Part shown: piece after piece, positions 1-64,000 of the stretch
How the letters are laid out: each line of letters starts with the position of its first letter
Numbering within the stretch: the first letter of the stretch is position 1
Source: Buttiauxella selenatireducens
Lineage (GTDB): Bacteria; Pseudomonadota; Gammaproteobacteria; Enterobacterales; Enterobacteriaceae
NCBI RefSeq assembly: GCF_031432975.1
Contig: NZ_CP133838.1
Location: 3,162,001 to 3,226,000, forward strand
Reading direction: 5' to 3'
Length of the DNA stretch: 64,000 nt
The notes under the pieces: generated by a model
Databases searched by the model: none
The model's input: only the letters and a program-made list of their open reading frames with translations
What the model was told of the DNA's origin: nothing
Position numbers and translations under genes: made by a program

Positions 1-2034
<2,034 letters not shown>

Positions 2035-2038
<4 letters not shown>

Positions 2039-3255
2039 GATTGCTCTCCCGCTAAAAAGCGAACGACCGCGCGCTCAAACCGATCCAAGCCGGTTTGTAC
2101 TTCGGCTTCGCTGATAATAAGGGCTGGAGCAAAACGAACCACATTTGCGCCAGCGATGAGCATCATCAAGCCTTCCTGAGCGGCAGCCTGTAAGATAAGT
2201 TTAGCTTTTCCGCTGTACTCTGGTTGCAGTACGCAGCCAATTAACAACCCCAGTCCACGCACTTCACTAAACAATTGATGCTTCTGGTTAATTTTGTCCA
2301 ATCGCTCAACAAACCAGTTGTGACGCTGTTTAACGCCATTGAGCACTTCTGGCGTATTAATCATCTCCATCACTCGCCCTGCAACCGCTCCCGCCAACGG
2401 GTTACCGCCGTAAGTCGTCCCGTGGGTGCCCACGACCATGACTTTGGAGAATTTGTCCGTTGTCAGCATTGCGCCAATCGGGAAGCCGCCGCCTAACGCC
2501 TTCGCAGTCGAAAGCACATCAGGCGTGATGCCGTAGTGCATATAGGCGTAGAGTTCGCCCGTGCGCCCAACGCCGGTTTGCACTTCATCGAAAATCAACA
2601 CCGCATTGTGGCGGTCGCACAGCTCACGCAGCCCTTGCAGGAAGGTAGGATCAGCAGGAACAACGCCGCCTTCGCCCTGTATTGGTTCCACAATCACCGC
2701 ACAGGTATTTTCATTAATCAGTTCACTGGCGGATTGCAGATCGTTATAAATGGCGTGGCTGATTTGCGGCGGTAGCGGCGCAAAATCCTGAGAATAAGCC
2801 GGTTGCCCACCCGCCGAAACGGTGAACAGCGTGCGTCCATGAAACGCATTTTTGAAGGCGACGATACCGCTTTTCTGCGGGCCAAAATTATCGTGCGCGT
2901 ATTTACGTGCCAGTTTCAGTGCTGCTTCGTTGGCTTCCGCACCTGAGTTGCAGAAGAAAACTTTGTCGGCAAAAGTGGCATCAATCAGCTGTTTTGCCAG
3001 GCGCAGAATCGGTTCGTTAGTGTAACCGTTACCGGTATGCCAGAATTTTGCCGCCTGCTCTTCCAGCGCTTTGCGCAATTCAGGATTGGCATGACCCAGA
3101 GCGTTAACCGCAATCCCACCCGCAAAATCAATGTAATCTTTGCCTTGCTGATCCCAAAGCGTCGACCCTTCACCACGTACCGGAATAAAAGAAGCGGGGG
3201 CGTAAACGGGCATCATCCATTCGTCGAAATTCTGGCGGGTAATTGACTGCGACAT
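2035..3255 (-). CDS. astC: succinylornithine transaminase (AstC/ArgM)
   Basis: PLP-dependent class III aminotransferase converting N2-succinylornithine plus 2-oxoglutarate to succinylglutamate semialdehyde and glutamate. It has 406 residues like E. coli AstC. The PLP lysine is K252 in the motif [13 protein letters not shown], and D223 in [13 protein letters not shown] is the cofactor-binding aspartate. It is the first gene of the ast operon, with astA following through a 4-nt overlap. It could be confused with the paralogue ArgD, but the ast operon context decides. A sigma-54 promoter lies about 70 bp upstream. Confidence 0.96.
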
Positions 3256-3324
3256 AGCGACCTCTTCCGGTAAATAAATAGTTGTTTAAATGTTAAATAA
3301 TTGAGTGTTTGCACTGTGAATGTA

Positions 3325-3344
3325 GATTGCACGCTTCGTGCCAG
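3325..3344 (-). promoter_or_regulatory. sigma-54 promoter of astCAD
   Basis: Read on the minus strand this is CTGGCACGAAGCGTGCAATC. It matches the -24/-12 consensus TGGCAC-N5-TTGCA with GG and GC at the required 12-nt distance and one mismatch in the -12 element. It sits about 70 bp upstream of the astC start. In E. coli the ast operon is known to be transcribed from a sigma-54/NtrC promoter under nitrogen limitation, which fits. Confidence 0.8.
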
Positions 3345-3542
3345 CCAGTGATAAAAATGCATATCGGAGGGGTGTGGCCGTTAAATCAATAAGTTACAAA
3401 CTCACTCTATTCACATAAAATGAATAAGTAGTGCATAGTTTTATGGTGGCGTATGGATCGCCGCATGAAAACGAGAAATATTATGCAGTGGTGAAATTTA
3501 ATACTGGATTTGTGATCGATGCTGGGATTTGCACAGTGTTTA

Positions 3543-3579
3543 CGCACCATTTCGGCGCGAAGCGGTACATTTTGGTGCA
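3543..3579 (-). promoter_or_regulatory. candidate NtrC enhancer pair upstream of astC
   Basis: On the minus strand, 3543-3559 reads TGCGCCGAAATGGTGCG, close to the NtrC dyad TGCACY-N4-TGGTGCA with both half-sites recognisable. On the plus strand, 3563-3579 ends in TTGGTGCA and shows one good half-site. Both lie about 200 bp upstream of the sigma-54 promoter, a normal enhancer distance. The assignment rests on pattern and context only. Confidence 0.5.
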
Positions 3580-3679
3580 GATATTGCTCTGTAACATTCA
3601 TCGAAACTGTGGAATCAGCACATTGACGCTTTTTCTGCTACCATCCTGCAACATTGTTAAGTAACTACGGCAGCGACTT

Positions 3680-4486
3680 ATGAAATTCGTCTCTTTTAAT
3701 ATCAACGGCCTGCGCGCCCGTCCGCATCAACTTGAAGCCATTGTTGAACAGCATCAACCTGATGTTATCGGTTTGCAGGAAACTAAAGTCCATGACGACA
3801 TGTTCCCGCTCGAAGATGTCGCGAAGCTTGGCTACAACGTCTTTTATCATGGTCAAAAAGGTCATTACGGTGTGGCGTTGTTAACCAAAGAGACACCGAT
3901 TTCTGTGCGCCGTGGTTTCCCCGGCGACGATGAAGAAGCACAGCGCCGACTCATCATGGCTGAAATTCCCTCGCCATTAGGCAACCTGACCGTGATTAAC
4001 GGTTACTTCCCGCAAGGGGAAAGCCGCGACCATCCGACCAAATTCCCGGCGAAAGCGAAGTTTTACCAGGATCTGCAAAACTTCCTCGACAGCGACCTGA
4101 AGAAAGACAATCCGGTGCTGATTATGGGCGATGTGAATATCAGCCCAACGGACCTGGATATTGGCATTGGTGAAGAGAACCGCAAGCGCTGGTTGCGTAC
4201 CGGTAAGTGTTCGTTCCTTCCGGAAGAACGCGAGTGGATGGAAAGGCTGAAAAGCTGGGGCCTGGTCGATACGTTCCGCCACGCTAATCCTGAAACCAAC
4301 GACAAGTTCTCGTGGTTTGACTACCGCTCGAAAGGCTTTGATGACAACCGTGGCCTGCGTATCGACCTGCTGTTGGCAAGCCATCCATTGGCTGAACGTT
4401 GCGTCGCAACTGGCATTGATTACGATATTCGCAGCATGGAAAAACCGTCTGACCACGCGCCTGTCTGGGCTGAGTTTAAGCTTTAA
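3680..4486 (+). CDS. xthA: exodeoxyribonuclease III
   Basis: Class II AP endonuclease and 3'-5' exonuclease/phosphodiesterase of base excision repair. The 268 residues match E. coli XthA in length and throughout. Visible active-site motifs are E34 in GLQETK, the metal and catalytic residues in [15 protein letters not shown] (Asp and Asn near 151-153) and the C-terminal SDHAPVWAE with the catalytic histidine near residue 259. The gene is monocistronic or weakly coupled to nudG, which starts about 50 bp downstream. Nothing unusual is seen. Confidence 0.98.
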
Positions 4487-4542
4487 GCTTTGGGTTAAGG
4501 GACATCTATGCCACGCCCACGCTTTAAAAATGGATGGGTATG

Positions 4543-4956
4543 ATGAAAACCATTGATGTGGTTGCTGCAATCATTGAGCGCCACGGTAAAATTTTGCTGG
4601 CACGCCGCCCGGAAAGCGGCGATCAGGCGGGTTTGTGGGAATTTCCTGGCGGTAAGGTCGATGCCAATGAATCGCAACCTGCCGCCCTTGCGCGAGAACT
4701 GGAAGAAGAGTTGGCGATTCAAGCCGTGGTGGGTGATTACGTTGCCAGCCACCAGCGTGAAGTCTCAGGGCGTATCATTCATCTTCACGCGTGGAATGTG
4801 CGCGAATTTAGCGGGGAGTTAACAGCGCTTTGCCACAGTGAATTGATTTGGTGTTTACCTGCCGAGGCATTGAATTACCCTCTCGCCCCGGCAGATATCC
4901 CATTACTGAAAGCGTTTATGGCTTCACGCGACGCCAGACTAAAGGATTCGTGCTGA
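4543..4956 (+). CDS. nudG: Nudix (d)CTP pyrophosphohydrolase NudG
   Basis: Hydrolyses oxidised or methylated pyrimidine nucleoside triphosphates such as 5-hydroxy-CTP, cleaning the nucleotide pool. The Nudix box GGKVDANES...RELEEELAI is clear at about residues 36-60 (G-x5-E-x7-RE-x-EE). The position normally occupied by the late glycine of the box (REELG in E. coli) is alanine here, a small deviation. Three in-frame ATGs exist (4534, 4540, 4543); the last matches the E. coli N-terminus (M-K-x-I-x-VVAAIIER). The 3' end overlaps the convergent ynjH by about 40 bp. Confidence 0.93.
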   Translation: MKTIDVVAAIIERHGKILLARRPESGDQAGLWEFPGGKVDANESQPAALARELEEELAIQAVVGDYVASHQREVSGRIIHLHAWNVREFSGELTALCHSELIWCLPAEALNYPLAPADIPLLKAFMASRDARLKDSC

Positions 4957-5197
4957 GGGTTTTCTCATCACGTTGGCATTGCAGTAAAACACCGCCATCG
5001 GCTTTCACCACTGCCCCTTCAGAATAATTTTGATCCTGATAGATACAGCATTGACTACACGGTGCCGCTCGTTGACCTTGCGAACTGAAGACTTCTGGCG
5101 GCACCGAAATGTCTACCTGGGGATCAAGACGCTGCGCCATCCCCGGCTGGCTCATCATCAGCACTACGGCGGCGGCGAGCAGGTTTTTTATTCGCAT
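4916..5197 (-). CDS. ynjH: DUF1496 periplasmic protein YnjH
   Basis: Small exported protein of unknown function in the YnjH family. An N-terminal signal peptide ([22 protein letters not shown]) precedes a compact domain with three close cysteines (APCSQCCIY) and a fourth near the end. The gene overlaps the end of topB by about 74 nt on the same strand and the end of nudG convergently. In E. coli gdhA and ynjI separate ynjH from topB; here they are missing. An alternative start lies at 5203. Confidence 0.85.
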
Positions 5198-7112
5198 CAT
5201 CACTACCCTCTTTTTTAGCCCATTGCTTGCGCTTTTTTTCCTGCTCAGGAGGCGCTTTCACCCCTTTGAACGCATGATGTACCGGTTTAGTGCGCGCCTG
5301 GTGAATCAAGTCATACAGCGTTTGAACCAGCGGCTGCATGAAGTCCTGATAACGACACTGCTTTTCACTGATTTGCGTCAGCGTCGATTCCCACTGCGCC
5401 GTCATATCTGGCCGTGCCGCCAGTTCAGGGAGCGAGTGAATCAATGCGCGTCCGGCATCCGTTGAGTGAATATAACGGCCCTTCTTCACCAGGAAGGTAC
5501 GCTTAAACAGCAGCTCAATGATCCCAGCACGGGTCGCTTCAGTTCCCAGGCCATCCGTCGCACGCAGGATCTTTTTCAGATCTTTATCCTGCACAAAACG
5601 GGCAATCCCGGTCATGGCAGAAAGCAATGTCGCATCGGTGAAATGGCGCGGTGGCTGAGTTTGACGTTCATTCACTTCGCCTTTTTCACACAGCAACTCA
5701 TCACCTTTAGCCACCACCGGCAACGGCGTGCCATCGTTCTCTTCATCGCGCTCTTTACTGCCCAGTAGCGTGCGCCAGCCGGCTTCCGCAAGGAATCTCG
5801 CCTTAGCGTTAAATTTGCCACCGGCAATATCGAGATCGATGGTGCATTTACGGAACACCGCATCGGCACAGAACTGCATTAAGTATTGTCGGGCGATCAG
5901 GTTGTAAACTTTAGCTTCATTTTCTGAAAGCGAGATCTTTGAGCTACGCGCGGTGGGAATAATCGCGTGGTGGGCATCGACTTTTTTATCATCCCAGCAG
6001 CGGTTACGCAGGTCGGTATTGACCGCAGGCTGTGGAAGCAAATCAGGCTGATGAACGCTAATCGCATTGAGTACCGCATGGCGGCCAGCAAAATGTTCGT
6101 CCGGCAAGTAGCGGCTATCCGAACGCGGGTACGTAATCAGCTTGTGTGTTTCGTACAGTTTCTGGCAGATATCCAGCACGTTCTGCGCACTTAAACCAAA
6201 GCGCTTTGCCGCTTCAATTTGCAGGCTGGAAAGAGAAAACGGGAGCGGAGCAACTTCTGATTCCCGTTTATCATTATAGGCCGTGACGATAGCGGGCTGG
6301 CCACCGATGCGGTTCACCACATGCTCCGCTAGCGGACGATGCAATAAACGCCCTTCTTCATCCTGATACGGTTCGCAGGATTCGCTCGGCTGCCAGGTGG
6401 CAACAAAGCGTTCATCCGCAGGCGTGACGATATGCGCTTTTACCTCAAAGAAATCTTTGGCGACGAAATTCTCGATTTCTTCATCACGACGCACTACCAG
6501 ACCCAGCACTGGCGTTTGAACGCGCCCGACAGACAGCACCCCCTGATAACCCGCGTTACGCCCAAGAATGGTGTAAGCGCGCGTCATGTTGATGCCGTAC
6601 AGCCAGTCGGCACGCGCACGCGCAAGTGCCGATACGCACAGTGGGATAAATTCACTGTTGGCGCGCAGACGCGTTATCGCTCGTTCAACGGCCTGCGGGT
6701 TGAGATCGTTTATCAGACAACGTTGCACCTGCTGGCGCTTTTCCGGCGCCAGTTGCAGGTAGTCCAACACTTCGTCCACCAGCAGTTGCCCTTCGCGATC
6801 CGGGTCACCTGCATGAACCACTTCGTCAGCTTGCACGAGCAATTTTTTGATGGCGTTGAGTTGTTTGGTGACCGATGGCCGCGGCTGCAACTGCCATTTT
6901 TCCGGCACAATTGGCAAATCAGCCAGATTCCAGCGCGCGTAGCGCCCGTCATAAGCATCCGGCTGAGCCTGTTCCAGCAAGTGACCGATGCACCAGGTCA
7001 CCACTTGCCCGTTGCCGCACTCAATGAATCCATCACCCCGACGATGGGGTTTGGGTAGCACATCGGCAATAGCGCGAGCGAGGCTGGGTTTTTCGGCAAT
7101 AAACAGACGCAT
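5124..7112 (-). CDS. topB: DNA topoisomerase III
   Basis: Type IA topoisomerase that decatenates and resolves recombination intermediates. Aligns end to end with E. coli TopB (653 residues). TOPRIM motif [10 protein letters not shown] lies near residues 100-110 and the active-site tyrosine is in [13 protein letters not shown] near residue 328. The C-terminal tail is lysine/arginine-rich ([13 protein letters not shown]), as in the family, and divergent. The start at 7112 ([18 protein letters not shown]) is preferred over one 18 nt further upstream because it matches E. coli and follows the selD stop immediately, which suggests a selD-topB transcript. Confidence 0.97.
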
Positions 7113-7116
7113 CCGA

Positions 7117-8160
7117 CTAACGAATCTCAATCATCGGGCGACCGCCACGAGCCGTTTTCAGCTCGCCAATGGCAGTCAGTTTGATGCCATTCTTTTCAGC
7201 GACCGCCGCAACCGCGGCTTCTGCGTCGGCTTCAACAGCCAACAGCAAGCCGCCTGACGTTTGCGGGTCGCAAAGCAAATCACGCTGCGCCTGGGTCATT
7301 TCGCCCATCAGGTAACCGTAGCTGGCGAAGTTGCGCGAAGTGCCGCCTGGCACACAACCCTGGGCGATATAGTCTTCAACATCAGGCAATTTAGGAACTT
7401 TATCGAACCATATTTCAGCCTGAACACCTGCGCCCTGGCACATTTCGCTCAGGTGTCCCAGCAGACCAAAACCGGTGACATCGGTCATGGCGGTGACGCC
7501 TTCGATATCAGCAAACTCAGCGCCCGGCTTGTTGAGCTGGCACATCACTTCTGCCGCGAGGCCGTAATGTTCTGGTTTGAGAAGCGATTTTTTCTCAGCG
7601 GTGGTCAACACGCCGATACCCAGTGGTTTGGTGAGGAACAGTTTGCAGCCCGCCGTCGCGGAACTGTTTTTCTTCACTCGGTCGGTGGGGACAATGCCCG
7701 TGACGGCAAGGCCAAAGATAGGTTCAGGGGCGTCGATAGAGTGACCACCCGCAAGGGAGATCCCCGCTTGCTGGCAAACAAAACGCCCGCCTTCGATGAC
7801 TTTACGCGCGATTTCAGGTTTCAGTGTGTTGATTGGCCAGCCCAGAATAGCGATAGCCATAATCGGTTTGCCGCCCATCGCATAAATGTCGCTAATGGCG
7901 TTGGTGGCAGCGATGCGCCCAAAGTCGAAGGGATCGTCGACGATAGGCATAAAGAAGTCGGTGGTGCTGATGACACAAGTGCCGTTGCCCAGATCGTAAA
8001 CCGCCGCATCATCACTGGTTTCGTTTCCTACCAGCAAGTTGGGATCGACAAATTTAGCCTGCTCAGATTGCAGAATAGTTTGTAAAACTTTCGGGGAAAT
8101 TTTGCAGCCGCAACCAGCTCCGTGGCTGTACTGCGTCAAACGAACGGTTTGCTCACTCAT
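7117..8160 (-). CDS. selD: selenide, water dikinase (selenophosphate synthase)
   Basis: Makes selenophosphate from selenide and ATP for selenocysteine and selenouridine synthesis. Highly similar to E. coli SelD (347 residues). The catalytic motif SHGAGCGCK places Cys at residue 17 when the start is taken at 8160, so this protein is the cysteine and not the selenocysteine form. An AGGAG sits six nt upstream of that ATG, whereas the ATG at 8166 directly abuts it; this decides the start. Glycine-rich ATP-binding motifs ([21 protein letters not shown]) are present. topB follows after 4 bp. Confidence 0.97.
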
Positions 8161-8278
8161 GGACATCTCCTGTCATTGGCAATCGCTCTATGGTAGCGCT
8201 CAAATGACGAGGAGGTAAGACTACGTGTCTGAATTGCGCCGTTTCTGGTCACAATCCAGACACCTTTTGCGCGTTTGC

Positions 8279-8830
8279 TTAGAATTTACGCACAAACGGA
8301 GTGATGTCCGGCACACTGACCGTTGTAGAAGCTTTGAGTTGCGGTGTGCCCAGATACAAGAAGCCGACCACTTCATCTTGTTCACGGCAATGAAGCGCTT
8401 CACGTACCGCTTCGCTTTCTGTCCAGATACCCGTGCGCCAGATGCCATTGTAGCCCTGAGCGACCGCCGCCATCTGCATGGCCATTACCGCGCAACCGGC
8501 TGAAACCACCTGTTCCCAGACCGGGACTTTATGATTGTCATCGCAATGAGCGACAACCGCGATAATTTGAGGCGCGCGGAATGGCGCAGTACGCGCTTTT
8601 TCAATCCCCTTTTCGTCTAACCCTTCAGCAATGGCCGCTGTTTCCAGCACATGGCTGAAACGCTCACGACCTTCGTTTTCGATGACGATGAAGCGCCACG
8701 GCTGCAAAGTTCCATGATCAGGGGCACGCATACCCGCACGAATAATATTTTCTAGTGCTTCGCCTGCTGGAGCAGGTTCTGCCAGTCGTGACGCGCTGCG
8801 GCGGTTAAGAAGTAGTTCAAGTGCATCCAT
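8279..8830 (-). CDS. ydjA: nitroreductase family protein YdjA
   Basis: FMN-dependent nitroreductase-fold oxidoreductase. The 183 residues agree with E. coli YdjA. The N-terminal motif [15 protein letters not shown] and the later [13 protein letters not shown] and [18 protein letters not shown] blocks bind flavin in this family. Physiological substrate is not established. It is divergent from sppA and about 120 bp upstream of selD on the same strand, the same neighbourhood as in E. coli (sppA-ydjA-selD-topB). Confidence 0.95.
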
Positions 8831-8985
8831 TTGATAACTCCTGTAATGATTTTAATCAGCGAAATTAACACAGCAGGTGATTTTGTTACAGCACAGGGCA
8901 GATTTCCTACTGACATTTGCCCTGGGGGTAATTAGGATAGCGATTACTTTAGTTTTCACGATATTTGATTTGGAACGGAGCATAA

Positions 8986-10836
8986 ATGCGCACAATCGGG
9001 CGAGTTATTGCCGGTTTTTTTAAGTGGACCTGGCGTCTGCTTAACTTTATTCGAGAGTTTATTCTCAATCTATTTTTAGTGCTTCTGGTCCTGGTCGTTG
9101 TTGGGATCTGGATGCAGATTAACAGCGCCCCAGCAGAACCTGCGCGCGGTGCATTATTGCTTGATATCACCGGCGTGGTGGTCGATAAGCCTTCAGTCAG
9201 TAATAAACTGGGTGTTATTGGGCGTCAGTTGCTCGGTGCCAGTTCTGATCGCTTACAGGAAAACTCACTGTTTGATGTCGTCGATACTATTCGCCAGGCG
9301 AAAGATGACCGCAACATCACCGGTATTGTGCTGGATTTAAAAGAGTTTGCGGGTGCCGATCAGCCTTCAATGCAATACATCGGTAAGGCGTTGCGTGAAT
9401 TCCGTGACAGCGGCAAACCGGTCTATGCCGTGGGCGACAGCTACAACCAGGGGCAATATTATCTGGCCAGTTTCGCCAATAAAATTTGGCTCTCACCGCA
9501 AGGCGTGGTGGATTTACACGGCTTTGCGACCAACTCGATGTATTACAAAACGCTGCTCGATAAGCTGAAAGTGACGACACATATCTTCCGCGTTGGGACT
9601 TATAAGTCTGCCGTCGAGCCGTTTATTCGTGATGATATGTCCCCTGCTGCGCGTGAAGCCGATAGCCGTTGGATCGGTGAGCTTTGGCAAAACTATCTTG
9701 GAACGATTGCCGCGAACCGCCAGATTACAGCTCAGCAGGTGTTCCCAGGGGCGCAAGCGTTGCTCGATAACCTGCAAAAATTAGGTGGCGACACCGCAAA
9801 ATACGCGCTCGATAACAAACTGGTTGATGAACTGGCAAGCAGCGCTGCGGTTGATAAAGCGATGGTTAAGCAGTTCGGCTGGAATAAAGAAAACAAAGAT
9901 TTCAGCTACACCAGTATGTATGACTACGTGGTGAAAAAACCTGCTGATAAAGGTGATGCCATTGCGATTATCCTCGCAGATGGCGCCATCATGGACGGGC
10001 AGGAAACTCCGGGCCAGGTCGGTGGTGATACCACTGCCCAACAAATCCGCGAAGCGCGTCTTGATCCTAAAGTGAAGGCGATTGTTCTGCGTGTTAACAG
10101 CCCGGGTGGCAGTGTCACCGCGTCAGAAGTGATTCGTGATGAGCTGGAAGCCGCGCGCGAAGCAGGTAAGCCGATTGTCGTTTCAATGGGGGGTATGGCG
10201 GCATCCGGCGGTTACTGGATTTCTACGCCAGCCAATTATATTGTCGCAAGCCCGAACACCCTGACCGGTTCCATCGGTATCTTTGGCGTGATCAATACGG
10301 TTGAAAATAGCCTCGATTCGATTGGTGTGCATACTGATGGCGTCGCCACTTCTCCACTGGCCGACGTTGCGGTGACGAAATCGTTGCCACCGGAAGTCCA
10401 GCAGATGATGCAGTTGACCATCGAAAATGGCTATAAGCGCTTTATCACTCTGGTTGCTGATTCCCGTAAGAAAACACCTGAGCAAATTGATGCCATCGCG
10501 CAAGGGCATGTCTGGACAGGTCAGGATGCAAAAGCTAACGGTCTGGTGGATAGCCTCGGTGATTTCGACGATGCCGTTGCTAAAGCAGCCGAACTTGCGA
10601 AGCTGAAAAGCTGGCATCTCGATTTCTGGCAGGATGAGCCGAGCTTTATCGATATGCTGTTCGACAGCATGAGCGGTTCCGTTCGCGCCATGTTGCCACA
10701 AGCGTTGCAAGCCTGGTTGCCCGCACCGTTAGCGGATGCGGCGCTGGCTGTAAAAGCGCAAAACGATAAGTTTGGCACCATGAACGATCCACAAAATCGC
10801 TATGCTTTCTGCCTCACCTGCGGTGATGTGCGTTAA
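8986..10836 (+). CDS. sppA: signal peptide peptidase A (protease IV)
   Basis: Inner-membrane, periplasm-facing serine-lysine protease that degrades cleaved signal peptides. It has 616 residues with a single N-terminal membrane anchor (about residues 25-47, [16 protein letters not shown]). The dyad is visible: lysine K207 in [13 protein letters not shown] in the N-terminal repeat and serine S407 in [12 protein letters not shown] in the C-terminal repeat, the split arrangement known for E. coli protease IV. Followed directly by a strong terminator. Start ATG is preceded by GGAACGGAGC. Confidence 0.97.
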
Positions 10837-10843
10837 AACTCCC

Positions 10844-10874
10844 TCAGCCCGGCATCTGCCGGGCTGATTTTTTT
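10844..10874 (+). terminator. rho-independent terminator after sppA
   Basis: A GC-rich stem TCAGCCCGGC/GCCGGGCTGA around a short loop is followed by a run of seven T. It lies 8 bp after the sppA stop and isolates sppA from ansA. Confidence 0.9.
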
Positions 10875-10889
10875 GCCCCTTCCCTATTC

Positions 10890-10970
10890 ATACCCTAAAT
10901 AATTCGAGCTGCATCGCGGCGGTAAGTGAACGCAGCCAACAAAGATGCAGTTTGAAGTATGACGGGTATA
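10890..10970. repeat. palindromic intergenic repeat, short copy
   Basis: Shares both ends with the element at 17235-17361: it begins ATACCCTAAATAATTCGAG, ends GAAGTATGACGGGTATA, and keeps CGCAGCCAAC inside. The central hairpin (CCCCAGGAGCTTAC...AGTAAGTGACTGGGG) present in the long copy is missing. The two outer arms are imperfect inverted repeats. It looks like a member of the palindromic intergenic repeat families of Enterobacterales; the family name cannot be fixed without a search. Confidence 0.75.
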
Positions 10971-11007
10971 TACTGCGCCCCATAACGTAAAAGCCCTGAG
11001 TTCACTC

Positions 11008-12023
11008 ATGCAAAAGAAATCCATCTACGTTGCCTACACCGGCGGTACTATCGGTATGCAGCGTTCAGAACACGGTTACATTCCTGTCTCCGGTCACTTA
11101 CAACGTCAACTGGCTTTGATGCCTGAATTCCATCGTCAGGAAATGCCTGATTTCACCATTCATGAATATCAGCCGCTGATGGACTCCTCCGACATGACGC
11201 CGGAAGACTGGCAGCACATTGCCGATGACATCAAAGCGCATTACGACGAGTACGACGGTTTCGTGATTCTTCACGGCACTGACACCATGGCATTCACCGC
11301 GTCGGCTCTGTCATTTATGCTTGAAAACCTCGGCAAACCGGTGATCGTGACTGGCTCACAGATCCCTTTGGCTGAGTTGCGTTCTGACGGGCAAATCAAC
11401 CTGCTCAATTCGTTGTATATCGCGGCCAACTTCCCCATTAACGAAGTGACGCTGTTCTTCAATAATCGTCTTTATCGCGGCAACCGCACCACCAAAGCCC
11501 ATGCCGATGGGTTTGATGCGTTCGCATCACCGAATCTTGCGCCATTACTTGAAGCCGGGATCCACATTCGACGCCTGAATACCCCAGCCGCTCCCCACGG
11601 TGAAGGTGAGCTCATCGTTCACCCGATAACGCCACAGCCCATTGGCGTTGTCACGATTTACCCGGGATTTCTGCAGATGTGGTTGGCAATTTCTTACGCC
11701 AGCCTGTTAAAGCGTTGATCCTGCGCTCTTATGGGGTGGGCAATGCCCCGCAGCACGGTGCGTTCCTCAAAGAGTTACAGGAAGCCTGTTCACGCGGCAT
11801 TGTGGTGGTAAACCTGACGCAATGTATGTCTGGTAAGGTGAATATGGGTGGTTACGCTACCGGCAATGCGCTGGCGCAGGCAGGGGTTGTTAGCGGCTAC
11901 GATATGACGGTAGAGGCGACACTGACTAAACTGCACTATCTACTCAGCCAAAATCTCGATGCACAGACTATTCGCGAGGCGATGTCACGTAATTTACGCG
12001 GTGAACTGACACCTGACGAATAA
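11008..12023 (+). pseudogene. ansA: cytoplasmic L-asparaginase I, frameshifted
   Basis: Hydrolyses asparagine to aspartate and ammonia in the cytoplasm. The reading frame from 11008 matches E. coli AnsA from MQKKSIYVAYTGGTIGM through GVVTIYPG and then goes out of frame. The match resumes in another frame with VGNFLRQPVKALIL and continues to the normal C-terminus LRGELTPDE. Comparison implies one missing base in the GG-ATTTCT stretch near 11665-11667, because the family reads YPGISADVV there. The fragments are otherwise intact and well conserved. It is either a recent inactivating mutation or a sequencing error. pncA follows after 9 bp. Confidence 0.9.
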
Positions 12024-12032
12024 GGAGAGGCC

Positions 12033-12662
12033 ATGAAACGCGCTTTATTAATGGTAGATTTGCAAAATGACTTTTGCGCCGGTGGAGCGCTTGCTGTGCC
12101 GGATGGCGATAGCACGATTGATGTGGCGAACGCATTGATGAGCTATTGCAAAGCACGCGGCGACGTCATTTTAGCGACTCAAGACTGGCATCCCGCAAAC
12201 CATGGCAGTTTTGCCAGCGTGCAAAAAACTGAGCCGTATACGCAGGGGAAACTCGACGGGTTGAACCAAACCTGGTGGCCGGATCATTGCGTACAAAACA
12301 GCGCGGGTGCGGAACTCCATCCCCTGCTCAATACCCAGAAAATTGATGCTATTTTCCAAAAGGGCGAAAATCCACTCGTTGATAGCTACAGCGGTTTTTT
12401 CGACAACGGACATCGCCAGAAAACGCAGCTCGACGATTGGTTATCCCGCCACGAGATTAAACAGCTGGTTGTGGTGGGCCTGGCAACGGATTATTGCGTT
12501 AAGTTTACCGCGCTCGACGCCCTGTCGCTGGGTTATGAGGTCACGGTTATCACCGATGGTTGCCGTGGTGTGAATCTGCATCCGCAAGATAGCCTGCGGG
12601 CGTTCCAGGATATGTCCGCAGCAGGTGCAACGTTGATGACGCTGGCTGATTTCACTTACTAA
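12033..12662 (+). CDS. pncA: nicotinamidase (pyrazinamidase)
   Basis: Deamidates nicotinamide to nicotinic acid in NAD salvage. The 209 residues show the isochorismatase-like hydrolase fold: catalytic Asp in MVDLQNDFCAGG (residue 9), metal-binding TQDWHPANHGSF and WPDHC, lysine in QKGENPLVDSYS, and the nucleophilic cysteine in GLATDYCVKFTALDA. It starts after AAGGAGAGGCC, 9 bp past ansA, with which it probably forms a two-gene operon as in E. coli. Confidence 0.96.
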   Translation: MKRALLMVDLQNDFCAGGALAVPDGDSTIDVANALMSYCKARGDVILATQDWHPANHGSFASVQKTEPYTQGKLDGLNQTWWPDHCVQNSAGAELHPLLNTQKIDAIFQKGENPLVDSYSGFFDNGHRQKTQLDDWLSRHEIKQLVVVGLATDYCVKFTALDALSLGYEVTVITDGCRGVNLHPQDSLRAFQDMSAAGATLMTLADFTY

Positions 12663-12742
12663 ATCTTTTCAGGGCGCAAACGCGCCCTTCCCTCGTTTCT
12701 CGATTCCGCTCTCATTCTTAACTTTTAAAGCTCGCTCATTTT

Positions 12743-12756
12743 TGAGAGCGCTCTCA
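12743..12756. promoter_or_regulatory. LacI-family-type operator palindrome upstream of chitinase
   Basis: TGAGAGCGCTCTCA is a perfect 14-bp palindrome with a central CG step, the form typical of LacI/GalR-family operators. It lies about 110 bp upstream of the chitinase start in the pncA-chitinase gap. No LacI-family gene is in the window, so the regulator would act in trans. The call is inferred from pattern. Confidence 0.45.
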
Positions 12757-12866
12757 TAATCGAGTTGCTTATTAATACAGCATTTTAGCTGTGTTTCTTA
12801 TTAGCCTTCCGTCCCCCAGGTTTCGGCAGGTTTTGTCGATATTGCTCGTCAAAGAGGAACTACCCT

Positions 12867-14138
12867 ATGGTCTTCACGCGTAAACTGCTGCCGTTGCTGG
12901 CGGTAATACAAATCGCCTGTGCCGGTGTGGCTCAGGCAAGCTCATACCTCTCAGTAGGCTATTTCAACGGAGGGGGCGATGTCACTGCCGGGCCTGGCGG
13001 CGATATTGATAAACTCGATGTGCGCCAGATAACCCATCTTAACTACTCGTTTGGCCTGATTTACAACGATGAAAAAGATGAGACAAACTCCGCGTTAAAA
13101 GACGCGTCTAAACTGCACCAAATCTGGCTTTCGCCAAAAGTGATGTCAGATCTTGAAAAAATACCCGCGCTACGTAAACAGAATCCGCAACTGAAAGTCC
13201 TGCTTTCAGTGGGTGGCTGGGGAGCTCGTGGTTTCTCCGGTGCCGCTGCAACGCCTGAAAACCGTGCGGTGTTTATCCGTTCTGCACAGGATGTGATTGC
13301 ACGCTACGGTCTGGATGGTATCGATCTGGACTGGGAATATCCCGTTAATGGGGCATGGGGTCTGGTGGCCAGCTCGCCTGAAGACCGCGCGAACTTCACC
13401 TCATTGCTTAATGAATTGCGTAGCGCGTTGGGCAAACAAAAATTGCTTACCATCGCTGTGGCTGCAAACGTGAAAGGTCCGACAGAGTGGGTCGACATGA
13501 AAGCCATCGCACCCGCGCTTGATTACATCAACCTGATGGCCTACGACATGGCGTACGGCACTCAGTATTTCAACTCGAATCTTTATGATTCGAAAACCTG
13601 GCCGACGGTGGCGAAAGCGGATAAATACAGCGCTGATTATGTAGTGAATAACTACATCGCTGCAGGTATGAAACCTGCTCAGCTCAATCTCGGTATTGGT
13701 TTCTATGGTCGCGTTCCTAAGCGTGCAACGGAACCTGGCATCGACTGGGATAAAGCAGATGCGGCTAAAAACCCGGTTACACAACCCTATTTCGGCGCAC
13801 CTGAGAAAGCGGTGTTCATGTCATTTGGCGTCGATCTGACGAAAGACAGTTACCTGAAGTACAACGATATTGTTAGCAAGATGCTCAATGATCCCCAAAA
13901 ACGCTTTACCGAGCATTGGGACAACGACGCTCAGGTTCCGTATCTGACAATGAAATCAGCCGAGGGCAAAGACCTGTTTGCTATCTCTTACGAAAATCCA
14001 CGTTCAGTGGCAGTCAAAGCGGAATACATCAAAGCGAAAGGCTTGGGCGGTGCGATGTTCTGGGAGTATGGCGCAGATGACAACAATCAATTGGCAAAAG
14101 AGTTAGCGAAAGATTTGGGGATTAAGACGGAGCATTAA
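12867..14138 (+). CDS. secreted glycoside hydrolase family 18 chitinase
   Basis: Predicted endo-acting chitinase exported by a Sec signal peptide (about residues 1-24, ending GVAQA-SS). The mature 400 residues form one GH18 TIM barrel: SxGG motif at LLSVGGWGARGFSG (about 113-124) and the catalytic motif LDGIDLDWEYP with D150, D153, D155 and the acid/base E157. Later barrel motifs LMAYDMAYGT and GGAMFWEYGADD are present. No chitin-binding domain is attached. It is not at this locus in E. coli K-12 and has its own terminator, so it is a single-gene accessory insertion between pncA and yeaC. Confidence 0.93.
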   Translation: MVFTRKLLPLLAVIQIACAGVAQASSYLSVGYFNGGGDVTAGPGGDIDKLDVRQITHLNYSFGLIYNDEKDETNSALKDASKLHQIWLSPKVMSDLEKIPALRKQNPQLKVLLSVGGWGARGFSGAAATPENRAVFIRSAQDVIARYGLDGIDLDWEYPVNGAWGLVASSPEDRANFTSLLNELRSALGKQKLLTIAVAANVKGPTEWVDMKAIAPALDYINLMAYDMAYGTQYFNSNLYDSKTWPTVAKADKYSADYVVNNYIAAGMKPAQLNLGIGFYGRVPKRATEPGIDWDKADAAKNPVTQPYFGAPEKAVFMSFGVDLTKDSYLKYNDIVSKMLNDPQKRFTEHWDNDAQVPYLTMKSAEGKDLFAISYENPRSVAVKAEYIKAKGLGGAMFWEYGADDNNQLAKELAKDLGIKTEH

Positions 14139-14151
14139 TTTCCAGATAAGA

Positions 14152-14180
14152 CTGGGTGGCGCGACACCACCCAGCTTTTC
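14152..14180. terminator. terminator between chitinase and yeaC
   Basis: Perfect 8-bp stem CTGGGTGG/CCACCCAG with a 7-nt loop, followed by CTTTTC on the plus strand. It sits between the convergent chitinase and yeaC genes and probably serves the chitinase transcript. Confidence 0.75.
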
Positions 14181-14184
14181 AAAT

Positions 14185-14463
14185 TTACAGCTTCACCGTC
14201 ACAATCGGTGCGGGCGTAATTCCGAAGTCAGCTTTGAGCTGTTGTTTACTTTTCATCACCATCTGACCATTCGTGTCAATCGTCATGTGCTGAGCGTCGG
14301 TGTTGTGACGCGCCTGCCACATCATCACCAATTGCAGACTGTTCTCTTTTTGATCGGGTGTCAGTGCTACACCGTCAGGCCATTTCCCCAGCTCAACGGC
14401 AGTCGCCAGACGTTGATAAACTTCCGGTGTCATTGTGTCTAACATTTCATCCAGGTTCATCAT
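14185..14463 (-). CDS. yeaC: DUF1315 family protein YeaC
   Basis: Small cytoplasmic protein of 92 residues matching the YeaC family (MMNLDEMLDTMTPEVYQRLATAVELGKWPDG). Function is not established. It lies about 40 bp downstream of msrB on the same strand, the order found in E. coli, and is probably cotranscribed with it. Confidence 0.9.
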   Translation of the reverse strand: MMNLDEMLDTMTPEVYQRLATAVELGKWPDGVALTPDQKENSLQLVMMWQARHNTDAQHMTIDTNGQMVMKSKQQLKADFGITPAPIVTVKL

Positions 14464-14502
14464 TGGACAAGTTCCTGTGGAATAATTTGCTGAATCGATT
14501 TT

Positions 14503-14916
14503 TCAGCCTTCGATCTGCTCACCGTTTTTATCATCGGTGAAGTTTAACGACGCTGAGTTTACGCAGTAACGCTCGCCAGTAGGTTGCGGACCATCCGGGA
14601 AAACGTGACCCAAATGAGCTTCACAGTTACTGCAACGAATTTCAATCCGCTCCATACCGTGTGAGAAGTCCTTGATGTAGCGAATAGCGCTGTCACTGAC
14701 TGGCTCATAGAAGCTAGGCCAGCCGCACCCTGAGTCATATTTTGACTCTGACATAAACAGTGGCGCATCACAGACCAGGCAGTGATAAACACCTTCACGC
14801 TTGTTATGCAGAAGACGCCCGGAGAACGGTGGCTCGGTGCCATGTTTCTGGGTGACATAAAACTGCATCTCATTAAGGTTTTTTTTCGATAAATCAGGAG
14901 GTAATTGGTTAGCCAT
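14503..14916 (-). CDS. msrB: peptide methionine (R)-S-oxide reductase
   Basis: Reduces methionine-R-sulfoxide in proteins using thioredoxin. It has 137 residues. The structural zinc is held by C46/C49 (HCLVCDAP) and C95/C98 ([12 protein letters not shown]). The catalytic cysteine is C118 in [10 protein letters not shown], and the substrate pocket motif GCGWPSF is at about 63-69. Divergent from gapA, as in E. coli. The start at 14916 ([10 protein letters not shown]) is supported by similarity. Confidence 0.97.
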
Positions 14917-15037
14917 ATGCGTACATCTCGGGCAGTGGGTACTGTAACTGATAACAGCATGATTCTAACAAAAAATTAACAACGTCGTGCGGATTTTTGT
15001 TCTAAACTTAGCCCTGAATTTCTGGCTCAGCGCCAAT

Positions 15038-15053
15038 TGTGATCACTGTCACA
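15038..15053. promoter_or_regulatory. CRP-cAMP site in the msrB-gapA region
   Basis: TGTGATCACTGTCACA is an exact TGTGA-N6-TCACA match, the CRP consensus core. It lies about 225 bp upstream of the gapA start in the divergent msrB-gapA region. E. coli gapA is known to be transcribed from several promoters, with CRP among its regulators. Confidence 0.75.
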
Positions 15054-15191
15054 TTCTTGTTGGAATTGATCTTTAAAATTCCTCGCATCGTCCCCATTTG
15101 GATAAAGAGCCAAAAGGGAAGCGCGAGGCGGTTCAGTCGTTCAAATGATGTCCACAGGATTGATTTGTCGCAATGATTGACACGATTCCGC

Positions 15192-15219
15192 TTGACGCTG
15201 AGTAAGGTTTTTGTAATTT
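15192..15219 (+). promoter_or_regulatory. sigma-70 promoter of gapA
   Basis: A -35 TTGACG (15192-15197) and a -10-like TAATTT (15214-15219) are separated by 16 nt, and the -10 ends about 43 bp upstream of the gapA start codon. The layout matches the strong proximal promoter of E. coli gapA as I recall it. Confidence 0.6.
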
Positions 15220-15250
15220 TACAGGCAACCTTTTATTCACTAACAAATAG

Positions 15251-16258
<1,008 letters not shown>

Positions 16259-16285
16259 GTTGAGATGAGCGATTAAAATCCTGAG

Positions 16286-16313
16286 AGGCGACCCATGCGG
16301 TCGCCTTTTTTTT
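16286..16313 (+). terminator. rho-independent terminator after gapA
   Basis: Stem AGGCGACC/GGTCGCCT with a short CATGC loop and an eight-T run. It lies between gapA and yeaD, so yeaD is read either through partial termination or from its own promoter. Confidence 0.9.
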
Positions 16314-16338
16314 CGCCTTTGATCGATAGGTTGAACAA

Positions 16339-17226
16339 ATGATTAATAAAATTTTTGCCCTTCCGGTTATTGAACAAATTACCCCTTCCCTGTCTCGCCG
16401 CCAGATTGACGAGCTGGACGTTATCGTGGTTGACCATCCGCAAGTTCGTGGTTCTGTGACTTTGCAAGGCGCGCACCTGCTGTCCTGGAAACCAGCCGGT
16501 GAAGAAGAAGTGCTTTGGCTAAGTAACAACACGCCGTTCCAGAACGGTAAAGCGATTCGTGGTGGTGTACCTATCTGTTGGCCATGGTTTGGTCCGGCAG
16601 CTCAGCAAGACCTGCCAGCGCATGGTTTCGCACGTAACCTGCCATGGACTCTGAGTGCGCATAATGAAGATGAAAGCGGCGTCTCTTTGACCTTCGAATT
16701 ACAGAGCAGCGATGCGACTCGTAAATTCTGGCCACATGACTTTACCCTGTATGCACGTTACAAGCTGGGTAAGACCTGCGAGATGGAACTGGAGGCACAT
16801 GGCGAATTCGACGTTAATTCAGCACTGCACACCTACTTCAACGTGGGCGATATCGCCGCAGTGAAAGTCAGCGGGCTGGGCAACAAGTATATCGATAAAG
16901 TGTTGAATGCGACTGAAGGCCAATTGACCGACGGCGTGCAGACCTTCCCGGATCGCACTGACCGCGTTTATCTGGAACCAGAAGAGTGCAGCGTTATCCA
17001 TGATGCCAGCCTGAATCGCACTATCGACGTCATCCATCACCATCACATCAATGTGGTTGGCTGGAACCCAGGCCCGGCACTGTCAGCTTCTATGGCAGAC
17101 ATGCCAGACGATGGTTACAAGACTTTTGTTTGTGTCGAGACGGCTTGCGCCAGCGCATCACAAAAAGCAACAGCGGATAAGCCTGCACGTTTAGCCGCGA
17201 CACTGCGTGTATCAAAAAAAGCTTAA
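16339..17226 (+). CDS. yeaD: D-hexose-6-phosphate mutarotase YeaD
   Basis: Aldose-1-epimerase superfamily protein interconverting anomers of hexose 6-phosphates. It has 295 residues, as in E. coli. Conserved blocks are VTLQGAHLLSWKP, RGGVPICWPWFGP, HGFARNLPW, LHTYFNVGDI and VVGWNPGP. The catalytic His/Glu pair of this family lies within the HGFAR and later FVCVET segments. It lies immediately downstream of gapA, the order seen in E. coli. Confidence 0.95.
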   Translation: MINKIFALPVIEQITPSLSRRQIDELDVIVVDHPQVRGSVTLQGAHLLSWKPAGEEEVLWLSNNTPFQNGKAIRGGVPICWPWFGPAAQQDLPAHGFARNLPWTLSAHNEDESGVSLTFELQSSDATRKFWPHDFTLYARYKLGKTCEMELEAHGEFDVNSALHTYFNVGDIAAVKVSGLGNKYIDKVLNATEGQLTDGVQTFPDRTDRVYLEPEECSVIHDASLNRTIDVIHHHHINVVGWNPGPALSASMADMPDDGYKTFVCVETACASASQKATADKPARLAATLRVSKKA

Positions 17227-17234
17227 ATCAGATC

Positions 17235-17361
17235 TATACCCAAAATAATTCGAGTTGCTTAAAGGCGGCAAAGCCGTAAACCCCCAGGAGCTTACTTGAG
17301 TAAGTGACTGGGGTGAGCGGGTGCAGCCAACGCATAAGCAGCTTGAAGTATGACGGGTATA
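17235..17361. repeat. palindromic intergenic repeat, long copy
   Basis: A 127-bp intergenic element that begins TATACCCAAAATAATTCGAG and ends CTTGAAGTATGACGGGTATA. Its centre is a hairpin: CCCCAGGAGCTTACT with AGTAAGTGACTGGGG. The ends and the GCAGCCAACGC segment recur in the shorter copy at 10890-10970. It lies between convergent yeaD and the MarR-GNAT gene and could act as a bidirectional terminator. Confidence 0.8.
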
Positions 17362-17410
17362 AAGGCGTTTAGCGGCCCGGTGCCGTAAACGCCTTTTCCA
17401 TTATTGCAAC

Positions 17411-18370
17411 TCAGCGCCCAGAGCTATTTTTCTGTCTGGTGAACTGTTGTTCCGTCATCATCATTCCCCACTGGTCGCCCTGCCACTCTTTTAGCAGCTT
17501 AAATCCAAAAGATTCATACAGACGTCTGGCCGCATTCAGACCGCTGAACGTCCAGAGTTGCACGGCAGCAAATTCGCGCGCATCACTAAACGCCATAGCT
17601 TGGTTGAGCAACTTTCTGCCCACTCCCGTTCCACGGCAATTATCGTCAAGAATAAACCAGCGCAAATGGGCTTCATTATTTCCCAAATCCTGACCATCTA
17701 TCGCGACAGAGCCAACAATCCTGCCATGGCTAACAGCCAACCAGATTTGATTGCACGGTTCATCCAGACGACCAGCAAATTCAGCCAGTCCGCTTGCCAC
17801 TTTCCCCTCAAAGAAATGGCCAAAGTTATGATGCTTCGCGTAATACGTGCCGTGCATTTCGGCAATGCGTCCAATCATTCCTGGCACATAACCTGTGATA
17901 ATTTCTATCGTTTCTGACGACGAAGACATATCGACATCCCGACAGTTTTCTAACGCGCGAGCATATGCAGACAACCCATGAGCCACTGTTTTCTGTTGCG
18001 CGGCATCCAGATTTTCCAGCGCTTTTATGACACGCATCGAACCGTATTCATTTATCTTCTTGACCGTTTCTGCTCCCTTGTCCGTCAGCTTGAGCAGTTT
18101 AACGCGCGCGTCATGGCGGGCCTGGACCTCTTGTAACTCACCTGCGGCAAGTAATCGGGTCAGCATCCGGCTGACGCTGGACTTTTCCAGCCCCAAGATT
18201 TGCACTAATTGTGCCGCGGTCAACGCGCCATGGTTCTCAATCTCCAACAAGCTATGCACTGCTGAAGGAGAATAGTTTGTTGCGGCAAGTGTGGAGTTCA
18301 TAAATCCAAGCTCACGGACCATAAGTCGGGAAGCCGCTCGGATTTCGTCAATTAACTGGATTTGGGACAT
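17411..18370 (-). CDS. MarR-type regulator fused to GNAT acetyltransferase
   Basis: A 319-residue two-domain protein. Residues about 1-145 are a MarR winged helix (HSLLEIENHGALTAAQLVQILGLEKSSVSRMLTRLLAAGELQEV). Residues about 150-315 are a GNAT domain with the acetyl-CoA loop DDNCRGTGVGRKLLNQAMAF-like and GLNAARRLYESFGFKLL. Such fusions are a known family whose substrates are mostly unknown. Its promoter region holds a perfect inverted repeat, indicating autoregulation. Not a neighbour of gapA/yeaD in E. coli K-12, so an accessory gene. Confidence 0.9.
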   Translation of the reverse strand: MSQIQLIDEIRAASRLMVRELGFMNSTLAATNYSPSAVHSLLEIENHGALTAAQLVQILGLEKSSVSRMLTRLLAAGELQEVQARHDARVKLLKLTDKGAETVKKINEYGSMRVIKALENLDAAQQKTVAHGLSAYARALENCRDVDMSSSSETIEIITGYVPGMIGRIAEMHGTYYAKHHNFGHFFEGKVASGLAEFAGRLDEPCNQIWLAVSHGRIVGSVAIDGQDLGNNEAHLRWFILDDNCRGTGVGRKLLNQAMAFSDAREFAAVQLWTFSGLNAARRLYESFGFKLLKEWQGDQWGMMMTEQQFTRQKNSSGR

Positions 18371-18390
18371 ATGTCATCTGCATGCGCTAA

Positions 18391-18417
18391 ATAATGGTTG
18401 TACAATACAACCATTAT
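18391..18417. promoter_or_regulatory. operator of the MarR-GNAT gene
   Basis: Perfect inverted repeat with 12-bp arms ATAATGGTTGTA / TACAACCATTAT around a CAA spacer, 20 bp upstream of the start codon. This is the expected size and place for an autoregulating MarR dimer site. Confidence 0.8.
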
Positions 18418-18658
18418 CATCAGGAGATTGTCAACGTTTACCCTATTGAAGGTCAGCTTAGACCGAGAATAAAAAAACCATGTTGGTGCAAATGCACCGG
18501 ATATGCGCACTATTTTGGAGCAACAACAGAAAGGTAATCGGCCAGAATGAGAGTGGATTTAGCAGGAAGGGTATCTGATTATTTTTAAGAAAAGTGTCGA
18601 TACAAGTCGACATCAAAACGGGGCGAAGATGCCCCGTTGAAGTGCACTGAATGCACCA

Positions 18659-19408
18659 TCAGAAACTGTAGGTGATGCCTGTCATCAAAATACCCGTCCA
18701 CTCTTTATCAATCATCGGGCTATTAGTGACTTCATTGGCCAGGTGAACATAGCGCCCCATACCGAAGACATTCCAGCTGTCTGTCAGCTTATAGTTAACA
18801 GACAACTCAACGTACGGCGACCAGCTGCTTTCAGGATCATAGGAATCTAAACCACTGCGCTGTGACTCGCTCTTACTAATGCCATAGTAATATTGGTTTT
18901 GGTTCTCGCTGCTCCACGTGATCCCAATGCCAGGGGTCATGGTCAGTCGATCGCTATTGTAGCGATACAACCATGCGGTATCCCAGGTTACGCCGTTGCT
19001 ATTGCCCAGCGTGTCACCCGCCAGCACGGTACGTAAGAAACCATACTGCGTGTTATGCACGTAGGAAAGCCCCGCCATCAGAGTCGCATGGCGATTTTCT
19101 AACTGACGCATACTCTTTGAGTCACTGTCTTTCGCACGGAAAAAGATCGGTGAAAAGTAGGTAATAATGGAAAGCTTGTCAGCCTGGTCATTCCACAGGT
19201 AGTAACCTGCGGTTAACCCGCGCAGGTAAACACTCTCCCCTTCGTAACCTATCATCGGAACAGGGTACAAACGGTCTTGTTCGCCTTTGTACATGTTAGG
19301 TGTCACCAGAGCTGCTGCTCCTAACGACCAGGGACCATCCGCAGCCTGTGCTACAGAAAAAGTGGAAGCAATGAGTCCCCCCAATGCAATAATTTTGAAA
19401 TTGCTCAC
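18659..19408 (-). CDS. mipA: MipA/OmpV family outer-membrane protein
   Basis: Outer-membrane beta-barrel of the MipA/OmpV family; in E. coli MipA scaffolds the lytic transglycosylase MltA and PBP1B. It has 249 residues. A signal peptide (about 1-22, ending SVAQA-ADG) is followed by alternating beta strands (ADGPWSLGAAALVTPNMYKG, RGLTAGYYLWNDQADKLS) and a C-terminal aromatic residue (GITYSF). The start codon is GTG at 19408. Its position next to yeaG matches E. coli mipA (yeaF). Confidence 0.9.
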   Translation of the reverse strand: MSNFKIIALGGLIASTFSVAQAADGPWSLGAAALVTPNMYKGEQDRLYPVPMIGYEGESVYLRGLTAGYYLWNDQADKLSIITYFSPIFFRAKDSDSKSMRQLENRHATLMAGLSYVHNTQYGFLRTVLAGDTLGNSNGVTWDTAWLYRYNSDRLTMTPGIGITWSSENQNQYYYGISKSESQRSGLDSYDPESSWSPYVELSVNYKLTDSWNVFGMGRYVHLANEVTNSPMIDKEWTGILMTGITYSF

Positions 19409-19892
19409 AATCCATTAAATCCTTTAATCAAATAATTAGCCAGGAGAGTGTAACCCTCTTGCTTTCTTAGCCAAAATTTTTTACCAATTTGAAACATCAG
19501 AGCAACTGAACAACATCTCGCGAACAGATTTCATCTTCTTTTCAGTTTTATGAATCACATGTGATACCAACCACTTCCCTTTACAACAAAAGGAGATTTA
19601 TTTGGATGAGTTATTGATATGTCATTGAAATTGGCTTGTGGCCGTATGCAAGTTTTGCAAATGCCATCTACGCTTTATTTTAGGAAGATGAAATACGCTG
19701 AACGCGGCAATGAAAATGCCACGATACCCTAAGACATTCGAGTGGTAGTCAACGCGCTTAAGACTTGAATGATGAGGGGTAAGAGAAGTTGGCATAAGGG
19801 TTGCTCGAGATTCAGGAGACGTCTTCCGGGAGCCTCCATTACTCATACGAACGGCTCTCTAACCTGTGCTAAATACGAAAGGACGGCATGCC
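19409..19892. other. mipA-yeaG divergent intergenic region
   Basis: 484 bp between the mipA and yeaG starts. Apart from the sigma-54 promoter near yeaG (19789-19805), I see no gene or recognisable repeat. Confidence 0.6.
19789..19805 (+). promoter_or_regulatory. sigma-54 promoter of yeaGH
   Basis: TTGGCATAAGGGTTGCT matches TGGCAC-N5-TTGCW with correct GG/GC spacing and one mismatch. It ends about 87 bp before the yeaG start. In E. coli yeaGH is known to be induced by nitrogen starvation through NtrC and sigma-54, so site and function agree. Confidence 0.75.
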
Positions 19893-21827
19893 ATGAATAT
19901 ATTCGATCACTATCGCCAGCGTTATGAAGCTGCCAAGGACGAAGAGTTCACACTGCAGGAGTTTCTTGCAATCTGTAAGCAAGATCGCAGTGCCTATGCC
20001 AATGCGGCAGAACGGCTATTGATGGCCATTGGTGAGCCAGTGATGGTGGATACTGCCACAGAGCCACGGCTGTCCCGTCTCTTTTCGAATCGGGTGATTT
20101 CCCGTTACCCGGCATTTGAAGAGTTCTATGGCATGGAAGAAGCCATCGAACAAATTGTTGCCTATCTTAAACATGCGGCCCAAGGCCTGGAAGAGAAGAA
20201 ACAGATTCTCTATTTGTTGGGGCCGGTAGGTGGCGGTAAGTCATCACTCGCTGAACGTCTGAAGGCGTTAATGCAGCGCGTGCCCATTTACACACTGAGT
20301 GCTAACGGCGAGCGCAGCCCGGTGAATGACCACCCGCTGTGCCTGTTTAATCCACAAGAAGATGCTTCTATTCTTGAGAAAGAGTACGGCGTCCCTACCC
20401 GCTATCTCGGCACGATTATGTCGCCGTGGGCGGCAAAACGTCTGCATGAGTTTGGCGGTGACATCACCAAATTCCGTGTAGTGAAAGTCTGGCCGTCAAT
20501 TCTGGCGCAGATTGCGATTGCCAAAACTGAACCGGGTGATGAGAACAACCAGGATATCTCGGCACTGGTCGGTAAAGTGGATATTCGTAAACTGGAAAAC
20601 CACGCGCAAAACGACCCGGATGCTTACGGCTATTCCGGTGCACTGTGCCGGTCAAACCAGGGCATCATGGAATTCGTTGAGATGTTCAAAGCGCCAATTA
20701 AAGTACTCCACCCGTTGCTGACCGCGACCCAGGAGGGGAACTATAACGGCACCGAAGGCATTTCCGCCCTGCCATTTAATGGCATTATCCTTGCGCACTC
20801 AAACGAATCTGAGTGGGTGACGTTCCGTAACAACAAAAACAACGAAGCGTTCCTTGACCGTGTTTACATTGTCAAAGTGCCTTATTGCCTGCGGATCTCC
20901 GAAGAGATCAAAATCTACCAAAAACTGCTCACGCACAGTGAATTGTTACATGCGCCATGTGCCCCAGGCACGCTGGAAACGCTTTCGCGCTTCTCAATCC
21001 TTTCTCGTTTGAAAGAGCCGGAAAACTCCAGCATTTACTCCAAAATGCGGGTGTACGACGGCGAAAGTCTGAAAGATACCGATCCGAAAGCGAAATCCTA
21101 CCAGGAGTACCGCGATTACGCAGGCGTGGACGAAGGCATGAACGGGTTGTCGACACGTTTCGCGTTTAAAATCCTCTCTCGCGTGTTCAACTTTGACCAC
21201 GCAGAAGTGGCCGCAAACCCGGTGCATTTGTTCTATGTTCTGGAACAACAGATCGAGCGCGAGCAGTTCCCGCAGGAGCTTGCCGAGAAGTATCTCGAAC
21301 ACCTGAAAGGCTACCTGATCCCGAAATACGCTGAATTTATCGGTAAAGAGATTCAGACGGCGTACCTCGAATCCTACTCAGAGTATGGGCAAAACATTTT
21401 CGACCGTTATGTTACCTACGCTGATTTCTGGATTCAGGATCAGGAATACCGCGACCCGGATACCGGCCAGTTGTTTGACCGTGAATCCCTGAATGCAGAG
21501 CTGGAAAAAATTGAAAAACCGGCAGGTATCAGCAACCCGAAAGATTTCCGTAACGAAATCGTCAACTTCGTGCTGCGTGCCCGCGCCCACAACAATGGTC
21601 GTAATCCTAACTGGACGAGCTACGAGAAGCTGCGCACGGTCATCGAGAAGAAAATGTTCTCAAACACCGAGGAGCTGCTGCCTGTTATTTCGTTCAATGC
21701 CAAAACTTCTACAGACGAGCAGAAAAAACACGATGACTTTGTCGATCGTATGATGGAGAAAGGCTATACCCGCAAACAAGTTCGCCTGCTGTGCGAATGG
21801 TATCTACGGGTACGTAAATCTTCATAA
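19893..21827 (+). CDS. yeaG: PrkA-type serine/threonine kinase YeaG
   Basis: Stress-response kinase of the PrkA family, 644 residues, nearly identical to E. coli YeaG. The P-loop GPVGGGKS is at 110-117 in an AAA-like N-terminal domain; the PrkA C-terminal kinase domain follows. The start at 19893 (MNIFDHYRQR) is supported by similarity and by the AAAGGA upstream; a more distal ATG at 19866 is unlikely. yeaH follows after about 70 bp. Confidence 0.97.
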   Translation: MNIFDHYRQRYEAAKDEEFTLQEFLAICKQDRSAYANAAERLLMAIGEPVMVDTATEPRLSRLFSNRVISRYPAFEEFYGMEEAIEQIVAYLKHAAQGLEEKKQILYLLGPVGGGKSSLAERLKALMQRVPIYTLSANGERSPVNDHPLCLFNPQEDASILEKEYGVPTRYLGTIMSPWAAKRLHEFGGDITKFRVVKVWPSILAQIAIAKTEPGDENNQDISALVGKVDIRKLENHAQNDPDAYGYSGALCRSNQGIMEFVEMFKAPIKVLHPLLTATQEGNYNGTEGISALPFNGIILAHSNESEWVTFRNNKNNEAFLDRVYIVKVPYCLRISEEIKIYQKLLTHSELLHAPCAPGTLETLSRFSILSRLKEPENSSIYSKMRVYDGESLKDTDPKAKSYQEYRDYAGVDEGMNGLSTRFAFKILSRVFNFDHAEVAANPVHLFYVLEQQIEREQFPQELAEKYLEHLKGYLIPKYAEFIGKEIQTAYLESYSEYGQNIFDRYVTYADFWIQDQEYRDPDTGQLFDRESLNAELEKIEKPAGISNPKDFRNEIVNFVLRARAHNNGRNPNWTSYEKLRTVIEKKMFSNTEELLPVISFNAKTSTDEQKKHDDFVDRMMEKGYTRKQVRLLCEWYLRVRKSS

Positions 21828-21834
21828 CGGCTGA

Positions 21835-23181
<1,347 letters not shown>

Positions 23182-23189
23182 TCTATAAA

Positions 23190-23229
23190 AATCAGTCAGA
23201 TAATCTAATTATTCTGGCTGATTTTTTCT
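23190..23229 (+). terminator. terminator after yeaH
   Basis: AAAATCAGTCAGATAATC / ...ATTATTCTGGCTGATTTTTT forms a long A/T-flanked stem with a T run, about 10 bp after the yeaH stop. Confidence 0.85.
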
Positions 23230-23728
23230 TAAATCAATCTCTAAAAGTTTCTTTTATTTACAGTGACTTGCAATTAGTTTTGGGGAACTAATTGGGTATG
23301 CCCATTCTCAATAACTCTGATTCTGCCGGCGGGTTCAACTCCCCCCAGCCCCACCACTTAGGATAGGACTGCGAAAGTAAAACATCTTGATAAACATTAC
23401 GTTACAACTCAAGACAGGACGCTATCGAGACACAAACGGGACAAAAAAGGTGAGCGAGAAGCTGATGTTATGTCCGAAAAGACGTATCGAGTAGTATCGA
23501 CTAGAAAATATTGAAACTCCCCTAGTAATTTAATGCATCCTTTACCAAGCAATGGTATTTACCAAAAGATATGCATGGCAGAACACGCCATGGCTATATG
23601 TGCATAAAATCATAGTGGTACTCTCTTGGCTTACGCTTCCAACTCAGTGGGCTTAAAACCGTAAACAAAACTGGAGAAAATTATCTTACGGTTTATATTC
23701 AATACAGATAAGTTTACGTCATTGACAT
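23230..23728. other. non-coding junction region after yeaH
   Basis: About 500 bp with no credible gene. It contains a tmRNA-3'-end-like fragment at 23328-23356; otherwise AT-rich sequence leads to the first LysR gene. This is where E. coli-like gene order stops. Confidence 0.5.
23328..23356 (+). other. tmRNA 3'-end-like fragment, possible attachment-site remnant
   Basis: GGCGGGTTCAACTCCCCCC then AGCCCCACCA resembles the T-arm, acceptor strand and CCA end of E. coli tmRNA (GCGGGTTCAACTCCCGCC-AGCTCCACCA, recalled). Only about 29 bp match and no 5' part is present. The 3' ends of ssrA and tRNA genes are common integration targets, so this may be a leftover att site of an island. Confidence 0.4.
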
Positions 23729-24661
23729 ATGGGAAAAACAATGAGCCGCGAAAAGATTGAACTGAAGTCCTTAAAAATTCTCAATGCAGTTTTGGAATGT
23801 AAAAGCGTGACCGCTGCAGCCGAAATGTTATCCGTATCTCCTTCTTCAATAACCTATGCTATCAATAAGCTTAGGGATATTACCACTAACCCAATTTTAA
23901 CCCGCTCAAAGAGCGGCGTTGTACCCACCACTCTTGCTATTGACCTCAATTCCCGATACGTCAAGGCAATGTCTTTGATCAACGAAGGTTTAGATATTAC
24001 CGATACGAATACTGATAGTGGTCACATTAAAGAAATAGTTATCAGCACCTATACCTTTTTTGAGTTTTGGCTTTCCATGTCATTACTGAGAAATGGTTCA
24101 CTTAAAAAAGAAGGGGTTTCACTGACTTTCATTCCTCATCCTTTTACTGATGAAGAAAGGACAAATAATTTACGCAATCGTAAAGTGGACATCGATATAG
24201 GGACCGAGCTTCCCAAGGATAACTCGATAACTGTCTATAAGCTATTAAGCAGTAATACACAAGCAATGGTGAGCCAATCTCACCCCACAATAAAAAACCA
24301 ACTAACGGTTGATGACTGGCATTCTAATGAGCACGTTCGTTGGACACGTGCAGATTATGGAATGACATCGATGGTAGGTGATGCAGTGACGTTGAATGAT
24401 GTGCGTAACTATCGAAATATTTTAGTAAACACCTCATCATCACTCAATATGATGCTACTTTGCGCCAATAGCGACAATATTATGATTATCCCCCGTATGT
24501 TTTCCAGTTTTTTAAAAACAATCCTACCAGTAAATTTTTTCGATATTCCATTTGAAGTTGACATTCACTCAGATTACTATCTTCACTTCCACAACCAGTC
24601 TCTCAATGATATTAACATCAACCGAGTATTTAGCGAAATTAACAAGCTAGTTGGAAAGTAA
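23729..24661 (+). CDS. LysR-type transcriptional regulator
   Basis: A 310-residue LTTR. The N-terminal winged helix is clear: SLKILNAVLECKSVTAAAEMLSVSPSSITYAINKLRD (about 12-48). The C-terminal effector domain is divergent and low in GC compared with the core genes. It lies on the same strand about 600 bp upstream of the alkyl sulfatase and may control it. A second in-frame ATG at 23741 is a possible start. Effector unknown. Confidence 0.88.
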   Translation: MGKTMSREKIELKSLKILNAVLECKSVTAAAEMLSVSPSSITYAINKLRDITTNPILTRSKSGVVPTTLAIDLNSRYVKAMSLINEGLDITDTNTDSGHIKEIVISTYTFFEFWLSMSLLRNGSLKKEGVSLTFIPHPFTDEERTNNLRNRKVDIDIGTELPKDNSITVYKLLSSNTQAMVSQSHPTIKNQLTVDDWHSNEHVRWTRADYGMTSMVGDAVTLNDVRNYRNILVNTSSSLNMMLLCANSDNIMIIPRMFSSFLKTILPVNFFDIPFEVDIHSDYYLHFHNQSLNDININRVFSEINKLVGK

Positions 24662-24677
24662 ACCATATCAAATAAAG

Positions 24678-24706
24678 GCAATGTGAAATAGCACATTGCT
24701 TTTTTG
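24678..24706 (+). terminator. terminator after the first LysR gene
   Basis: Perfect stem GCAATGTG/CACATTGC with a 6-nt loop and six T, 16 bp after the stop codon. Confidence 0.85.
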
Positions 24707-25277
24707 TGTTACATCGATGCTGACAACACCAGCATCAATACTCCCACCCGTCATTTAGAAAATCAATAAATAAAATTATTCCACTGATTATCAACACCCA
24801 CCTACGGAATGCTAACATTATCATTTTCGCATTATATAAAGCAGCTCAATACTCACCAGAGCGCCTGGGTACGTTGAAACAATTTGAACTCCAGCACAGG
24901 TTGCATTTGATATTTTCACAATCATATTTCACTCGATTACCCAGGCATTTGCTCTGTCTAATCGCCACCATTTATTATCGATGCCATTGATATTAAATAT
25001 ATCCAACACTGCTGCGCCAATCCCATTCTTATCTAGATTCACACCTTCGACTTCACCATGATAACGTAAAACACCCAGGAAGGAAGAAGCTTAAAAACAC
25101 CATGGTAACTTACTCAAAATTAATGCAGCCGCACTATTTTTTATACCAAGTAATATCTGAAAATATCACATATCAGATCGCTATTTCATTTTTCGCAACA
25201 AATATTTTGTAATATGTAAATTCTTGACTACAGTTTGAGATAAAACATAGTTCTACTGATTCAACAGAAGGATTAAA
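24707..25277. other. AT-rich intergenic region upstream of the alkyl sulfatase
   Basis: About 570 bp, AT-rich, without a supported gene. The last 80 bp (long AT stretch, then AGAAGGATTAAAATG) serve as leader and ribosome-binding site of the sulfatase. I see no clear operator palindrome. Confidence 0.5.
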
Positions 25278-27254
25278 ATGAAATTAAAACCTATCGCAAG
25301 AGGGCTGGCAATCGCTGGACTTCTGTCAACTGTCATACTGCCAACCTACGCAGAAGTTGCTCCTAAAGAGGCGACTCAGGCAACCCGCCAAGCAAACGAT
25401 GCGCTCTACAGTCAGTTACCTTTTTCTGATAATACTGATTTTGCCAATGCGCATAAGGGGTTCATAGCACCTTTGCCTTCTGACATCATCAAAGGCGAGC
25501 AGGGAAATGTGGTCTGGGATCCACAGCAGTACGCTTTTATTAAAGAAGGTGAGAAAGCGCCAGATACAGTAAACCCAAGCCTGTGGCGTCAGTCCCAGCT
25601 CATCAACATCAGCGGTCTTTTCGAAGTCACAGACGGCGTTTACCAGATCCGTAACCTTGATTTATCCAATATGACCATCATTGAGGGTAAAGAAGGGATT
25701 ACCGTCGTCGATCCGCTGGTTTCCGCTGAAACAGCAAAAGTTGGCATGGATTTGTACTTTAAAAACCGTGGCAACAAACCTGTCGTCGCCATCATTTATA
25801 CCCACAGCCACGTTGACCATTACGGCGGCGTGCGTGGCGTTGTCGATGAAGCGGATGTGAAATCCGGTAAGGTAAAAGTGTATGCGCCTGCTGGCTTCAT
25901 GGAAGCGGCCGTTGCTGAAAACATTATGGCCGGGAATGTCATGAGCCGCCGTGCCAGCTATATGTATGGCAACCTGCTGAAACCCGAAGCGACTGGGCAG
26001 GTTGGTGCTGGTTTAGGCACCACAACGTCTGCGGGTACCGTTACGCTGATTGCGCCAACGAATATCATCGAAAAAGATGGTCAAAAAGAGGTCATTGATG
26101 GCCTGACTTATGACTTTATGCTGGCACCTGGTTCTGAAGCCCCGTCTGAAATGCTCTGGTATATCGAAGAGAAAAAACTCATCGAAGCCGCAGAGGACGT
26201 GACCCATACCCTGCACAATACCTATTCGTTACGTGGTGCAAAAATTCGTGAACCGCTGCCATGGTCGAAATACATCAACGAAGCTATCGTTCGTTGGGGT
26301 GACAAAGCCGAAATTATTATGGCCCAGCACCACTGGCCAACCTGGGGTAACGATAATGTGGTTGGCCTGCTGAAGAGCCAGCGTGACCTGTATCGTTATA
26401 TCAACGACCAGACCCTGCGTATGGCAAACGAAGGCCTGACTCGTGATGAAATTGCGGCAAACTTCAAGCTGCCGGATAGCCTTGCGAAAACCTGGGCTAA
26501 CCGTGGTTACTACGGTTCAGTCAGCCATGACGTGAAAGCGACCTATGTGCTGTACCTTGGCTGGTACGATGGCAACCCGGCAACCCTCGACGAACTGCCA
26601 CCAGAAGAAGCGGCGAAGAAATTTGTTGAGTACATGGGCGGTGCCGATGCGATTCTTCAGAAAGCGAAAACCGACTTTGATCAGGGTAATTACCGTTGGG
26701 TGGCGCAGGTTGTCAGTAAAGTTGTCTTCGCCGATCCGAATAACCAGAATGCACGTAACCTTGAAGCGGATGCGCTGGAACAGTTGGGTTATCAGGCAGA
26801 GTCTGGCCCATGGCGTAACTTCTACCTGACCGGTGCTCAGGAGTTGCGTAATGGCGTGGTGAAAGGCCCAACGCCGAATACGGCAAGCCCTGATACCGTT
26901 CGTGCCATGACGCCTGAAATGTTCTTTGATTACCTTGCCGTTCACATCAACGGTGAAAAAGCAGGTAATGCTAAAGCGGTGTTTAATATCGATTTGGGCA
27001 ATGATGGCGGCAAGTACAAGCTGGAGCTGGAAAACGGTGTGCTGAACCACACCGCTAACGCCGAAGCGAAAGACGCCGACGCCACGATTACGCTGAACCG
27101 TGACACACTGAATAAGATCATCCTGAAAGAAGAAACGCTGAAACAGGCTGAAGATAAAGGTGATGTGAAGGTAACCGGTAACGGTGCGAAGATGGACGAA
27201 ATGTTGGGCTTTATGGACAAGTTCGAGTTCTGGTTCAATATTGTGACACCATAA
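25278..27254 (+). CDS. exported alkyl sulfatase, metallo-beta-lactamase (SdsA/YjcS) type
   Basis: Predicted zinc-dependent alkyl sulfatase hydrolysing primary alkyl sulfates such as dodecyl sulfate in the periplasm. It has 658 residues. A signal peptide (1-25, ending LPTYA-EV) precedes the MBL domain, with the zinc motif THSHVDH at 175-181; a further histidine motif MAQHHWPTWG lies near 350. A dimerisation segment and a C-terminal SCP2-like lipid-binding domain (from about 540, FDYLAVHINGEKAGNAKAV) follow the class III alkyl-sulfatase plan. E. coli YjcS has nearly the same length. Flanked by two LysR genes; its terminator follows at once. Confidence 0.92.
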   Translation: MKLKPIARGLAIAGLLSTVILPTYAEVAPKEATQATRQANDALYSQLPFSDNTDFANAHKGFIAPLPSDIIKGEQGNVVWDPQQYAFIKEGEKAPDTVNPSLWRQSQLINISGLFEVTDGVYQIRNLDLSNMTIIEGKEGITVVDPLVSAETAKVGMDLYFKNRGNKPVVAIIYTHSHVDHYGGVRGVVDEADVKSGKVKVYAPAGFMEAAVAENIMAGNVMSRRASYMYGNLLKPEATGQVGAGLGTTTSAGTVTLIAPTNIIEKDGQKEVIDGLTYDFMLAPGSEAPSEMLWYIEEKKLIEAAEDVTHTLHNTYSLRGAKIREPLPWSKYINEAIVRWGDKAEIIMAQHHWPTWGNDNVVGLLKSQRDLYRYINDQTLRMANEGLTRDEIAANFKLPDSLAKTWANRGYYGSVSHDVKATYVLYLGWYDGNPATLDELPPEEAAKKFVEYMGGADAILQKAKTDFDQGNYRWVAQVVSKVVFADPNNQNARNLEADALEQLGYQAESGPWRNFYLTGAQELRNGVVKGPTPNTASPDTVRAMTPEMFFDYLAVHINGEKAGNAKAVFNIDLGNDGGKYKLELENGVLNHTANAEAKDADATITLNRDTLNKIILKEETLKQAEDKGDVKVTGNGAKMDEMLGFMDKFEFWFNIVTP

Positions 27255-27259
27255 ATAAA

Positions 27260-27290
27260 CCCCCTGAGGCTTAAACACCTCAGGGGTATT
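27260..27290 (+). terminator. terminator after the alkyl sulfatase
   Basis: Stem ACCCCCTGAGG/CCTCAGGGGT with a TTAAACA loop, followed by ATTTCCTT; 5 bp after the stop codon. Confidence 0.8.
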
Positions 27291-27310
27291 TCCTTAGGTA
27301 ATACCTTCTT

Positions 27311-27610
27311 GCCAGGATGTAAGCCCCATTGACCGGTTTGGCCACCGCATCATGCTCTTCTGCCAGCCGGTTCAGAAAGGCGGAGTCTGTCTCGTTTATC
27401 TGATCGGTGTGCGGGTAGGTAAAGCTGCTGAGGCGGGCGTCCATGCGTGGTGACAGGTTATGGCGTTGGGCGATAGTCTGGAAGATTTCGCCCAGCGTGG
27501 TGTTGTCCCACGAGGCTGAGCGCCGCTGCCGGAAGCCGGTTTTATCTTTCTTTTCAAACGGTGCTGCCGTTGCGGTGATGGTAATGATGCGGGGAAAAAG
27601 CTGTGGGGTA
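27311..27610 (-). pseudogene. fragment of a P2-type tail gene D
   Basis: This 300-bp stretch matches 31422-31721, inside the complete prophage D gene, with seven mismatches by eye. It encodes an internal part of gpD (HNLSPRMDARLSSFTYPHTDQINETDS region) and has no start or end of its own. It abuts the truncated IS element at 27611. It must come from a second, closely related prophage or from duplication of the resident one. Confidence 0.9.
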
Positions 27611-28239
27611 TCCGACCTGAGCCTTTATCCCGGCACGTTTCATCAGTCGCCAGACTCTGTTCACTCCGCACTGTTGCCCGCTGTCCCGCAGATCCAGATG
27701 GATCTTGCGATAACCATAGACGCATCCCGATTCCAGCCAGAACTGTTTAATTTGTCCTGTCAGTCTCAGGTCTGCCTGATGGCGTTGTGAATGCGGCTGC
27801 TGAAGCCAGGCGTAAAAACCACTGGGATGAACATCCAGCACCCGACAGAGTAGACGAACAGGCCAGCAACAGGTGTTGTCACGGATAAAGGCGTACCTCA
27901 GTCGGACAGCTTTGCGAAGTACGCCGCGGCTTTTTTTAATATGTCCCGTTCGTCGGTAACTCGTTTCAGCTCTTTCTGGAGACGGCGGGTCTCGGCCTGA
28001 GCATCTGACTGTTCTTTATTAGTGGAAGAATCCGGACCGTACTTATTTATCCATGCATAAAGGCTGTGGGTAGTGATATCGAGACGTGTTGCAACGCTGG
28101 AAACAGAATGGCCACGATCAACAACCTGTTTGACTGCTTCGATTTTAAACTCTTCTGGATAACGCTTACCGCTCATGGGCACCTCTCTTTAAGTCATCTT
28201 AAATGACTCTGAGGTGTCTGTTAAACCCGTGGCGATTCA
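27611..28239 (-). mobile_element. truncated IS3-family insertion sequence
   Basis: Keeps the orfA end of an IS3-family element, of the ISEhe3/IS1222 kind from memory. The plus-strand right end is GGGTTTAAC-type: read on the minus strand it starts TGAATCGCCACGGGTTTAAC. orfA is intact (27898-28182). orfB survives only for about its first 95 codons and is cut at AGIKAQVGY, where the D-gene fragment begins. The left inverted repeat and the DDE catalytic region are gone, so the element cannot move by itself. Confidence 0.88.
27898..28182 (-). CDS. IS3-family transposase OrfA
   Basis: 94-residue helix-turn-helix protein MPMSGKRYPEEFKIEAVKQV, followed by SVSSVATRLDITTHSLYAWI and a leucine-zipper-like tail ETRRLQKELKRVTDERDILKKAAAYFA, as in IS3-family OrfA. 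In an intact element it would be joined to OrfB by a -1 frameshift. OrfB is truncated here, so no functional transposase can be made. Confidence 0.92.
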   Translation of the reverse strand: MPMSGKRYPEEFKIEAVKQVVDRGHSVSSVATRLDITTHSLYAWINKYGPDSSTNKEQSDAQAETRRLQKELKRVTDERDILKKAAAYFAKLSD

Positions 28240-28250
28240 CTTGTCCAATA

Positions 28251-29213
28251 TTACGCTTGCTTTAAAACAGAGATAATTTTTTTTAATAATGGATCAGAAG
28301 CGTTTTTTTTATTTAAGTGCACAAGATTGGCTACTTTGCCTTCCGGGATAAAATCGCATTTAACTTCCCTTATTGGTAATGTTTCACTGAGCAGTGTGAA
28401 GTAAATTCTCGGAATAAACATTAGAAGATCTTGGCTGAGTATATTTAATACCATGGTTGTAGTCGATTCACTCGCTATGCTAGGATCAAGTGGGCGAATC
28501 ATCCTCAATTGACTGAAATTATTATGTACAATCGTTGAGTTAAACCGGAAGTAATACCCAATGTAAGGTTCAGATGAAAACTGTTTACTCGTAATTGTCT
28601 CACCTATTGAACTATGGTTATCACGGCAAATCAATATATACTCCCAGTCAAATAAATGGTAAGAGACAATGTTTCTGTCTCCAGGAATAGTGAGCCCAAT
28701 ATCTAAATCAATCTCCTGAGTTCGTATTCGTTGGCTACGTTCTTCTGCACTAATTACCGCATATCTGAATTCAATATTGCACTCTGCAGGCACTATGCCA
28801 TGACTGATCAAACGATTTGTAATCCATAGCTCAGTTAAGTTATCCGCTCTTATATATATTTTACGTTTGGCATGTATGGATGTGGAATTGATACTCAAAG
28901 TGTTAAGTATATCGTCATTGATAATCCTGAACCTTTCATAAAGATTAAGCGCTAGTGCCGTCGGCTTAACCCCATGAAGGCTGCGAATGAATAGAGGATC
29001 ATTGTAGTGTTCTCGCAACTTTTTGACTGCATAGCTTACAGCTGATGGTGCGACATCCAATATTTCTGCAGCATTTGCCATACTTGTAGTTTCAACAATC
29101 GCAACAAGAAAGCGGATTAGATTGAAATCAAATTTATCAGTAGATAGTATGGTCATTCGTAGATACCAGAAGAAAGTGTTGTACTGGCAAGTGTAGCTCA
29201 ATGGATTATTCAT
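28251..29213 (-). CDS. LysR-type transcriptional regulator
   Basis: A 320-residue LTTR with the DNA-binding helix FDFNLIRFLVAIVETTSMANAAEILDVAPSAVSYAVKKLRE. The start could be 57 nt downstream, at 29156 (MTILSTDKFDFNL), which is closer to usual family length. It is low in GC and distantly similar in layout to the regulator at 23729. It begins 12 bp beyond the IS terminus. Target unknown; the alkyl sulfatase on its downstream side is a candidate. Confidence 0.87.
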   Translation of the reverse strand: MNNPLSYTCQYNTFFWYLRMTILSTDKFDFNLIRFLVAIVETTSMANAAEILDVAPSAVSYAVKKLREHYNDPLFIRSLHGVKPTALALNLYERFRIINDDILNTLSINSTSIHAKRKIYIRADNLTELWITNRLISHGIVPAECNIEFRYAVISAEERSQRIRTQEIDLDIGLTIPGDRNIVSYHLFDWEYILICRDNHSSIGETITSKQFSSEPYIGYYFRFNSTIVHNNFSQLRMIRPLDPSIASESTTTMVLNILSQDLLMFIPRIYFTLLSETLPIREVKCDFIPEGKVANLVHLNKKNASDPLLKKIISVLKQA

Positions 29214-29634
29214 TGAATGAATTTCGTTTCATTTATTTATTCCATGAATATTTATGAGTTTCATTATGCCTGTACTCAGTGACAGTGAATGGGGTGGTAA
29301 ACGTCAGGTCCTGCCATCGGCGTCGGTGAACAGTATCTGTCTGCTGAAAAGCGCACTGGATATTGGTTTTAATGATGATGGTAAACAGTTACTGCCTGCA
29401 CCGGCCAGTATTGGGGAGAGGCTCGAGGGTCTGAACGCCCTAGGAGGTTTGAGGCCCATTCGTACGTTAAGAGGAAAACAGACGTCTGAAAAATTAGATT
29501 ATTAGACATTAGTGTCCGTTAAATGCCATTTTTTGACTACAAAATCACCATTTCGATGGTATTTCTCAATGTCTATCATGTGATTACATATCTACTAGTT
29601 ACTTCTCTAGCGTACGTTTCCGTTCCATTGTCCC
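29214..29634. other. intergenic region without a supported gene
   Basis: About 420 bp. A plus-strand reading frame of 83 codons (29254-29505) has no recognisable domain and no convincing ribosome-binding site. The rest is AT-rich. Confidence 0.4.
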
Positions 29635-30387
29635 TCAAACCCCTACGCCGCCGATATCGGGGTACTGATTAACCCGTTCGCCTCCGGAAAATCGAGGTTT
29701 GTACCCTGCCTCGAGCGTGATGACGCCTTTCGATAAAGATGACAGTTGCAGGCCCGCTCGCCTGGCCGTGCTCTCCGCCGACGCAGATAAAATGTCTGTA
29801 TTATTCAACGGATCATAGGCATCACTGAATGCAATGCTGATGTCGGTGGCTTCGTTGCACTGAATTTGAACGGTAAAGTTTGATGCGGGGATCGGGCCTG
29901 AAGCCGCATTCAGTGTCGAGACGGAGATGGTTTGCAGTGGAAAGTTCATCATTGACTCCGCCGTGTTATAGGTGTCCTTGTGCGAGCGGATTGTTCCACT
30001 GAGCGTCGAACCCCAAGTTGTGCCACTTGGGGATTCAGAACATCTGCCTTGCCAGGAGAAGGCCATTCCATTACAAAGAGCGTGGCCTTCGTTCGATAAT
30101 TAACTAGGCCATAATCTGGCTGATATGGCATTTTTATCACTTCCGCATTTCTGCCAGTCATACACAAACTTATTCTGTTGCGACTGATAAACACCTTTTT
30201 TGTAATAATTTCGGGTACAAGAAGAACTAGCTCCTGGAAGATTCGATCTGTGCCACATAGTCCAGCCTGTTTTTCTAAATGTACTGCCACTGTTATCGAC
30301 TGGCACATTCATTGCCAAAGCGGTCCCAGCCGTACAAAAAAACAATACCACGGCCATTAATGAAATTGATGCTTTTATCATATGCAA
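29635..30387 (-). pseudogene. fimbrial adhesin-like protein interrupted by an in-frame stop
   Basis: One frame from 30387 reads a signal peptide (MHMIKASISLMAVVLFFCTAGTALA) and a cysteine-containing domain up to ARLWPS, then a TAA at 30100-30102. It continues in the same frame for about 155 codons (LSNEGHALCNGMAFSW...QIQCNEATDISIAF...AGLQLSSLSKGVITL) to a stop at 29635. The downstream part has the look of a pilin-type domain of minor fimbrial subunits or adhesins. No chaperone or usher lies nearby. Probably an inactivated orphan fimbrial gene. Confidence 0.65.
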
Positions 30388-30931
30388 TGCTCCTTATGTT
30401 ATAAAAAATAACTGCCATGTCTTTTTCTATATATCTCCACAGAGTTGCCGCGATTTTATCACAATCAACTTATGGCCAGGAATCGAATAAGAGGTCTGAG
30501 GTGGCAAGTAAAAACAGCATATTACGTTGCTTCGTTTTATTACGATCATTCCTTTAGATATGTTACCCCAGTCGATGTAAATAGCACTGAAAAAGCTTTT
30601 TTTAAAAACTGCATATCAGAGACTTGCGCCATCACCACAACCCAGACATCCGAACAGTAGCACTTCATTGTCATGAACGTGACTGCTCTGACATTAAAAG
30701 ACATATAATATAGTAATCATAAAAATTAGTGCTGCTGATTTTTATGATTATTGGTGGATTTGCCAGATAATACTCTACATCCCAAACTATAATTCCTCCG
30801 ACGAATGACAATCCCTATGGCCTCAACAGCTTTGATAAAATTGGTCATGCATTTCCCAAATAGTAAAGGTCGGTATAAAAGCCAGCCAGTGAGCATAAAA
30901 TTATTATGGGGCTATTCTTAATAGCAGCCAA
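30388..30931. other. boundary region between the accessory zone and prophage tail genes
   Basis: About 540 bp, AT-rich, with no supported gene. A stem GCAGCC-AACTAT-GGCTGC followed by TTTTTATT (30924-30949) overlaps the end of the prophage D gene and would terminate plus-strand transcription. The left prophage end should lie in or left of this region, but no attachment site can be recognised. Confidence 0.5.
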
Positions 30932-31963
30932 CTATGGCTGCTTTTTATTACTGTTCATAGGATTACTTGCAGTAATGCTCATCCGGTATCCCTCCCCCCT
31001 GCTGCAGCGCACCTCCACACGGTCAATGCTTATCCTTCCCCTCATACCGTCCGGAAACGTGTTGTCCAGCTCAATTATCCCCTCCGCTGCCACATACGGA
31101 TTGCCGGGTGTATCCAGCTGGATTTTTGACGCATCACGTTTCGCTCTGCGATGGCCTCCTTTCAGTACCGCTTCGGCATGCTCCTTATTGATATACGTTC
31201 CCGGCATTGTGCGGTAGGGTGCCTCACCACTGGTCAGGCTGTGCGTTTCACCCGTTGCCTCGTCGGTGTAGTTCACCCTAACGCCGCTGACACTTTTCTT
31301 GCCCGGCGTATCAATTGCGCACTGGATGAACTGCTGATTACCGGGGTGATTTTCTGGCGGGCAAGTCAGTTTCACCACAGGCAGGGTTTTCCCGGTGATG
31401 GATTTAGCCTCACCGCGTAATGCCAGGATGTAAGCCCCATTGACCGGTTTGGCCACCGCATCATGCTCTTCTGCCAGCCGGTTGAGAAAGGCGGAGTCCG
31501 TCTCGTTTATCTGATCGGTGTGCGGGTAGGTAAAGCTGCTGAGGCGGGCGTCCATACGTGGTGACAGGTTATGGCGTTGGGCGATAGTCTGGAAGATTTC
31601 GCCCAGCGTGGTGTTGTCCCACGAGGCTGAGCGCCGCTGCCGGAAGCCGGTTTTATCTTCCTTTTCAAACGGTGCTGCCGTTGCGGTGATCGTAATAATG
31701 CGGGGAAACAGCTGTGGGGTAATCGTTGTGATTTTGAATCTACCGATGTTCACCACACCGCTTTCTTCATACCCCTCAAACCACGTCAGCACGCCGCCTT
31801 CCTGCGGGATACCTTTCAGTCCCGTCACATCCACGGTCAGTATCAGCCGATCCGTTTCCTTCCCGCTGCTGACATCGATGCGCTCAAATGTCGTCATGCG
31901 CCCGTTAATAATGTCTGCGCCCGGTCCTTCGCAGTAATGTACTGGCGTAAATCCTAGCTCCAT
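30932..31963 (-). CDS. P2 gpD-like baseplate hub protein
   Basis: Structural tail protein at the baseplate centre, homologous to P2 late gene D (phage late control D family). It has 343 residues. The gp27-like fold is suggested by GVLTWFEGYEESGVVNIGRFKIT and the hub motif TDSAFLNRLAEEHDAVAKPVNGAYILA. It is the last gene of the P2-ordered tail operon. An internal 300-bp segment recurs at 27311-27610. Confidence 0.92.
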   Translation of the reverse strand: MELGFTPVHYCEGPGADIINGRMTTFERIDVSSGKETDRLILTVDVTGLKGIPQEGGVLTWFEGYEESGVVNIGRFKITTITPQLFPRIITITATAAPFEKEDKTGFRQRRSASWDNTTLGEIFQTIAQRHNLSPRMDARLSSFTYPHTDQINETDSAFLNRLAEEHDAVAKPVNGAYILALRGEAKSITGKTLPVVKLTCPPENHPGNQQFIQCAIDTPGKKSVSGVRVNYTDEATGETHSLTSGEAPYRTMPGTYINKEHAEAVLKGGHRRAKRDASKIQLDTPGNPYVAAEGIIELDNTFPDGMRGRISIDRVEVRCSRGEGYRMSITASNPMNSNKKQP

Positions 31964-32169
31964 ACGGTTACCTGTTGATCCGCTTCAGTATGAGTGGTTT
32001 TTGTCAGCTCCGGCAGCTCGATAACCACGCCGAGAGGCAACACCCGCCCATACAGGTGCAGGTGTGGATTCAGCTCGTAAATCAGTTGCTCCGTTTCATC
32101 GTCATCGCGTCCCAGCTTTATCCAGGCAATCTCCCCCAGGTTGTCACGGTCGCGGCTTCTGACCTTCAT
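31954..32169 (-). CDS. P2 gpX-like tail protein
   Basis: 71-residue protein at the position of P2 gene X between U and D; overlaps D by 10 nt and U by 4 nt. The sequence LGEIAWIKLGRDDDETEQLIYELNPHL and PLGVVIELPEL fits the short LysM-like tail protein X family. Confidence 0.85.
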   Translation of the reverse strand: MKVRSRDRDNLGEIAWIKLGRDDDETEQLIYELNPHLHLYGRVLPLGVVIELPELTKTTHTEADQQVTVWS

Positions 32170-32633
32170 TCAGTACTTCCTCCCTGCTTCTTTTGTTCAA
32201 GCGGCTTATTGGCGAACTCCCGCAGGTTGATGGTCACACCCTGCTTCATGGATTTGGCTTCATGGTAGAGCCAGCTTTCGTCGACATCGAACCCGGTCAG
32301 AGTCCATTGCCCGAGCAGCGTGCCGTCCCCCCGGACCAGCGCCAGAGGCTTTTTGCCGTCTCGCAGTTTCACCAGTTTTTCAATGTTGTCCTGCCCCGCC
32401 TCCCGGAACCACTCGCACTTGATCACTCGCTCATCGAGCGCGCGTCCGGTCTGTTGCTGGCAGGGCAGCTCATTAAGTAGGTCAATCACCACCCACCCGC
32501 CGTCATATTTGCGAGACAGGGACGTCGCCGGGGTGTTTTCCGGCAGACTGAAAACAAAATCGCCCAGCACAAATTGCGTGGGCGACATTTCAGTCTCATG
32601 GCTGACGTACTGGTCAGACAGCATTTCCAGCAT
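32166..32633 (-). CDS. P2 gpU-like tail protein
   Basis: 155 residues matching the P2 U family, a tail assembly protein: FVLGDFVFSLPENTPATSLSRK, YDGGWVVIDLLNELP-type and GTLLGQWTLTGFDVDESW. It follows the tape measure gene with a 1-nt stop/start overlap and precedes gpX. Confidence 0.88.
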   Translation of the reverse strand: MLEMLSDQYVSHETEMSPTQFVLGDFVFSLPENTPATSLSRKYDGGWVVIDLLNELPCQQQTGRALDERVIKCEWFREAGQDNIEKLVKLRDGKKPLALVRGDGTLLGQWTLTGFDVDESWLYHEAKSMKQGVTINLREFANKPLEQKKQGGSTE

Positions 32634-35600
32634 TAATCGCTCCTTTGCCCACTCAGTGAGGCATTCAGTCGTGCATCCGGGCCAATCTGCGCCAGGGCTT
32701 CGTGCAGGACTTTGGTCTGTGTCTGCTCCAGAATGGTTTTGATTTTCTGCGCCAGCGCATTGTCCTGCGCCGGATCGCCGGAAGCTTTAACATCAAAATG
32801 CGGGCTGTTTTCGACCTTAATGTGGTAAACAGGTGGAGGGAGTGGCTGGCTTTTCTTTGCCTGCTCCACGGCGGCATCAATCGCGGGTGTGAGGGTCTGG
32901 TCGCTGACTTTTGCCAGGTCCTTCGGTTGTACTTTCGCCACCTTATCGCTGGCCGGCGACGTACTGTCATCACTGCTGAACCAGCCCTTGATGCCTTCCC
33001 ATCCTTCCTTGATGTAAGGACCGACCACCTCGCCCATCTTCTGCCCCAGTTCGCTGCCCGCAAGCCCCCCAATTGCCCCACCCACCGCTGTGCCGATACC
33101 CGGAAGGATTGCCGTGCCAATCGCGGCCCCCACTGCGGCCCCTGCCAGCGCACCGCCCGTACTCCCGACCGCGCCACCCACCTCTGCCGCACTGCCGCCG
33201 TTCATCACCACAGATGCCGTGTTGATGGCGCCACCAGCAAGGGCGAGTGGTGTAAACATCCGACCTGCACCTTTGATAAACGGCGAGGACAGTTGCGCGC
33301 CGGTCTGCAGATAATTCACATCATCACTGAGCGCAGGCAACATCCCTGCCATGGCTGGTTGTACCCTCGCAACAGGCGCGTTTGTCACCTCTTTCCCCGT
33401 TCCGCTGGCATCCCCCGGCAATGACGGTTCAGGCATGTCATCATCGCTGAATTTTCCCTGCAGATAATCCAACCCGTACGTCGCCGCAAACGGAATCGCA
33501 TAAGACATCACCGCACCGGCAAGTCCCCTCCCGCGCGAACGTACCGGTCTGCGCGTATCACTTCCGGAGGCGGTATACTCCTCCCCGGCAGAATGAGGTC
33601 TGCGGGAGCCGCCTTTTCCTTTTTTGCCTTTCTTCCCCTTCCTGCCCCCTGATGGATCTCCACTGCCTGCGGCCTTTCCACCGCCACCCATGCGGTCCAT
33701 CTGGCGATTCATGCGCTCGAGCGCCGCTGCGGCGCGATTGGCGGAAATCGTGGTGTGGTCTGTGGCACCGCCCAGCTTTGCCTTGCCCATGCGGCCAAGT
33801 TGCTTCAGGTCGCTGAACATCGATATCAGACCTTTGGCCACGATATGCACGCCTTTCAGGGCCACCAGGCCCGCACCGATTTTCAGCGCCCAGCCAAAGG
33901 TCGATTTCGCCGTTTCTGAAGTTTCCAGCAGGTTGCTCAGTCCGTCAGCCAGTGCGCTCACCGGTGGCTCAAGTTCATCGATCACCGGCAAAAGCAACGT
34001 CCCAAGGGAGATACTCAGGCTTTCCAGCCCCGACTGCATCCGGTCCATTCGGGCTTTGCGGGTAGCGGTTTTTTTCTGATACTCCTGCTCCATTGAGCCT
34101 GCATAGGCCGCCTCGTTACCGGCACTGGTCATGGCCTTTTTGAGCAGGTCAACATTTCCGGCAAGTTTTGCCACCGCACCGGATACTTCCTCACCAAAGA
34201 TCTGGCTGATAATGGCTTTTTGCTTTTCCGGTGACTGTTTCTTCACCGCCTCCAGCACTTTAATTAGCGTGGCCGGGGCGTTTTTCTGCATATCTCTGGC
34301 CAGCTGATTTGGCTCAAAACCGAGCATTGATAATCCGTTACGGCCCGATTTTGTTGTGGCAAAGCCAGCGGTCAGACGACCTGAAATATTCTTCATGGCC
34401 GTCGCACCGGTTTCTTCTGTTTCACCCGAAGCGACCAGTGTGGCGGCCAGTGCGGCGGACTGATTATTACTGAACCCGGATAGCTTCGTATTCGCGCCCA
34501 TGCGACGCATGATGGCGGCTACTTCCATCGGTTTTGCTGCCATTTCGTTCGAGGTCTGGTTGATATAGTCAGCCAGTTTCATCACCTGGTTCTGATCCAG
34601 CTTCATGGAGGTGCGCAGCTTTGCCATGGTGTCACCGGCAGTAGCGGCATCAGTATCAAACGCCACCGCCAGTTTTGCGGCATCAACGGAAAACTTCAGC
34701 AGTTGCTTTGAGTCCACCTTGCCGTCAGCACCATTCGCCACACCGGCCTGTCCACCAGCCGCGACAATTTCTGTCATGCCCTGCTGGGAGATCCCCAGTT
34801 TTTTCGCCTGGTTGCGGACCTGCAGCTGGAAGTTGCGATCCTCATCCGCATCACGGAAATTCACCACTTTTTGCACGTCAGACCACGCATACTCGTAGTC
34901 CATAGCTTTTTTCCCCATCGCCACCAGAGGGGCGGCAGCAACGGCGGTCCCCAGTACCTGCCCTTTCAGGCTGGCACGGGTGGCGCGGTTATCCTCCATT
35001 TTTGCCCGTGCGCTGTTCATCGTCTGAATGCGCCGTTCCTGCTTTTGCAGTGCTGCACTGGCCTTGCCAGCATCGGCGGTCAGTCGGGTTTGCTCTTTGG
35101 CCAGATTGCGGGTGTCCACGCCGGTCTTTTTCAGCGCACTTCCCAGCGACTGTAGCCGGACTTTTTCTTTGTCTGCCGCCGCGGTCAGAGAGTGCATTTC
35201 ACGGGTTGCGGCGTTGTCTTCACGGCGCTTGCCGGCAACCTCCGCTGACGCCTTTTTGTAGGCCGGACGAAGTTGTTCCAGAGATTGCGTGGCGCGTGTA
35301 TGTTCCACACGCTGCTCGCGGGTCAGCTTCCCGTTACGGGCCAGCTCCACATCCAGATTGCGCAGTGTTTCTTCCGCACCGGCTATCCCTTTCTGATAAC
35401 GACGCTGTTCCGCCTGCGCCTCACGCAAAGCCTGACCAGCGGCATCAACACGCTTTTTGTTTTCGCTCAGCTGCCGGTTTGTTTCTTTCAGTGCCTGCTG
35501 GGTTTTCAGATGTGCCTGTGCATCACCCTGCTGCTTTTTCAGGTTTCCGAGTGCCGCCCCCACCTCCGCAGCACTTTTACGCATGGTGTTCAGCGACTTA

Positions 35601-35671
35601 TCCGCTGACGTAAAGGCCGGACTCATCGCATCCTTTGCACTGAGCAGGACCGAGACTTTTTTATCCGCCAC
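32633..35671 (-). CDS. tail tape measure protein (P2 gpT type)
   Basis: 1012 residues; sets tail length and is ejected with DNA. Residues about 10-230 are charged, heptad-rich coiled coil (LKTQQALKETNRQLSENKK). The TMP core at about 230-560 carries GMTEIVAAGGQAG and KNISGRLTAGFA motifs typical of the TIGR01760-type core. A Gly/Lys/Arg-rich linker lies near 660-690, and a glycine-rich hydrophobic stretch at about 810-880 may insert into the membrane. Start codon GTG at 35671. The end of the E' frameshift frame overlaps this start. Confidence 0.92.
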   Translation of the reverse strand: MADKKVSVLLSAKDAMSPAFTSADKSLNTMRKSAAEVGAALGNLKKQQGDAQAHLKTQQALKETNRQLSENKKRVDAAGQALREAQAEQRRYQKGIAGAEETLRNLDVELARNGKLTREQRVEHTRATQSLEQLRPAYKKASAEVAGKRREDNAATREMHSLTAAADKEKVRLQSLGSALKKTGVDTRNLAKEQTRLTADAGKASAALQKQERRIQTMNSARAKMEDNRATRASLKGQVLGTAVAAAPLVAMGKKAMDYEYAWSDVQKVVNFRDADEDRNFQLQVRNQAKKLGISQQGMTEIVAAGGQAGVANGADGKVDSKQLLKFSVDAAKLAVAFDTDAATAGDTMAKLRTSMKLDQNQVMKLADYINQTSNEMAAKPMEVAAIMRRMGANTKLSGFSNNQSAALAATLVASGETEETGATAMKNISGRLTAGFATTKSGRNGLSMLGFEPNQLARDMQKNAPATLIKVLEAVKKQSPEKQKAIISQIFGEEVSGAVAKLAGNVDLLKKAMTSAGNEAAYAGSMEQEYQKKTATRKARMDRMQSGLESLSISLGTLLLPVIDELEPPVSALADGLSNLLETSETAKSTFGWALKIGAGLVALKGVHIVAKGLISMFSDLKQLGRMGKAKLGGATDHTTISANRAAAALERMNRQMDRMGGGGKAAGSGDPSGGRKGKKGKKGKGGSRRPHSAGEEYTASGSDTRRPVRSRGRGLAGAVMSYAIPFAATYGLDYLQGKFSDDDMPEPSLPGDASGTGKEVTNAPVARVQPAMAGMLPALSDDVNYLQTGAQLSSPFIKGAGRMFTPLALAGGAINTASVVMNGGSAAEVGGAVGSTGGALAGAAVGAAIGTAILPGIGTAVGGAIGGLAGSELGQKMGEVVGPYIKEGWEGIKGWFSSDDSTSPASDKVAKVQPKDLAKVSDQTLTPAIDAAVEQAKKSQPLPPPVYHIKVENSPHFDVKASGDPAQDNALAQKIKTILEQTQTKVLHEALAQIGPDARLNASLSGQRSD

Positions 35672-36412
35672 GTTTCACCCCTAATTTCATCATGGCCAGC
35701 TCGTAACGCTTCAGTGCGCGGGGGGCTGACCAGGAAAGAATTTCACTTTCGCTGGCGTGATAAACCAGCGGGAGGATATCGGTCAGTCGGTCAACGTCTC
35801 CGTCTGAAAGAAGTCCCCCTGTTGCGTCAAAAAATCGCGCACCCGCTCCATCAGGTGGTTAAAGTCCGGCATATGAAACTGATCGATAACATCCTGGTGC
35901 AGACCGGTACAGCTACTGGCCACCATCATCCCGCGCCTGTGTGCGTCTTTTTCAATCCGTAGCTGGCGGGTCAGTCCTACGGTCGGCGGCTGCAGTCGAT
36001 ACTCCGTCATCTCACCGTTGACTGGATCATGGATGGCAACCAGCAGCGTCGGGCTGTCCGGTAAAAAGGTGATAGTGTCTGCTTTTTCCCCGGCCTCACG
36101 CTTCGCGTCCGCCTCTTCTTCCAACAGGTCGGCAGTGGTGTAATTGGTCAGGCGATCTACCTGTACGACCAGGCTGTTGTAGTCCGGTTTTTTCAACTGA
36201 GCGATGATGTCATCCGTCTGACCGGTCATCGCGACCGCCAGCTCAAACTCCTGGTCGAGGGCATGGAAGCCAGAGGGATCATTGTCGGCATCAAATTTTT
36301 TACCGATTTCACGCACCTGCTTAGCCGTCAGGGTGCAGACGGTGAGCGTGCTTAACACACCATTGGCGGTGGTGATCGGAAAGACCAACGGGATTGTTCG
36401 GATAAAGGACAT
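35661..36412 (-). CDS. tail assembly chaperone gpE with -1 frameshift extension (E+E')
   Basis: The zero frame from 36412 (MSFIRTIPLVFP) gives gpE of about 209 residues, ending at 35783. A slippery heptamer T-TTT-TTG lies at 35834-35828 in the correct phase (GAT TTT TTG). A -1 slip there continues as DATGGLLSDGDVDRLTDILP and ends KRYELAMMKLGVKRGG at 35661. That extension resembles the E' tail part, is open, and overlaps the tape measure start. This is the P2 E/E' arrangement, equivalent to lambda G/GT, and directs tape-measure assembly. The coordinates given cover the fusion product. Confidence 0.85.
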
Positions 36413-36428
36413 AGCGACTCCGGATAAA

Positions 36429-36454
36429 TAAAAAACCCCGCACAATGGCGGGGT
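36429..36454 (-). terminator. hairpin with U-run between tail tube and E genes
   Basis: On the minus strand CCCCGCC-ATTG-TGCGGGG-type stem followed by TTTTTTATTT. It lies between FII (ends 36476) and E (starts 36412) and probably attenuates transcription so that chaperone and tape measure are made in lower amounts than sheath and tube. Confidence 0.85.
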
Positions 36455-36475
36455 CAGGTGTTGTGAATGTGACGG

Positions 36476-36982
36476 TTAGTTCATACCAATCATGGCGCGG
36501 AACGGGGCGAGGAAGTCTTCCTGACCAAGATTGACCACGCTGCCGTCGCTGGCGACTTCCCAGCAGATTTTGCCGTTGATGGTCTTTTTCTTGCGCTTAC
36601 AGGACAAGCTCAGCACCGTCTGGGACAGCTCACTCATTTTGGTGTTGCTGTCCTCGATGTTATTAATTTCGCCAATCCATTCGGCCTTCACCTTAAATTC
36701 TTCCCCGTCCTCATCCCGGTAAGCCTCTTCGATGGTGACCGCGCAGCTTGAACCGGCCTGCAGGCCGTACATCACCAGGATTTCAGAGCGTGCGCCTTTG
36801 ACGGTGATGCTGCCGGTCATCGCTTCAATGCCAGTCGCCACTTCGCGCTCCACAAACGAGCCACCGCGCGTTTTTTCCATCACTTTTTTCGGTGCCGGAT
36901 CGGCAACATCTTCCAGCGTCAGATACAGGGGAACCCCCTGAATGGTGACGCGCTGGGCCATGCGGGTTAATACTCCAGCCAT
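36476..36982 (-). CDS. tail tube protein (P2 FII type)
   Basis: 168-residue major tail tube protein of contractile tails. Family features are the N-terminal LTRMAQRVTIQGVPLYLTLEDVA, a beta-rich middle with SITVKGARSEILVMYG, and the C-terminal LSLSCKRKKKTINGKICWE. The start overlaps the sheath gene stop (TAATG), coupling the two most abundant tail proteins. Confidence 0.92.
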   Translation of the reverse strand: MAGVLTRMAQRVTIQGVPLYLTLEDVADPAPKKVMEKTRGGSFVEREVATGIEAMTGSITVKGARSEILVMYGLQAGSSCAVTIEEAYRDEDGEEFKVKAEWIGEINNIEDSNTKMSELSQTVLSLSCKRKKKTINGKICWEVASDGSVVNLGQEDFLAPFRAMIGMN

Positions 36983-38424
36983 TACAGTACGCTCTCCAGG
37001 AATGATTCAACGATGCCGGTATCTTCGTTCAGGTGATACACGACGTGTTCGTTCGGGCTGTAACCGGCATAGTTAATGGCAATATGCCATTCACCGTTGC
37101 GGTAGTTGTCCGTGGTGTTCAGTGTCGGGTGCAGATAGACCCGCGCCCCGATTAACGCCTCTTCCATTTGCAACCCGGATAAGAAGTCATTAATCAGGCT
37201 GATGCGCTGATCCATAAAGGTTCGGGTCAGGTTCTCCGCCATCCCTTCTTCGGTGGTGGCCAACAGCTTACGAATGATGGTGTGCTCAAGCCCCACCTGT
37301 GACACAAAACGCCCGGAGACGGTGCGGTTACCAATCAGCGAATACCCGCCGCGTGACGTGCGCGCAAAATAGCTCACACCGTAGCGGTTGAGCAGGTCTC
37401 CACTGGTGGTTTTATCCAGCAGGTTGTAGTCAATATGGCGCTGCAACCCTTCAATATTGACCCCCATGCGACCTTTACCCGGTGATTCCCACGGCTTCAC
37501 ACGGGCAAAACAGGCCAGCGCCTGCGCTGACGGGGAGCCGTACACATAATCCGCCTCTGCCTGGCTCCAGACTTTCACCATCGGGTCGACCAGATAAAAC
37601 TGGTCGTAGCCGGTGCCGGTGACTGCCATCGATTCAGACAAATCAATCGCGTCCTGGTCATTAGTGGATGGACCATCCCCCACCGGAATGGCATAAATTT
37701 TCGCCCCGAGAGCCGCCAGCGCATCACTGACCGGTTTCTGACAGAAGCCCGGCGCGCTGATATGCGTCAGGGATTCCTGGGTGTTTTTCAGCGCCTGCAT
37801 GCCGGTGATACGCCCGGTGGCCGTATCCACACCACCAATGATGTTGGCCACCGTGGTGTTGCTGACCTGCGATTTTCCGCTGATGGTGAAGAGCGTTTCA
37901 GGCACAACATCAGCTGCACTCAGTCCCGCCGAGCCAGAGAGGACCAGCGTGTCAGTGTCGCTGATGGTATAGCTCACCACATCGGCGGTTTTCCCGCCCA
38001 CCGTAACGCTCCAGCCGGTCGGATCCGTCACATCGGTGGTCAGCGTAGTGTCTTTGAGCACCACTACCACATTGCCGGTGACAGGCTCATCCGTCGCGGA
38101 AACCACGGTACCGGTGTAATCCGCTGGCGCGGGCTCATCGTCCCCTTCTTCAACCACCACCACATAACAAGCCACGGACGCCAGTTGCTGGATAACCGCA
38201 ATCGCCGGGTACAGCGTACCCGCCTCTGCACCGCTCGGATCGAGTGCGGTAAGCTGGGCCGGATTCGTAATGCGGTACGGTTTATTACGCGGGATCAGCG
38301 GATCAAGGTTCGGGGCGGTTCCCACCAGGCCAAAAACCGTGGCGCCTGCAGGTCCCATTGGCTGTGGGGCTTTCTTGCTTTCAACGGACGCACCGTTATG
38401 CACAAAGCTCGTAATTTCTGGCAT
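36982..38424 (-). CDS. tail sheath protein (P2 FI type)
   Basis: Contractile sheath subunit of 480 residues starting MPEITSFVHNGAS after an AAGGAGCGG site at 38424. Conserved sheath features include TVFGLVGTAPN near the N-terminus and the C-terminal sheath domain with ARTSRGGYSLIGNRTVSGRFV and YAGYSPNEHVVYHLNED. An extra Ig-like domain (about 120-200, DEPVTGNVVVVLKDTTLTTDVTDPTG) appears inserted and probably decorates the outer surface of the sheath. Confidence 0.93.
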   Translation of the reverse strand: MPEITSFVHNGASVESKKAPQPMGPAGATVFGLVGTAPNLDPLIPRNKPYRITNPAQLTALDPSGAEAGTLYPAIAVIQQLASVACYVVVVEEGDDEPAPADYTGTVVSATDEPVTGNVVVVLKDTTLTTDVTDPTGWSVTVGGKTADVVSYTISDTDTLVLSGSAGLSAADVVPETLFTISGKSQVSNTTVANIIGGVDTATGRITGMQALKNTQESLTHISAPGFCQKPVSDALAALGAKIYAIPVGDGPSTNDQDAIDLSESMAVTGTGYDQFYLVDPMVKVWSQAEADYVYGSPSAQALACFARVKPWESPGKGRMGVNIEGLQRHIDYNLLDKTTSGDLLNRYGVSYFARTSRGGYSLIGNRTVSGRFVSQVGLEHTIIRKLLATTEEGMAENLTRTFMDQRISLINDFLSGLQMEEALIGARVYLHPTLNTTDNYRNGEWHIAINYAGYSPNEHVVYHLNEDTGIVESFLESVL

Positions 38425-38434
38425 TACCGCTCCT

Positions 38435-38620
38435 TTATTTACGTTTTTTAGTGTGGGAGGCCTGAGCAGTGTCCGCCTCATCAGCCGGTTTAATGTGGCC
38501 GTTCAGCTGCAGGATTTTGGCCTGTCGCTCAGTCAGTTCAATGGCGGTACCGGCGTCAAGCCAGTGACCGCTGCCGGGATGTTCAATCCCGCGCACCACG
38601 ATAAATTTTTTGCTCGCCAT
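38435..38620 (-). CDS. small protein between tail fibre and sheath genes
   Basis: About 61 residues starting MASKKFIVVRGIEHPG after a CCGGAG ribosome-binding site, ending in a basic tail TKKRK. It lies where P2 carries its fun(Z) moron, between the fibre module and FI. I do not recognise the family. The position suggests either a small tail protein or a moron. Confidence 0.6.
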   Translation of the reverse strand: MASKKFIVVRGIEHPGSGHWLDAGTAIELTERQAKILQLNGHIKPADEADTAQASHTKKRK

Positions 38621-38676
38621 AGATTCTCCGGACGTAAAAAAAGCGACCGTAGTCGCTGTCATGAATGGGTGAGGTG

Positions 38677-39279
38677 TTAACATGTTGGCAGTTCCGGCCA
38701 GGTAATATGCTCAGGGGCTGACGTATCCAGCGACTGCAGCTGTTTGATGTAGCCCCGCCAGGCAATCAGCCGGGACTGGTCCTCATCGCTGAGCATTCCC
38801 AGCATCAGATCGACTTTCCAGTCGCTGCTCCTTGCTTCAGCCTCGAGGATCAGCTCATCCCTTTTCATCCGGGCATGCTGAACGGCTGCGGCAGACTGCG
38901 CATCCGTATCGGTCACCCATTCAGTGCCGGACCATGTATCAAAATCAGTGGCGGGGACCAGCCGCGTGGTGTTATCCGGATACTCACCTGGCGTCGTTAC
39001 GGGTACGGAGGCACCGGTCTGTGTGCAATACACGGTTTCGCCTCGATGATCAGGAACACTGAGCCATGCCGTATTCTCAGCATTGCGTATCACAGCCCAG
39101 CCCGTCTTCTCTGCCGGAGGCTTTTCAGTACAGCCATGTGCCGGAATACCCACGCCGACGGGCAGCACCTCCACGGAAGGGTGCGAATATTCACCGGTTA
39201 AACCGTCAAAGTTATAGACCGTCACCATCCCTGCCGTGGTGCAAATCTGTTTTTTATTCAGTATCGCGTTGGTCATCAT
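38677..39279 (-). CDS. tail fibre assembly chaperone (Tfa/gpG type)
   Basis: 200 residues with the variable N-terminus and the conserved C-terminal block of tail fibre assembly proteins: MKRDELILEAEARSSDWKVD, then DEDQSRLIAWRGYIKQLQSLD. It directly follows the fibre gene with a 4-nt overlap, as usual, and would fold the fibre tip. Confidence 0.9.
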   Translation of the reverse strand: MMTNAILNKKQICTTAGMVTVYNFDGLTGEYSHPSVEVLPVGVGIPAHGCTEKPPAEKTGWAVIRNAENTAWLSVPDHRGETVYCTQTGASVPVTTPGEYPDNTTRLVPATDFDTWSGTEWVTDTDAQSAAAVQHARMKRDELILEAEARSSDWKVDLMLGMLSDEDQSRLIAWRGYIKQLQSLDTSAPEHITWPELPTC

Positions 39280-40445
39280 GCTGCCCTCACGATGTAGTTA
39301 AATGCCACGTTTCGGGGACGGGTGATCACCGCGTTGTAACCACCTGTTACAGTCCCCACGCCATTCCTCTCGGCTATAATTTCTGTCGTATGGACATCAG
39401 GGGCTGCCCCTTCAAAATCGTCCCCGTTAAAAGGATCAGTGTCATTGGTGAGTTTCGGGAAGGGCAGACTTCTGGGGTAACCCGTTGAATACCCATCAAA
39501 GGCCAGCAGCGTACCTTTCTGTGCTGAAAGCAGAGCACGCCCCCTATCCACCCGACGCATATCATCCCAGCCACGGATAAATTCTCCTCGTAGATCGGGC
39601 AATGTCCCTGAAGGATAGGCCTGCGCAAGCTTTGGATAGAGTGCGGTGCTGAACGCGGCTCCGTTACATTTCAGCCATCCGGCAGGCGGCGTAGCGCCGG
39701 GCCACGGCATCGGGAAACCAACCGGAATATAAACCTGCATATCATCATTTGTCAGATATTGCGTATGCGGATCAGCCTCGCCTTCATGTTCCGCGATGGC
39801 CTGCGCAATATCCTGTGGGATAAGCAGGTTATCTTTGGCTTGTGCAATCGCCTGCTCACCGGCGGCCTTTATCTCAGCAAGGTTTTGAGCGATCTGGAGA
39901 TATTTTTCATCCGCCTCCTCTTCTTTAAGGTACTGAAAATGCGGATCGTCGTCTTCAAGATGCGCCGCCATTTCCTCCGAAACCTTCTGGTCGACATAGT
40001 TGCGGGTCGCCAGCACCGTGGAATCATCCACAATCAGCGTGACCTTCGCCCCTTCGGTGAAAATGACATTCATCCGGATGACCATCGTCCCGGATGCCCC
40101 CTCCTCCGTTGCCACTTTGTATTGTGGGGGCATCGAACAGACCGCAACCAGGGTGCCGTCCGCCGTTTTGATCCCCATCTCACGTATCCAGAACGGACCA
40201 ATGGCGGCGGGCAGCACGGCTTCAGCTATCAAGATGGACGGGTTGGTTTTATCCTGTGACAGACTGTTCAGTTGCCCGGTAAAAACGGTGTTGACCAGTT
40301 CAGTCTGCGTGGCGTCAGGTCTGGGGACGTCGCCATGACCGTCGCCAATGACAAAGGTCGTTATTTTTGCCTCCAGCCCGGTTTCGATGGACTGTGCACA
40401 CACCGCTGCACCGACCGTGGTCAGAATGCCGTAAAACTCACTCAT
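39276..40445 (-). CDS. tail fibre protein (P2 gpH-like)
   Basis: Receptor-binding fibre of 389 residues, shorter than P2 gpH (about 670). The N-terminal 150 residues are the conserved baseplate-attachment domain (FYGILTTVGAAVCAQSIETG, IGPFWIREMGIKTADGTLVAV). A collagen-like/coiled middle with EADEKYLQIAQNLAEI follows, then a tail-collar-like motif FPMPWPGATPPAGWLKCNGAAF and the tip ending in VAFNYIVRAA. Tip exchange with other phages is likely at this place. Confidence 0.9.
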   Translation of the reverse strand: MSEFYGILTTVGAAVCAQSIETGLEAKITTFVIGDGHGDVPRPDATQTELVNTVFTGQLNSLSQDKTNPSILIAEAVLPAAIGPFWIREMGIKTADGTLVAVCSMPPQYKVATEEGASGTMVIRMNVIFTEGAKVTLIVDDSTVLATRNYVDQKVSEEMAAHLEDDDPHFQYLKEEEADEKYLQIAQNLAEIKAAGEQAIAQAKDNLLIPQDIAQAIAEHEGEADPHTQYLTNDDMQVYIPVGFPMPWPGATPPAGWLKCNGAAFSTALYPKLAQAYPSGTLPDLRGEFIRGWDDMRRVDRGRALLSAQKGTLLAFDGYSTGYPRSLPFPKLTNDTDPFNGDDFEGAAPDVHTTEIIAERNGVGTVTGGYNAVITRPRNVAFNYIVRAA

Positions 40446-41059
40446 GCTGTCTCCCTGAATGGAATAGTGATATCGGTTACTGCGTAGATGGCGCAGGCAC
40501 TAAAGCCACTGGCCGTCAGCGAAATATCATCTGGTTTTTTGGGGCCAATACTGATTTCAGTGCCGGAGGTGGTGGCCACACCGATATATGCCCGGGTGAT
40601 CACTTCGCGAACCAGTTGCAGCGAAGCAATATCACGCTCCGCTTTGTAAGCATTGATGCGCGCCAGCACGCGCTGGGTGGTTGCTTCATCCAGTGGTTGC
40701 TCCATCAGGTGAGCAATAACACTCAACGCATACGGCCCGCTGCGCTCCACCGTGACATTGAAACCGAGTGCGGCCAGCGCATCAGCAATCCCCTGCCGGG
40801 TACAGGCGTGCGACTGAATAATCAGGCCGTTTGCCACCGTCCCCCTGACGCTCTGCTCAGCATCATCGGCAGCCCAGTCCAGCACCCCGCGTTCAATGGC
40901 CAGCGCCGGCAAATACTGCGCCGGTGTATTCCGTGGAAACAGCAGCGTTCGATATGGTGCTTGCGATTCAATCGTGGCCAGGCACTCATCGAGCAGGTTT
41001 TCAAGTGCATGCTGTAGCCCGGAGCGGTTATCGGGCTGAATACTGGCATCAGAGGTCAT
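40442..41059 (-). CDS. baseplate wedge protein gpI-like
   Basis: P2 gpI family tail/baseplate protein, about 205 residues from MTSDASIQPDN. The block YLPALAIERGVLDWAADDAEQSVRGTVAN matches the family. The start at 41059 overlaps the end of gpJ by 11 nt; longer in-frame starts would overlap J much more. It lies between J and H, as in P2. Confidence 0.88.
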   Translation of the reverse strand: MTSDASIQPDNRSGLQHALENLLDECLATIESQAPYRTLLFPRNTPAQYLPALAIERGVLDWAADDAEQSVRGTVANGLIIQSHACTRQGIADALAALGFNVTVERSGPYALSVIAHLMEQPLDEATTQRVLARINAYKAERDIASLQLVREVITRAYIGVATTSGTEISIGPKKPDDISLTASGFSACAIYAVTDITIPFRETA

Positions 41060-42056
41060 AGACCACCTCCAGCGCAATGCCAGTGCAGTAAGGAGCCTGG
41101 GTATGGTCGGTGGTGATGGTGTCTGCCGGTTCGTGAAGTTCAACGCTGGTCACTGACTGCGGTTTTTGCATCAGGTAATACAGCATCGAGAGGTCAATAC
41201 GCCCTTCCAGGCGCATGGCGTTTCGGGTGTAGGTGTCCAACTCCTGCCGGATAGCCTCCACATTGATCAGCCCATCCGGGGTATTTTTACCGTGCAGGAC
41301 GGCACGCACTGTGTACTCCAGGGGTTGTCCGGCATACGTGGTGATAATGTCGGTTTCCAGTGCCACATCTTCACGCCGCAGATATGCCTGCGCCTGCGCA
41401 AGCAACGCATCACTTGGCACACCGTTTTCTGTTTCGCGCGAAAGCAGCCACACACCAACCTTGCCGGTCCCCGGCTCTTCGACACGCGGGCTGGCATCGC
41501 GGATTTTTGCCGTAGCGGAATTATCCGGGAAGCGGTAGGTCACCGTGACCGTTCCGGCCTCCGGAGAGTCAATGGTGACATGCGGTTTTTCACCGAGGGT
41601 CATGGCGTGAAATTTATAGGCCGTCCGGCTCCCCGTCGTCGCAAACCCGTAGGCAGCCAGCAGAGAGCGAAAACGCAGATCATCATCACTTTCCATTTCG
41701 TCAGGGATTGGCGGAATAGCATCGGGATCGCCCCGGGCTATCACCTGCCGTTTGATACCAAAATCGGCTGCACGCGCATCCAGATTACTGCCCTGAGCCC
41801 ACAACAGGAGCATCTGCAGCATTTGCCAGTTGGCGCGGCGTTCGCGGGTGGTGACCACCTGCGACATCGCCTGCAGCAGCACCGTCAGCATTTCCGCGTT
41901 ATTCTCAAGCGTCGCGGTGATCTCGGCGGCATCCGCCGGACGCAGGCGTGTTACCTCGGCAATCAGCGCCTGCTTCAGTTCCGGCAGCCGGGCTGTCGCG
42001 CCGGTCACTTTCAGGGCATCGGGGACAGGGAGTCGGTCGGTTAAGGGGTTAAACAT
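41049..42056 (-). CDS. baseplate wedge protein gpJ-like
   Basis: 335 residues of the baseplate J family that forms the wedge ring. Motifs such as ETENGVPSDALLAQAQAYLRREDVALETDIITTYA fit the domain. Its ends overlap gpW and gpI by a few nt, in the fixed V-W-J-I order of P2-type tails. Confidence 0.92.
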   Translation of the reverse strand: MFNPLTDRLPVPDALKVTGATARLPELKQALIAEVTRLRPADAAEITATLENNAEMLTVLLQAMSQVVTTRERRANWQMLQMLLLWAQGSNLDARAADFGIKRQVIARGDPDAIPPIPDEMESDDDLRFRSLLAAYGFATTGSRTAYKFHAMTLGEKPHVTIDSPEAGTVTVTYRFPDNSATAKIRDASPRVEEPGTGKVGVWLLSRETENGVPSDALLAQAQAYLRREDVALETDIITTYAGQPLEYTVRAVLHGKNTPDGLINVEAIRQELDTYTRNAMRLEGRIDLSMLYYLMQKPQSVTSVELHEPADTITTDHTQAPYCTGIALEVVYDL

Positions 42057-42387
42057 TAAGGGTTACACTCACGGTTGCGGTTTTACCGTTGAACAGGCCC
42101 ACAAACTCCATCGCGCAACCGCCCGCTTTCGGGTGGATGTTGATTTTGTTGCAGCTAAAGTCGAGCACACCGTTAACCGGTTCAAGAAGCGCGGTACTGG
42201 CGGCAGATTTCATCAGGAGTGCGGTTGTGGGGGTGAGGTTGGCACTGAGGTATTTCAGTACGTCAGAACCAAAATCGCGATGGCGGTTACGCGCCCCTTT
42301 TGGGGTGGTCATGACCTGCCCCAGCCGGGAGGCGAGCTGGGTGATATCTTCAATGGCGCGCCCCGTCTGTCGGTCCATGCCTATCAT
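42049..42387 (-). CDS. baseplate protein gpW-like (gp25 family)
   Basis: 112 residues with the gp25-like pattern MDRQTGRAIEDITQLASRLGQVMTTPKGAR...RHRDFGSDVLKYL. It builds the baseplate wedge. It is located between the V spike and J. Confidence 0.92.
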   Translation of the reverse strand: MIGMDRQTGRAIEDITQLASRLGQVMTTPKGARNRHRDFGSDVLKYLSANLTPTTALLMKSAASTALLEPVNGVLDFSCNKINIHPKAGGCAMEFVGLFNGKTATVSVTLNV

Positions 42388-42975
42388 TCAGCCTCCCTGT
42401 TTCTGGTTAGCTGCACCCGTCTTACCGCCGCTGTCACCTGGGTGATCGTGCGTATCATAGATGACGCGGTCGAGTGACATCGCCCGAACCTTGTCCGCGA
42501 TTTCGCCCTCGGTGTTTTTCACCTCTGGCGTGCCCACAAACTCCACTCCCCCAGCCGCATGAATGGTGAGTTTCCCGCTGGGGATATCGACTTTCGTGTA
42601 CGCTTTCTCCCCGTATGCAGTCATCACTTCATCAGGATTATCAGTCGGAAACGGAAAGCTGTCGGAGCACAGGCCACAGAGAGCCACGCAGCTGTCAAAG
42701 TTATCGCCGGTACCGAAATTCAGCACGATGGCAATTTCACCCGGCGACGGGCAGCGGTAATGCGATGTCACCCCTGCGGCAGGCACCAGAAACTGGATCG
42801 GTGGCGTCGTATTTTCACCAATCCGGACCACCACACGGGTACCACCTGGAGCGGATTTCACAACCCCTTTGCAAATCAGATTATTGCCCTGGCGGCGGTT
42901 ATCCTCTGCCGCCTCCTGCAATCCCGCCAACGCTTCATGGACGGGTGCAAGCATTCGTTTGAGCAGACCATTCAT
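42388..42975 (-). CDS. baseplate spike protein gpV-like
   Basis: Central membrane-piercing spike of the baseplate, 195 residues. An OB-fold N-terminal region (VVVRIGENTTPPIQFLVPAAG) and a C-terminal beta-helix (GKLTIHAAGGVEFVGTPEVKNTEGEI) are followed by the HDH-containing tip DTHDHPGDSGG; in P2 gpV histidines at this place bind iron. Confidence 0.9.
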   Translation of the reverse strand: MNGLLKRMLAPVHEALAGLQEAAEDNRRQGNNLICKGVVKSAPGGTRVVVRIGENTTPPIQFLVPAAGVTSHYRCPSPGEIAIVLNFGTGDNFDSCVALCGLCSDSFPFPTDNPDEVMTAYGEKAYTKVDIPSGKLTIHAAGGVEFVGTPEVKNTEGEIADKVRAMSLDRVIYDTHDHPGDSGGKTGAANQKQGG

Positions 42976-43517
42976 CCTGTTGCATCCCCCGGGAATATTT
43001 TGCTGTATGCGTTTTTGTCATCCGGATCTTTGGGATTCATCGCCAGCCAGACACTGCCGCGAGTTTCTTCATCGGCAAAGTAATCCTGACCGAGATAAAG
43101 CGGCTGTATCCACTGCACGCCACGGGCAACCACCCCGTCAAAACCAAACAGGTAACTGGTATCGCCACTCACCTGAATATCCGGTGCACCGACACATTTC
43201 GGGTCAATCCCAAAGCGGTTTAAATCAATGATGCGCTCCACCTCGCAGGCAAGATCTGTTGCCGTCAGCGTGGCTTTCGGAACAGAGACCGGAATGAGGC
43301 AATGGGCGGTTATAATCTGGCGATGCGTGTAACGACCTGTCGCCTGTCGGGTGCCGGGGTGGGCATCCTCAAACTGAATGACTATCGAGGGGCCGGTGAT
43401 TTCGGTATTCCAGATCTCGTCGTATTCGACGATGGACACACTCGCCGTGATGCGGCGGCGCAGCTCAGTGACAACCTGCTCGTAATACTGACCAGGGGAT
43501 TCGATGGTGATGCGCAT
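42972..43517 (-). CDS. probable tail terminator/completion protein
   Basis: 181 residues at the place between the lambda Z-like gene and the P2 V-like gene, i.e. the head-tail junction of the mosaic, where lambda carries U and P2 carries R/S. The pattern of an N-terminal helix (YYEQVVTELRRRIT) followed by beta strands with a central IVIQFED fits tail-terminator folds. The assignment rests on position and shape, not on recognised identity. Confidence 0.6.
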   Translation of the reverse strand: MRITIESPGQYYEQVVTELRRRITASVSIVEYDEIWNTEITGPSIVIQFEDAHPGTRQATGRYTHRQIITAHCLIPVSVPKATLTATDLACEVERIIDLNRFGIDPKCVGAPDIQVSGDTSYLFGFDGVVARGVQWIQPLYLGQDYFADEETRGSVWLAMNPKDPDDKNAYSKIFPGDATG

Positions 43518-43520
43518 GAA

Positions 43521-44132
43521 TTACCATACCTGAATGTATTGTTCGGCTGCAGCGAGGTTTTTCTCAGACCACCCGGTTTTCCAGGCATCCGATGTCACCC
43601 TGCCCCGCAGATCGGTTTCAAAGTGGCGCAGGAAAATATCCGGAATACGCTCAAACAGTTCATCTTCAAGGGCTGTGGTCATTTCATCAGAAATGGGAAC
43701 CGTGAGACTGACCACCGGATACGCCGCTTTACCCACGCGCTGCATCACCTTCTTTTTACCGTGAAGCACGGCGACAAAGGCGCGCTCGTAATAGGTGCCG
43801 CGTATCATGAGCCCCCCTTTTACACGCCGGATGCCCCCACGAAATAACGCAGGATCGATGTCATTGAGACCAAACCAGTATTTCATTTCGGATGCATCCG
43901 CAGCAGAGGGTTTCAGATGCGCCTGGACGCGCTTTCTGAGGCGTTTTTGCGCGCCAGAGGCCAGTTGCAGGCGCTGCTGCATCATTCGCACCGCCTGCTG
44001 GCGAACCGTACCTTCCGTTCGCCGTTGGGCGCGATGAAAAGCCAGCCGGATAATGCGGGGCGATAAATCAGCAAACAACCCGACGATGTGGTCAAGCTGC
44101 GCTTCATCCAGTTGCATGTACAGGTCGCTCAT
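43521..44132 (-). CDS. minor tail protein Z-like (lambda gpZ family)
   Basis: 203 residues similar to lambda gpZ, which completes the head-proximal tail end: LSPRIIRLAFHRAQRRTEGTVRQQAV and MKYWFGLNDIDPALFRG. It lies directly after the lambda FII-like gene, as in lambda (FII-Z). Confidence 0.85.
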   Translation of the reverse strand: MSDLYMQLDEAQLDHIVGLFADLSPRIIRLAFHRAQRRTEGTVRQQAVRMMQQRLQLASGAQKRLRKRVQAHLKPSAADASEMKYWFGLNDIDPALFRGGIRRVKGGLMIRGTYYERAFVAVLHGKKKVMQRVGKAAYPVVSLTVPISDEMTTALEDELFERIPDIFLRHFETDLRGRVTSDAWKTGWSEKNLAAAEQYIQVW

Positions 44133-44524
44133 GGTCGGGTAAACCTCACACCAGCGCCCTCCGGCAGCTTAGCGCCACCGGGAACGGTTAAAATGATGAC
44201 GGTCGTAGTGCGATCCTGATAAAACACCGCGCCAACCACTTTTTCCCCCTGGGGTGTCTGCACGTTGGCGCCAGCGATAATTTCCCGATCAAGGCGCTGT
44301 TTCAGAACCGTCAACACACCATGTTCGCAGGAAGCGTTAACCGGGCGCGGTGCCTGGCTGTCAGGCTTACCACTGGCAAATGCCAGCTCCGTATCGTAAA
44401 TAGCGTGAATGGCCATTTCGCCGCCACCACGCAAGTGAAGAATAAACGGAGACGACATCCGGTCCATGATGTGCGCATCCGCATCGCGCATAGCGGTATC
44501 AAACAGGCTGTCGAATCCGTCCAC
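44129..44524 (-). CDS. head-tail joining protein FII-like (lambda)
   Basis: 131 residues whose N-terminus MDGFDSLFDTAMRDADAHIMDRM parallels lambda gpFII (ADFDNLFDAAIARADETIRGYM). It joins completed heads to tails. It overlaps the Z-like gene by 4 nt and follows FI. Confidence 0.85.
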   Translation of the reverse strand: MDGFDSLFDTAMRDADAHIMDRMSSPFILHLRGGGEMAIHAIYDTELAFASGKPDSQAPRPVNASCEHGVLTVLKQRLDREIIAGANVQTPQGEKVVGAVFYQDRTTTVIILTVPGGAKLPEGAGVRFTRP

Positions 44525-44526
44525 AC

Positions 44527-44940
44527 TCAGACCTTTTTCACCAGATTTCGGCGTTGCAGCTGTGAAAACAATGCGTCAGGAATGCGCGCACAGCCACCAG
44601 CTACCACGACCGGCAGCACTTCATCTGCATCATTCACCGCATTGATATGCAGGGTGGCCAGCGCGGTAAAACGCACCAGTTGACCTGCGCTGACTTTAGC
44701 CGCCGTAGGCACGTTATCGTCAGTGTCCGGGCCTGCGGGACCGTCTGAATTTGCACCACCACCTTGCATATCCAGTGTAGTTTCGTCACCACTGCCATCA
44801 TCTTCCAGGGCATCAGCTTCGGCCTGCCACTCAGTGAGCAGGACTTTCAGTTCGGCGACAGTACCGTCCACTGGGGGCTCACGGTTCAGCGTTTTTGCCA
44901 GCACACCCAGTTTCTTCAGTAAGGTATCTTTCTCAGACAT
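44527..44940 (-). CDS. DNA packaging protein FI-like (lambda)
   Basis: 137 residues similar in layout to lambda gpFI, which helps terminase dock on the prohead: an N-terminal helical hairpin (LLKKLGVLAKTLNREPPVDGT), an acidic/glycine-rich linker, and a C-terminal shell-binding domain with VVVAGGCARIPDALFSQLQRRNL. It lies between the E fragment and FII, in lambda order. Confidence 0.82.
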   Translation of the reverse strand: MSEKDTLLKKLGVLAKTLNREPPVDGTVAELKVLLTEWQAEADALEDDGSGDETTLDMQGGGANSDGPAGPDTDDNVPTAAKVSAGQLVRFTALATLHINAVNDADEVLPVVVAGGCARIPDALFSQLQRRNLVKKV

Positions 44941-45029
44941 ATAAACCTCAAACGTTCACCCCGGAGCCTTCGCCCCGGGCGTGTATGTAGACAGGAATTC
45001 AGGAAAACGGGAGCGACGTCCCGGAGGGA

Positions 45030-45816
45030 TTAACCCAACTGCACGGAAACGAACTCATCCGGGTCGGGAAGCAACATCAGTGGAGCCGATTGCGTCATGG
45101 TGAACTCCACTGCCGGGTCACCCACTTCCAGCCAGTTGCGCGGATAGCGGCTGCCACGGTCAATGCCCTCCTTCTGTGCAACCGCATCACGGATTGCGCC
45201 ATAGGTACGGATACCACGAGCAAGGGTGTTACCGAGGATCATGGTGTTGTCCGGCAGCGCTTTTTCTTTTACACCGTCAACAATTAGCTGGCCGTTGTAC
45301 ACAACGATAGCCACGTCACCAAAGCTGCCTTTGTAGGAAACAATTTTGCCCAGGTCCTTGCAGGCAGTTTCCAGTTCGGAATTAGAGCCACGGCGAGTAT
45401 CCAGCTTGTCCTGCACTTTTTTGAACGAACGGAACAACGCCCAGCCCTGCTGATCGAACACAATAAGGTCGATAACACCGGATGCATTCAGTGCATAGGA
45501 TTCAATGTCATTGGTCGGATCAAAAGTGTCTTTATTCTGCGCACTCCACGCCGCCGGCCCCACCTGAATAATGTTGTTATTCGGACTGCGCTGCATATCC
45601 ACCTCAACCGGTGAAAACTGTTCGCCTGTCATGGTGTATTTGCCGTGCAGCACCGCATCAATGCACTGTTTTTCTTCAACCTGCTGAATGGCGAGCTCTT
45701 CGTCTTTCAGGTTTTGCAAGATAAGGCGTTTACGGCGATATGACGGATCATTCAGCGCAGTCGGATCTTCATCAGGCAAACGGCGCGGAGTCATCCCAGG
45801 ATTCAGTTCATGGTTG
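45030..45816 (-). pseudogene. major capsid protein E, prophage copy lacking its 5' quarter
   Basis: Lambda gpE homologue truncated at the N-terminus. The match starts near P-N-H-E-L-N-P-G-M-T-P-R-R-L-P-D-E-D-P, equivalent to about residue 80 of lambda gpE, and runs to the normal end SAPLMLLPDPDEFVSVQLG. An in-frame TAA lies just upstream of the homology limit at about 45816. The remaining 255 codons are well conserved. The missing 5' part coincides with the edge of the satellite-like island, so the prophage cannot make its own shell protein. Confidence 0.9.
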
Positions 45817-46040
45817 GGTTACATGAGTCAATAGAGAAAGAATGTGAATGATTTTATTAGGGAAAGCCCAGATATTGCTGGCTGATAAAAACGAAACGCA
45901 ATACATGCTGCAATACACAGTTCAAACTAGCTTCTGACGGTTAGAGGTTGTATATGCACATTCCTAATTTAAAGTTCTATTGTAGGAGCATCCGCTTCCA
46001 CATGGATAAATGGTCTTTTCAAAACCTTAATGTAGGATAG
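45817..46040. other. left end of the island, non-coding
   Basis: About 220 bp between the E-gene junction and the first island gene, AT-rich. No gene or clear repeat is seen. One attachment site of the island should lie here. Confidence 0.4.
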
Positions 46041-46445
46041 ATGTATCCCACAATAAGGAATCCACCAGCCATGCGTATTACCAGCCGAAAGAAAAAGATC
46101 CTTAGCTTCTACGAACTAGAAAATCTGGAATGGATCACAGGCGAAGTGGGCGCACCTCCCCTTGATGTGTCAGGTGTCACTTACCTGCTGCATGGCATGA
46201 CCAGCTTCGACAAAAACTACCAACTGGAATCAACCAGGCGAACACTGGAAGCAATGGTGAAAGATGGACTACTGGAGCGGGTCAATGTCTATGAACGTCG
46301 ACAGAACAAATCTCAAAACGGGGATGGAGAAGGCGTTCACTGTGTAGTTGCGCGATATGGTCTGCCTGGAGGATGCAACGTAATTCGTGATGATGGTGGA
46401 AATAGACGCTCCCACATTGAAGGTGAAAGCGTCAGGATTGATTAG
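46041..46445 (+). CDS. winged-helix-like small protein of the island
   Basis: 134 residues from 46041, or 124 from 46071 (MRITSRKKKILSFYEL). The pattern ESTRRTLEAMVKDGLLERVNVYERR looks like the recognition helix and wing of a winged-helix DNA-binding domain. It is the only plus-strand gene at the left edge of the island and may regulate it. I do not recognise a named family. Confidence 0.6.
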   Translation: MYPTIRNPPAMRITSRKKKILSFYELENLEWITGEVGAPPLDVSGVTYLLHGMTSFDKNYQLESTRRTLEAMVKDGLLERVNVYERRQNKSQNGDGEGVHCVVARYGLPGGCNVIRDDGGNRRSHIEGESVRID

Positions 46446-46465
46446 CCTGTTTACAACTGCTCTGA

Positions 46466-46789
46466 CTACACTAAAGCGCGAAGCACTTCACGCATATATG
46501 CAGTAAAATATTCAGGGTTTTTAATAACAACCCGGCCTCCTGACTCAATTTTATCAGCCCATCCGGCTACTTTCTTCGTGAACCCGGTATCCCATCCCTC
46601 CTGAATACCTCGGGCATTAACATCAGCTGCGCTGGCAGGTACACCCAGCTCTTTCAGATACTTAAAAATCCCTTTAGCTGTGCTTTCATCCATCGGATGC
46701 GGTGCGGATGATGACGTGTTCATAGCGCCAATGAAGTCCAATGCTTTATCAATTACTGCTGGCATGCTCTTATCCTTAAAATTAACCAC
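46466..46789 (-). CDS. hypothetical island protein
   Basis: 107 residues (or 99 from MPAVIDKALDFIG at 46765). Soluble, alpha-helical by composition: TAKGIFKYLKELGVPASAADVNARG, then YFTAYMREVLRAL. It is the last gene of the island's packaging cluster (terS - 61 aa - this gene), so a role in packaging or capsid redirection is possible but unproven. Confidence 0.6.
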   Translation of the reverse strand: MVNFKDKSMPAVIDKALDFIGAMNTSSSAPHPMDESTAKGIFKYLKELGVPASAADVNARGIQEGWDTGFTKKVAGWADKIESGGRVVIKNPEYFTAYMREVLRALV

Positions 46790-46874
46790 GTAATAAACAA
46801 GTCTATAATATGGACCAAAATAAACCGTGATATCAAAGGGATCATTAAATTTCTATAATGATTCGTTATCCAAA

Positions 46875-47060
46875 CTACCGCGGCGGCGCTTTTCTGGCCC
46901 ATTGATACGGTTCTGCGCTCATTCGTTGACGGTGCCGTTCTTTGGCAGCCTGTGCAGAAGCAAATCGGGTGCGAACGATCAGTTTATCCTGACCATTCAA
47001 CTTATGTCCCTGTAACCGGGCCATCTCAATAAATACTTCATCAAACTTAGGTCGGCTCAT
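46875..47060 (-). CDS. small basic hypothetical protein downstream of terS
   Basis: 61 residues, strongly basic (RLQGHKLNGQDKLIVRTRFASAQAAKERHRQRM), 15 bp after the island terS stop on the same strand. Family not recognised. Small basic proteins at this place could act as packaging adaptors, but there is no direct evidence. Confidence 0.6.
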   Translation of the reverse strand: MSRPKFDEVFIEMARLQGHKLNGQDKLIVRTRFASAQAAKERHRQRMSAEPYQWARKAPPR

Positions 47061-47075
47061 TTTTATCCTTCCCTT

Positions 47076-47582
47076 TTACCTGGAGTTCAGTCGTTCATAT
47101 TCTTCGACCAGCGCAGGGATCATTACTGACAGACCGGCAGCCCTGTTCCTGGCCTTGGTGATATCCTGCTGTATTCCTTTGATGGCACGGCTGTCTAACC
47201 CGGGGTTTTTCCTCTGAACTGATAACGGTATCGTGTCCAGGATACTGGCTATTTCCCCGGTAACACGCGTTAAGATAAACCTCATAAAATCGACAGCGAT
47301 AACCTCATCCCTCTCTTTTTCGTTTTTAAGTTCCTGTGCATCAGCCTGGGCTCTGGTCAGTCTTACCCTTTCCCTGAGTAATTCCTGATCATCAATATCT
47401 TCAGCCCCCTCCACCAGCTTGCGAAGCTCGTTATCAACCCGGTTCCGGATAACCGATGCAACGTCGTACAGCGCTTCACGTCCGCGCCTTTCGGCAGGCT
47501 CTACACCCCATTTATCAAACGCAGTCACACCGATATTGCAACTGCGCGCCATGGTCTTTTTGTTAAGTAAATGTTGCGTCAT
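47076..47582 (-). CDS. island terminase small subunit (Nu1/DUF1441 type)
   Basis: 168 residues. The N-terminal winged helix LLNKKTMARSCNIGVTAFDKWGVEPAERRGREALYDV matches the prophage's own small terminase at 57900-58406, and both carry ITGE/VTGEIASILDTIPL in the C-terminal half, while the middle differs. Small terminases bind cos and choose the DNA to be packaged. A cos-like sequence lies directly upstream (47681-47766). No large terminase follows, so the island must borrow one. Confidence 0.88.
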   Translation of the reverse strand: MTQHLLNKKTMARSCNIGVTAFDKWGVEPAERRGREALYDVASVIRNRVDNELRKLVEGAEDIDDQELLRERVRLTRAQADAQELKNEKERDEVIAVDFMRFILTRVTGEIASILDTIPLSVQRKNPGLDSRAIKGIQQDITKARNRAAGLSVMIPALVEEYERLNSR

Positions 47583-47680
47583 AATTTACATTTTCATTAC
47601 TTTGTTTTTGAGTCAGGTGGGTGTATTGACGAGGGAAAATATAGTTAAATCATTACCTTAAAGAGAACAACAACACCACC

Positions 47681-47766
47681 ACCAGCTCATCAGAAATTTT
47701 CGTAAATAGCGGTATAGTGCGGGTATACATCCCCTCAGTGCGCACAAGTGCCTGGGAGGACCCGCG
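47681..47766 (-). other. cos-like packaging site of the island
   Basis: 86 bp nearly identical to 58494-58580, which lies at the same place before the prophage terS. Read on the minus strand it contains CGCTATTTACGAAAATTT, matching lambda's CGCTATTTATGAAAATTTTC next to cosN. It also contains CGCGGGTCCTCCCAGG, the likely cleavage region. The shared blocks extend well beyond coding homology. Confidence 0.75.
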
Positions 47767-47800
47767 AGGCAGGGGCGAGCCGTAGCCCTCCCCCGGATGC

Positions 47801-48184
47801 TCAGCCAAGGAATCGAAACTTCCCTGCATCAATCTGACGACGTGCCCGCGCAACCTTCTGAATGAGCGACTCACTTGGATTTGCCGGAGCATCGCAAACG
47901 TCATAATGACTGCGGCGCGGGATATTATTAATCCATGAGACAATCTCGCTCAGTAGCCAGGCGGTACGACCAGGGGTCACCTGTACACGCTCCGGAAACT
48001 CCCCACGTTCCTCCATATCAAGCAACGTTCGGCGGCTGAGGGTGGTAATCTCCATTGCCATCTTCATATCAACCAGGCGCTCAGCTAACGCCATCTCATC
48101 TGCAATACGGCCCAGCTCCTGCACTGAAGTATCATTTGCTGCTTGTGGTTTTTTGCCCACGATTACGGTTTGTTCGAATGACAT
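47801..48184 (-). CDS. AlpA-like DNA-binding protein
   Basis: 127 residues. The segment MKMAMEITTLSRRTLLDMEERGEFPERVQ followed by GRTAWLLSEIVSWINN is an AlpA-type winged helix. In Gram-negative PICIs and P4-like elements AlpA proteins control excision and replication genes. It lies between the decoration gene and cos-terS, so it may control the morphogenetic cluster. Confidence 0.8.
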   Translation of the reverse strand: MSFEQTVIVGKKPQAANDTSVQELGRIADEMALAERLVDMKMAMEITTLSRRTLLDMEERGEFPERVQVTPGRTAWLLSEIVSWINNIPRRSHYDVCDAPANPSESLIQKVARARRQIDAGKFRFLG

Positions 48185-48192
48185 GACTTACC

Positions 48193-48534
48193 TCACACGG
48201 CTGAAAGGGGTTGAACAGAAATACCGGAGCCAGCAAATGCGGCCACGCGCTGACTTAGCGTGCTGACCGTTTCAGGCCAGTTCAGCGCATCGACATTCAG
48301 AACGCCGCATTTATAAACCTGCGCCTGTGATTTTGAATCTGTATCCACGCTGAAAGTTGATACATAGATAGCCTTTCCCACCTTAGCGCCGTCATATACC
48401 ACCAGCGCCCCGCTTTCTTCATCGAGCATCAGAGGAGACAAAGCAGGGATGACACCATTACCCGGTGAGAATATCCCCAGCGTGGTTACAAGCGCCTCTG
48501 TGCCGGCAACCAGTTCAGTACCTTGAAATGACAT
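48193..48534 (-). CDS. head decoration protein (lambda gpD-like)
   Basis: 113 residues, lambda gpD length class. Features: GTEALVTTLGIFSPGNGVIPALSPLMLD, GKAIYVSTFSVD and VYKCGVLNVDALNWP. It would form trimers that stabilise the expanded shell made by the neighbouring capsid protein. It sits 9 bp downstream of the capsid gene, the reverse of the lambda order (D before E). Confidence 0.85.
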   Translation of the reverse strand: MSFQGTELVAGTEALVTTLGIFSPGNGVIPALSPLMLDEESGALVVYDGAKVGKAIYVSTFSVDTDSKSQAQVYKCGVLNVDALNWPETVSTLSQRVAAFAGSGISVQPLSAV

Positions 48535-48543
48535 TGGTTCTCC

Positions 48544-49590
48544 TTACGCCACACGAACGGTGACAAAGCGGTTGATACGCGCGGGGATTGGTTGAGGAGC
48601 TGAGTGTGTCTGCACATACTCAATGGCTGGGTCGCCGGGAACGATATAATTTTTAGGGGCCATAGCAGCACGGACAATGCCCTGTCGTACCAGTTCAGGA
48701 TCCTGAATTGCACCGTAAGCAACAATCCCCTGCAGGCTCGTATTAGCCAGAACCATTAAATCCGGGTCGAGGAAGTATTCTTCTTCGCCTTCTTCATTGG
48801 TGAATTTACCGCTATAAACCACAATTGCCGTATCACCCGTGTAACCTTTGAAACTGACGCTGTCCCCCAAATCTTTGAGTGCCGTTTCCAGACGGGAATT
48901 TGAGCCGCGACGGGTATCAAGGGTATCTTTCGTTGATTTGAAAGAACGGTATTTTTTCCAGACATTCCCTCCCATAACAATGATATTTGTTACACCTTCA
49001 CTGAGCTCTGCGTAACTTTCAATATCATCATTCGGGTCGAAAGTTTCTGTATTTTGGGCCGACCACGCAGCATCACCAGCCTGGATAATGTTATTTACTG
49101 GTTTCATTTTCCAGTCGATTTCATAGCGTTCAATCCCTTCGCCTTCAATAACATTCTTCCCTGTGGTAATAGCCTTTACTGCCAGCCATTCAATACGAGC
49201 CCTGATTGCCTGAGACTGATTAACCATGGCACGCTTAACCTTAATTTTTCGCGCATCATATGCGTCAAATTTTTCCGGCGGCATGTTAGCAGGACGAATA
49301 GCCAGCTTTTCAGGGTCAATGCTACTTTTCGGTTTCATATACCCTGGGCGTATGGTTTTCGATTCATAACCTTCATCACGTGCGACACGGCTACCAACCA
49401 TTGGAGAGCAGAACGCAGCCATCGGGATATCAGGATCATCAATCATATCCAGTGCAATATCACGGGTTCCAAACGTCACAGAACGAGAGAAAAACAAATC
49501 TGTGAATAATGTTTTTAAAAGCTTCTGCACATCCTCTGTATTTACGACTTGCAGCATAGTCGCAGGAGAATAGGTGTTAGACATAAACAC
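48544..49590 (-). CDS. island major capsid protein (lambda gpE family)
   Basis: 348 residues, full length for the lambda E family. Shares with the prophage E fragment the blocks NNIIQ-x-G-AAWSAQN, TLDTRRGSNS-LETA-KDLG and GDPAIEY-x-TH-SAP, but is clearly diverged, and its N-terminus (SNTYSPATMLQVVN) is intact. It probably replaces the helper shell protein with an island-encoded one. A second start 6 nt downstream (MSNTYS) is equally possible. Confidence 0.9.
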   Translation of the reverse strand: MFMSNTYSPATMLQVVNTEDVQKLLKTLFTDLFFSRSVTFGTRDIALDMIDDPDIPMAAFCSPMVGSRVARDEGYESKTIRPGYMKPKSSIDPEKLAIRPANMPPEKFDAYDARKIKVKRAMVNQSQAIRARIEWLAVKAITTGKNVIEGEGIERYEIDWKMKPVNNIIQAGDAAWSAQNTETFDPNDDIESYAELSEGVTNIIVMGGNVWKKYRSFKSTKDTLDTRRGSNSRLETALKDLGDSVSFKGYTGDTAIVVYSGKFTNEEGEEEYFLDPDLMVLANTSLQGIVAYGAIQDPELVRQGIVRAAMAPKNYIVPGDPAIEYVQTHSAPQPIPARINRFVTVRVA

Positions 49591-49821
49591 TCCGGGTAAG
49601 GGGTAAAAAGATTATATTTTTCGATTAAGCCTGCACTATATTACACCTATCTGCACAGGTTGTATTATTCGCGTTTGTATAATGCGGTATAAAATATCTA
49701 AGGCGCTTCAAATAAAATGCAGCTCTGTTATTCTTGACCTGGTTGTTGTGTCGATATTCTCATAAGATCCTCCTGTATTATAATCAAAAGCGGGGCAACC
49801 CGCTTTCTTTCACCACCAGCC

Positions 49822-50499
49822 TCATTGCTTCTGCGACTTTATCGTTTCTGGTTTATGACTCAGTACATGACGATCCAGAGTAAACCGATAGCACTCCTCA
49901 TTACTCTTTCTTAAATACATCGTTGCTGACTCTCGCCCTCCACAGTCCGAGATGAATTTCGCATCTGCGAGAATAGCGGCCCGTGCGATATAGTCAGTCG
50001 AGTAGGCGGCGAGAATGAACGGCAGGACAAATAATACAAGAGAAAATTGAATGAGCTGACCAGCCTTCATGAACTTTGATTTTTCTATCGATGCCTTCAC
50101 CCCATGAGGTAAAATAATGCGCGCAGGCTCCATCAAAATGCTTAAAGCACCAAACATTCCGGTAGCAATAACAATGAACATATAGGCTATACAGATGGAA
50201 ACTGGCACAGCGAGTATATAAGGTGAAAACTTCAAATAATCTTCATCTATGCCGGTTGTGAAGCTCAGAATTTTCAGTGAGAAAATATAAGATACGAACC
50301 AGATAACCACATTGTAGAATTTTATGGTAAAGGCACTTTTCATCAGTTCCAGAAATAATTGCCGTTCTTTATATGCCATATAGCCACAGTAAAGAAAAAT
50401 CAACAAATATGCAGTGTATATATGCCCCTGGCTTATCAGTATCAATTCCAGCGTCATAACAATAATGAGTATCAAATTTTCCCGGGTAAATCTCTTCAT
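49822..50499 (-). CDS. multi-pass membrane protein of unknown function
   Basis: About 225 residues from MKRFTRENLILIIVM with AGGAACGCG upstream. Four or five hydrophobic segments: about 9-30, 60-85, 100-130 and 165-185. The C-terminus is soluble and contains SDCGGRESATMYLRKSNEECY. It lies between the capsid gene and the replication origin of the island. No family recognised; superinfection exclusion or another accessory role is conceivable. Confidence 0.65.
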   Translation of the reverse strand: MKRFTRENLILIIVMTLELILISQGHIYTAYLLIFLYCGYMAYKERQLFLELMKSAFTIKFYNVVIWFVSYIFSLKILSFTTGIDEDYLKFSPYILAVPVSICIAYMFIVIATGMFGALSILMEPARIILPHGVKASIEKSKFMKAGQLIQFSLVLFVLPFILAAYSTDYIARAAILADAKFISDCGGRESATMYLRKSNEECYRFTLDRHVLSHKPETIKSQKQ

Positions 50500-50610
50500 C
50501 GCGTTCCTGCCTTCTGTTTTTTTGTCCATTCGGTTCAAATGCCATTCTGAACACTTTCCCAACAAACCAGTTTCAAAACCACCCCCAAGAATTAAAAATT
50601 ATGCGTTTAA

Positions 50611-50840
50611 GTGTTCACCTGTTCACCTTTCACTTTTTAACCATTAAAATCATACTGTTAAGTGGTGAACACTTCAGATTTAAGTATTCACTGGTGTTCA
50701 CCCAACCCTTCACCTTTCAGGCCAAATAACAGATAAAGGGTGAACAGGTGAACACTTGGTGAATACTTCATAAATAAGTGTTCACCCCTTAACATACTGT
50801 TATTAATTAATTTTTTAACAGGGTGAACAGTGGTGAACAC
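50611..50840. other. iteron array, probable replication origin of the island
   Basis: Nine exact copies of GGTGAACA(G/C) in both orientations: GGTGAAC-forward at 50664, 50739, 50747, 50822 and 50832; inverted at 50611, 50619, 50694 and 50778; plus a one-mismatch copy at 50758. Phage P4 alpha protein binds GGTGAACAG-type iterons in its ori and crr regions. An AT-rich stretch (about 50787-50820) lies inside. The helicase gene that would bind it ends 15 bp away. Confidence 0.85.
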
Positions 50841-50854
50841 TTTTCCTATAACTA

Positions 50855-52621
50855 TTACTCTGCCACCTCATTATTTGAAACTGCACATGATGGTAGCCAG
50901 TCTTCCGAATCATCGTTGAGGGTAACGTTGGACCTTATCCCCGCCTTCGTCTTTCGCTTCTGGTACTCCTTGCCATACTCAGCCATTGCCCCTGGCATAT
51001 CAGTACCAAACCGCATCAGAGACACCGGCTTACTCAGACCATTGGCCCGCATGTACGCCAGGTAAGCGTGGTACAGATACCGGCGGGGGCTGAATGGCAC
51101 TATTTCGGCATTACCGATAAACATCCCGTCACACACTACCGACGCCATGAGAGAGCCGCAAAAGTCCACCAGCGAATCACCCTCGCGTTTGATGGCCAGC
51201 GCTTCTTCTGATTTCTGCTGCTCATGCAAAAGCCGTCTTGCTTCATCCTGGTCAGCAAAGCGCGTCAGAAGATGACGAATCACCACAGCCAGCTCGCCTT
51301 CTATGTTTTCGGCTAACAGTGGGTCACGTTCGTTTTCCGGTACCACCTCAGAGAAATTGAAAATGACCCTGCGCCGGGAAATTCCGCCGCTGCGGTCGCT
51401 GAATGTCATGGCGTTGTTGTTAACAGCAAGCACCACCGCTGGTATACGCGTGGAATATGGCGCTTTATGTTTCGGGTCGATGGAAACCTTATCTCCCCCG
51501 GTGATGGCCTTAATACCTGCGCCATCTCCGGCATAACGGGTCATGTCCGGCATGATGATGAGCGAATACCCCACCACCAGCGCCCTTTCCCGTGGTTCTT
51601 CCAGTGCCTTCATGCTGGCAGAGACCGTGTTGGCTTTACCCGCAAGCATGGTACAAACCTCAGCCATAACACTTTTGCCACTACCACCAGGGCCTGTGAC
51701 CTCAAGAAATAACTGCCAGTCGTACCGGTTCGCCATCACCATATACAGGGCCGCCAGCACACGATCTGCTTTACGGTCATTATTTGCCACCGAACTGCGT
51801 AACCATTTCCAGAAACTCGGGGCATGGCTGACCAGTGTTTCCCCTTCGGCTGGTGGGCTGAACGGTAATTCACTGGCTATAAGTAACCAGTCACCCTTAC
51901 CGTGAGGACGAAACTCCCCTGTACGGGTATCAAAAACACCATTGCTAAAGCCAATCAGGTTTCGGGCTGTTATCCCCATCACCGGCAAGCTCAATTTCAT
52001 GGTTTCAACCGCCGACTTGATAGCGTTCTGGGAATAGGCCACCTCCGCATCAATGAAGATCTGCGCCATTTCGCGCTGCAGTTCTTTATCAGCAAGGGGA
52101 AGCCAGATAACACCGTTGTAATGATGAACCGTGTCAGAATCGCCATGAATCGCCAGGTTACCATCATAGTGCGCCAGTAAAACCTCACCCCGCTGGCTCG
52201 CCCCCATTTGATTAAGTGCCGGGGTTGTGCCGTTTCCCTTAACAACAATCAAAGGCTCAATTTCCATCCGGGTCAGTAGGCTCGTCCAGTCTTCTTTCTC
52301 TCCATCCTCTTTAATGAACTCGGCATTAGTTACGCCAGCGTCATGCAGTTTGTTGGCTATCAAATTGAGATGATTTTGTGCCACCAGCCCCGCCTGGTAG
52401 ATTCGGGCAAATCGACGGCCCTTATCCACTATTCGCAGGTTTGCCAGCTCAGCCAGTTGGTTATGATCCAGAATAACCGGAGGTATTGTGTCACCGTGTT
52501 CACCCTGGTCTTTCTGATATGCTTCTGCCGCTTTCCAGGCCCCTGTACCTACAAAGATAATGGCCTCTTCCATTTTGTCGCGGGGTAATGTCTTAACATT
52601 CGGCGCCAGTTTCAGTTTCAC
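50855..52621 (-). CDS. P4 alpha-like replicative helicase (primase-helicase family)
   Basis: 588 residues. Superfamily III helicase domain with Walker A GPGGSGKS at 310-317, Walker B-like SLIIMPDM at about 353-360 and the following NNNAMTFSDRSGGISRRR sensor/arginine region. P4 alpha (about 777 residues) also has an N-terminal primase with a zinc finger; this protein is shorter and I cannot see those motifs, so it may be helicase plus origin-binding only. The C-terminus would bind the adjacent iterons. Confidence 0.88.
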   Translation of the reverse strand: MKLKLAPNVKTLPRDKMEEAIIFVGTGAWKAAEAYQKDQGEHGDTIPPVILDHNQLAELANLRIVDKGRRFARIYQAGLVAQNHLNLIANKLHDAGVTNAEFIKEDGEKEDWTSLLTRMEIEPLIVVKGNGTTPALNQMGASQRGEVLLAHYDGNLAIHGDSDTVHHYNGVIWLPLADKELQREMAQIFIDAEVAYSQNAIKSAVETMKLSLPVMGITARNLIGFSNGVFDTRTGEFRPHGKGDWLLIASELPFSPPAEGETLVSHAPSFWKWLRSSVANNDRKADRVLAALYMVMANRYDWQLFLEVTGPGGSGKSVMAEVCTMLAGKANTVSASMKALEEPRERALVVGYSLIIMPDMTRYAGDGAGIKAITGGDKVSIDPKHKAPYSTRIPAVVLAVNNNAMTFSDRSGGISRRRVIFNFSEVVPENERDPLLAENIEGELAVVIRHLLTRFADQDEARRLLHEQQKSEEALAIKREGDSLVDFCGSLMASVVCDGMFIGNAEIVPFSPRRYLYHAYLAYMRANGLSKPVSLMRFGTDMPGAMAEYGKEYQKRKTKAGIRSNVTLNDDSEDWLPSCAVSNNEVAE

Positions 52622-52893
52622 TGTTTCGCCCTCCCCGCTGTGATCAGCTCTCTCAGCTTCTGGATTTTCTCGGCGGCATTATTTGCCTTGTGCCATTCAC
52701 TGAACGTCTGACGCTTTACCGGGCTGAATTCACTTTCAAAACGTGCAGCCGGGAAAACACACTCCCCTGAATAGCCAGTACGAACAAAGCAGATGCGGTT
52801 ATGAGATACGCTTTTCACTGTTACATGCTCACCGCGCTTATCTTTGAAAATATCGCCAGGCAGGATCTGATTGCTTTTGATTGGGTAGCTCAT
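52618..52893 (-). CDS. DUF4222-like phage protein
   Basis: 91 residues with the pattern ILPGDIFKDKRGEHVTVKSVSHNRICFVRTGYSGECVFPAARFESEF, typical of DUF4222 proteins of enterobacterial prophages. Function unknown. It overlaps the helicase start and the upstream gene by 4 nt each, so it belongs to the replication operon. Confidence 0.75.
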   Translation of the reverse strand: MSYPIKSNQILPGDIFKDKRGEHVTVKSVSHNRICFVRTGYSGECVFPAARFESEFSPVKRQTFSEWHKANNAAEKIQKLRELITAGRAKQ

Positions 52894-53186
52894 AGCTTTC
52901 TCCCCTGGTTACGCTTTGCAAATTCAAGATCCTCATGAGCGGCATCAATACCTTCAATCAAAGCGGTCGTGGTCTGTAACATCAGGCCTATGGTACGAAG
53001 GCATGCCTCAGCGTCCTCGCCTTCAATACGTTCATTACCGCTAGCCGCCCAAAACATCAGGTCACCAATAGCACCAAGCCCTGCGATGAGGTTTTCTTTA
53101 GTTACAGAGGCAACGTTGCAGTATTGCTCCACATCTGCACGGCTGGCGTTGTGCATACTCTTTATTAATGAGGATGGGCTAAGCAT
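52890..53186 (-). CDS. hypothetical island protein of the replication operon
   Basis: 98 residues, helical (VEQYCNVASVTKENLIAGLGAIGDLMFWAASG...LRTIGLMLQTTTALIEGID). Overlaps its neighbours by a few nt. A family of small phage proteins with this layout is common in prophages; function unknown. Confidence 0.65.
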   Translation of the reverse strand: MLSPSSLIKSMHNASRADVEQYCNVASVTKENLIAGLGAIGDLMFWAASGNERIEGEDAEACLRTIGLMLQTTTALIEGIDAAHEDLEFAKRNQGRKL

Positions 53187-53367
53187 GTTGCACCTCGCTA
53201 GCTGCTTTCAGTTCGCGAACGCGAGTCAAAACAATATCAACCAGTTCGAAAATTATTTGGCGTCCTTGCTCACTTTCACTGTTCAAATACAGAGATGCTG
53301 AAAGCAAAGCCTCTATGCACCGCAACTCATCTTCAATATCGACATACGCCCAGTTGATACTACCCAT
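53179..53367 (-). CDS. small acidic hypothetical protein
   Basis: 62 residues (INWAYVDIEDELRCIEALLSASLYLNSES). Overlaps the Icd-like gene upstream and the 98-residue gene downstream by 8 nt, so it belongs to the same transcript. Family not recognised. Confidence 0.6.
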   Translation of the reverse strand: MGSINWAYVDIEDELRCIEALLSASLYLNSESEQGRQIIFELVDIVLTRVRELKAASEVQHA

Positions 53368-53548
53368 AGCGAACCTCCTGTACTGGCAGACGGCCAGCGA
53401 AGACCATCACGCAGCCAGCCGGGGATAACTCACGGGCTTCGTGTTCAGTAGTGGCGTTGATGTGAATGATATTGCGCCCTAAAGCACTCAGTGCCAGAAA
53501 ACGCCATGTGAATTTAGGGTGAGTTTGGGTATGCTGTTTATCAGCCAT
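53360..53548 (-). CDS. Icd-like (host cell division inhibitor family) protein
   Basis: 62 residues from MADKQHTQTHPKF. The block FTWRFLALSALGRNIIHINATTEHEARELSPAGCVMVFAGRLPVQEV is the conserved Icd/Ash-like sequence found in P1-, P4- and prophage immunity regions, where its translation is controlled by a c4-type antisense RNA. A matching RNA hairpin lies just upstream. A longer reading frame up to 53680 would run through that hairpin and is not favoured. Confidence 0.78.
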   Translation of the reverse strand: MADKQHTQTHPKFTWRFLALSALGRNIIHINATTEHEARELSPAGCVMVFAGRLPVQEVRYG

Positions 53549-53578
53549 AACTGTTACTCCGATTAACGGTTTGGTTAG

Positions 53579-53611
53579 ACGCCTCGGCAGTGTTCCCGCA
53601 CTTCGAGGCGT
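53579..53611 (-). ncRNA. c4/CI-type immunity RNA hairpin (candidate)
   Basis: Perfect 8-bp stem ACGCCTCG/CGAGGCGT enclosing GAAGTGCGGGAACACTG-type loop sequence on the minus strand, about 30 nt before the Icd-like start. P1/P7 c4 and P4 CI RNAs are small antisense RNAs at exactly this place. Only the core hairpin is given; the full transcript ends are not defined. Confidence 0.5.
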
Positions 53612-53680
53612 TGTTTTTAAGTACACCACCATGCTAATGTATGTACCTATTAATGGGAATCTTATAAAATAGGTACACAC

Positions 53681-53875
53681 ATGTCAACGGTTATTCAAAG
53701 AGATAAACAGCCCAAAGGCGCAGGGAAAGCTCCGGCATTTCAGATACGGATTCCCCCTGAACTAAAAGACCAAATGAATGAAGCCGCTGCACGTGAAGGC
53801 ATGAGTCTGGGAAACTGGATAAAAGAATTAGCGCGAGCTGAATTAATAAAACAAGGAATTACCCCCAAAGGTTAA
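53681..53875 (+). CDS. ribbon-helix-helix (Arc/MetJ type) DNA-binding protein
   Basis: 64 residues with the Arc-like core APAFQIRIPPELKDQMNEAAAREGMSLGNWIKELARAEL. Likely a repressor of the divergent early operon, at whose head it sits. The cargo gene follows 21 bp downstream on the same strand. Confidence 0.8.
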   Translation: MSTVIQRDKQPKGAGKAPAFQIRIPPELKDQMNEAAAREGMSLGNWIKELARAELIKQGITPKG

Positions 53876-53896
53876 TAATTTCATTGGAGTAAATAA

Positions 53897-55246
53897 ATGC
53901 TAAATAACATGAAGTTATTGGAAATAAATAAAGAACAGTTCGAAATTTATTCCTATGGCCGTTATCCATATGTCAAAACTTTTTCCGAAGAAATTTGTTG
54001 GTTTAAATTTGAAGAGAATGAAATCACACTCTTAGCAACGATTGTATATTGTAAAATCGATAAAGATTTTAATGCTATTTTTTTAGGCAGAGATTTAAAC
54101 AAAAAATTCCGAGCTATAAAGGTAATGGTCTCTTTCGAATCAAAGGATGATTTGATTTCCGAAATGAATGCCTGTATACCTCAATTGCTTTCACAGCATA
54201 ACAATGGTTTATTTATGCAAGGCGATGAGGCATCAGAAACATTTTCTATTTTCCTATCAAAAGTCCCTGATCACAAAAAGAATATATATCTTAAAATGCT
54301 ACTTGAAGAACCAAAACACTACCCTGCTTACATTGTAATGCAGGAATTAGCTTACTGGTTTAAAGATCCCGATGGAATATTTATACGAGATTTTCAGAGC
54401 GCATCATTCAATTCAAGATTATTCGAGTTATACCTAAATGCTATTTTTTACGAAATGGATTTTGAGATAAATAGAAGCCATGCTCAACCAGACTACATGA
54501 TATCTAAATCTGGTATCGAAATTGCTGTTGAAGCAGTAACAATTGGTGAAATGGAGGAGCCTGCAAACAAACTCATCTTGGATGAACAAGGGTTTGAAAA
54601 CCTCCAATCCTATGTTAAACAACAAATGCCATTTAAATTTGCTCGCACCTTATTAAATAAAGTTAGACATAGGCCTGAACCATTAAAACTATGTTACTGG
54701 GAGCTGGAGCACACTCAAGACAAACCATTCATGATCGCAATTCACGATTATTCAAGACGGATGTCAATGAGTTTTTCTATGCCCGCACTTCAAAGTTATC
54801 TTTATGGAATGGACTCTGAATCAGGAACTCGAATCGAGCAACATTATTTTGAGAGTAGAAGTATTCAGTCTAACTTTTTTGGGTCAAAAAAAAATGAGAA
54901 TGTTTCAGCCATCCTACTAGCCACAAATGCTACCATTCCTAAATTCGACAGAATGGGAATAATAGCTGGAATTGAACAACACAACGTTAAAACGCTCATT
55001 CGCGGGGTAAAAACTGATGATGATTGTACACCGATTCCATTTATTGCTGATGTAAGTGACCCCTCATATGAAGAGCCATGGTGCACTGCGGCATACATGT
55101 TTCACAATCCAAACGCATTGAAACCTATTTACCCAGGCTTATTCCCAAATGTCGTTCATGTTTTTTTAGAACATGGGGAATTGTTACAATACTACCCTCC
55201 AAATTACATTCTTACATCAACGACACAAGTGTTTGAGTTTGAATAA
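53897..55246 (+). CDS. cargo gene: PD-(D/E)XK nuclease-like protein of unknown function
   Basis: 449 residues, markedly AT-rich with codon use unlike the packaging genes. The central segment ASFNSRLFELYLNAIFYEMDF (E177) is followed by QPDYMISKSG (P198-D199) and IEIAVEAVT (E212). This spacing resembles the E...PD...E-x-(A/K) core of restriction-endonuclease-like nucleases, although the usual lysine is replaced. No signal peptide or membrane segment. It lies between the regulators and the integrase, the usual cargo slot of satellites where anti-phage genes sit. Function is not established. Confidence 0.7.
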   Translation: MLNNMKLLEINKEQFEIYSYGRYPYVKTFSEEICWFKFEENEITLLATIVYCKIDKDFNAIFLGRDLNKKFRAIKVMVSFESKDDLISEMNACIPQLLSQHNNGLFMQGDEASETFSIFLSKVPDHKKNIYLKMLLEEPKHYPAYIVMQELAYWFKDPDGIFIRDFQSASFNSRLFELYLNAIFYEMDFEINRSHAQPDYMISKSGIEIAVEAVTIGEMEEPANKLILDEQGFENLQSYVKQQMPFKFARTLLNKVRHRPEPLKLCYWELEHTQDKPFMIAIHDYSRRMSMSFSMPALQSYLYGMDSESGTRIEQHYFESRSIQSNFFGSKKNENVSAILLATNATIPKFDRMGIIAGIEQHNVKTLIRGVKTDDDCTPIPFIADVSDPSYEEPWCTAAYMFHNPNALKPIYPGLFPNVVHVFLEHGELLQYYPPNYILTSTTQVFEFE

Positions 55247-55330
55247 AATATATCCTATGGGATAAAACCCATAGGTTTCATAAGTGAACAAGCCACTTTC
55301 AAATCACATCTGAATCGCATCGCGTCGTCT

Positions 55331-55549
55331 TTATTTAATTTTAGTGGCTTCTCGTTGTTTATCCAACCAGCTTTTAACATCATCAGGATACCAAGCATTT
55401 CGCCTCCCTATCTTAAAAGGTTGCAGAAAATCGTTACGCTGATCTTTAATAAAAGCATAAAAAGCACTCATTGCCTCATAACGAAGCTCAGCCATTACTT
55501 CCTTTGTAAACATTATATTTGCATTCATATCTATATTAACCTCAGTCAT
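55331..55549 (-). CDS. AlpA-like excisionase
   Basis: 72 residues (about 65 from MNANIMFTKEVM). The segment FLQPFKIGRRNAWYPDDVKSWLDKQR resembles the wing and C-terminal helix of AlpA/Xis winged-helix proteins. It overlaps the integrase end by 8 nt, a normal xis-int layout, and would direct excision and induction of the island. Confidence 0.65.
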   Translation of the reverse strand: MTEVNIDMNANIMFTKEVMAELRYEAMSAFYAFIKDQRNDFLQPFKIGRRNAWYPDDVKSWLDKQREATKIK

Positions 55550-56774
55550 TAACTACTTTTAAACCTTTGAAACCATTGGAACGTTTAACGATACCTTTTC
55601 TTGCAGAATCAATAAAATCGCCAATCCATTGCATCACTATTTTTCTTTGTTCAAAGTACGTTGTTCTATTATAAACCCCGCGAATTGCATCACTATTTTT
55701 ATGCGCCAACGCCGCTTCAATAACATCTGGATTAAACCCTTCTTCATTCAATAGTGTACTCCACATGGCACGAAACCCATGAGCAGTAGCCACACCAGCG
55801 AAAGGTCCCTCCAGAAAATATTTGTGCCGTAAAGCTTTAGATATAGCTTGCTGTGGTTTTCTATCTGAATAGAAAACAAACTCACCATATTTATGTTTTC
55901 TCATTTCATTAAGGATAAACATGGCCTGACTTGATAATGGAACAACATGCTCCCTCCCTGTTTTCATTCTTTCTGCTGGTATAATCCATTCCTTATTTTG
56001 AACGTTAATCTCAGCCCACCTCGCTTCACGCGCTTCCCGTGGCCTAACCATAGTTAATATTTGAAATAGAAGGGAGTTTTTCATAGCCACATAATCATGA
56101 CCATCCCACCACACGAGAAAAGCCGGCAGTTGTTCTAAGGGTAATGCTGCCAATGGCGTATCTTTTTTAACTGCAAATGCTTTTTTTATTTTTGATAGTG
56201 GATTGCCGCTTATCAATCCAATATTTACACAATAATTCATAATTTCATTTAACTTAGAAATTATTTTCATCTGAATAGCTGGCCTGTCATTATATTTACC
56301 CAATGAGTGAATAACGCCAGGTGCCTTTATCGTATTAATATTCTCATGACCAATTAAAGGAATGATGTGTCTCTTGACGATAAATTCTATCGTATCTTTT
56401 GTTGACTGCCTTAATTGGCTGCCCATTTTTAATTCGAGCCAGTTAAGTGCAACACTCTTCACGTTCTGAAGATGTTTAGCCCTCACCTCAGCCCGTTTTT
56501 CATTTCTATGTTCTGAAGGATCAACTCCTCTCGAAAGCATCCTTCTAAGCTCTTCGCGCACTTCCCTTGCTTCCGTTAGAGTAAAATAGGGAAAACGCCC
56601 AATTGTATATGTCTGACGTCGCTTGGTTACTGGGTGTGGATATCTATACCGCCAAGATTTTCCGCCAGCCTTTGATACATACAAAAGCAGACCGAAACCA
56701 TCGTGCAAGGAATAATCTTTTTCTCTCGGCCTTGCGTTTTTGACTTCCGAGGCGGTGAGCGGTTTTATAGACAT
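55542..56774 (-). CDS. P4-type tyrosine integrase
   Basis: About 410 residues from MSIKPLTASEVKNARP (an upstream ATG at 56822 would add 16). The N-terminal DUF4102 arm-binding domain (GFGLLLYVSKAGGKSWRYRY, YTIGRFPYFTLTEAR) precedes the catalytic domain: R244 in TMVRPREAREARW, H332 and R335 in AHGFRAMW, H358 in ALAHKN, and the nucleophile Y373 in NRTTYFEQRK. P4-type integrases usually use tRNA or ssrA 3' ends. Here the gene sits about 165 bp from a broken phage terminase gene. Confidence 0.93.
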   Translation of the reverse strand: MSIKPLTASEVKNARPREKDYSLHDGFGLLLYVSKAGGKSWRYRYPHPVTKRRQTYTIGRFPYFTLTEAREVREELRRMLSRGVDPSEHRNEKRAEVRAKHLQNVKSVALNWLELKMGSQLRQSTKDTIEFIVKRHIIPLIGHENINTIKAPGVIHSLGKYNDRPAIQMKIISKLNEIMNYCVNIGLISGNPLSKIKKAFAVKKDTPLAALPLEQLPAFLVWWDGHDYVAMKNSLLFQILTMVRPREAREARWAEINVQNKEWIIPAERMKTGREHVVPLSSQAMFILNEMRKHKYGEFVFYSDRKPQQAISKALRHKYFLEGPFAGVATAHGFRAMWSTLLNEEGFNPDVIEAALAHKNSDAIRGVYNRTTYFEQRKIVMQWIGDFIDSARKGIVKRSNGFKGLKVVND

Positions 56775-56938
56775 GGTAACTCCATCAAACTGACTTAATT
56801 CTGGGGCCATTTCTAGTCCCATTTATTCGATAAATAAAGATAAAAGGGGGTAAAACAAAAGTAATAGAGGATGATTAATTCAGCATATCTTTATGAAATC
56901 GATAACAAACATAAAAAAACATCACAAAACAATGACTA

Positions 56939-57928
56939 CTATGCACTCCAGATATGAAAGGCGATATTTTTCGGAGGGGCGATTTCGTAACCAGCTGAAC
57001 TCAGCCAACGAATACCATCCTCAGTCCGGATACCGGTGTAATCGCACACATAACGTGCACCTGTGTAATCCAGCTCATGCTGGCGAATAACGCAGCCGTT
57101 ATGCTCGCAAAGGTAATAAACGCTGTCCGGCTGCCCCCTGTCCCACTTGAAACCAAAGGGAGTGTCTTTTTCGCCGAATTTTAGGTGCTGATACTGCTCG
57201 CAGTGCGGGCACCGGATTTGAAAACGCATCATATGTGGCGATTCACTGGCCGCCTTCTCCATCTGGCACTGACCTTTGATTTTCGGTGTGGAGCCACGAA
57301 TACTTTTTGGCCAGACAGAGCCTTCAACACGTTTATCGCCCAGCGATATTGGGGAACCTTCGCCTTCGATATCATTGTCAAACGATGACAGCTCATCAAA
57401 CGCCACCACGTCTACAGATTTGGCGCGGTAGTTTTTGGCTGACTTCCCCCCAAGGCAGCGCAGGCTTCTGCCGTTACTGAAACTTTTCAGGGTAATGGTG
57501 TTGTCTTTGTGCTTTTTGCCATACCAGGGCGCGAGGGCCAGTAACGGAGGGACGTCGCGGATAGTCGGCGTCACATCCACTTTCATGAAGTCTTTTGCAT
57601 CATCGTCTGTCGGGAGCCAGGTGATAATGCTTCGCTGTTTGTGGGCGATGAAATACGCCTGCACGCCGAAGAGCATTTTTGAATAACCAACACGCGCGGA
57701 CTTAATCAGGTTTACGCGTTGAACATCGTCCGACCCCATCGTATTAATAATGGCTTTCTGGTATGGAAGGGTTTCCCACCGCCCTTCCTGATAGTTATTT
57801 TCCTTTGGCAGATAGTAATGCTCATCCACCCATTCGACGGCTGTCAGCTCTTCGGGTTTGAATAATCCGATCAGCCCATCGTTAACAGCGACGCCGATGT
57901 TATTTATCAGTGCTGTTGAGGTATTCAT
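56939..57928 (-). pseudogene. terminase large subunit (lambda gpA-like), C-terminal half missing
   Basis: 329 codons that match lambda gpA from its N-terminus to about half length. The ATPase region is present: Walker-A-like LIKSARVGYSKM, Walker B VDVVAFDELSSFDND, and zinc-type CPHCEQYQHLKFG. The match ends at PPKNIAFHIWSA followed by a stop, whereas lambda continues AYSPFTTW. The whole nuclease domain that cuts cos is therefore lost. The start overlaps terS by about 29 nt, as Nu1 and A do in lambda. Confidence 0.92.
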
Positions 57929-58406
57929 TTAGTAGAGAGGGAACCAGGTCTCCGGTTTTGGCAGCGATATTACGCGCCTTGATGATTTCATTTTTCAGGT
58001 GGTCAATGTGCCGTTTTTCCAGCCCCGGAAATTTCCGCTGATAAGCCAGAGGAATGGTGTCGAGAATGCTGGCCACTTCCCCGGTGATTTTAATCAACAC
58101 GAAAGTGCAAAATGCCGTATCGACCAGTAATGCCTCTTTCCGGGCGTTTTCTCTTTCCAGTTCGTCAGCCTGCGCTTTGAGTAAACGGTGGCGTTCGAAC
58201 TTGATGTCTTCGTCAAGTTCTTCCCCGGTACTTTCTTTTTTTTGGGCATCGCCCTGATACAACAACCGGTTATTCAGCACACTTCGGACGTCGTATAACG
58301 CTTCTCGCCCCCGCCTTTCTGATGGTTCAACACCCCATTTATCAAAGGCTTGCACTGAAATATGCAGACTGGCAGCCATGTCTTTTTTGTTGAGGTAAAT
58401 GCTCAT
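57900..58406 (-). CDS. prophage terminase small subunit (Nu1/DUF1441 type)
   Basis: 168 residues from MSIYLNKKDMAASLHISVQAFDKWGVEPSERRGREALYDV. Same length and N-terminal winged helix as the island's small terminase, with a different middle coiled region (GEELDEDIKFERHRLLKAQADELERENARKEA). It recognises cos, which lies 90-170 bp upstream. A longer frame reaching 58619 runs through the cos-like sequence and is not favoured. Confidence 0.92.
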   Translation of the reverse strand: MSIYLNKKDMAASLHISVQAFDKWGVEPSERRGREALYDVRSVLNNRLLYQGDAQKKESTGEELDEDIKFERHRLLKAQADELERENARKEALLVDTAFCTFVLIKITGEVASILDTIPLAYQRKFPGLEKRHIDHLKNEIIKARNIAAKTGDLVPSLLNEYLNSTDK

Positions 58407-58493
58407 GAAAGTGCTCTTTTCAGGGGGCTGGTTGGTGTATTTTTTTGCGAAAGCCGCGCACCGCAAGGGCTGGAGGGAAACAACTAAACAACA

Positions 58494-58580
58494 ACCAGCT
58501 TTCTCAGAAATTTTCGTAAATAGCGGGAGCCTGCGGGTATACATCCCCTCAGTGCGCGCAGGCGCCTGGGAGGACCCGCG
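58494..58580 (-). other. cos-like packaging site of the prophage
   Basis: Read on the minus strand: CGCGGGTCCTCCCAGG, then a GTATAC-containing stretch and CGCTATTTACGAAAATTT, the last matching lambda's sequence beside cosN. It lies upstream of terS, where lambda has cos. Nearly identical to 47681-47766. Confidence 0.75.
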
Positions 58581-58653
58581 CACCATTACGGACAGCCGCG
58601 TATGGTGCAGCGATGTCACTGTGATAAGTTGAGAACAAAAGAAGGAGCATTAC

Positions 58654-58779
58654 ATGAAATTATTGAGTCTGGTTTGCCTCATCTTTGTTCTGGCGTCCTG
58701 CTCCAGTGGGGTTGGCGTTGGCGCAACAGGTGGTAACAGCGGCATGGCTATTGGAGTTGGTTCAGGCATTAGCTTCTGA
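58654..58779 (+). CDS. small prophage lipoprotein
   Basis: 41 residues beginning MKLLSLVCLIFVLASC with a type II lipobox LASC, then a glycine/valine-rich tail. A good GAAGGAG ribosome-binding site lies 7 nt upstream. It is on the opposite strand to its neighbours, between cos and the lysis genes. Small lipoprotein morons of this kind can alter the host surface. Confidence 0.7.
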   Translation: MKLLSLVCLIFVLASCSSGVGVGATGGNSGMAIGVGSGISF

Positions 58780-59179
58780 ATACATCTGGCTAACTGACAT
58801 TGTCATGTCGCTGGTTATGCAGTCTGCGAGACAATTTGACTGTCATCGAGTAAATTTTAGGATAATGGCCGCATCAACTTGACCACGCAAAGAGTATGGT
58901 CTTAATGTAGGTAAAATTAGAAATAGCAGATCTTTCAAGAGACTTTATCCTCGGCCTGTTCGGGGATTTTTTTGCCTGTTATTCCAGTTGCACTTTATTC
59001 GGCTCTAATAATAAATAGCCATTGAATGAATTACGCCATTCCTGACGATGCATTTAATTCAATTGAGTGCGTTTTAAATCAGATGCATAGTGCGCACATT
59101 GACTATTTAGCAATATTTAATGCACCCCGGCTACTCAGGATTTCCCCTGTACCGGGGTTATTTTTTATCCATTTCACCG
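58780..59179. other. intergenic region between lipoprotein and Rz
   Basis: 400 bp without a supported gene. It holds two hairpins. CCTCG/CGGGG with a T run near 58951-58976 would end the lipoprotein transcript. CCCCGG/CCGGGG near 59127-59160 lies just after the Rz stop and may end the lysis transcript. Confidence 0.5.
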
Positions 59180-59665
59180 CTATCTTTGGATACCAGGCCT
59201 AAAACATTGCAGCCTGATGTAATCCTGCATCCCGGCAATCATTTTACTACTGGTTTCGATTCGCTCTCTGAGGGTGAAATAATCCCGTTGAGCGGCGTCA
59301 GTAAGTCGGGGGCTTGAAGCATCATCCACGCTGGTGGGGCTGGTGGTTGAAGACACACCTGAGCAGGTGGCTGCGAGGTGCAACCGCTTAGTGCCAGCAC
59401 CAACATCACGCTGCAACTGTTCAATCGTCGCTTTGGCATTTTCCAGTTCTCCGGTGTATTTCGCATCTAGTGCAGCGACATCCTGCTGCAGAACGGTCAT
59501 ATCGTTGATAGTTTCCTGCCTACCATCAGCCAGCGTTTGAGCCGCGTCAGCGCGCCTTTCCTCGGCTTGATATTTTTGATGATAGTGTTGAACACCCCAA
59601 AGCAAAGAAGCCACCAGCGCGATTAACGTCAGTGGCTTCCAGAACGCTTTAATTATTGCTGTCAT
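59180..59665 (-). CDS. Rz-like inner-membrane spanin
   Basis: 161 residues: one N-terminal membrane anchor (about 10-25, PLTLIALVASLLWGV) and a long periplasmic coiled coil (AEERRADAAQTLADGRQETI, DAKYTGELENAKATIEQLQRD). It disrupts the outer membrane with its partner, encoded inside it in another frame. It overlaps the endolysin by 4 nt. Confidence 0.88.
   Translation of the reverse strand: MTAIIKAFWKPLTLIALVASLLWGVQHYHQKYQAEERRADAAQTLADGRQETINDMTVLQQDVAALDAKYTGELENAKATIEQLQRDVGAGTKRLHLAATCSGVSSTTSPTSVDDASSPRLTDAAQRDYFTLRERIETSSKMIAGMQDYIRLQCFRPGIQR
59239..59439 (-). CDS. Rz1-like outer-membrane spanin lipoprotein, nested in Rz
   Basis: 66 residues wholly inside Rz in another frame: MPKRRLNSCSVMLVLALSGC with lipobox LSGC, then a proline-rich part (QPPAQVCLQPPAPP), the hallmark of Rz1. 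The nested arrangement is the lambda Rz/Rz1 one. Confidence 0.85.
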   Translation of the reverse strand: MPKRRLNSCSVMLVLALSGCTSQPPAQVCLQPPAPPAWMMLQAPDLLTPLNGIISPSESESKPVVK

Positions 59666-60294
59666 ATTCCCAGCGCCGCCCTCGCCTTGTTATAGCGAGC
59701 CTGCCGGTCTGCCAGACCGTTTAAGCCTCCATTGATAATGCGAGTGACACGGTTGATATCTGCCCCATAGACCATGCAAAATTTTGAAGTGTAGAACCAA
59801 GCAGCCGAGCGTGCCGCATGCAGATCCTGTTCCAGTTGTTCGGGTGTTGATACCAGGTCGAGCTTAAGTGCTGTGCCGCAGTTGCGGTAATTATCCAGAC
59901 CCGTGATTTGAATCAGTCCACGACCGCGATACTTCCAGCCGTCTCCTGCTGATTTATTTCCGAGACGATTAGAGTAAACGAGGTTAGCGATAGCATCTTG
60001 ACGGGCTGCGTGTACTGTCGTTCTTCCCAATGCATCCGCTTGCTGTTGCGTGATACGTTTGCCGAACGTTGCCACCAGCGCAACAGGGGTATAATTGAGG
60101 TTCTCTACCAAGGCATTGAATCCACCTGATTCATGGCCGATTTGAGCAATAAACATCGCCTGATCGGCAGGTGCAGTAATGCCAAATTCACGCATTGCCT
60201 CAGCTACCGGCTGAAACCAGCGCGCAGCTAATCCGGCGCTTATATCAGCCGCCCTCTGGAATTGTTGTTGGTTCAAAATGGCCCCAGCTATCAC
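59662..60294 (-). CDS. GH19-type endolysin
   Basis: 210 residues, chitinase class I-like lysozyme family that cuts peptidoglycan at host lysis. Motifs: AMFIAQIGHESGGFNALVENLNY with the catalytic glutamate, YRGRGLIQITGLDNYRNCG, and the C-terminal VTRIINGGLNGLADRQARYNKA. No signal peptide, so release depends on the holin genes next to it. Confidence 0.92.
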   Translation of the reverse strand: MIAGAILNQQQFQRAADISAGLAARWFQPVAEAMREFGITAPADQAMFIAQIGHESGGFNALVENLNYTPVALVATFGKRITQQQADALGRTTVHAARQDAIANLVYSNRLGNKSAGDGWKYRGRGLIQITGLDNYRNCGTALKLDLVSTPEQLEQDLHAARSAAWFYTSKFCMVYGADINRVTRIINGGLNGLADRQARYNKARAALGI

Positions 60295-60445
60295 AAAGTT
60301 AAAATAATGTTAATAATGCAAAAGCATTAGATTGTGAGTTTTTGCTTTCTGTATTACATATGAATGGTGTGTCTATAAAAAAGATATTTACTGCTGTGTT
60401 TGAATTCATCCCGGTGTTGCGGAGTCGCATCGTCGGGATTTCTTT

Positions 60446-60718
60446 TTATCTCCGCCCTGTGATATTCCCTCTCGAGTTCAGCATCACCAGCAGAAGGATG
60501 AAGTTAACAATGACTTCAGAACGGTCCGCTATATCGTAATTACCAACCCAGACGCGGATAGGTATTGAGATGAGAGCAATCATCGCCAGCCAGGCAATGA
60601 AAGAATAAAAGGGTTTATGTCGGGAGTTGCGACGCTGATATGACGCGATAACAATGACTATCAGCGTCGCAATAACAGCATTCGCCTGTAACCAGATATT
60701 TGCCAGGTCAATTGTCAT
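60446..60718 (-). CDS. putative holin / membrane protein
   Basis: 90 residues with two or three hydrophobic segments (about 8-28 and 39-58, and 68-82) and a basic C-terminus (RGNITGRR). It lies in the lysis cassette upstream of the endolysin and overlaps the next holin-like gene by 4 nt. Likely one part of a holin/antiholin pair. Confidence 0.78.
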   Translation of the reverse strand: MTIDLANIWLQANAVIATLIVIVIASYQRRNSRHKPFYSFIAWLAMIALISIPIRVWVGNYDIADRSEVIVNFILLLVMLNSRGNITGRR

Positions 60719-61107
60719 TTCCCCTCCTCAGCAGCTGCTCGCTTCTCCAGCCGTGATTTGTACATAAGGACAAAAGTAATCATGACCGCAGCTGCCACCA
60801 GCGCGCCGACCGATTCAGGGATGGGAATGGCCTCAGTGCCTGGCGCTAACTTCCCCAGCGTGGAGCTCAGTGTGGCGTTAAGAATGGCGGTCATATACTT
60901 CGCGCCAATAAGCCCACATAAGAATGAAGCCAGGCCAAATAACAGCTTTTCCCACCAGCGCAGGTTTCTCGATGTCAGCACATACAGCGTCGCACCAGCA
61001 AACGCGCCGAGAATAACCCCGGCATCAGTGTTGGCCCATAGCCCTGCGAATGTCACTGTAGTCACTGCAACATGAGCCGCCGCAGTGCCGGAAATAGGTT
61101 CGGACAC
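60715..61107 (-). CDS. putative holin
   Basis: 130 residues with three hydrophobic segments (about 14-47, 55-78 and 101-117) and a charged C-terminus KSRLEKRAAAEEGK, the plan of phage holins. First gene of the lysis cassette. Confidence 0.8.
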   Translation of the reverse strand: MSEPISGTAAAHVAVTTVTFAGLWANTDAGVILGAFAGATLYVLTSRNLRWWEKLLFGLASFLCGLIGAKYMTAILNATLSSTLGKLAPGTEAIPIPESVGALVAAAVMITFVLMYKSRLEKRAAAEEGK

Positions 61108-61281
61108 TCGGCCCTCCAGAAATAAAAGGCTGCCATGAGGCAGCCATTGGAACGGATGTTAAATTCGATTTATTAGAATTAACATAACAACTCATAATTA
61201 GCGTGCGTTGCATATACTGGATTTGTCAGTTAACTCGCTGACTTTAGCGTACTAGATTTGTAATGATTAGGTTTCTCCTTT

Positions 61282-61320
61282 AAGCCAGATATCCTCCCCC
61301 GATATCTGGCTTCTTTATTT
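61282..61320 (+). terminator. strong stem-loop between methylase and holin genes
   Basis: Perfect 12-bp inverted repeat AAGCCAGATATC/GATATCTGGCTT with an 7-nt C-rich loop, followed by TCTTTATTTA on the plus strand. On the minus strand, along which the flanking genes run, no T run follows. It may therefore serve as an RNA-processing or partial termination signal for late transcription. Confidence 0.6.
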
Positions 61321-61338
61321 ACCTTTCCTCTTTAACTG

Positions 61339-62421
61339 TTATTCGGTTGATTCAGACTTACTCTGCCGTACATCAACCAACCTGGCATACTGCCCAATCT
61401 CTTCTTTCGTTTGAGCAAACCTTTCAGCATCCAGCTCGACTCCTATTGCACGACGCCCTAGCTCTTTCGCTGCTTTGATTGTCGAGCCGGACCCCATAAA
61501 GAAGTCGGCCACCACATCGCCGGGTTTGCTGCTGGCGTTGATAATCTGCCGAAGCATGTCGGCTGGCTTTTCACATGGGTGCTTGCCTGGGTAGAACTGT
61601 ACAGGCTTGTGTGTCCATACATCGGTGTATGGAACAGAGACTGAAACGGCAAACGGACGCCTGAGAGCTTTGAATTCACCCAGTAGATCAGAATATTTCC
61701 GGTTTAACGACTGCCAGGTTTCCACCAGCTGGTGGTGTGGTTTCTCCAGCTCGTTGCTCTGATGTTTGGTTATCGCGATCTGGCTGAAAAGCGCCTGAAG
61801 CTTCAGGTAATCAGCCTCATTCGGCAATTGCCACTGGCTGGCACCGAACCAGTGCGAAACCATGTTCTTCTTACCCGTGGCATCCGCCATCTGTTTTGAC
61901 GTCACCCCCAGAGCTGCGCGTGCATTGCGGAAGTAATCAATCAGCGGTGCCAGAACGTGCTGTTTGGTATGGTTGCATTGCTCGGCGTAACTATCCAGTT
62001 TGTATGGTCCAGGGTAATGCTCTGCAAACAGAATGCGTTCAGTTGCCGGGAAGTAAGCGCGAAGGCTTTCCTTATTACACCCATTCCACCGTCCGGAAGG
62101 TTTCGCCCAGATGATGTGGTTCAGTACATTGAACCGATGACGCATCAGTAACTCAATATCAGCCGCCAACCGATGGCCACTGAACAGGTAGATGCTTCCG
62201 TTGGGTTTCATTACCCGCCAGAACTCAGCCAGGCACGTATCGAGCCACGAAAGATAATCAGCATCCCCCCGCCATTGGTTATCCCAGCCGTCTGGCTTCA
62301 CCCTGAAATAAGGCGGATCGGTAACGATAAGGTCGACGGAATTATCAGGAAGGGAAGCGAGAACATGAAGGCAATCAGCGTTGAACAACTCAACACTGTT
62401 TAAATTTACAGTATTTTTCAT
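61339..62421 (-). CDS. prophage DNA methyltransferase (N4/N6 amino type)
   Basis: 360 residues. The catalytic motif DPPY is at 35-38 and the AdoMet motif DFFMGSGSTIKAAKELGR near 310-325; DPPY before FxGxG is the beta-class order. Between them (about 140-225) lies an insert with a helix-turn-helix-like segment (ARAALGVTSKQMADATGKKNMVSHWFG). No restriction partner is nearby, so an orphan methylase protecting phage DNA or modulating expression is likely. Confidence 0.9.
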   Translation of the reverse strand: MKNTVNLNSVELFNADCLHVLASLPDNSVDLIVTDPPYFRVKPDGWDNQWRGDADYLSWLDTCLAEFWRVMKPNGSIYLFSGHRLAADIELLMRHRFNVLNHIIWAKPSGRWNGCNKESLRAYFPATERILFAEHYPGPYKLDSYAEQCNHTKQHVLAPLIDYFRNARAALGVTSKQMADATGKKNMVSHWFGASQWQLPNEADYLKLQALFSQIAITKHQSNELEKPHHQLVETWQSLNRKYSDLLGEFKALRRPFAVSVSVPYTDVWTHKPVQFYPGKHPCEKPADMLRQIINASSKPGDVVADFFMGSGSTIKAAKELGRRAIGVELDAERFAQTKEEIGQYARLVDVRQSKSESTE

Positions 62422-62572
62422 AGATCAGTAAACGAGTCTCTGATAGGCTCACTTAGCTTTAGCGCTAAAGCGGTGGGCCTCGGTTCGCTTGTGACCTAAC
62501 AGCATGAGCGAATGGCTGGTCGGGTGCTACAACACCCACCAGCCGCCCATTTTCAAAGCAAGGATCTGCCAT

Positions 62573-62773
62573 TTAGTGGCAGCGTTTAAAGCTCTCTCCG
62601 TCAGTATCCTCTACCGCTAACCCAGCCATAACTAACTGAGTCAGTATCAACTGGCAGCGCCCCACACTTATGCGCATGAGGTTTGCCAGATATTCAACCG
62701 ATTTCCAGTTTGCGTTACTCAGGCAGCTGTAGAGAATTCTGGCGGTATATGTCATACCTTGCTGTTTTAGCAT
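62573..62773 (-). CDS. small winged-helix-like protein
   Basis: 66 residues MLKQQGMTYTARILYSCLSNANWKSVEYLANLMRISVGRCQLILTQLVMAGL. The pattern of three helices followed by a short wing suggests a DNA-binding regulator. It lies between the methylase and the small RNA cluster on the same strand. Family not recognised with certainty. Confidence 0.6.
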   Translation of the reverse strand: MLKQQGMTYTARILYSCLSNANWKSVEYLANLMRISVGRCQLILTQLVMAGLAVEDTDGESFKRCH

Positions 62774-62885
62774 GTCTTTTTACCCTTAATAATTGGTGTG
62801 ACACACAGATAACTCTGGTTCGATAAAGCAGCAAGCTGAAAGGTTTGTATACCGGAGTGGAAGCGTATTTATTAAACTTCTGACA

Positions 62886-62910
62886 TAAAAAAAACCCGTA
62901 AAGACGGGTT
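62886..62910 (-). terminator. rho-independent terminator
   Basis: On the minus strand AACCCGT-CTTT-ACGGGTT followed by eight T. It ends a transcript coming from the tRNA-like and hairpin sequences to its right. Confidence 0.85.
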
Positions 62911-62926
62911 GTTTATTGCATTCGGC

Positions 62927-62990
62927 TGAGCGCTGGCGGGTGCGGCCGACAGGTTCGATAGTGCGATTCTGTGAAATCCACCAGCGCTCA
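62927..62990. other. long-range hairpin upstream of the terminator
   Basis: Perfect 10-bp arms TGAGCGCTGG/CCAGCGCTCA, with further pairing past one mismatch, around a 44-nt loop. It does not fit tRNA geometry. It is probably part of a structured phage small RNA ending at the terminator 62886-62910. Confidence 0.55.
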
Positions 62991-63052
62991 TGCGAATGCG
63001 CTTTCCAGTCACTCCGGGGAAACCCATCATCGCAGACTGAAAAGCTTTAATA

Positions 63053-63129
63053 TGGACCGCCATCGAGGTCTTGAACCCCGCTCCCTACAACAAAATGGTC
63101 GCTTGCTCTTCCTGATGAGCTAATGGCGG
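63053..63129 (-). tRNA. tRNA-like gene with degenerate anticodon arm
   Basis: 77 nt on the minus strand with an encoded CCA end. Acceptor stem CCGCCAT/ATGGCGG (7 of 7 pairs), D stem GCTC/GAGC, T arm CGGGG-TTCAAGA-CCTCG (one G-U), discriminator U. The anticodon arm pairs best as GCGAC/GTTGT with only six nt (CATTTT) in the loop, so the anticodon cannot be read with certainty (UUU is the nearest guess). It is either a tRNA pseudogene or a tRNA mimic. Located in the prophage, where phage tRNAs are common. Confidence 0.6.
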
Positions 63130-63290
63130 ATTGTGCTAATCCATTGAGGCGAGTGCCGCAACGGGCGCAGAGAATAAGTGAGACGCGGTGAGCGTGTAAA
63201 TTAAATAGGGTATGCGAAAAATTGAAATTCGTAGAATTTCTGAAAACTCTAGTTTTTCTTACCCTGTCAGTTGGCAAGATACCAGGTTGC

Positions 63291-63485
63291 CTAACTCGAT
63301 GGCTGCTCCAGTCGCGCACTTAATACTTCAATATCCGGACTATGGTCAATGTCCCGATCGCCATGCAAGGATACCCAATAACCTGGTAGCATTTTGCCAG
63401 TATCCAAATCTTCAACATCTGTTTTTACAAAGTATGCAATTCTGACTTGCCCTGCATACTGTATCCAGTAATAGCCTTCGTTCAT
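63291..63485 (-). CDS. small phage protein, paralogue 1
   Basis: 64 residues beginning MNEGYYWIQYAGQVRIAYF and ending DIEVLSARLEQPSS. Clearly homologous to the gene at 63636-63830: both have E-GYYWIQ-x-x-GQV-x-IA, D-TG and EVLS-RL. Function unknown; a tandem duplication. Confidence 0.75.
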   Translation of the reverse strand: MNEGYYWIQYAGQVRIAYFVKTDVEDLDTGKMLPGYWVSLHGDRDIDHSPDIEVLSARLEQPSS

Positions 63486-63635
63486 CAGCTGTATCTCTAA
63501 GCAAGCAATGACTTGAGAATAGCATCTAAGGGATGTTTGTTTGTGCCGATGCTTCGATAATTAACAGATAAGCAGAGATTAAAAAGTCCCGGAGAGTACG
63601 AGACTTCAATGTTTAAGCGTTTGAGCTGGCGCCCA

Positions 63636-63830
63636 TTATGATGGTGGTTGCAATCGGGGACTTAAAACCTCGACCGCACTCGTGTGGATAATGTCACGTA
63701 GTACGCCGAATAGCTCCCAACCACCGCTTACCCTCTCACCCGTTTCGAAGTCTTCAGCGTTCTGACTGAAGTAACGAGCTATCTGTACCTGCCCTTCAAA
63801 TTGAATCCAGTAATAACCCTCTTCCATCAT
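63636..63830 (-). CDS. small phage protein, paralogue 2
   Basis: 64 residues beginning MMEEGYYWIQFEGQVQIARYF and ending AVEVLSPRLQPPS. Paralogue of the gene at 63291-63485 and on the same strand, 150 bp away. Function unknown. It lies at the right edge of the window in the prophage region upstream of the lysis genes. Confidence 0.75.
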   Translation of the reverse strand: MMEEGYYWIQFEGQVQIARYFSQNAEDFETGERVSGGWELFGVLRDIIHTSAVEVLSPRLQPPS

Positions 63831-64000
63831 CTGTGTCTCTGTAGCTTTTGATAATGAAAGAATAGCATGTGTAATTTTTCAGGTTGAACCTAACTTGCTT
63901 AAAACATTGTCACATTTCGCCGTGACCGCGCCGGGGTTGCCGGAGTGCATTTATGGCTGTTTGATGCGCTAATCGGGTCGCCAACCCAAACTCAGTGATG

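Follow-up and report, generated by a model that had tools for sequence, protein, structure and literature searches.

Results

The DNA analyzed here, referred to as the window, is 64 kb of a genome that is one contig of 5.2 Mb. It contains a lambdoid prophage whose head-gene region is occupied by a satellite island at 45821–56946. The island is a gram-negative-PICI-type satellite with the gene string integrase, AlpA, PD-T7-1-type cargo, Icd-like gene, primase, iterons, capsid protein E, decoration protein D, second AlpA, cos and TerS. It has int, alpA (the first AlpA being assigned weakly) and primase genes, a length in the 10–20 kb range and a cos matching that of the helper. The zone order integration, Bro/immunity, replication, late is present, and the integrase, the primase and both helper late-gene flanks share one strand, so that the island is co-oriented inside the late genes. 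Its body is that of the helper-embedded PICIs (HE-PICIs; PMC10111431). A first-pass annotation had proposed a satellite with its own capsid genes in a prophage head operon, and the profile matches and the helper DNA on both sides bear this out. The ends it gave, 45816 and 56938, are 5 and 8 bp from 45821 and 56946, the positions set by comparison with an empty prophage.

Features are on the minus strand unless noted, and the modules named in the first-pass annotation were recovered by profile. The tyrosine integrase (55542–56822, 426 aa; Phage_integrase and Arm-DNA-bind_3), of a lineage called X here, is followed by AlpA1 (55331–55549), the small AlpA-position regulator of the integrase module. 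AlpA1 is 46% identical to the AlpA-position gene of locus L131; it has no Pfam match and a weak PHROG excisionase match (E 0.004), so of the two proposed AlpA genes the second is the one confirmed by Phage_AlpA. Next come a PD-T7-1-type anti-phage defence gene, taken as cargo (53897–55246, plus strand; PADLOC PD-T7-1, 506 bits), with counterparts at 74–75% in L061, L065, L125 and L126 among the matches listed, and an RHH/HicB-type small regulator, by profile match (53681–53875, plus strand). The immunity/Bro zone contains an Icd-like gene (53360–53680; NF033153, E 2e-16; phrog_1743). The proposed Icd/c4 immunity is thereby upheld for its Icd part, by an NCBIfam match, and not for a C4 immunity RNA, none being found against Rfam at E ≤ 1. 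The Rfam matches that came up were rejected as C4 RNA: MIR395 coincides with the iterons, and the scores for SymR and SpR08 fall far short of gathering. The D5/P4-type primase-helicase (50855–52621, profile match) has 78% DNA identity to the primase of L023, an E. coli PICI with an HK97-type head set at the fis site, between fis and yhdJ. Beside it lie the predicted iterons, nine copies of GGTGAACA on both strands at 50612–50839, with six more copies elsewhere in the 64 kb; they are a probable replication origin. A predicted membrane protein, recognized by eye and without a confident family (49822–50499), is presumed cargo.

The late zone encodes a major capsid protein E (48544–49590; Phage_cap_E), a decoration protein D (48193–48534; HDPD), AlpA2 (47801–48184; Phage_AlpA, phrog_2790) and a Nu1-type small terminase (47076–47582; Phage_Nu1, E 5e-28). 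Between the last two is a cos-like block (47666–47766), in agreement with the cos-like site first proposed; over 102 bp it is 86% identical to the corresponding block of the prophage, at 58479–58580. The satellite block also matches the lambda cos end over short runs. When the 5.2-Mb genome was searched with a 26-bp piece of this block, allowing up to 3 mismatches, exactly two sites came up, one per block. Beyond TerS are a small gene common to related satellites (46875–47060; phrog_7271; L019, L055, L059 and others), a DUF1889 cargo gene (46466–46789; Pfam DUF1889, E 1e-51) and a small gene of no assigned function (46041–46445, plus strand) that is near attR in L055 too and is present in L052 and L091. 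The DUF1889 gene, which we take to be YoaC-like, has a second copy in the host genome at 81% DNA identity. The idea that it marks the insertion site was rejected: the DUF1889 gene of L020 adjoins an acyltransferase gene near the PICI integrase. As first claimed, large terminase, portal, protease and tail genes are absent from the island: tblastn found none of lambda A, B, C, FI, FII, Z, U or V inside it.

The E-D cassette is recurrent: it is shared by satellites that sit at codon ~80 of the helper capsid gene E, by others in portal gene B, and by chromosomal PICIs. In a viral locus set chosen by E (80 kept of 87), D was present in 80/80 and AlpA2 adjoined in 79/80; another locus selection kept 80 of 114. 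The satellite E is 75–78% identical to E of other satellites and 38–45% to the remaining E proteins found in the family, and capture of E from the present helper was rejected on this ground. The gene string was also sought outside prophages, and was found in L019 and L020 beside genes of the sigma-70 factor and uracil-DNA-glycosylase families (Pfam), presumably rpoD and mug. Lambda A, B and C were not found in L163 and L164, loci that overlap L019 and L020. The suggestion that such strings might exist only in ordinary full-length prophages therefore fails. A plasmid search gave a 9% patch at 72% and nothing further. Family- and order-level searches throughout covered samples of genomes, and the genus search covered 12 genomes.

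The two ends of the island lie in different target genes, terL on one side and E on the other. On the E side, the helper capsid gene picks up again at codon 80 (45030–45820; lambda E residues 80–341, tblastn match 45818–45033), at an attR core (45811–45824) of the HE-PICI E-site (Phage_cap_E:80) type, assigned by place and spacing as in L021. A perfect doubled motif, TGTATTGC-N4-TGTATTGC, at 45898–45917, lies 77 bp from the core, versus 76 bp in L021. This doubled attP motif is defined in PMC10111431. The window contains the one perfect copy, on the E side; the other matches are two, at 30268 and 59455, each with 3 mismatches and on the opposite strand. Both ends could be classed in 38 of the 80 viral loci (L092 among them), one end in 19 and neither in 23, and two motif copies (≤2 mismatches) were present in all 38 of the first group. 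A single motif copy was rejected as diagnostic alone, because a lone copy was also seen in 5 further genomes of the 343 searched when exact copies only are counted.

On the other side, the integrase-proximal end lies in the helper large terminase gene at codon ~328, and helper DNA stops at 56947. The remaining N-terminal part of terL (56939–57928) has 329 codons, the last codons and the stop lying past the junction; upstream are the helper small terminase (57900–58466; Phage_Nu1) and the helper cos-like site, assigned by its likeness to the satellite block. Among 80 viral relatives, terL continues beyond residue 600 in 79, that of L224 being split over two frames, and stops at 527 in L250; in the 19 other genome relatives the open frames measure 639–704 aa, one with an internal TAG. 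The junction is attL-like (56938–56960), with CATATCTG in the register of lineage-X att sites. The same holds for 38 of 144,612 helper 24-mers, at least one of these being the junction site itself. The att core in terL is a candidate that rests on an 8-mer, its attR partner being absent.

An empty form of the same prophage (L216) was available for comparison. It is 98.9% identical over window 58824–56947 and 99.5% identical over 45820–44453, and it has an intact terL (642 aa) and an intact E (341 aa), in which the empty E site can be read. Between the two sites it carries 4,637 bp that the window does not have: the C-terminal part of terL, W, portal gene B, protease gene C, D and the N-terminal part of E. 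The same empty prophage (L303) is in genome G009, listed as the same species; L216 and L303 show 100% identity over 12,987 bp and are therefore treated as a single case. The C-terminal part of E in the window is 100% identical in protein and 98.8–99.5% in DNA to the intact E of both. A search of the window's genome, run without a positive control, did not find the deleted segment, and the sole Phage_portal_2 gene found is in another prophage. By tblastn the prophage has no portal gene, no lambda-type head protease and about half of terL. There is a weak match to lambda C at window 10000–10578 (25% identity), not counted as a head protease since it lies outside the stretch shared with the empty-prophage record (from ~27.3 kb).

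The two ends also differ in lineage. DNA tiling against related loci placed the integrase-side boundary of HE-PICI-like DNA at 55278–55331: HE-PICI-like DNA begins at 55278, and the integrase/AlpA1 module lies beyond 55331. The integrase is 50% identical to that of L131 and about 24% to HE-PICI integrases, and in a tree of 26 integrases it pairs with L131 (100/100), apart from the HE-PICI and fis-site integrases. The integrases of L210, L211 and L212 are 99% identical to L131's. All three belong to embedded satellites that are complete and lie in gene 6 of Omnitron-like prophages, and whose att sites have the 7-bp core CTGTACC, with the left arm GCATATCTG at attL. A family search of 343 genomes found one integrase relative at 50% and others at 40% or less, and the best match among phage records was 39%. 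An order-level search (E ≤ 1e-98) for a lineage-X satellite in terL elsewhere returned, of 394 genomes, the window's own genome only. Integrases 37–40% identical adjoin tRNA-Pro, tRNA-Phe or tmRNA in 18 of 20 loci scanned, the two without such a neighbour being L131 and L139. L128 and L139 as further embedded cases led to nothing. The right-hand tail genes of L160, considered as the end of another mismatched element, were rejected as such; they are part of the satellite.

Discussion

Each end of the island traces to an insertion event of its own, and this suggests recombination between two embedded satellites, with loss of the genes between them. We put the probability at about 0.7 that the island is a hybrid of two helper-embedded satellites joined by a crossover. 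A lambdoid helper prophage would have received an HE-PICI in capsid gene E, at the Phage_cap_E:80 site, and a second satellite, of integrase lineage X, would have entered the large terminase gene of the same helper type, both oriented as the late genes. A single crossover, within one prophage or between two helper copies each carrying one satellite, could then have fused the integrase-bearing end of the terL satellite to the attR end of the E-site one and so have removed the 4,637 bp from terL to E; its place would lie in the interval from 55.33 to about 46.3 kb. The absence of those helper genes is better explained by deletion than by design. With ends that are non-cognate, precise excision of the island should be beyond either integrase. 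The prophage presumably cannot make heads; the satellite, which has retained primase, iterons, cos, TerS, E and D, would be mobile only with the terminase, portal and tail of another lambdoid phage.

No prophage carrying both parent satellites was found among the genomes sampled. A comparable join, of a portal N-terminal part to a capsid C-terminal part, is present in L092. Its first 11,882 bp are 98.5–98.7% identical to B-site HE-PICIs and its 12–14 kb part is 96.7–96.9% identical to E-site HE-PICIs; it has no portal C-terminal part, protease, helper D or E N-terminal part. L092 may be another hybrid. It may also be an assembly chimera: it comes from IMG/VR, its terL is split over two frames, and of 4,525 matching E. 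coli records the one ranked first covers only 82% of it, in 3 pieces over 17.4 kb.

A join like that in L092, in a public record, together with the long similar stretches common to related satellites, raises the question whether two complete satellites, at terL and at E, were merged by the assembler and the intervening DNA dropped. We consider such a collapse quite improbable, given a genome that is one contig, the failure to find the lost segment in it, and a lone portal gene that sits in another prophage. Unlikely, too, is that an E-site HE-PICI lost its left end and neighbouring helper genes and had a tRNA-type integrase-AlpA module pasted on by illegitimate recombination, the terL breakpoint being random. 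The tRNA and tmRNA neighbours of the 37–40% identical integrases, and a body that is HE-PICI-like right up to 55278, are in its favor; however, the terL junction has the 8-mer and register of lineage-X att sites, and the nearest integrase relatives (L131 and L210–L212) are all within a prophage head gene.

The first-pass annotation favored an intermediate or reduced capsid-forming PICI, whose own shell would be combined with helper portal and terminase into a hybrid head. Capsid-forming PICIs have their own capsid, portal, protease and terminase set, and P4-like satellites, with which the island was compared in integrase type and primase, have the capsid-redirecting and activating genes sid, delta and psu. 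L023 and L022, grouped together by nearly identical integrases and which we take to be of the capsid-forming type, have an HK97-type set that comprises portal, protease or capsid, both terminase subunits and head connectors, whereas the island has lambda-type E, D and TerS only. These genes, the cos-like site and an E of satellite lineage would fit a reduced form, but the E-D succession is commonplace among such satellites, and this prophage could not supply portal, protease and terminase, because they are missing or cut in the prophage itself. PICI capsid genes are, moreover, stated in PMC10111431 to be dispensable for transfer, and a reduced capsid-forming PICI is very improbable.

The embedded arrangement has already been published as HE-PICI (PMC10111431), and among the closest known systems are HE-PICIs at site E:Phage_cap_E:80, such as 11capE of E. 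coli NRG857c. The island shares their insertion codon in helper E, the doubled attP motif and spacing on the E side, co-orientation with the late genes, an own E gene, a cos shared with the helper and the four-zone order. Unlike HE-PICIs, it has an integrase outside their clade, no second motif copy, and another end in terL with 4,637 bp of helper DNA gone. The gram-negative PICI EcCICFT073 is likewise an int-alpA-primase satellite, with cos sites used by lambda-type helpers (PMC6092414); unlike the island, it occupies a chromosomal site and works in trans on its helper (PMC10111431).

The lineage-X satellites L299–L301 (loci L210–L212; with L160/L194), identified in this analysis in SEN34/Omnitron-like prophages, resemble the island in the integrase (50%), in the AlpA-position gene (46–48%), in CATATCTG at the att site, and in insertion inside a head gene and co-orientation with it. 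They differ in helper family and target gene, in having both ends in the same gene, in a primase of 893–923 aa (DUF927/Toprim type) versus 588 aa, and in lacking E or D by tblastn. Helper embedding thus probably arose in a second integrase lineage, because the nearest integrase relatives embed in a head gene of SEN34/Omnitron-like prophages. This P4/tRNA-type lineage would target lambdoid terL as well as that head gene. We found no report of a second embedding lineage, or of satellite hybrids, in the open-access literature.

We lean slightly toward a broader view, in which embedded satellites are portable late-operon homology, crossovers between them freeze hybrids, and embedding evolved at least twice, in the HE-PICI clade and, independently, in the P4/tRNA-type lineage. 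Where two satellites occupy one helper type, a crossover would strip the intervening head genes and freeze the hybrid in the prophage. Helper-embedded satellites have been published from one integrase clade, and a second lineage would make embedding a repeated outcome. The hybrid offers an explanation for prophages that carry a satellite with mismatched ends in place of their head genes. It also shows a possible route by which satellites could render helper prophages defective and persist in them as fixed, immobile defence islands, here with a PD-T7-1-type gene.

The site of the island and its genes

The satellite island at 45821-56946 lies in a lambdoid prophage, its helper, and interrupts the head region, flanked by TerS plus the first ~329 codons of TerL at one end and by capsid protein E from codon 80 onwards at the other. 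In a viral contig carrying an empty prophage (L216), sequences matching window 58824-56947 (98.9%) and 45820-44453 (99.5%) are separated by 4,637 bp, and both TerL (642 aa) and E (341 aa) are uninterrupted. A genome listed as the same species showed the same empty arrangement (L303; 98.9% and 98.8% to the window), but because L303 and L216 are 100% identical over 12,987 bp, they are a single empty prophage seen twice. The island occupies the place of this 4,637-bp segment, for which a search of the window's genome, run without a positive control, gave no match; the sole Phage_portal_2 gene found there is in another prophage, 2 Mb distant.

The integrase (56822-55542) and AlpA1 (55549-55331) genes are on the minus strand, and a PD-T7-1-type anti-phage cargo gene (53897-55246; PADLOC PD-T7-1, 506 bits), with an RHH regulator beside it, is on the opposite strand; the cargo gene type was also found in 4/80 viral loci (L061, L065, L125, L126). 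In minus-strand order there follow an Icd-like gene, DUF4222, the primase (52621-50855), nine GGTGAACA iterons, genes for a membrane-type protein, capsid E, decoration protein D and a second AlpA, and then a cos-like block, a Nu1-type TerS gene and small genes, one of them encoding DUF1889 (46466-46789). Over 102 bp, the satellite and prophage cos blocks share 86% identity; a 26-mer common to both is found nowhere else in the genome. The DUF1889 gene has a second, host copy, 81% identical, and a chromosomal match was found in 10 of the 12 genus genomes searched (own genome counted); in the chromosomal PICI L020, a DUF1889 gene near the integrase adjoins an acyltransferase gene. An ARAGORN tRNA call at 63053-63129, with an incomplete anticodon, is probably spurious.

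Helper-embedded relatives

Island E is 75-78% identical to E of other satellites and 38-45% to the other family E proteins found. A viral-contig scan found 87 relatives, of which 80 were kept; D follows E in all 80, and AlpA2 comes next to it in 79. Locus ends were classed with lambda E and lambda B. Of the 80 loci, 29 had both E halves, 8 both portal halves, 1 a portal half plus an E half (L092), 19 one end only and 23 neither; the set classed also included three chromosomal loci and L021, an E-site element that duplicates L058. Relatives with split E or portal ends have the helper-embedded PICI (HE-PICI) arrangement, described by Tommasini, Mageeney and Williams 2023 for 491 elements, with E:Phage_cap_E:80 the commonest site and a doubled TGTATTGC motif flanking the core on each side (PMC10111431). 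Two copies of the motif were present in 38/38 loci with both ends classed. The first-pass annotation had taken the gene string as a satellite's own, to be sought outside prophages, and there it was found: E-D-AlpA is present in the chromosomal PICIs L019 and L020, beside a sigma-70 gene, and is therefore not a remnant of full-length prophages.

Genome G027 has exact doubled-motif copies at C1:212302 and C1:259472, 47 kb apart, and a TerL lies nearby at 261598; the pair may mark a nested prophage or else a very long embedded element. Record L022 (LR881103.1), a 16.5 kb "induced prophage" named as a phage, carries a satellite-like set (integrase, primase, portal, capsid, terminases) and one gene annotated tape measure; its integrase is nearly identical to that of L023, an E. 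coli fis-site PICI.

A probable second embedding lineage

Unlike HE-PICIs, the window has a single perfect doubled-motif copy; it flanks the E-side core at a spacing of 77 bp, against 76 bp in L021. The only two other matches in the window each have 3 mismatches and are on the other strand. The island also differs from HE-PICIs in that its integrase-side flank is terL and its integrase is ~24% identical to theirs. In a tree of 26 integrases, the island integrase paired with that of L131 (100/100 support), within a group of integrases from tRNA and tmRNA sites that is separate from the one formed by HE-PICI and fis-site integrases.

L131, from a draft genome, has the nearest integrase (50% identity; together, lineage X) and interrupts gene 6 after its first few codons, in a prophage resembling Salmonella phage SEN34 and Citrobacter phage Omnitron, with the gene 6 remainder on a separate contig. 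Three viral contigs (L210, L211, L212), with integrases 99% identical to L131's and flanks 94, 96 and 89% identical to Omnitron, each carry both gene 6 halves, 12.4-13.1 kb apart. Their attL (GCATATCTGTACC-TTATGC) and attR (GCATTCCTGTACC-GGATGC) define a 7-bp core, CTGTACC. Their satellite-like content comprises an integrase, an AlpA-position gene, an 893-923 aa primase (DUF927 + Toprim, Pfam) and a DUF2280 gene, probably the small terminase, since the L160 homologue directly precedes a large terminase. The corresponding loci L299, L300 and L301 (genomes G713, G714, G715) are complete 12.4-13.1 kb satellites in gene 6 of SEN34/Omnitron-like prophages; their DUF2280 gene matches an Omnitron DUF2280 gene at 74-78% DNA identity across 158-238 bp, and L300 also has tail-like genes.

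The window's terL junction reads CATATCTG, in the register of the gene-6 att sites, and 38 of 144,612 helper 24-mers match the gene-6 site as well as the terL junction does; the terL site itself accounts for at least one of these. The register and this match rate give moderate grounds for reading the island's integrase-side end as a true lineage-X junction. Lineage X had few members in the samples searched (343 and 394 genomes), and an E<=1e-98 search of the 394 genomes returned the window alone.

Origin of the island

The two non-cognate ends can be explained only by integration at two separate sites. Most likely, two satellites integrated at two sites of the helper, and one crossover between the co-oriented satellites would then have produced the present structure together with the deletion. 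Colinearity with the E-site element L055 extends from window position 46.3 kb to within E, and HE-PICI-like DNA reaches 55278; the crossover would thus lie within ~46.3-55.33 kb, with the AlpA1 boundary as the simplest position. No parent prophage carrying two satellites was found. Collapse of two satellites during assembly of the window's genome seems an unlikely source of the structure.

L092 is a possible parallel, made of two HE-PICI types. Its satellite (2700-14300) has mismatched ends, a portal N-part and an E C-part, and lacks the portal C-part, protease, helper D and E N-part. The first 11,882 bp are 98.5-98.7% identical to portal-site HE-PICIs, a match that stops just beyond AlpA2 (11461-11790), and the 12-14 kb part is 96.7-96.9% identical to capsid-site HE-PICIs. 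L092 may instead be an assembly chimera: it is an IMG/VR record whose terL is split between two frames, and complete E. coli genomes did not show the join, the top-ranked match among them covering 82%.

In functional terms, the island would not excise precisely, the prophage would make no heads, and movement would occur only with another helper.
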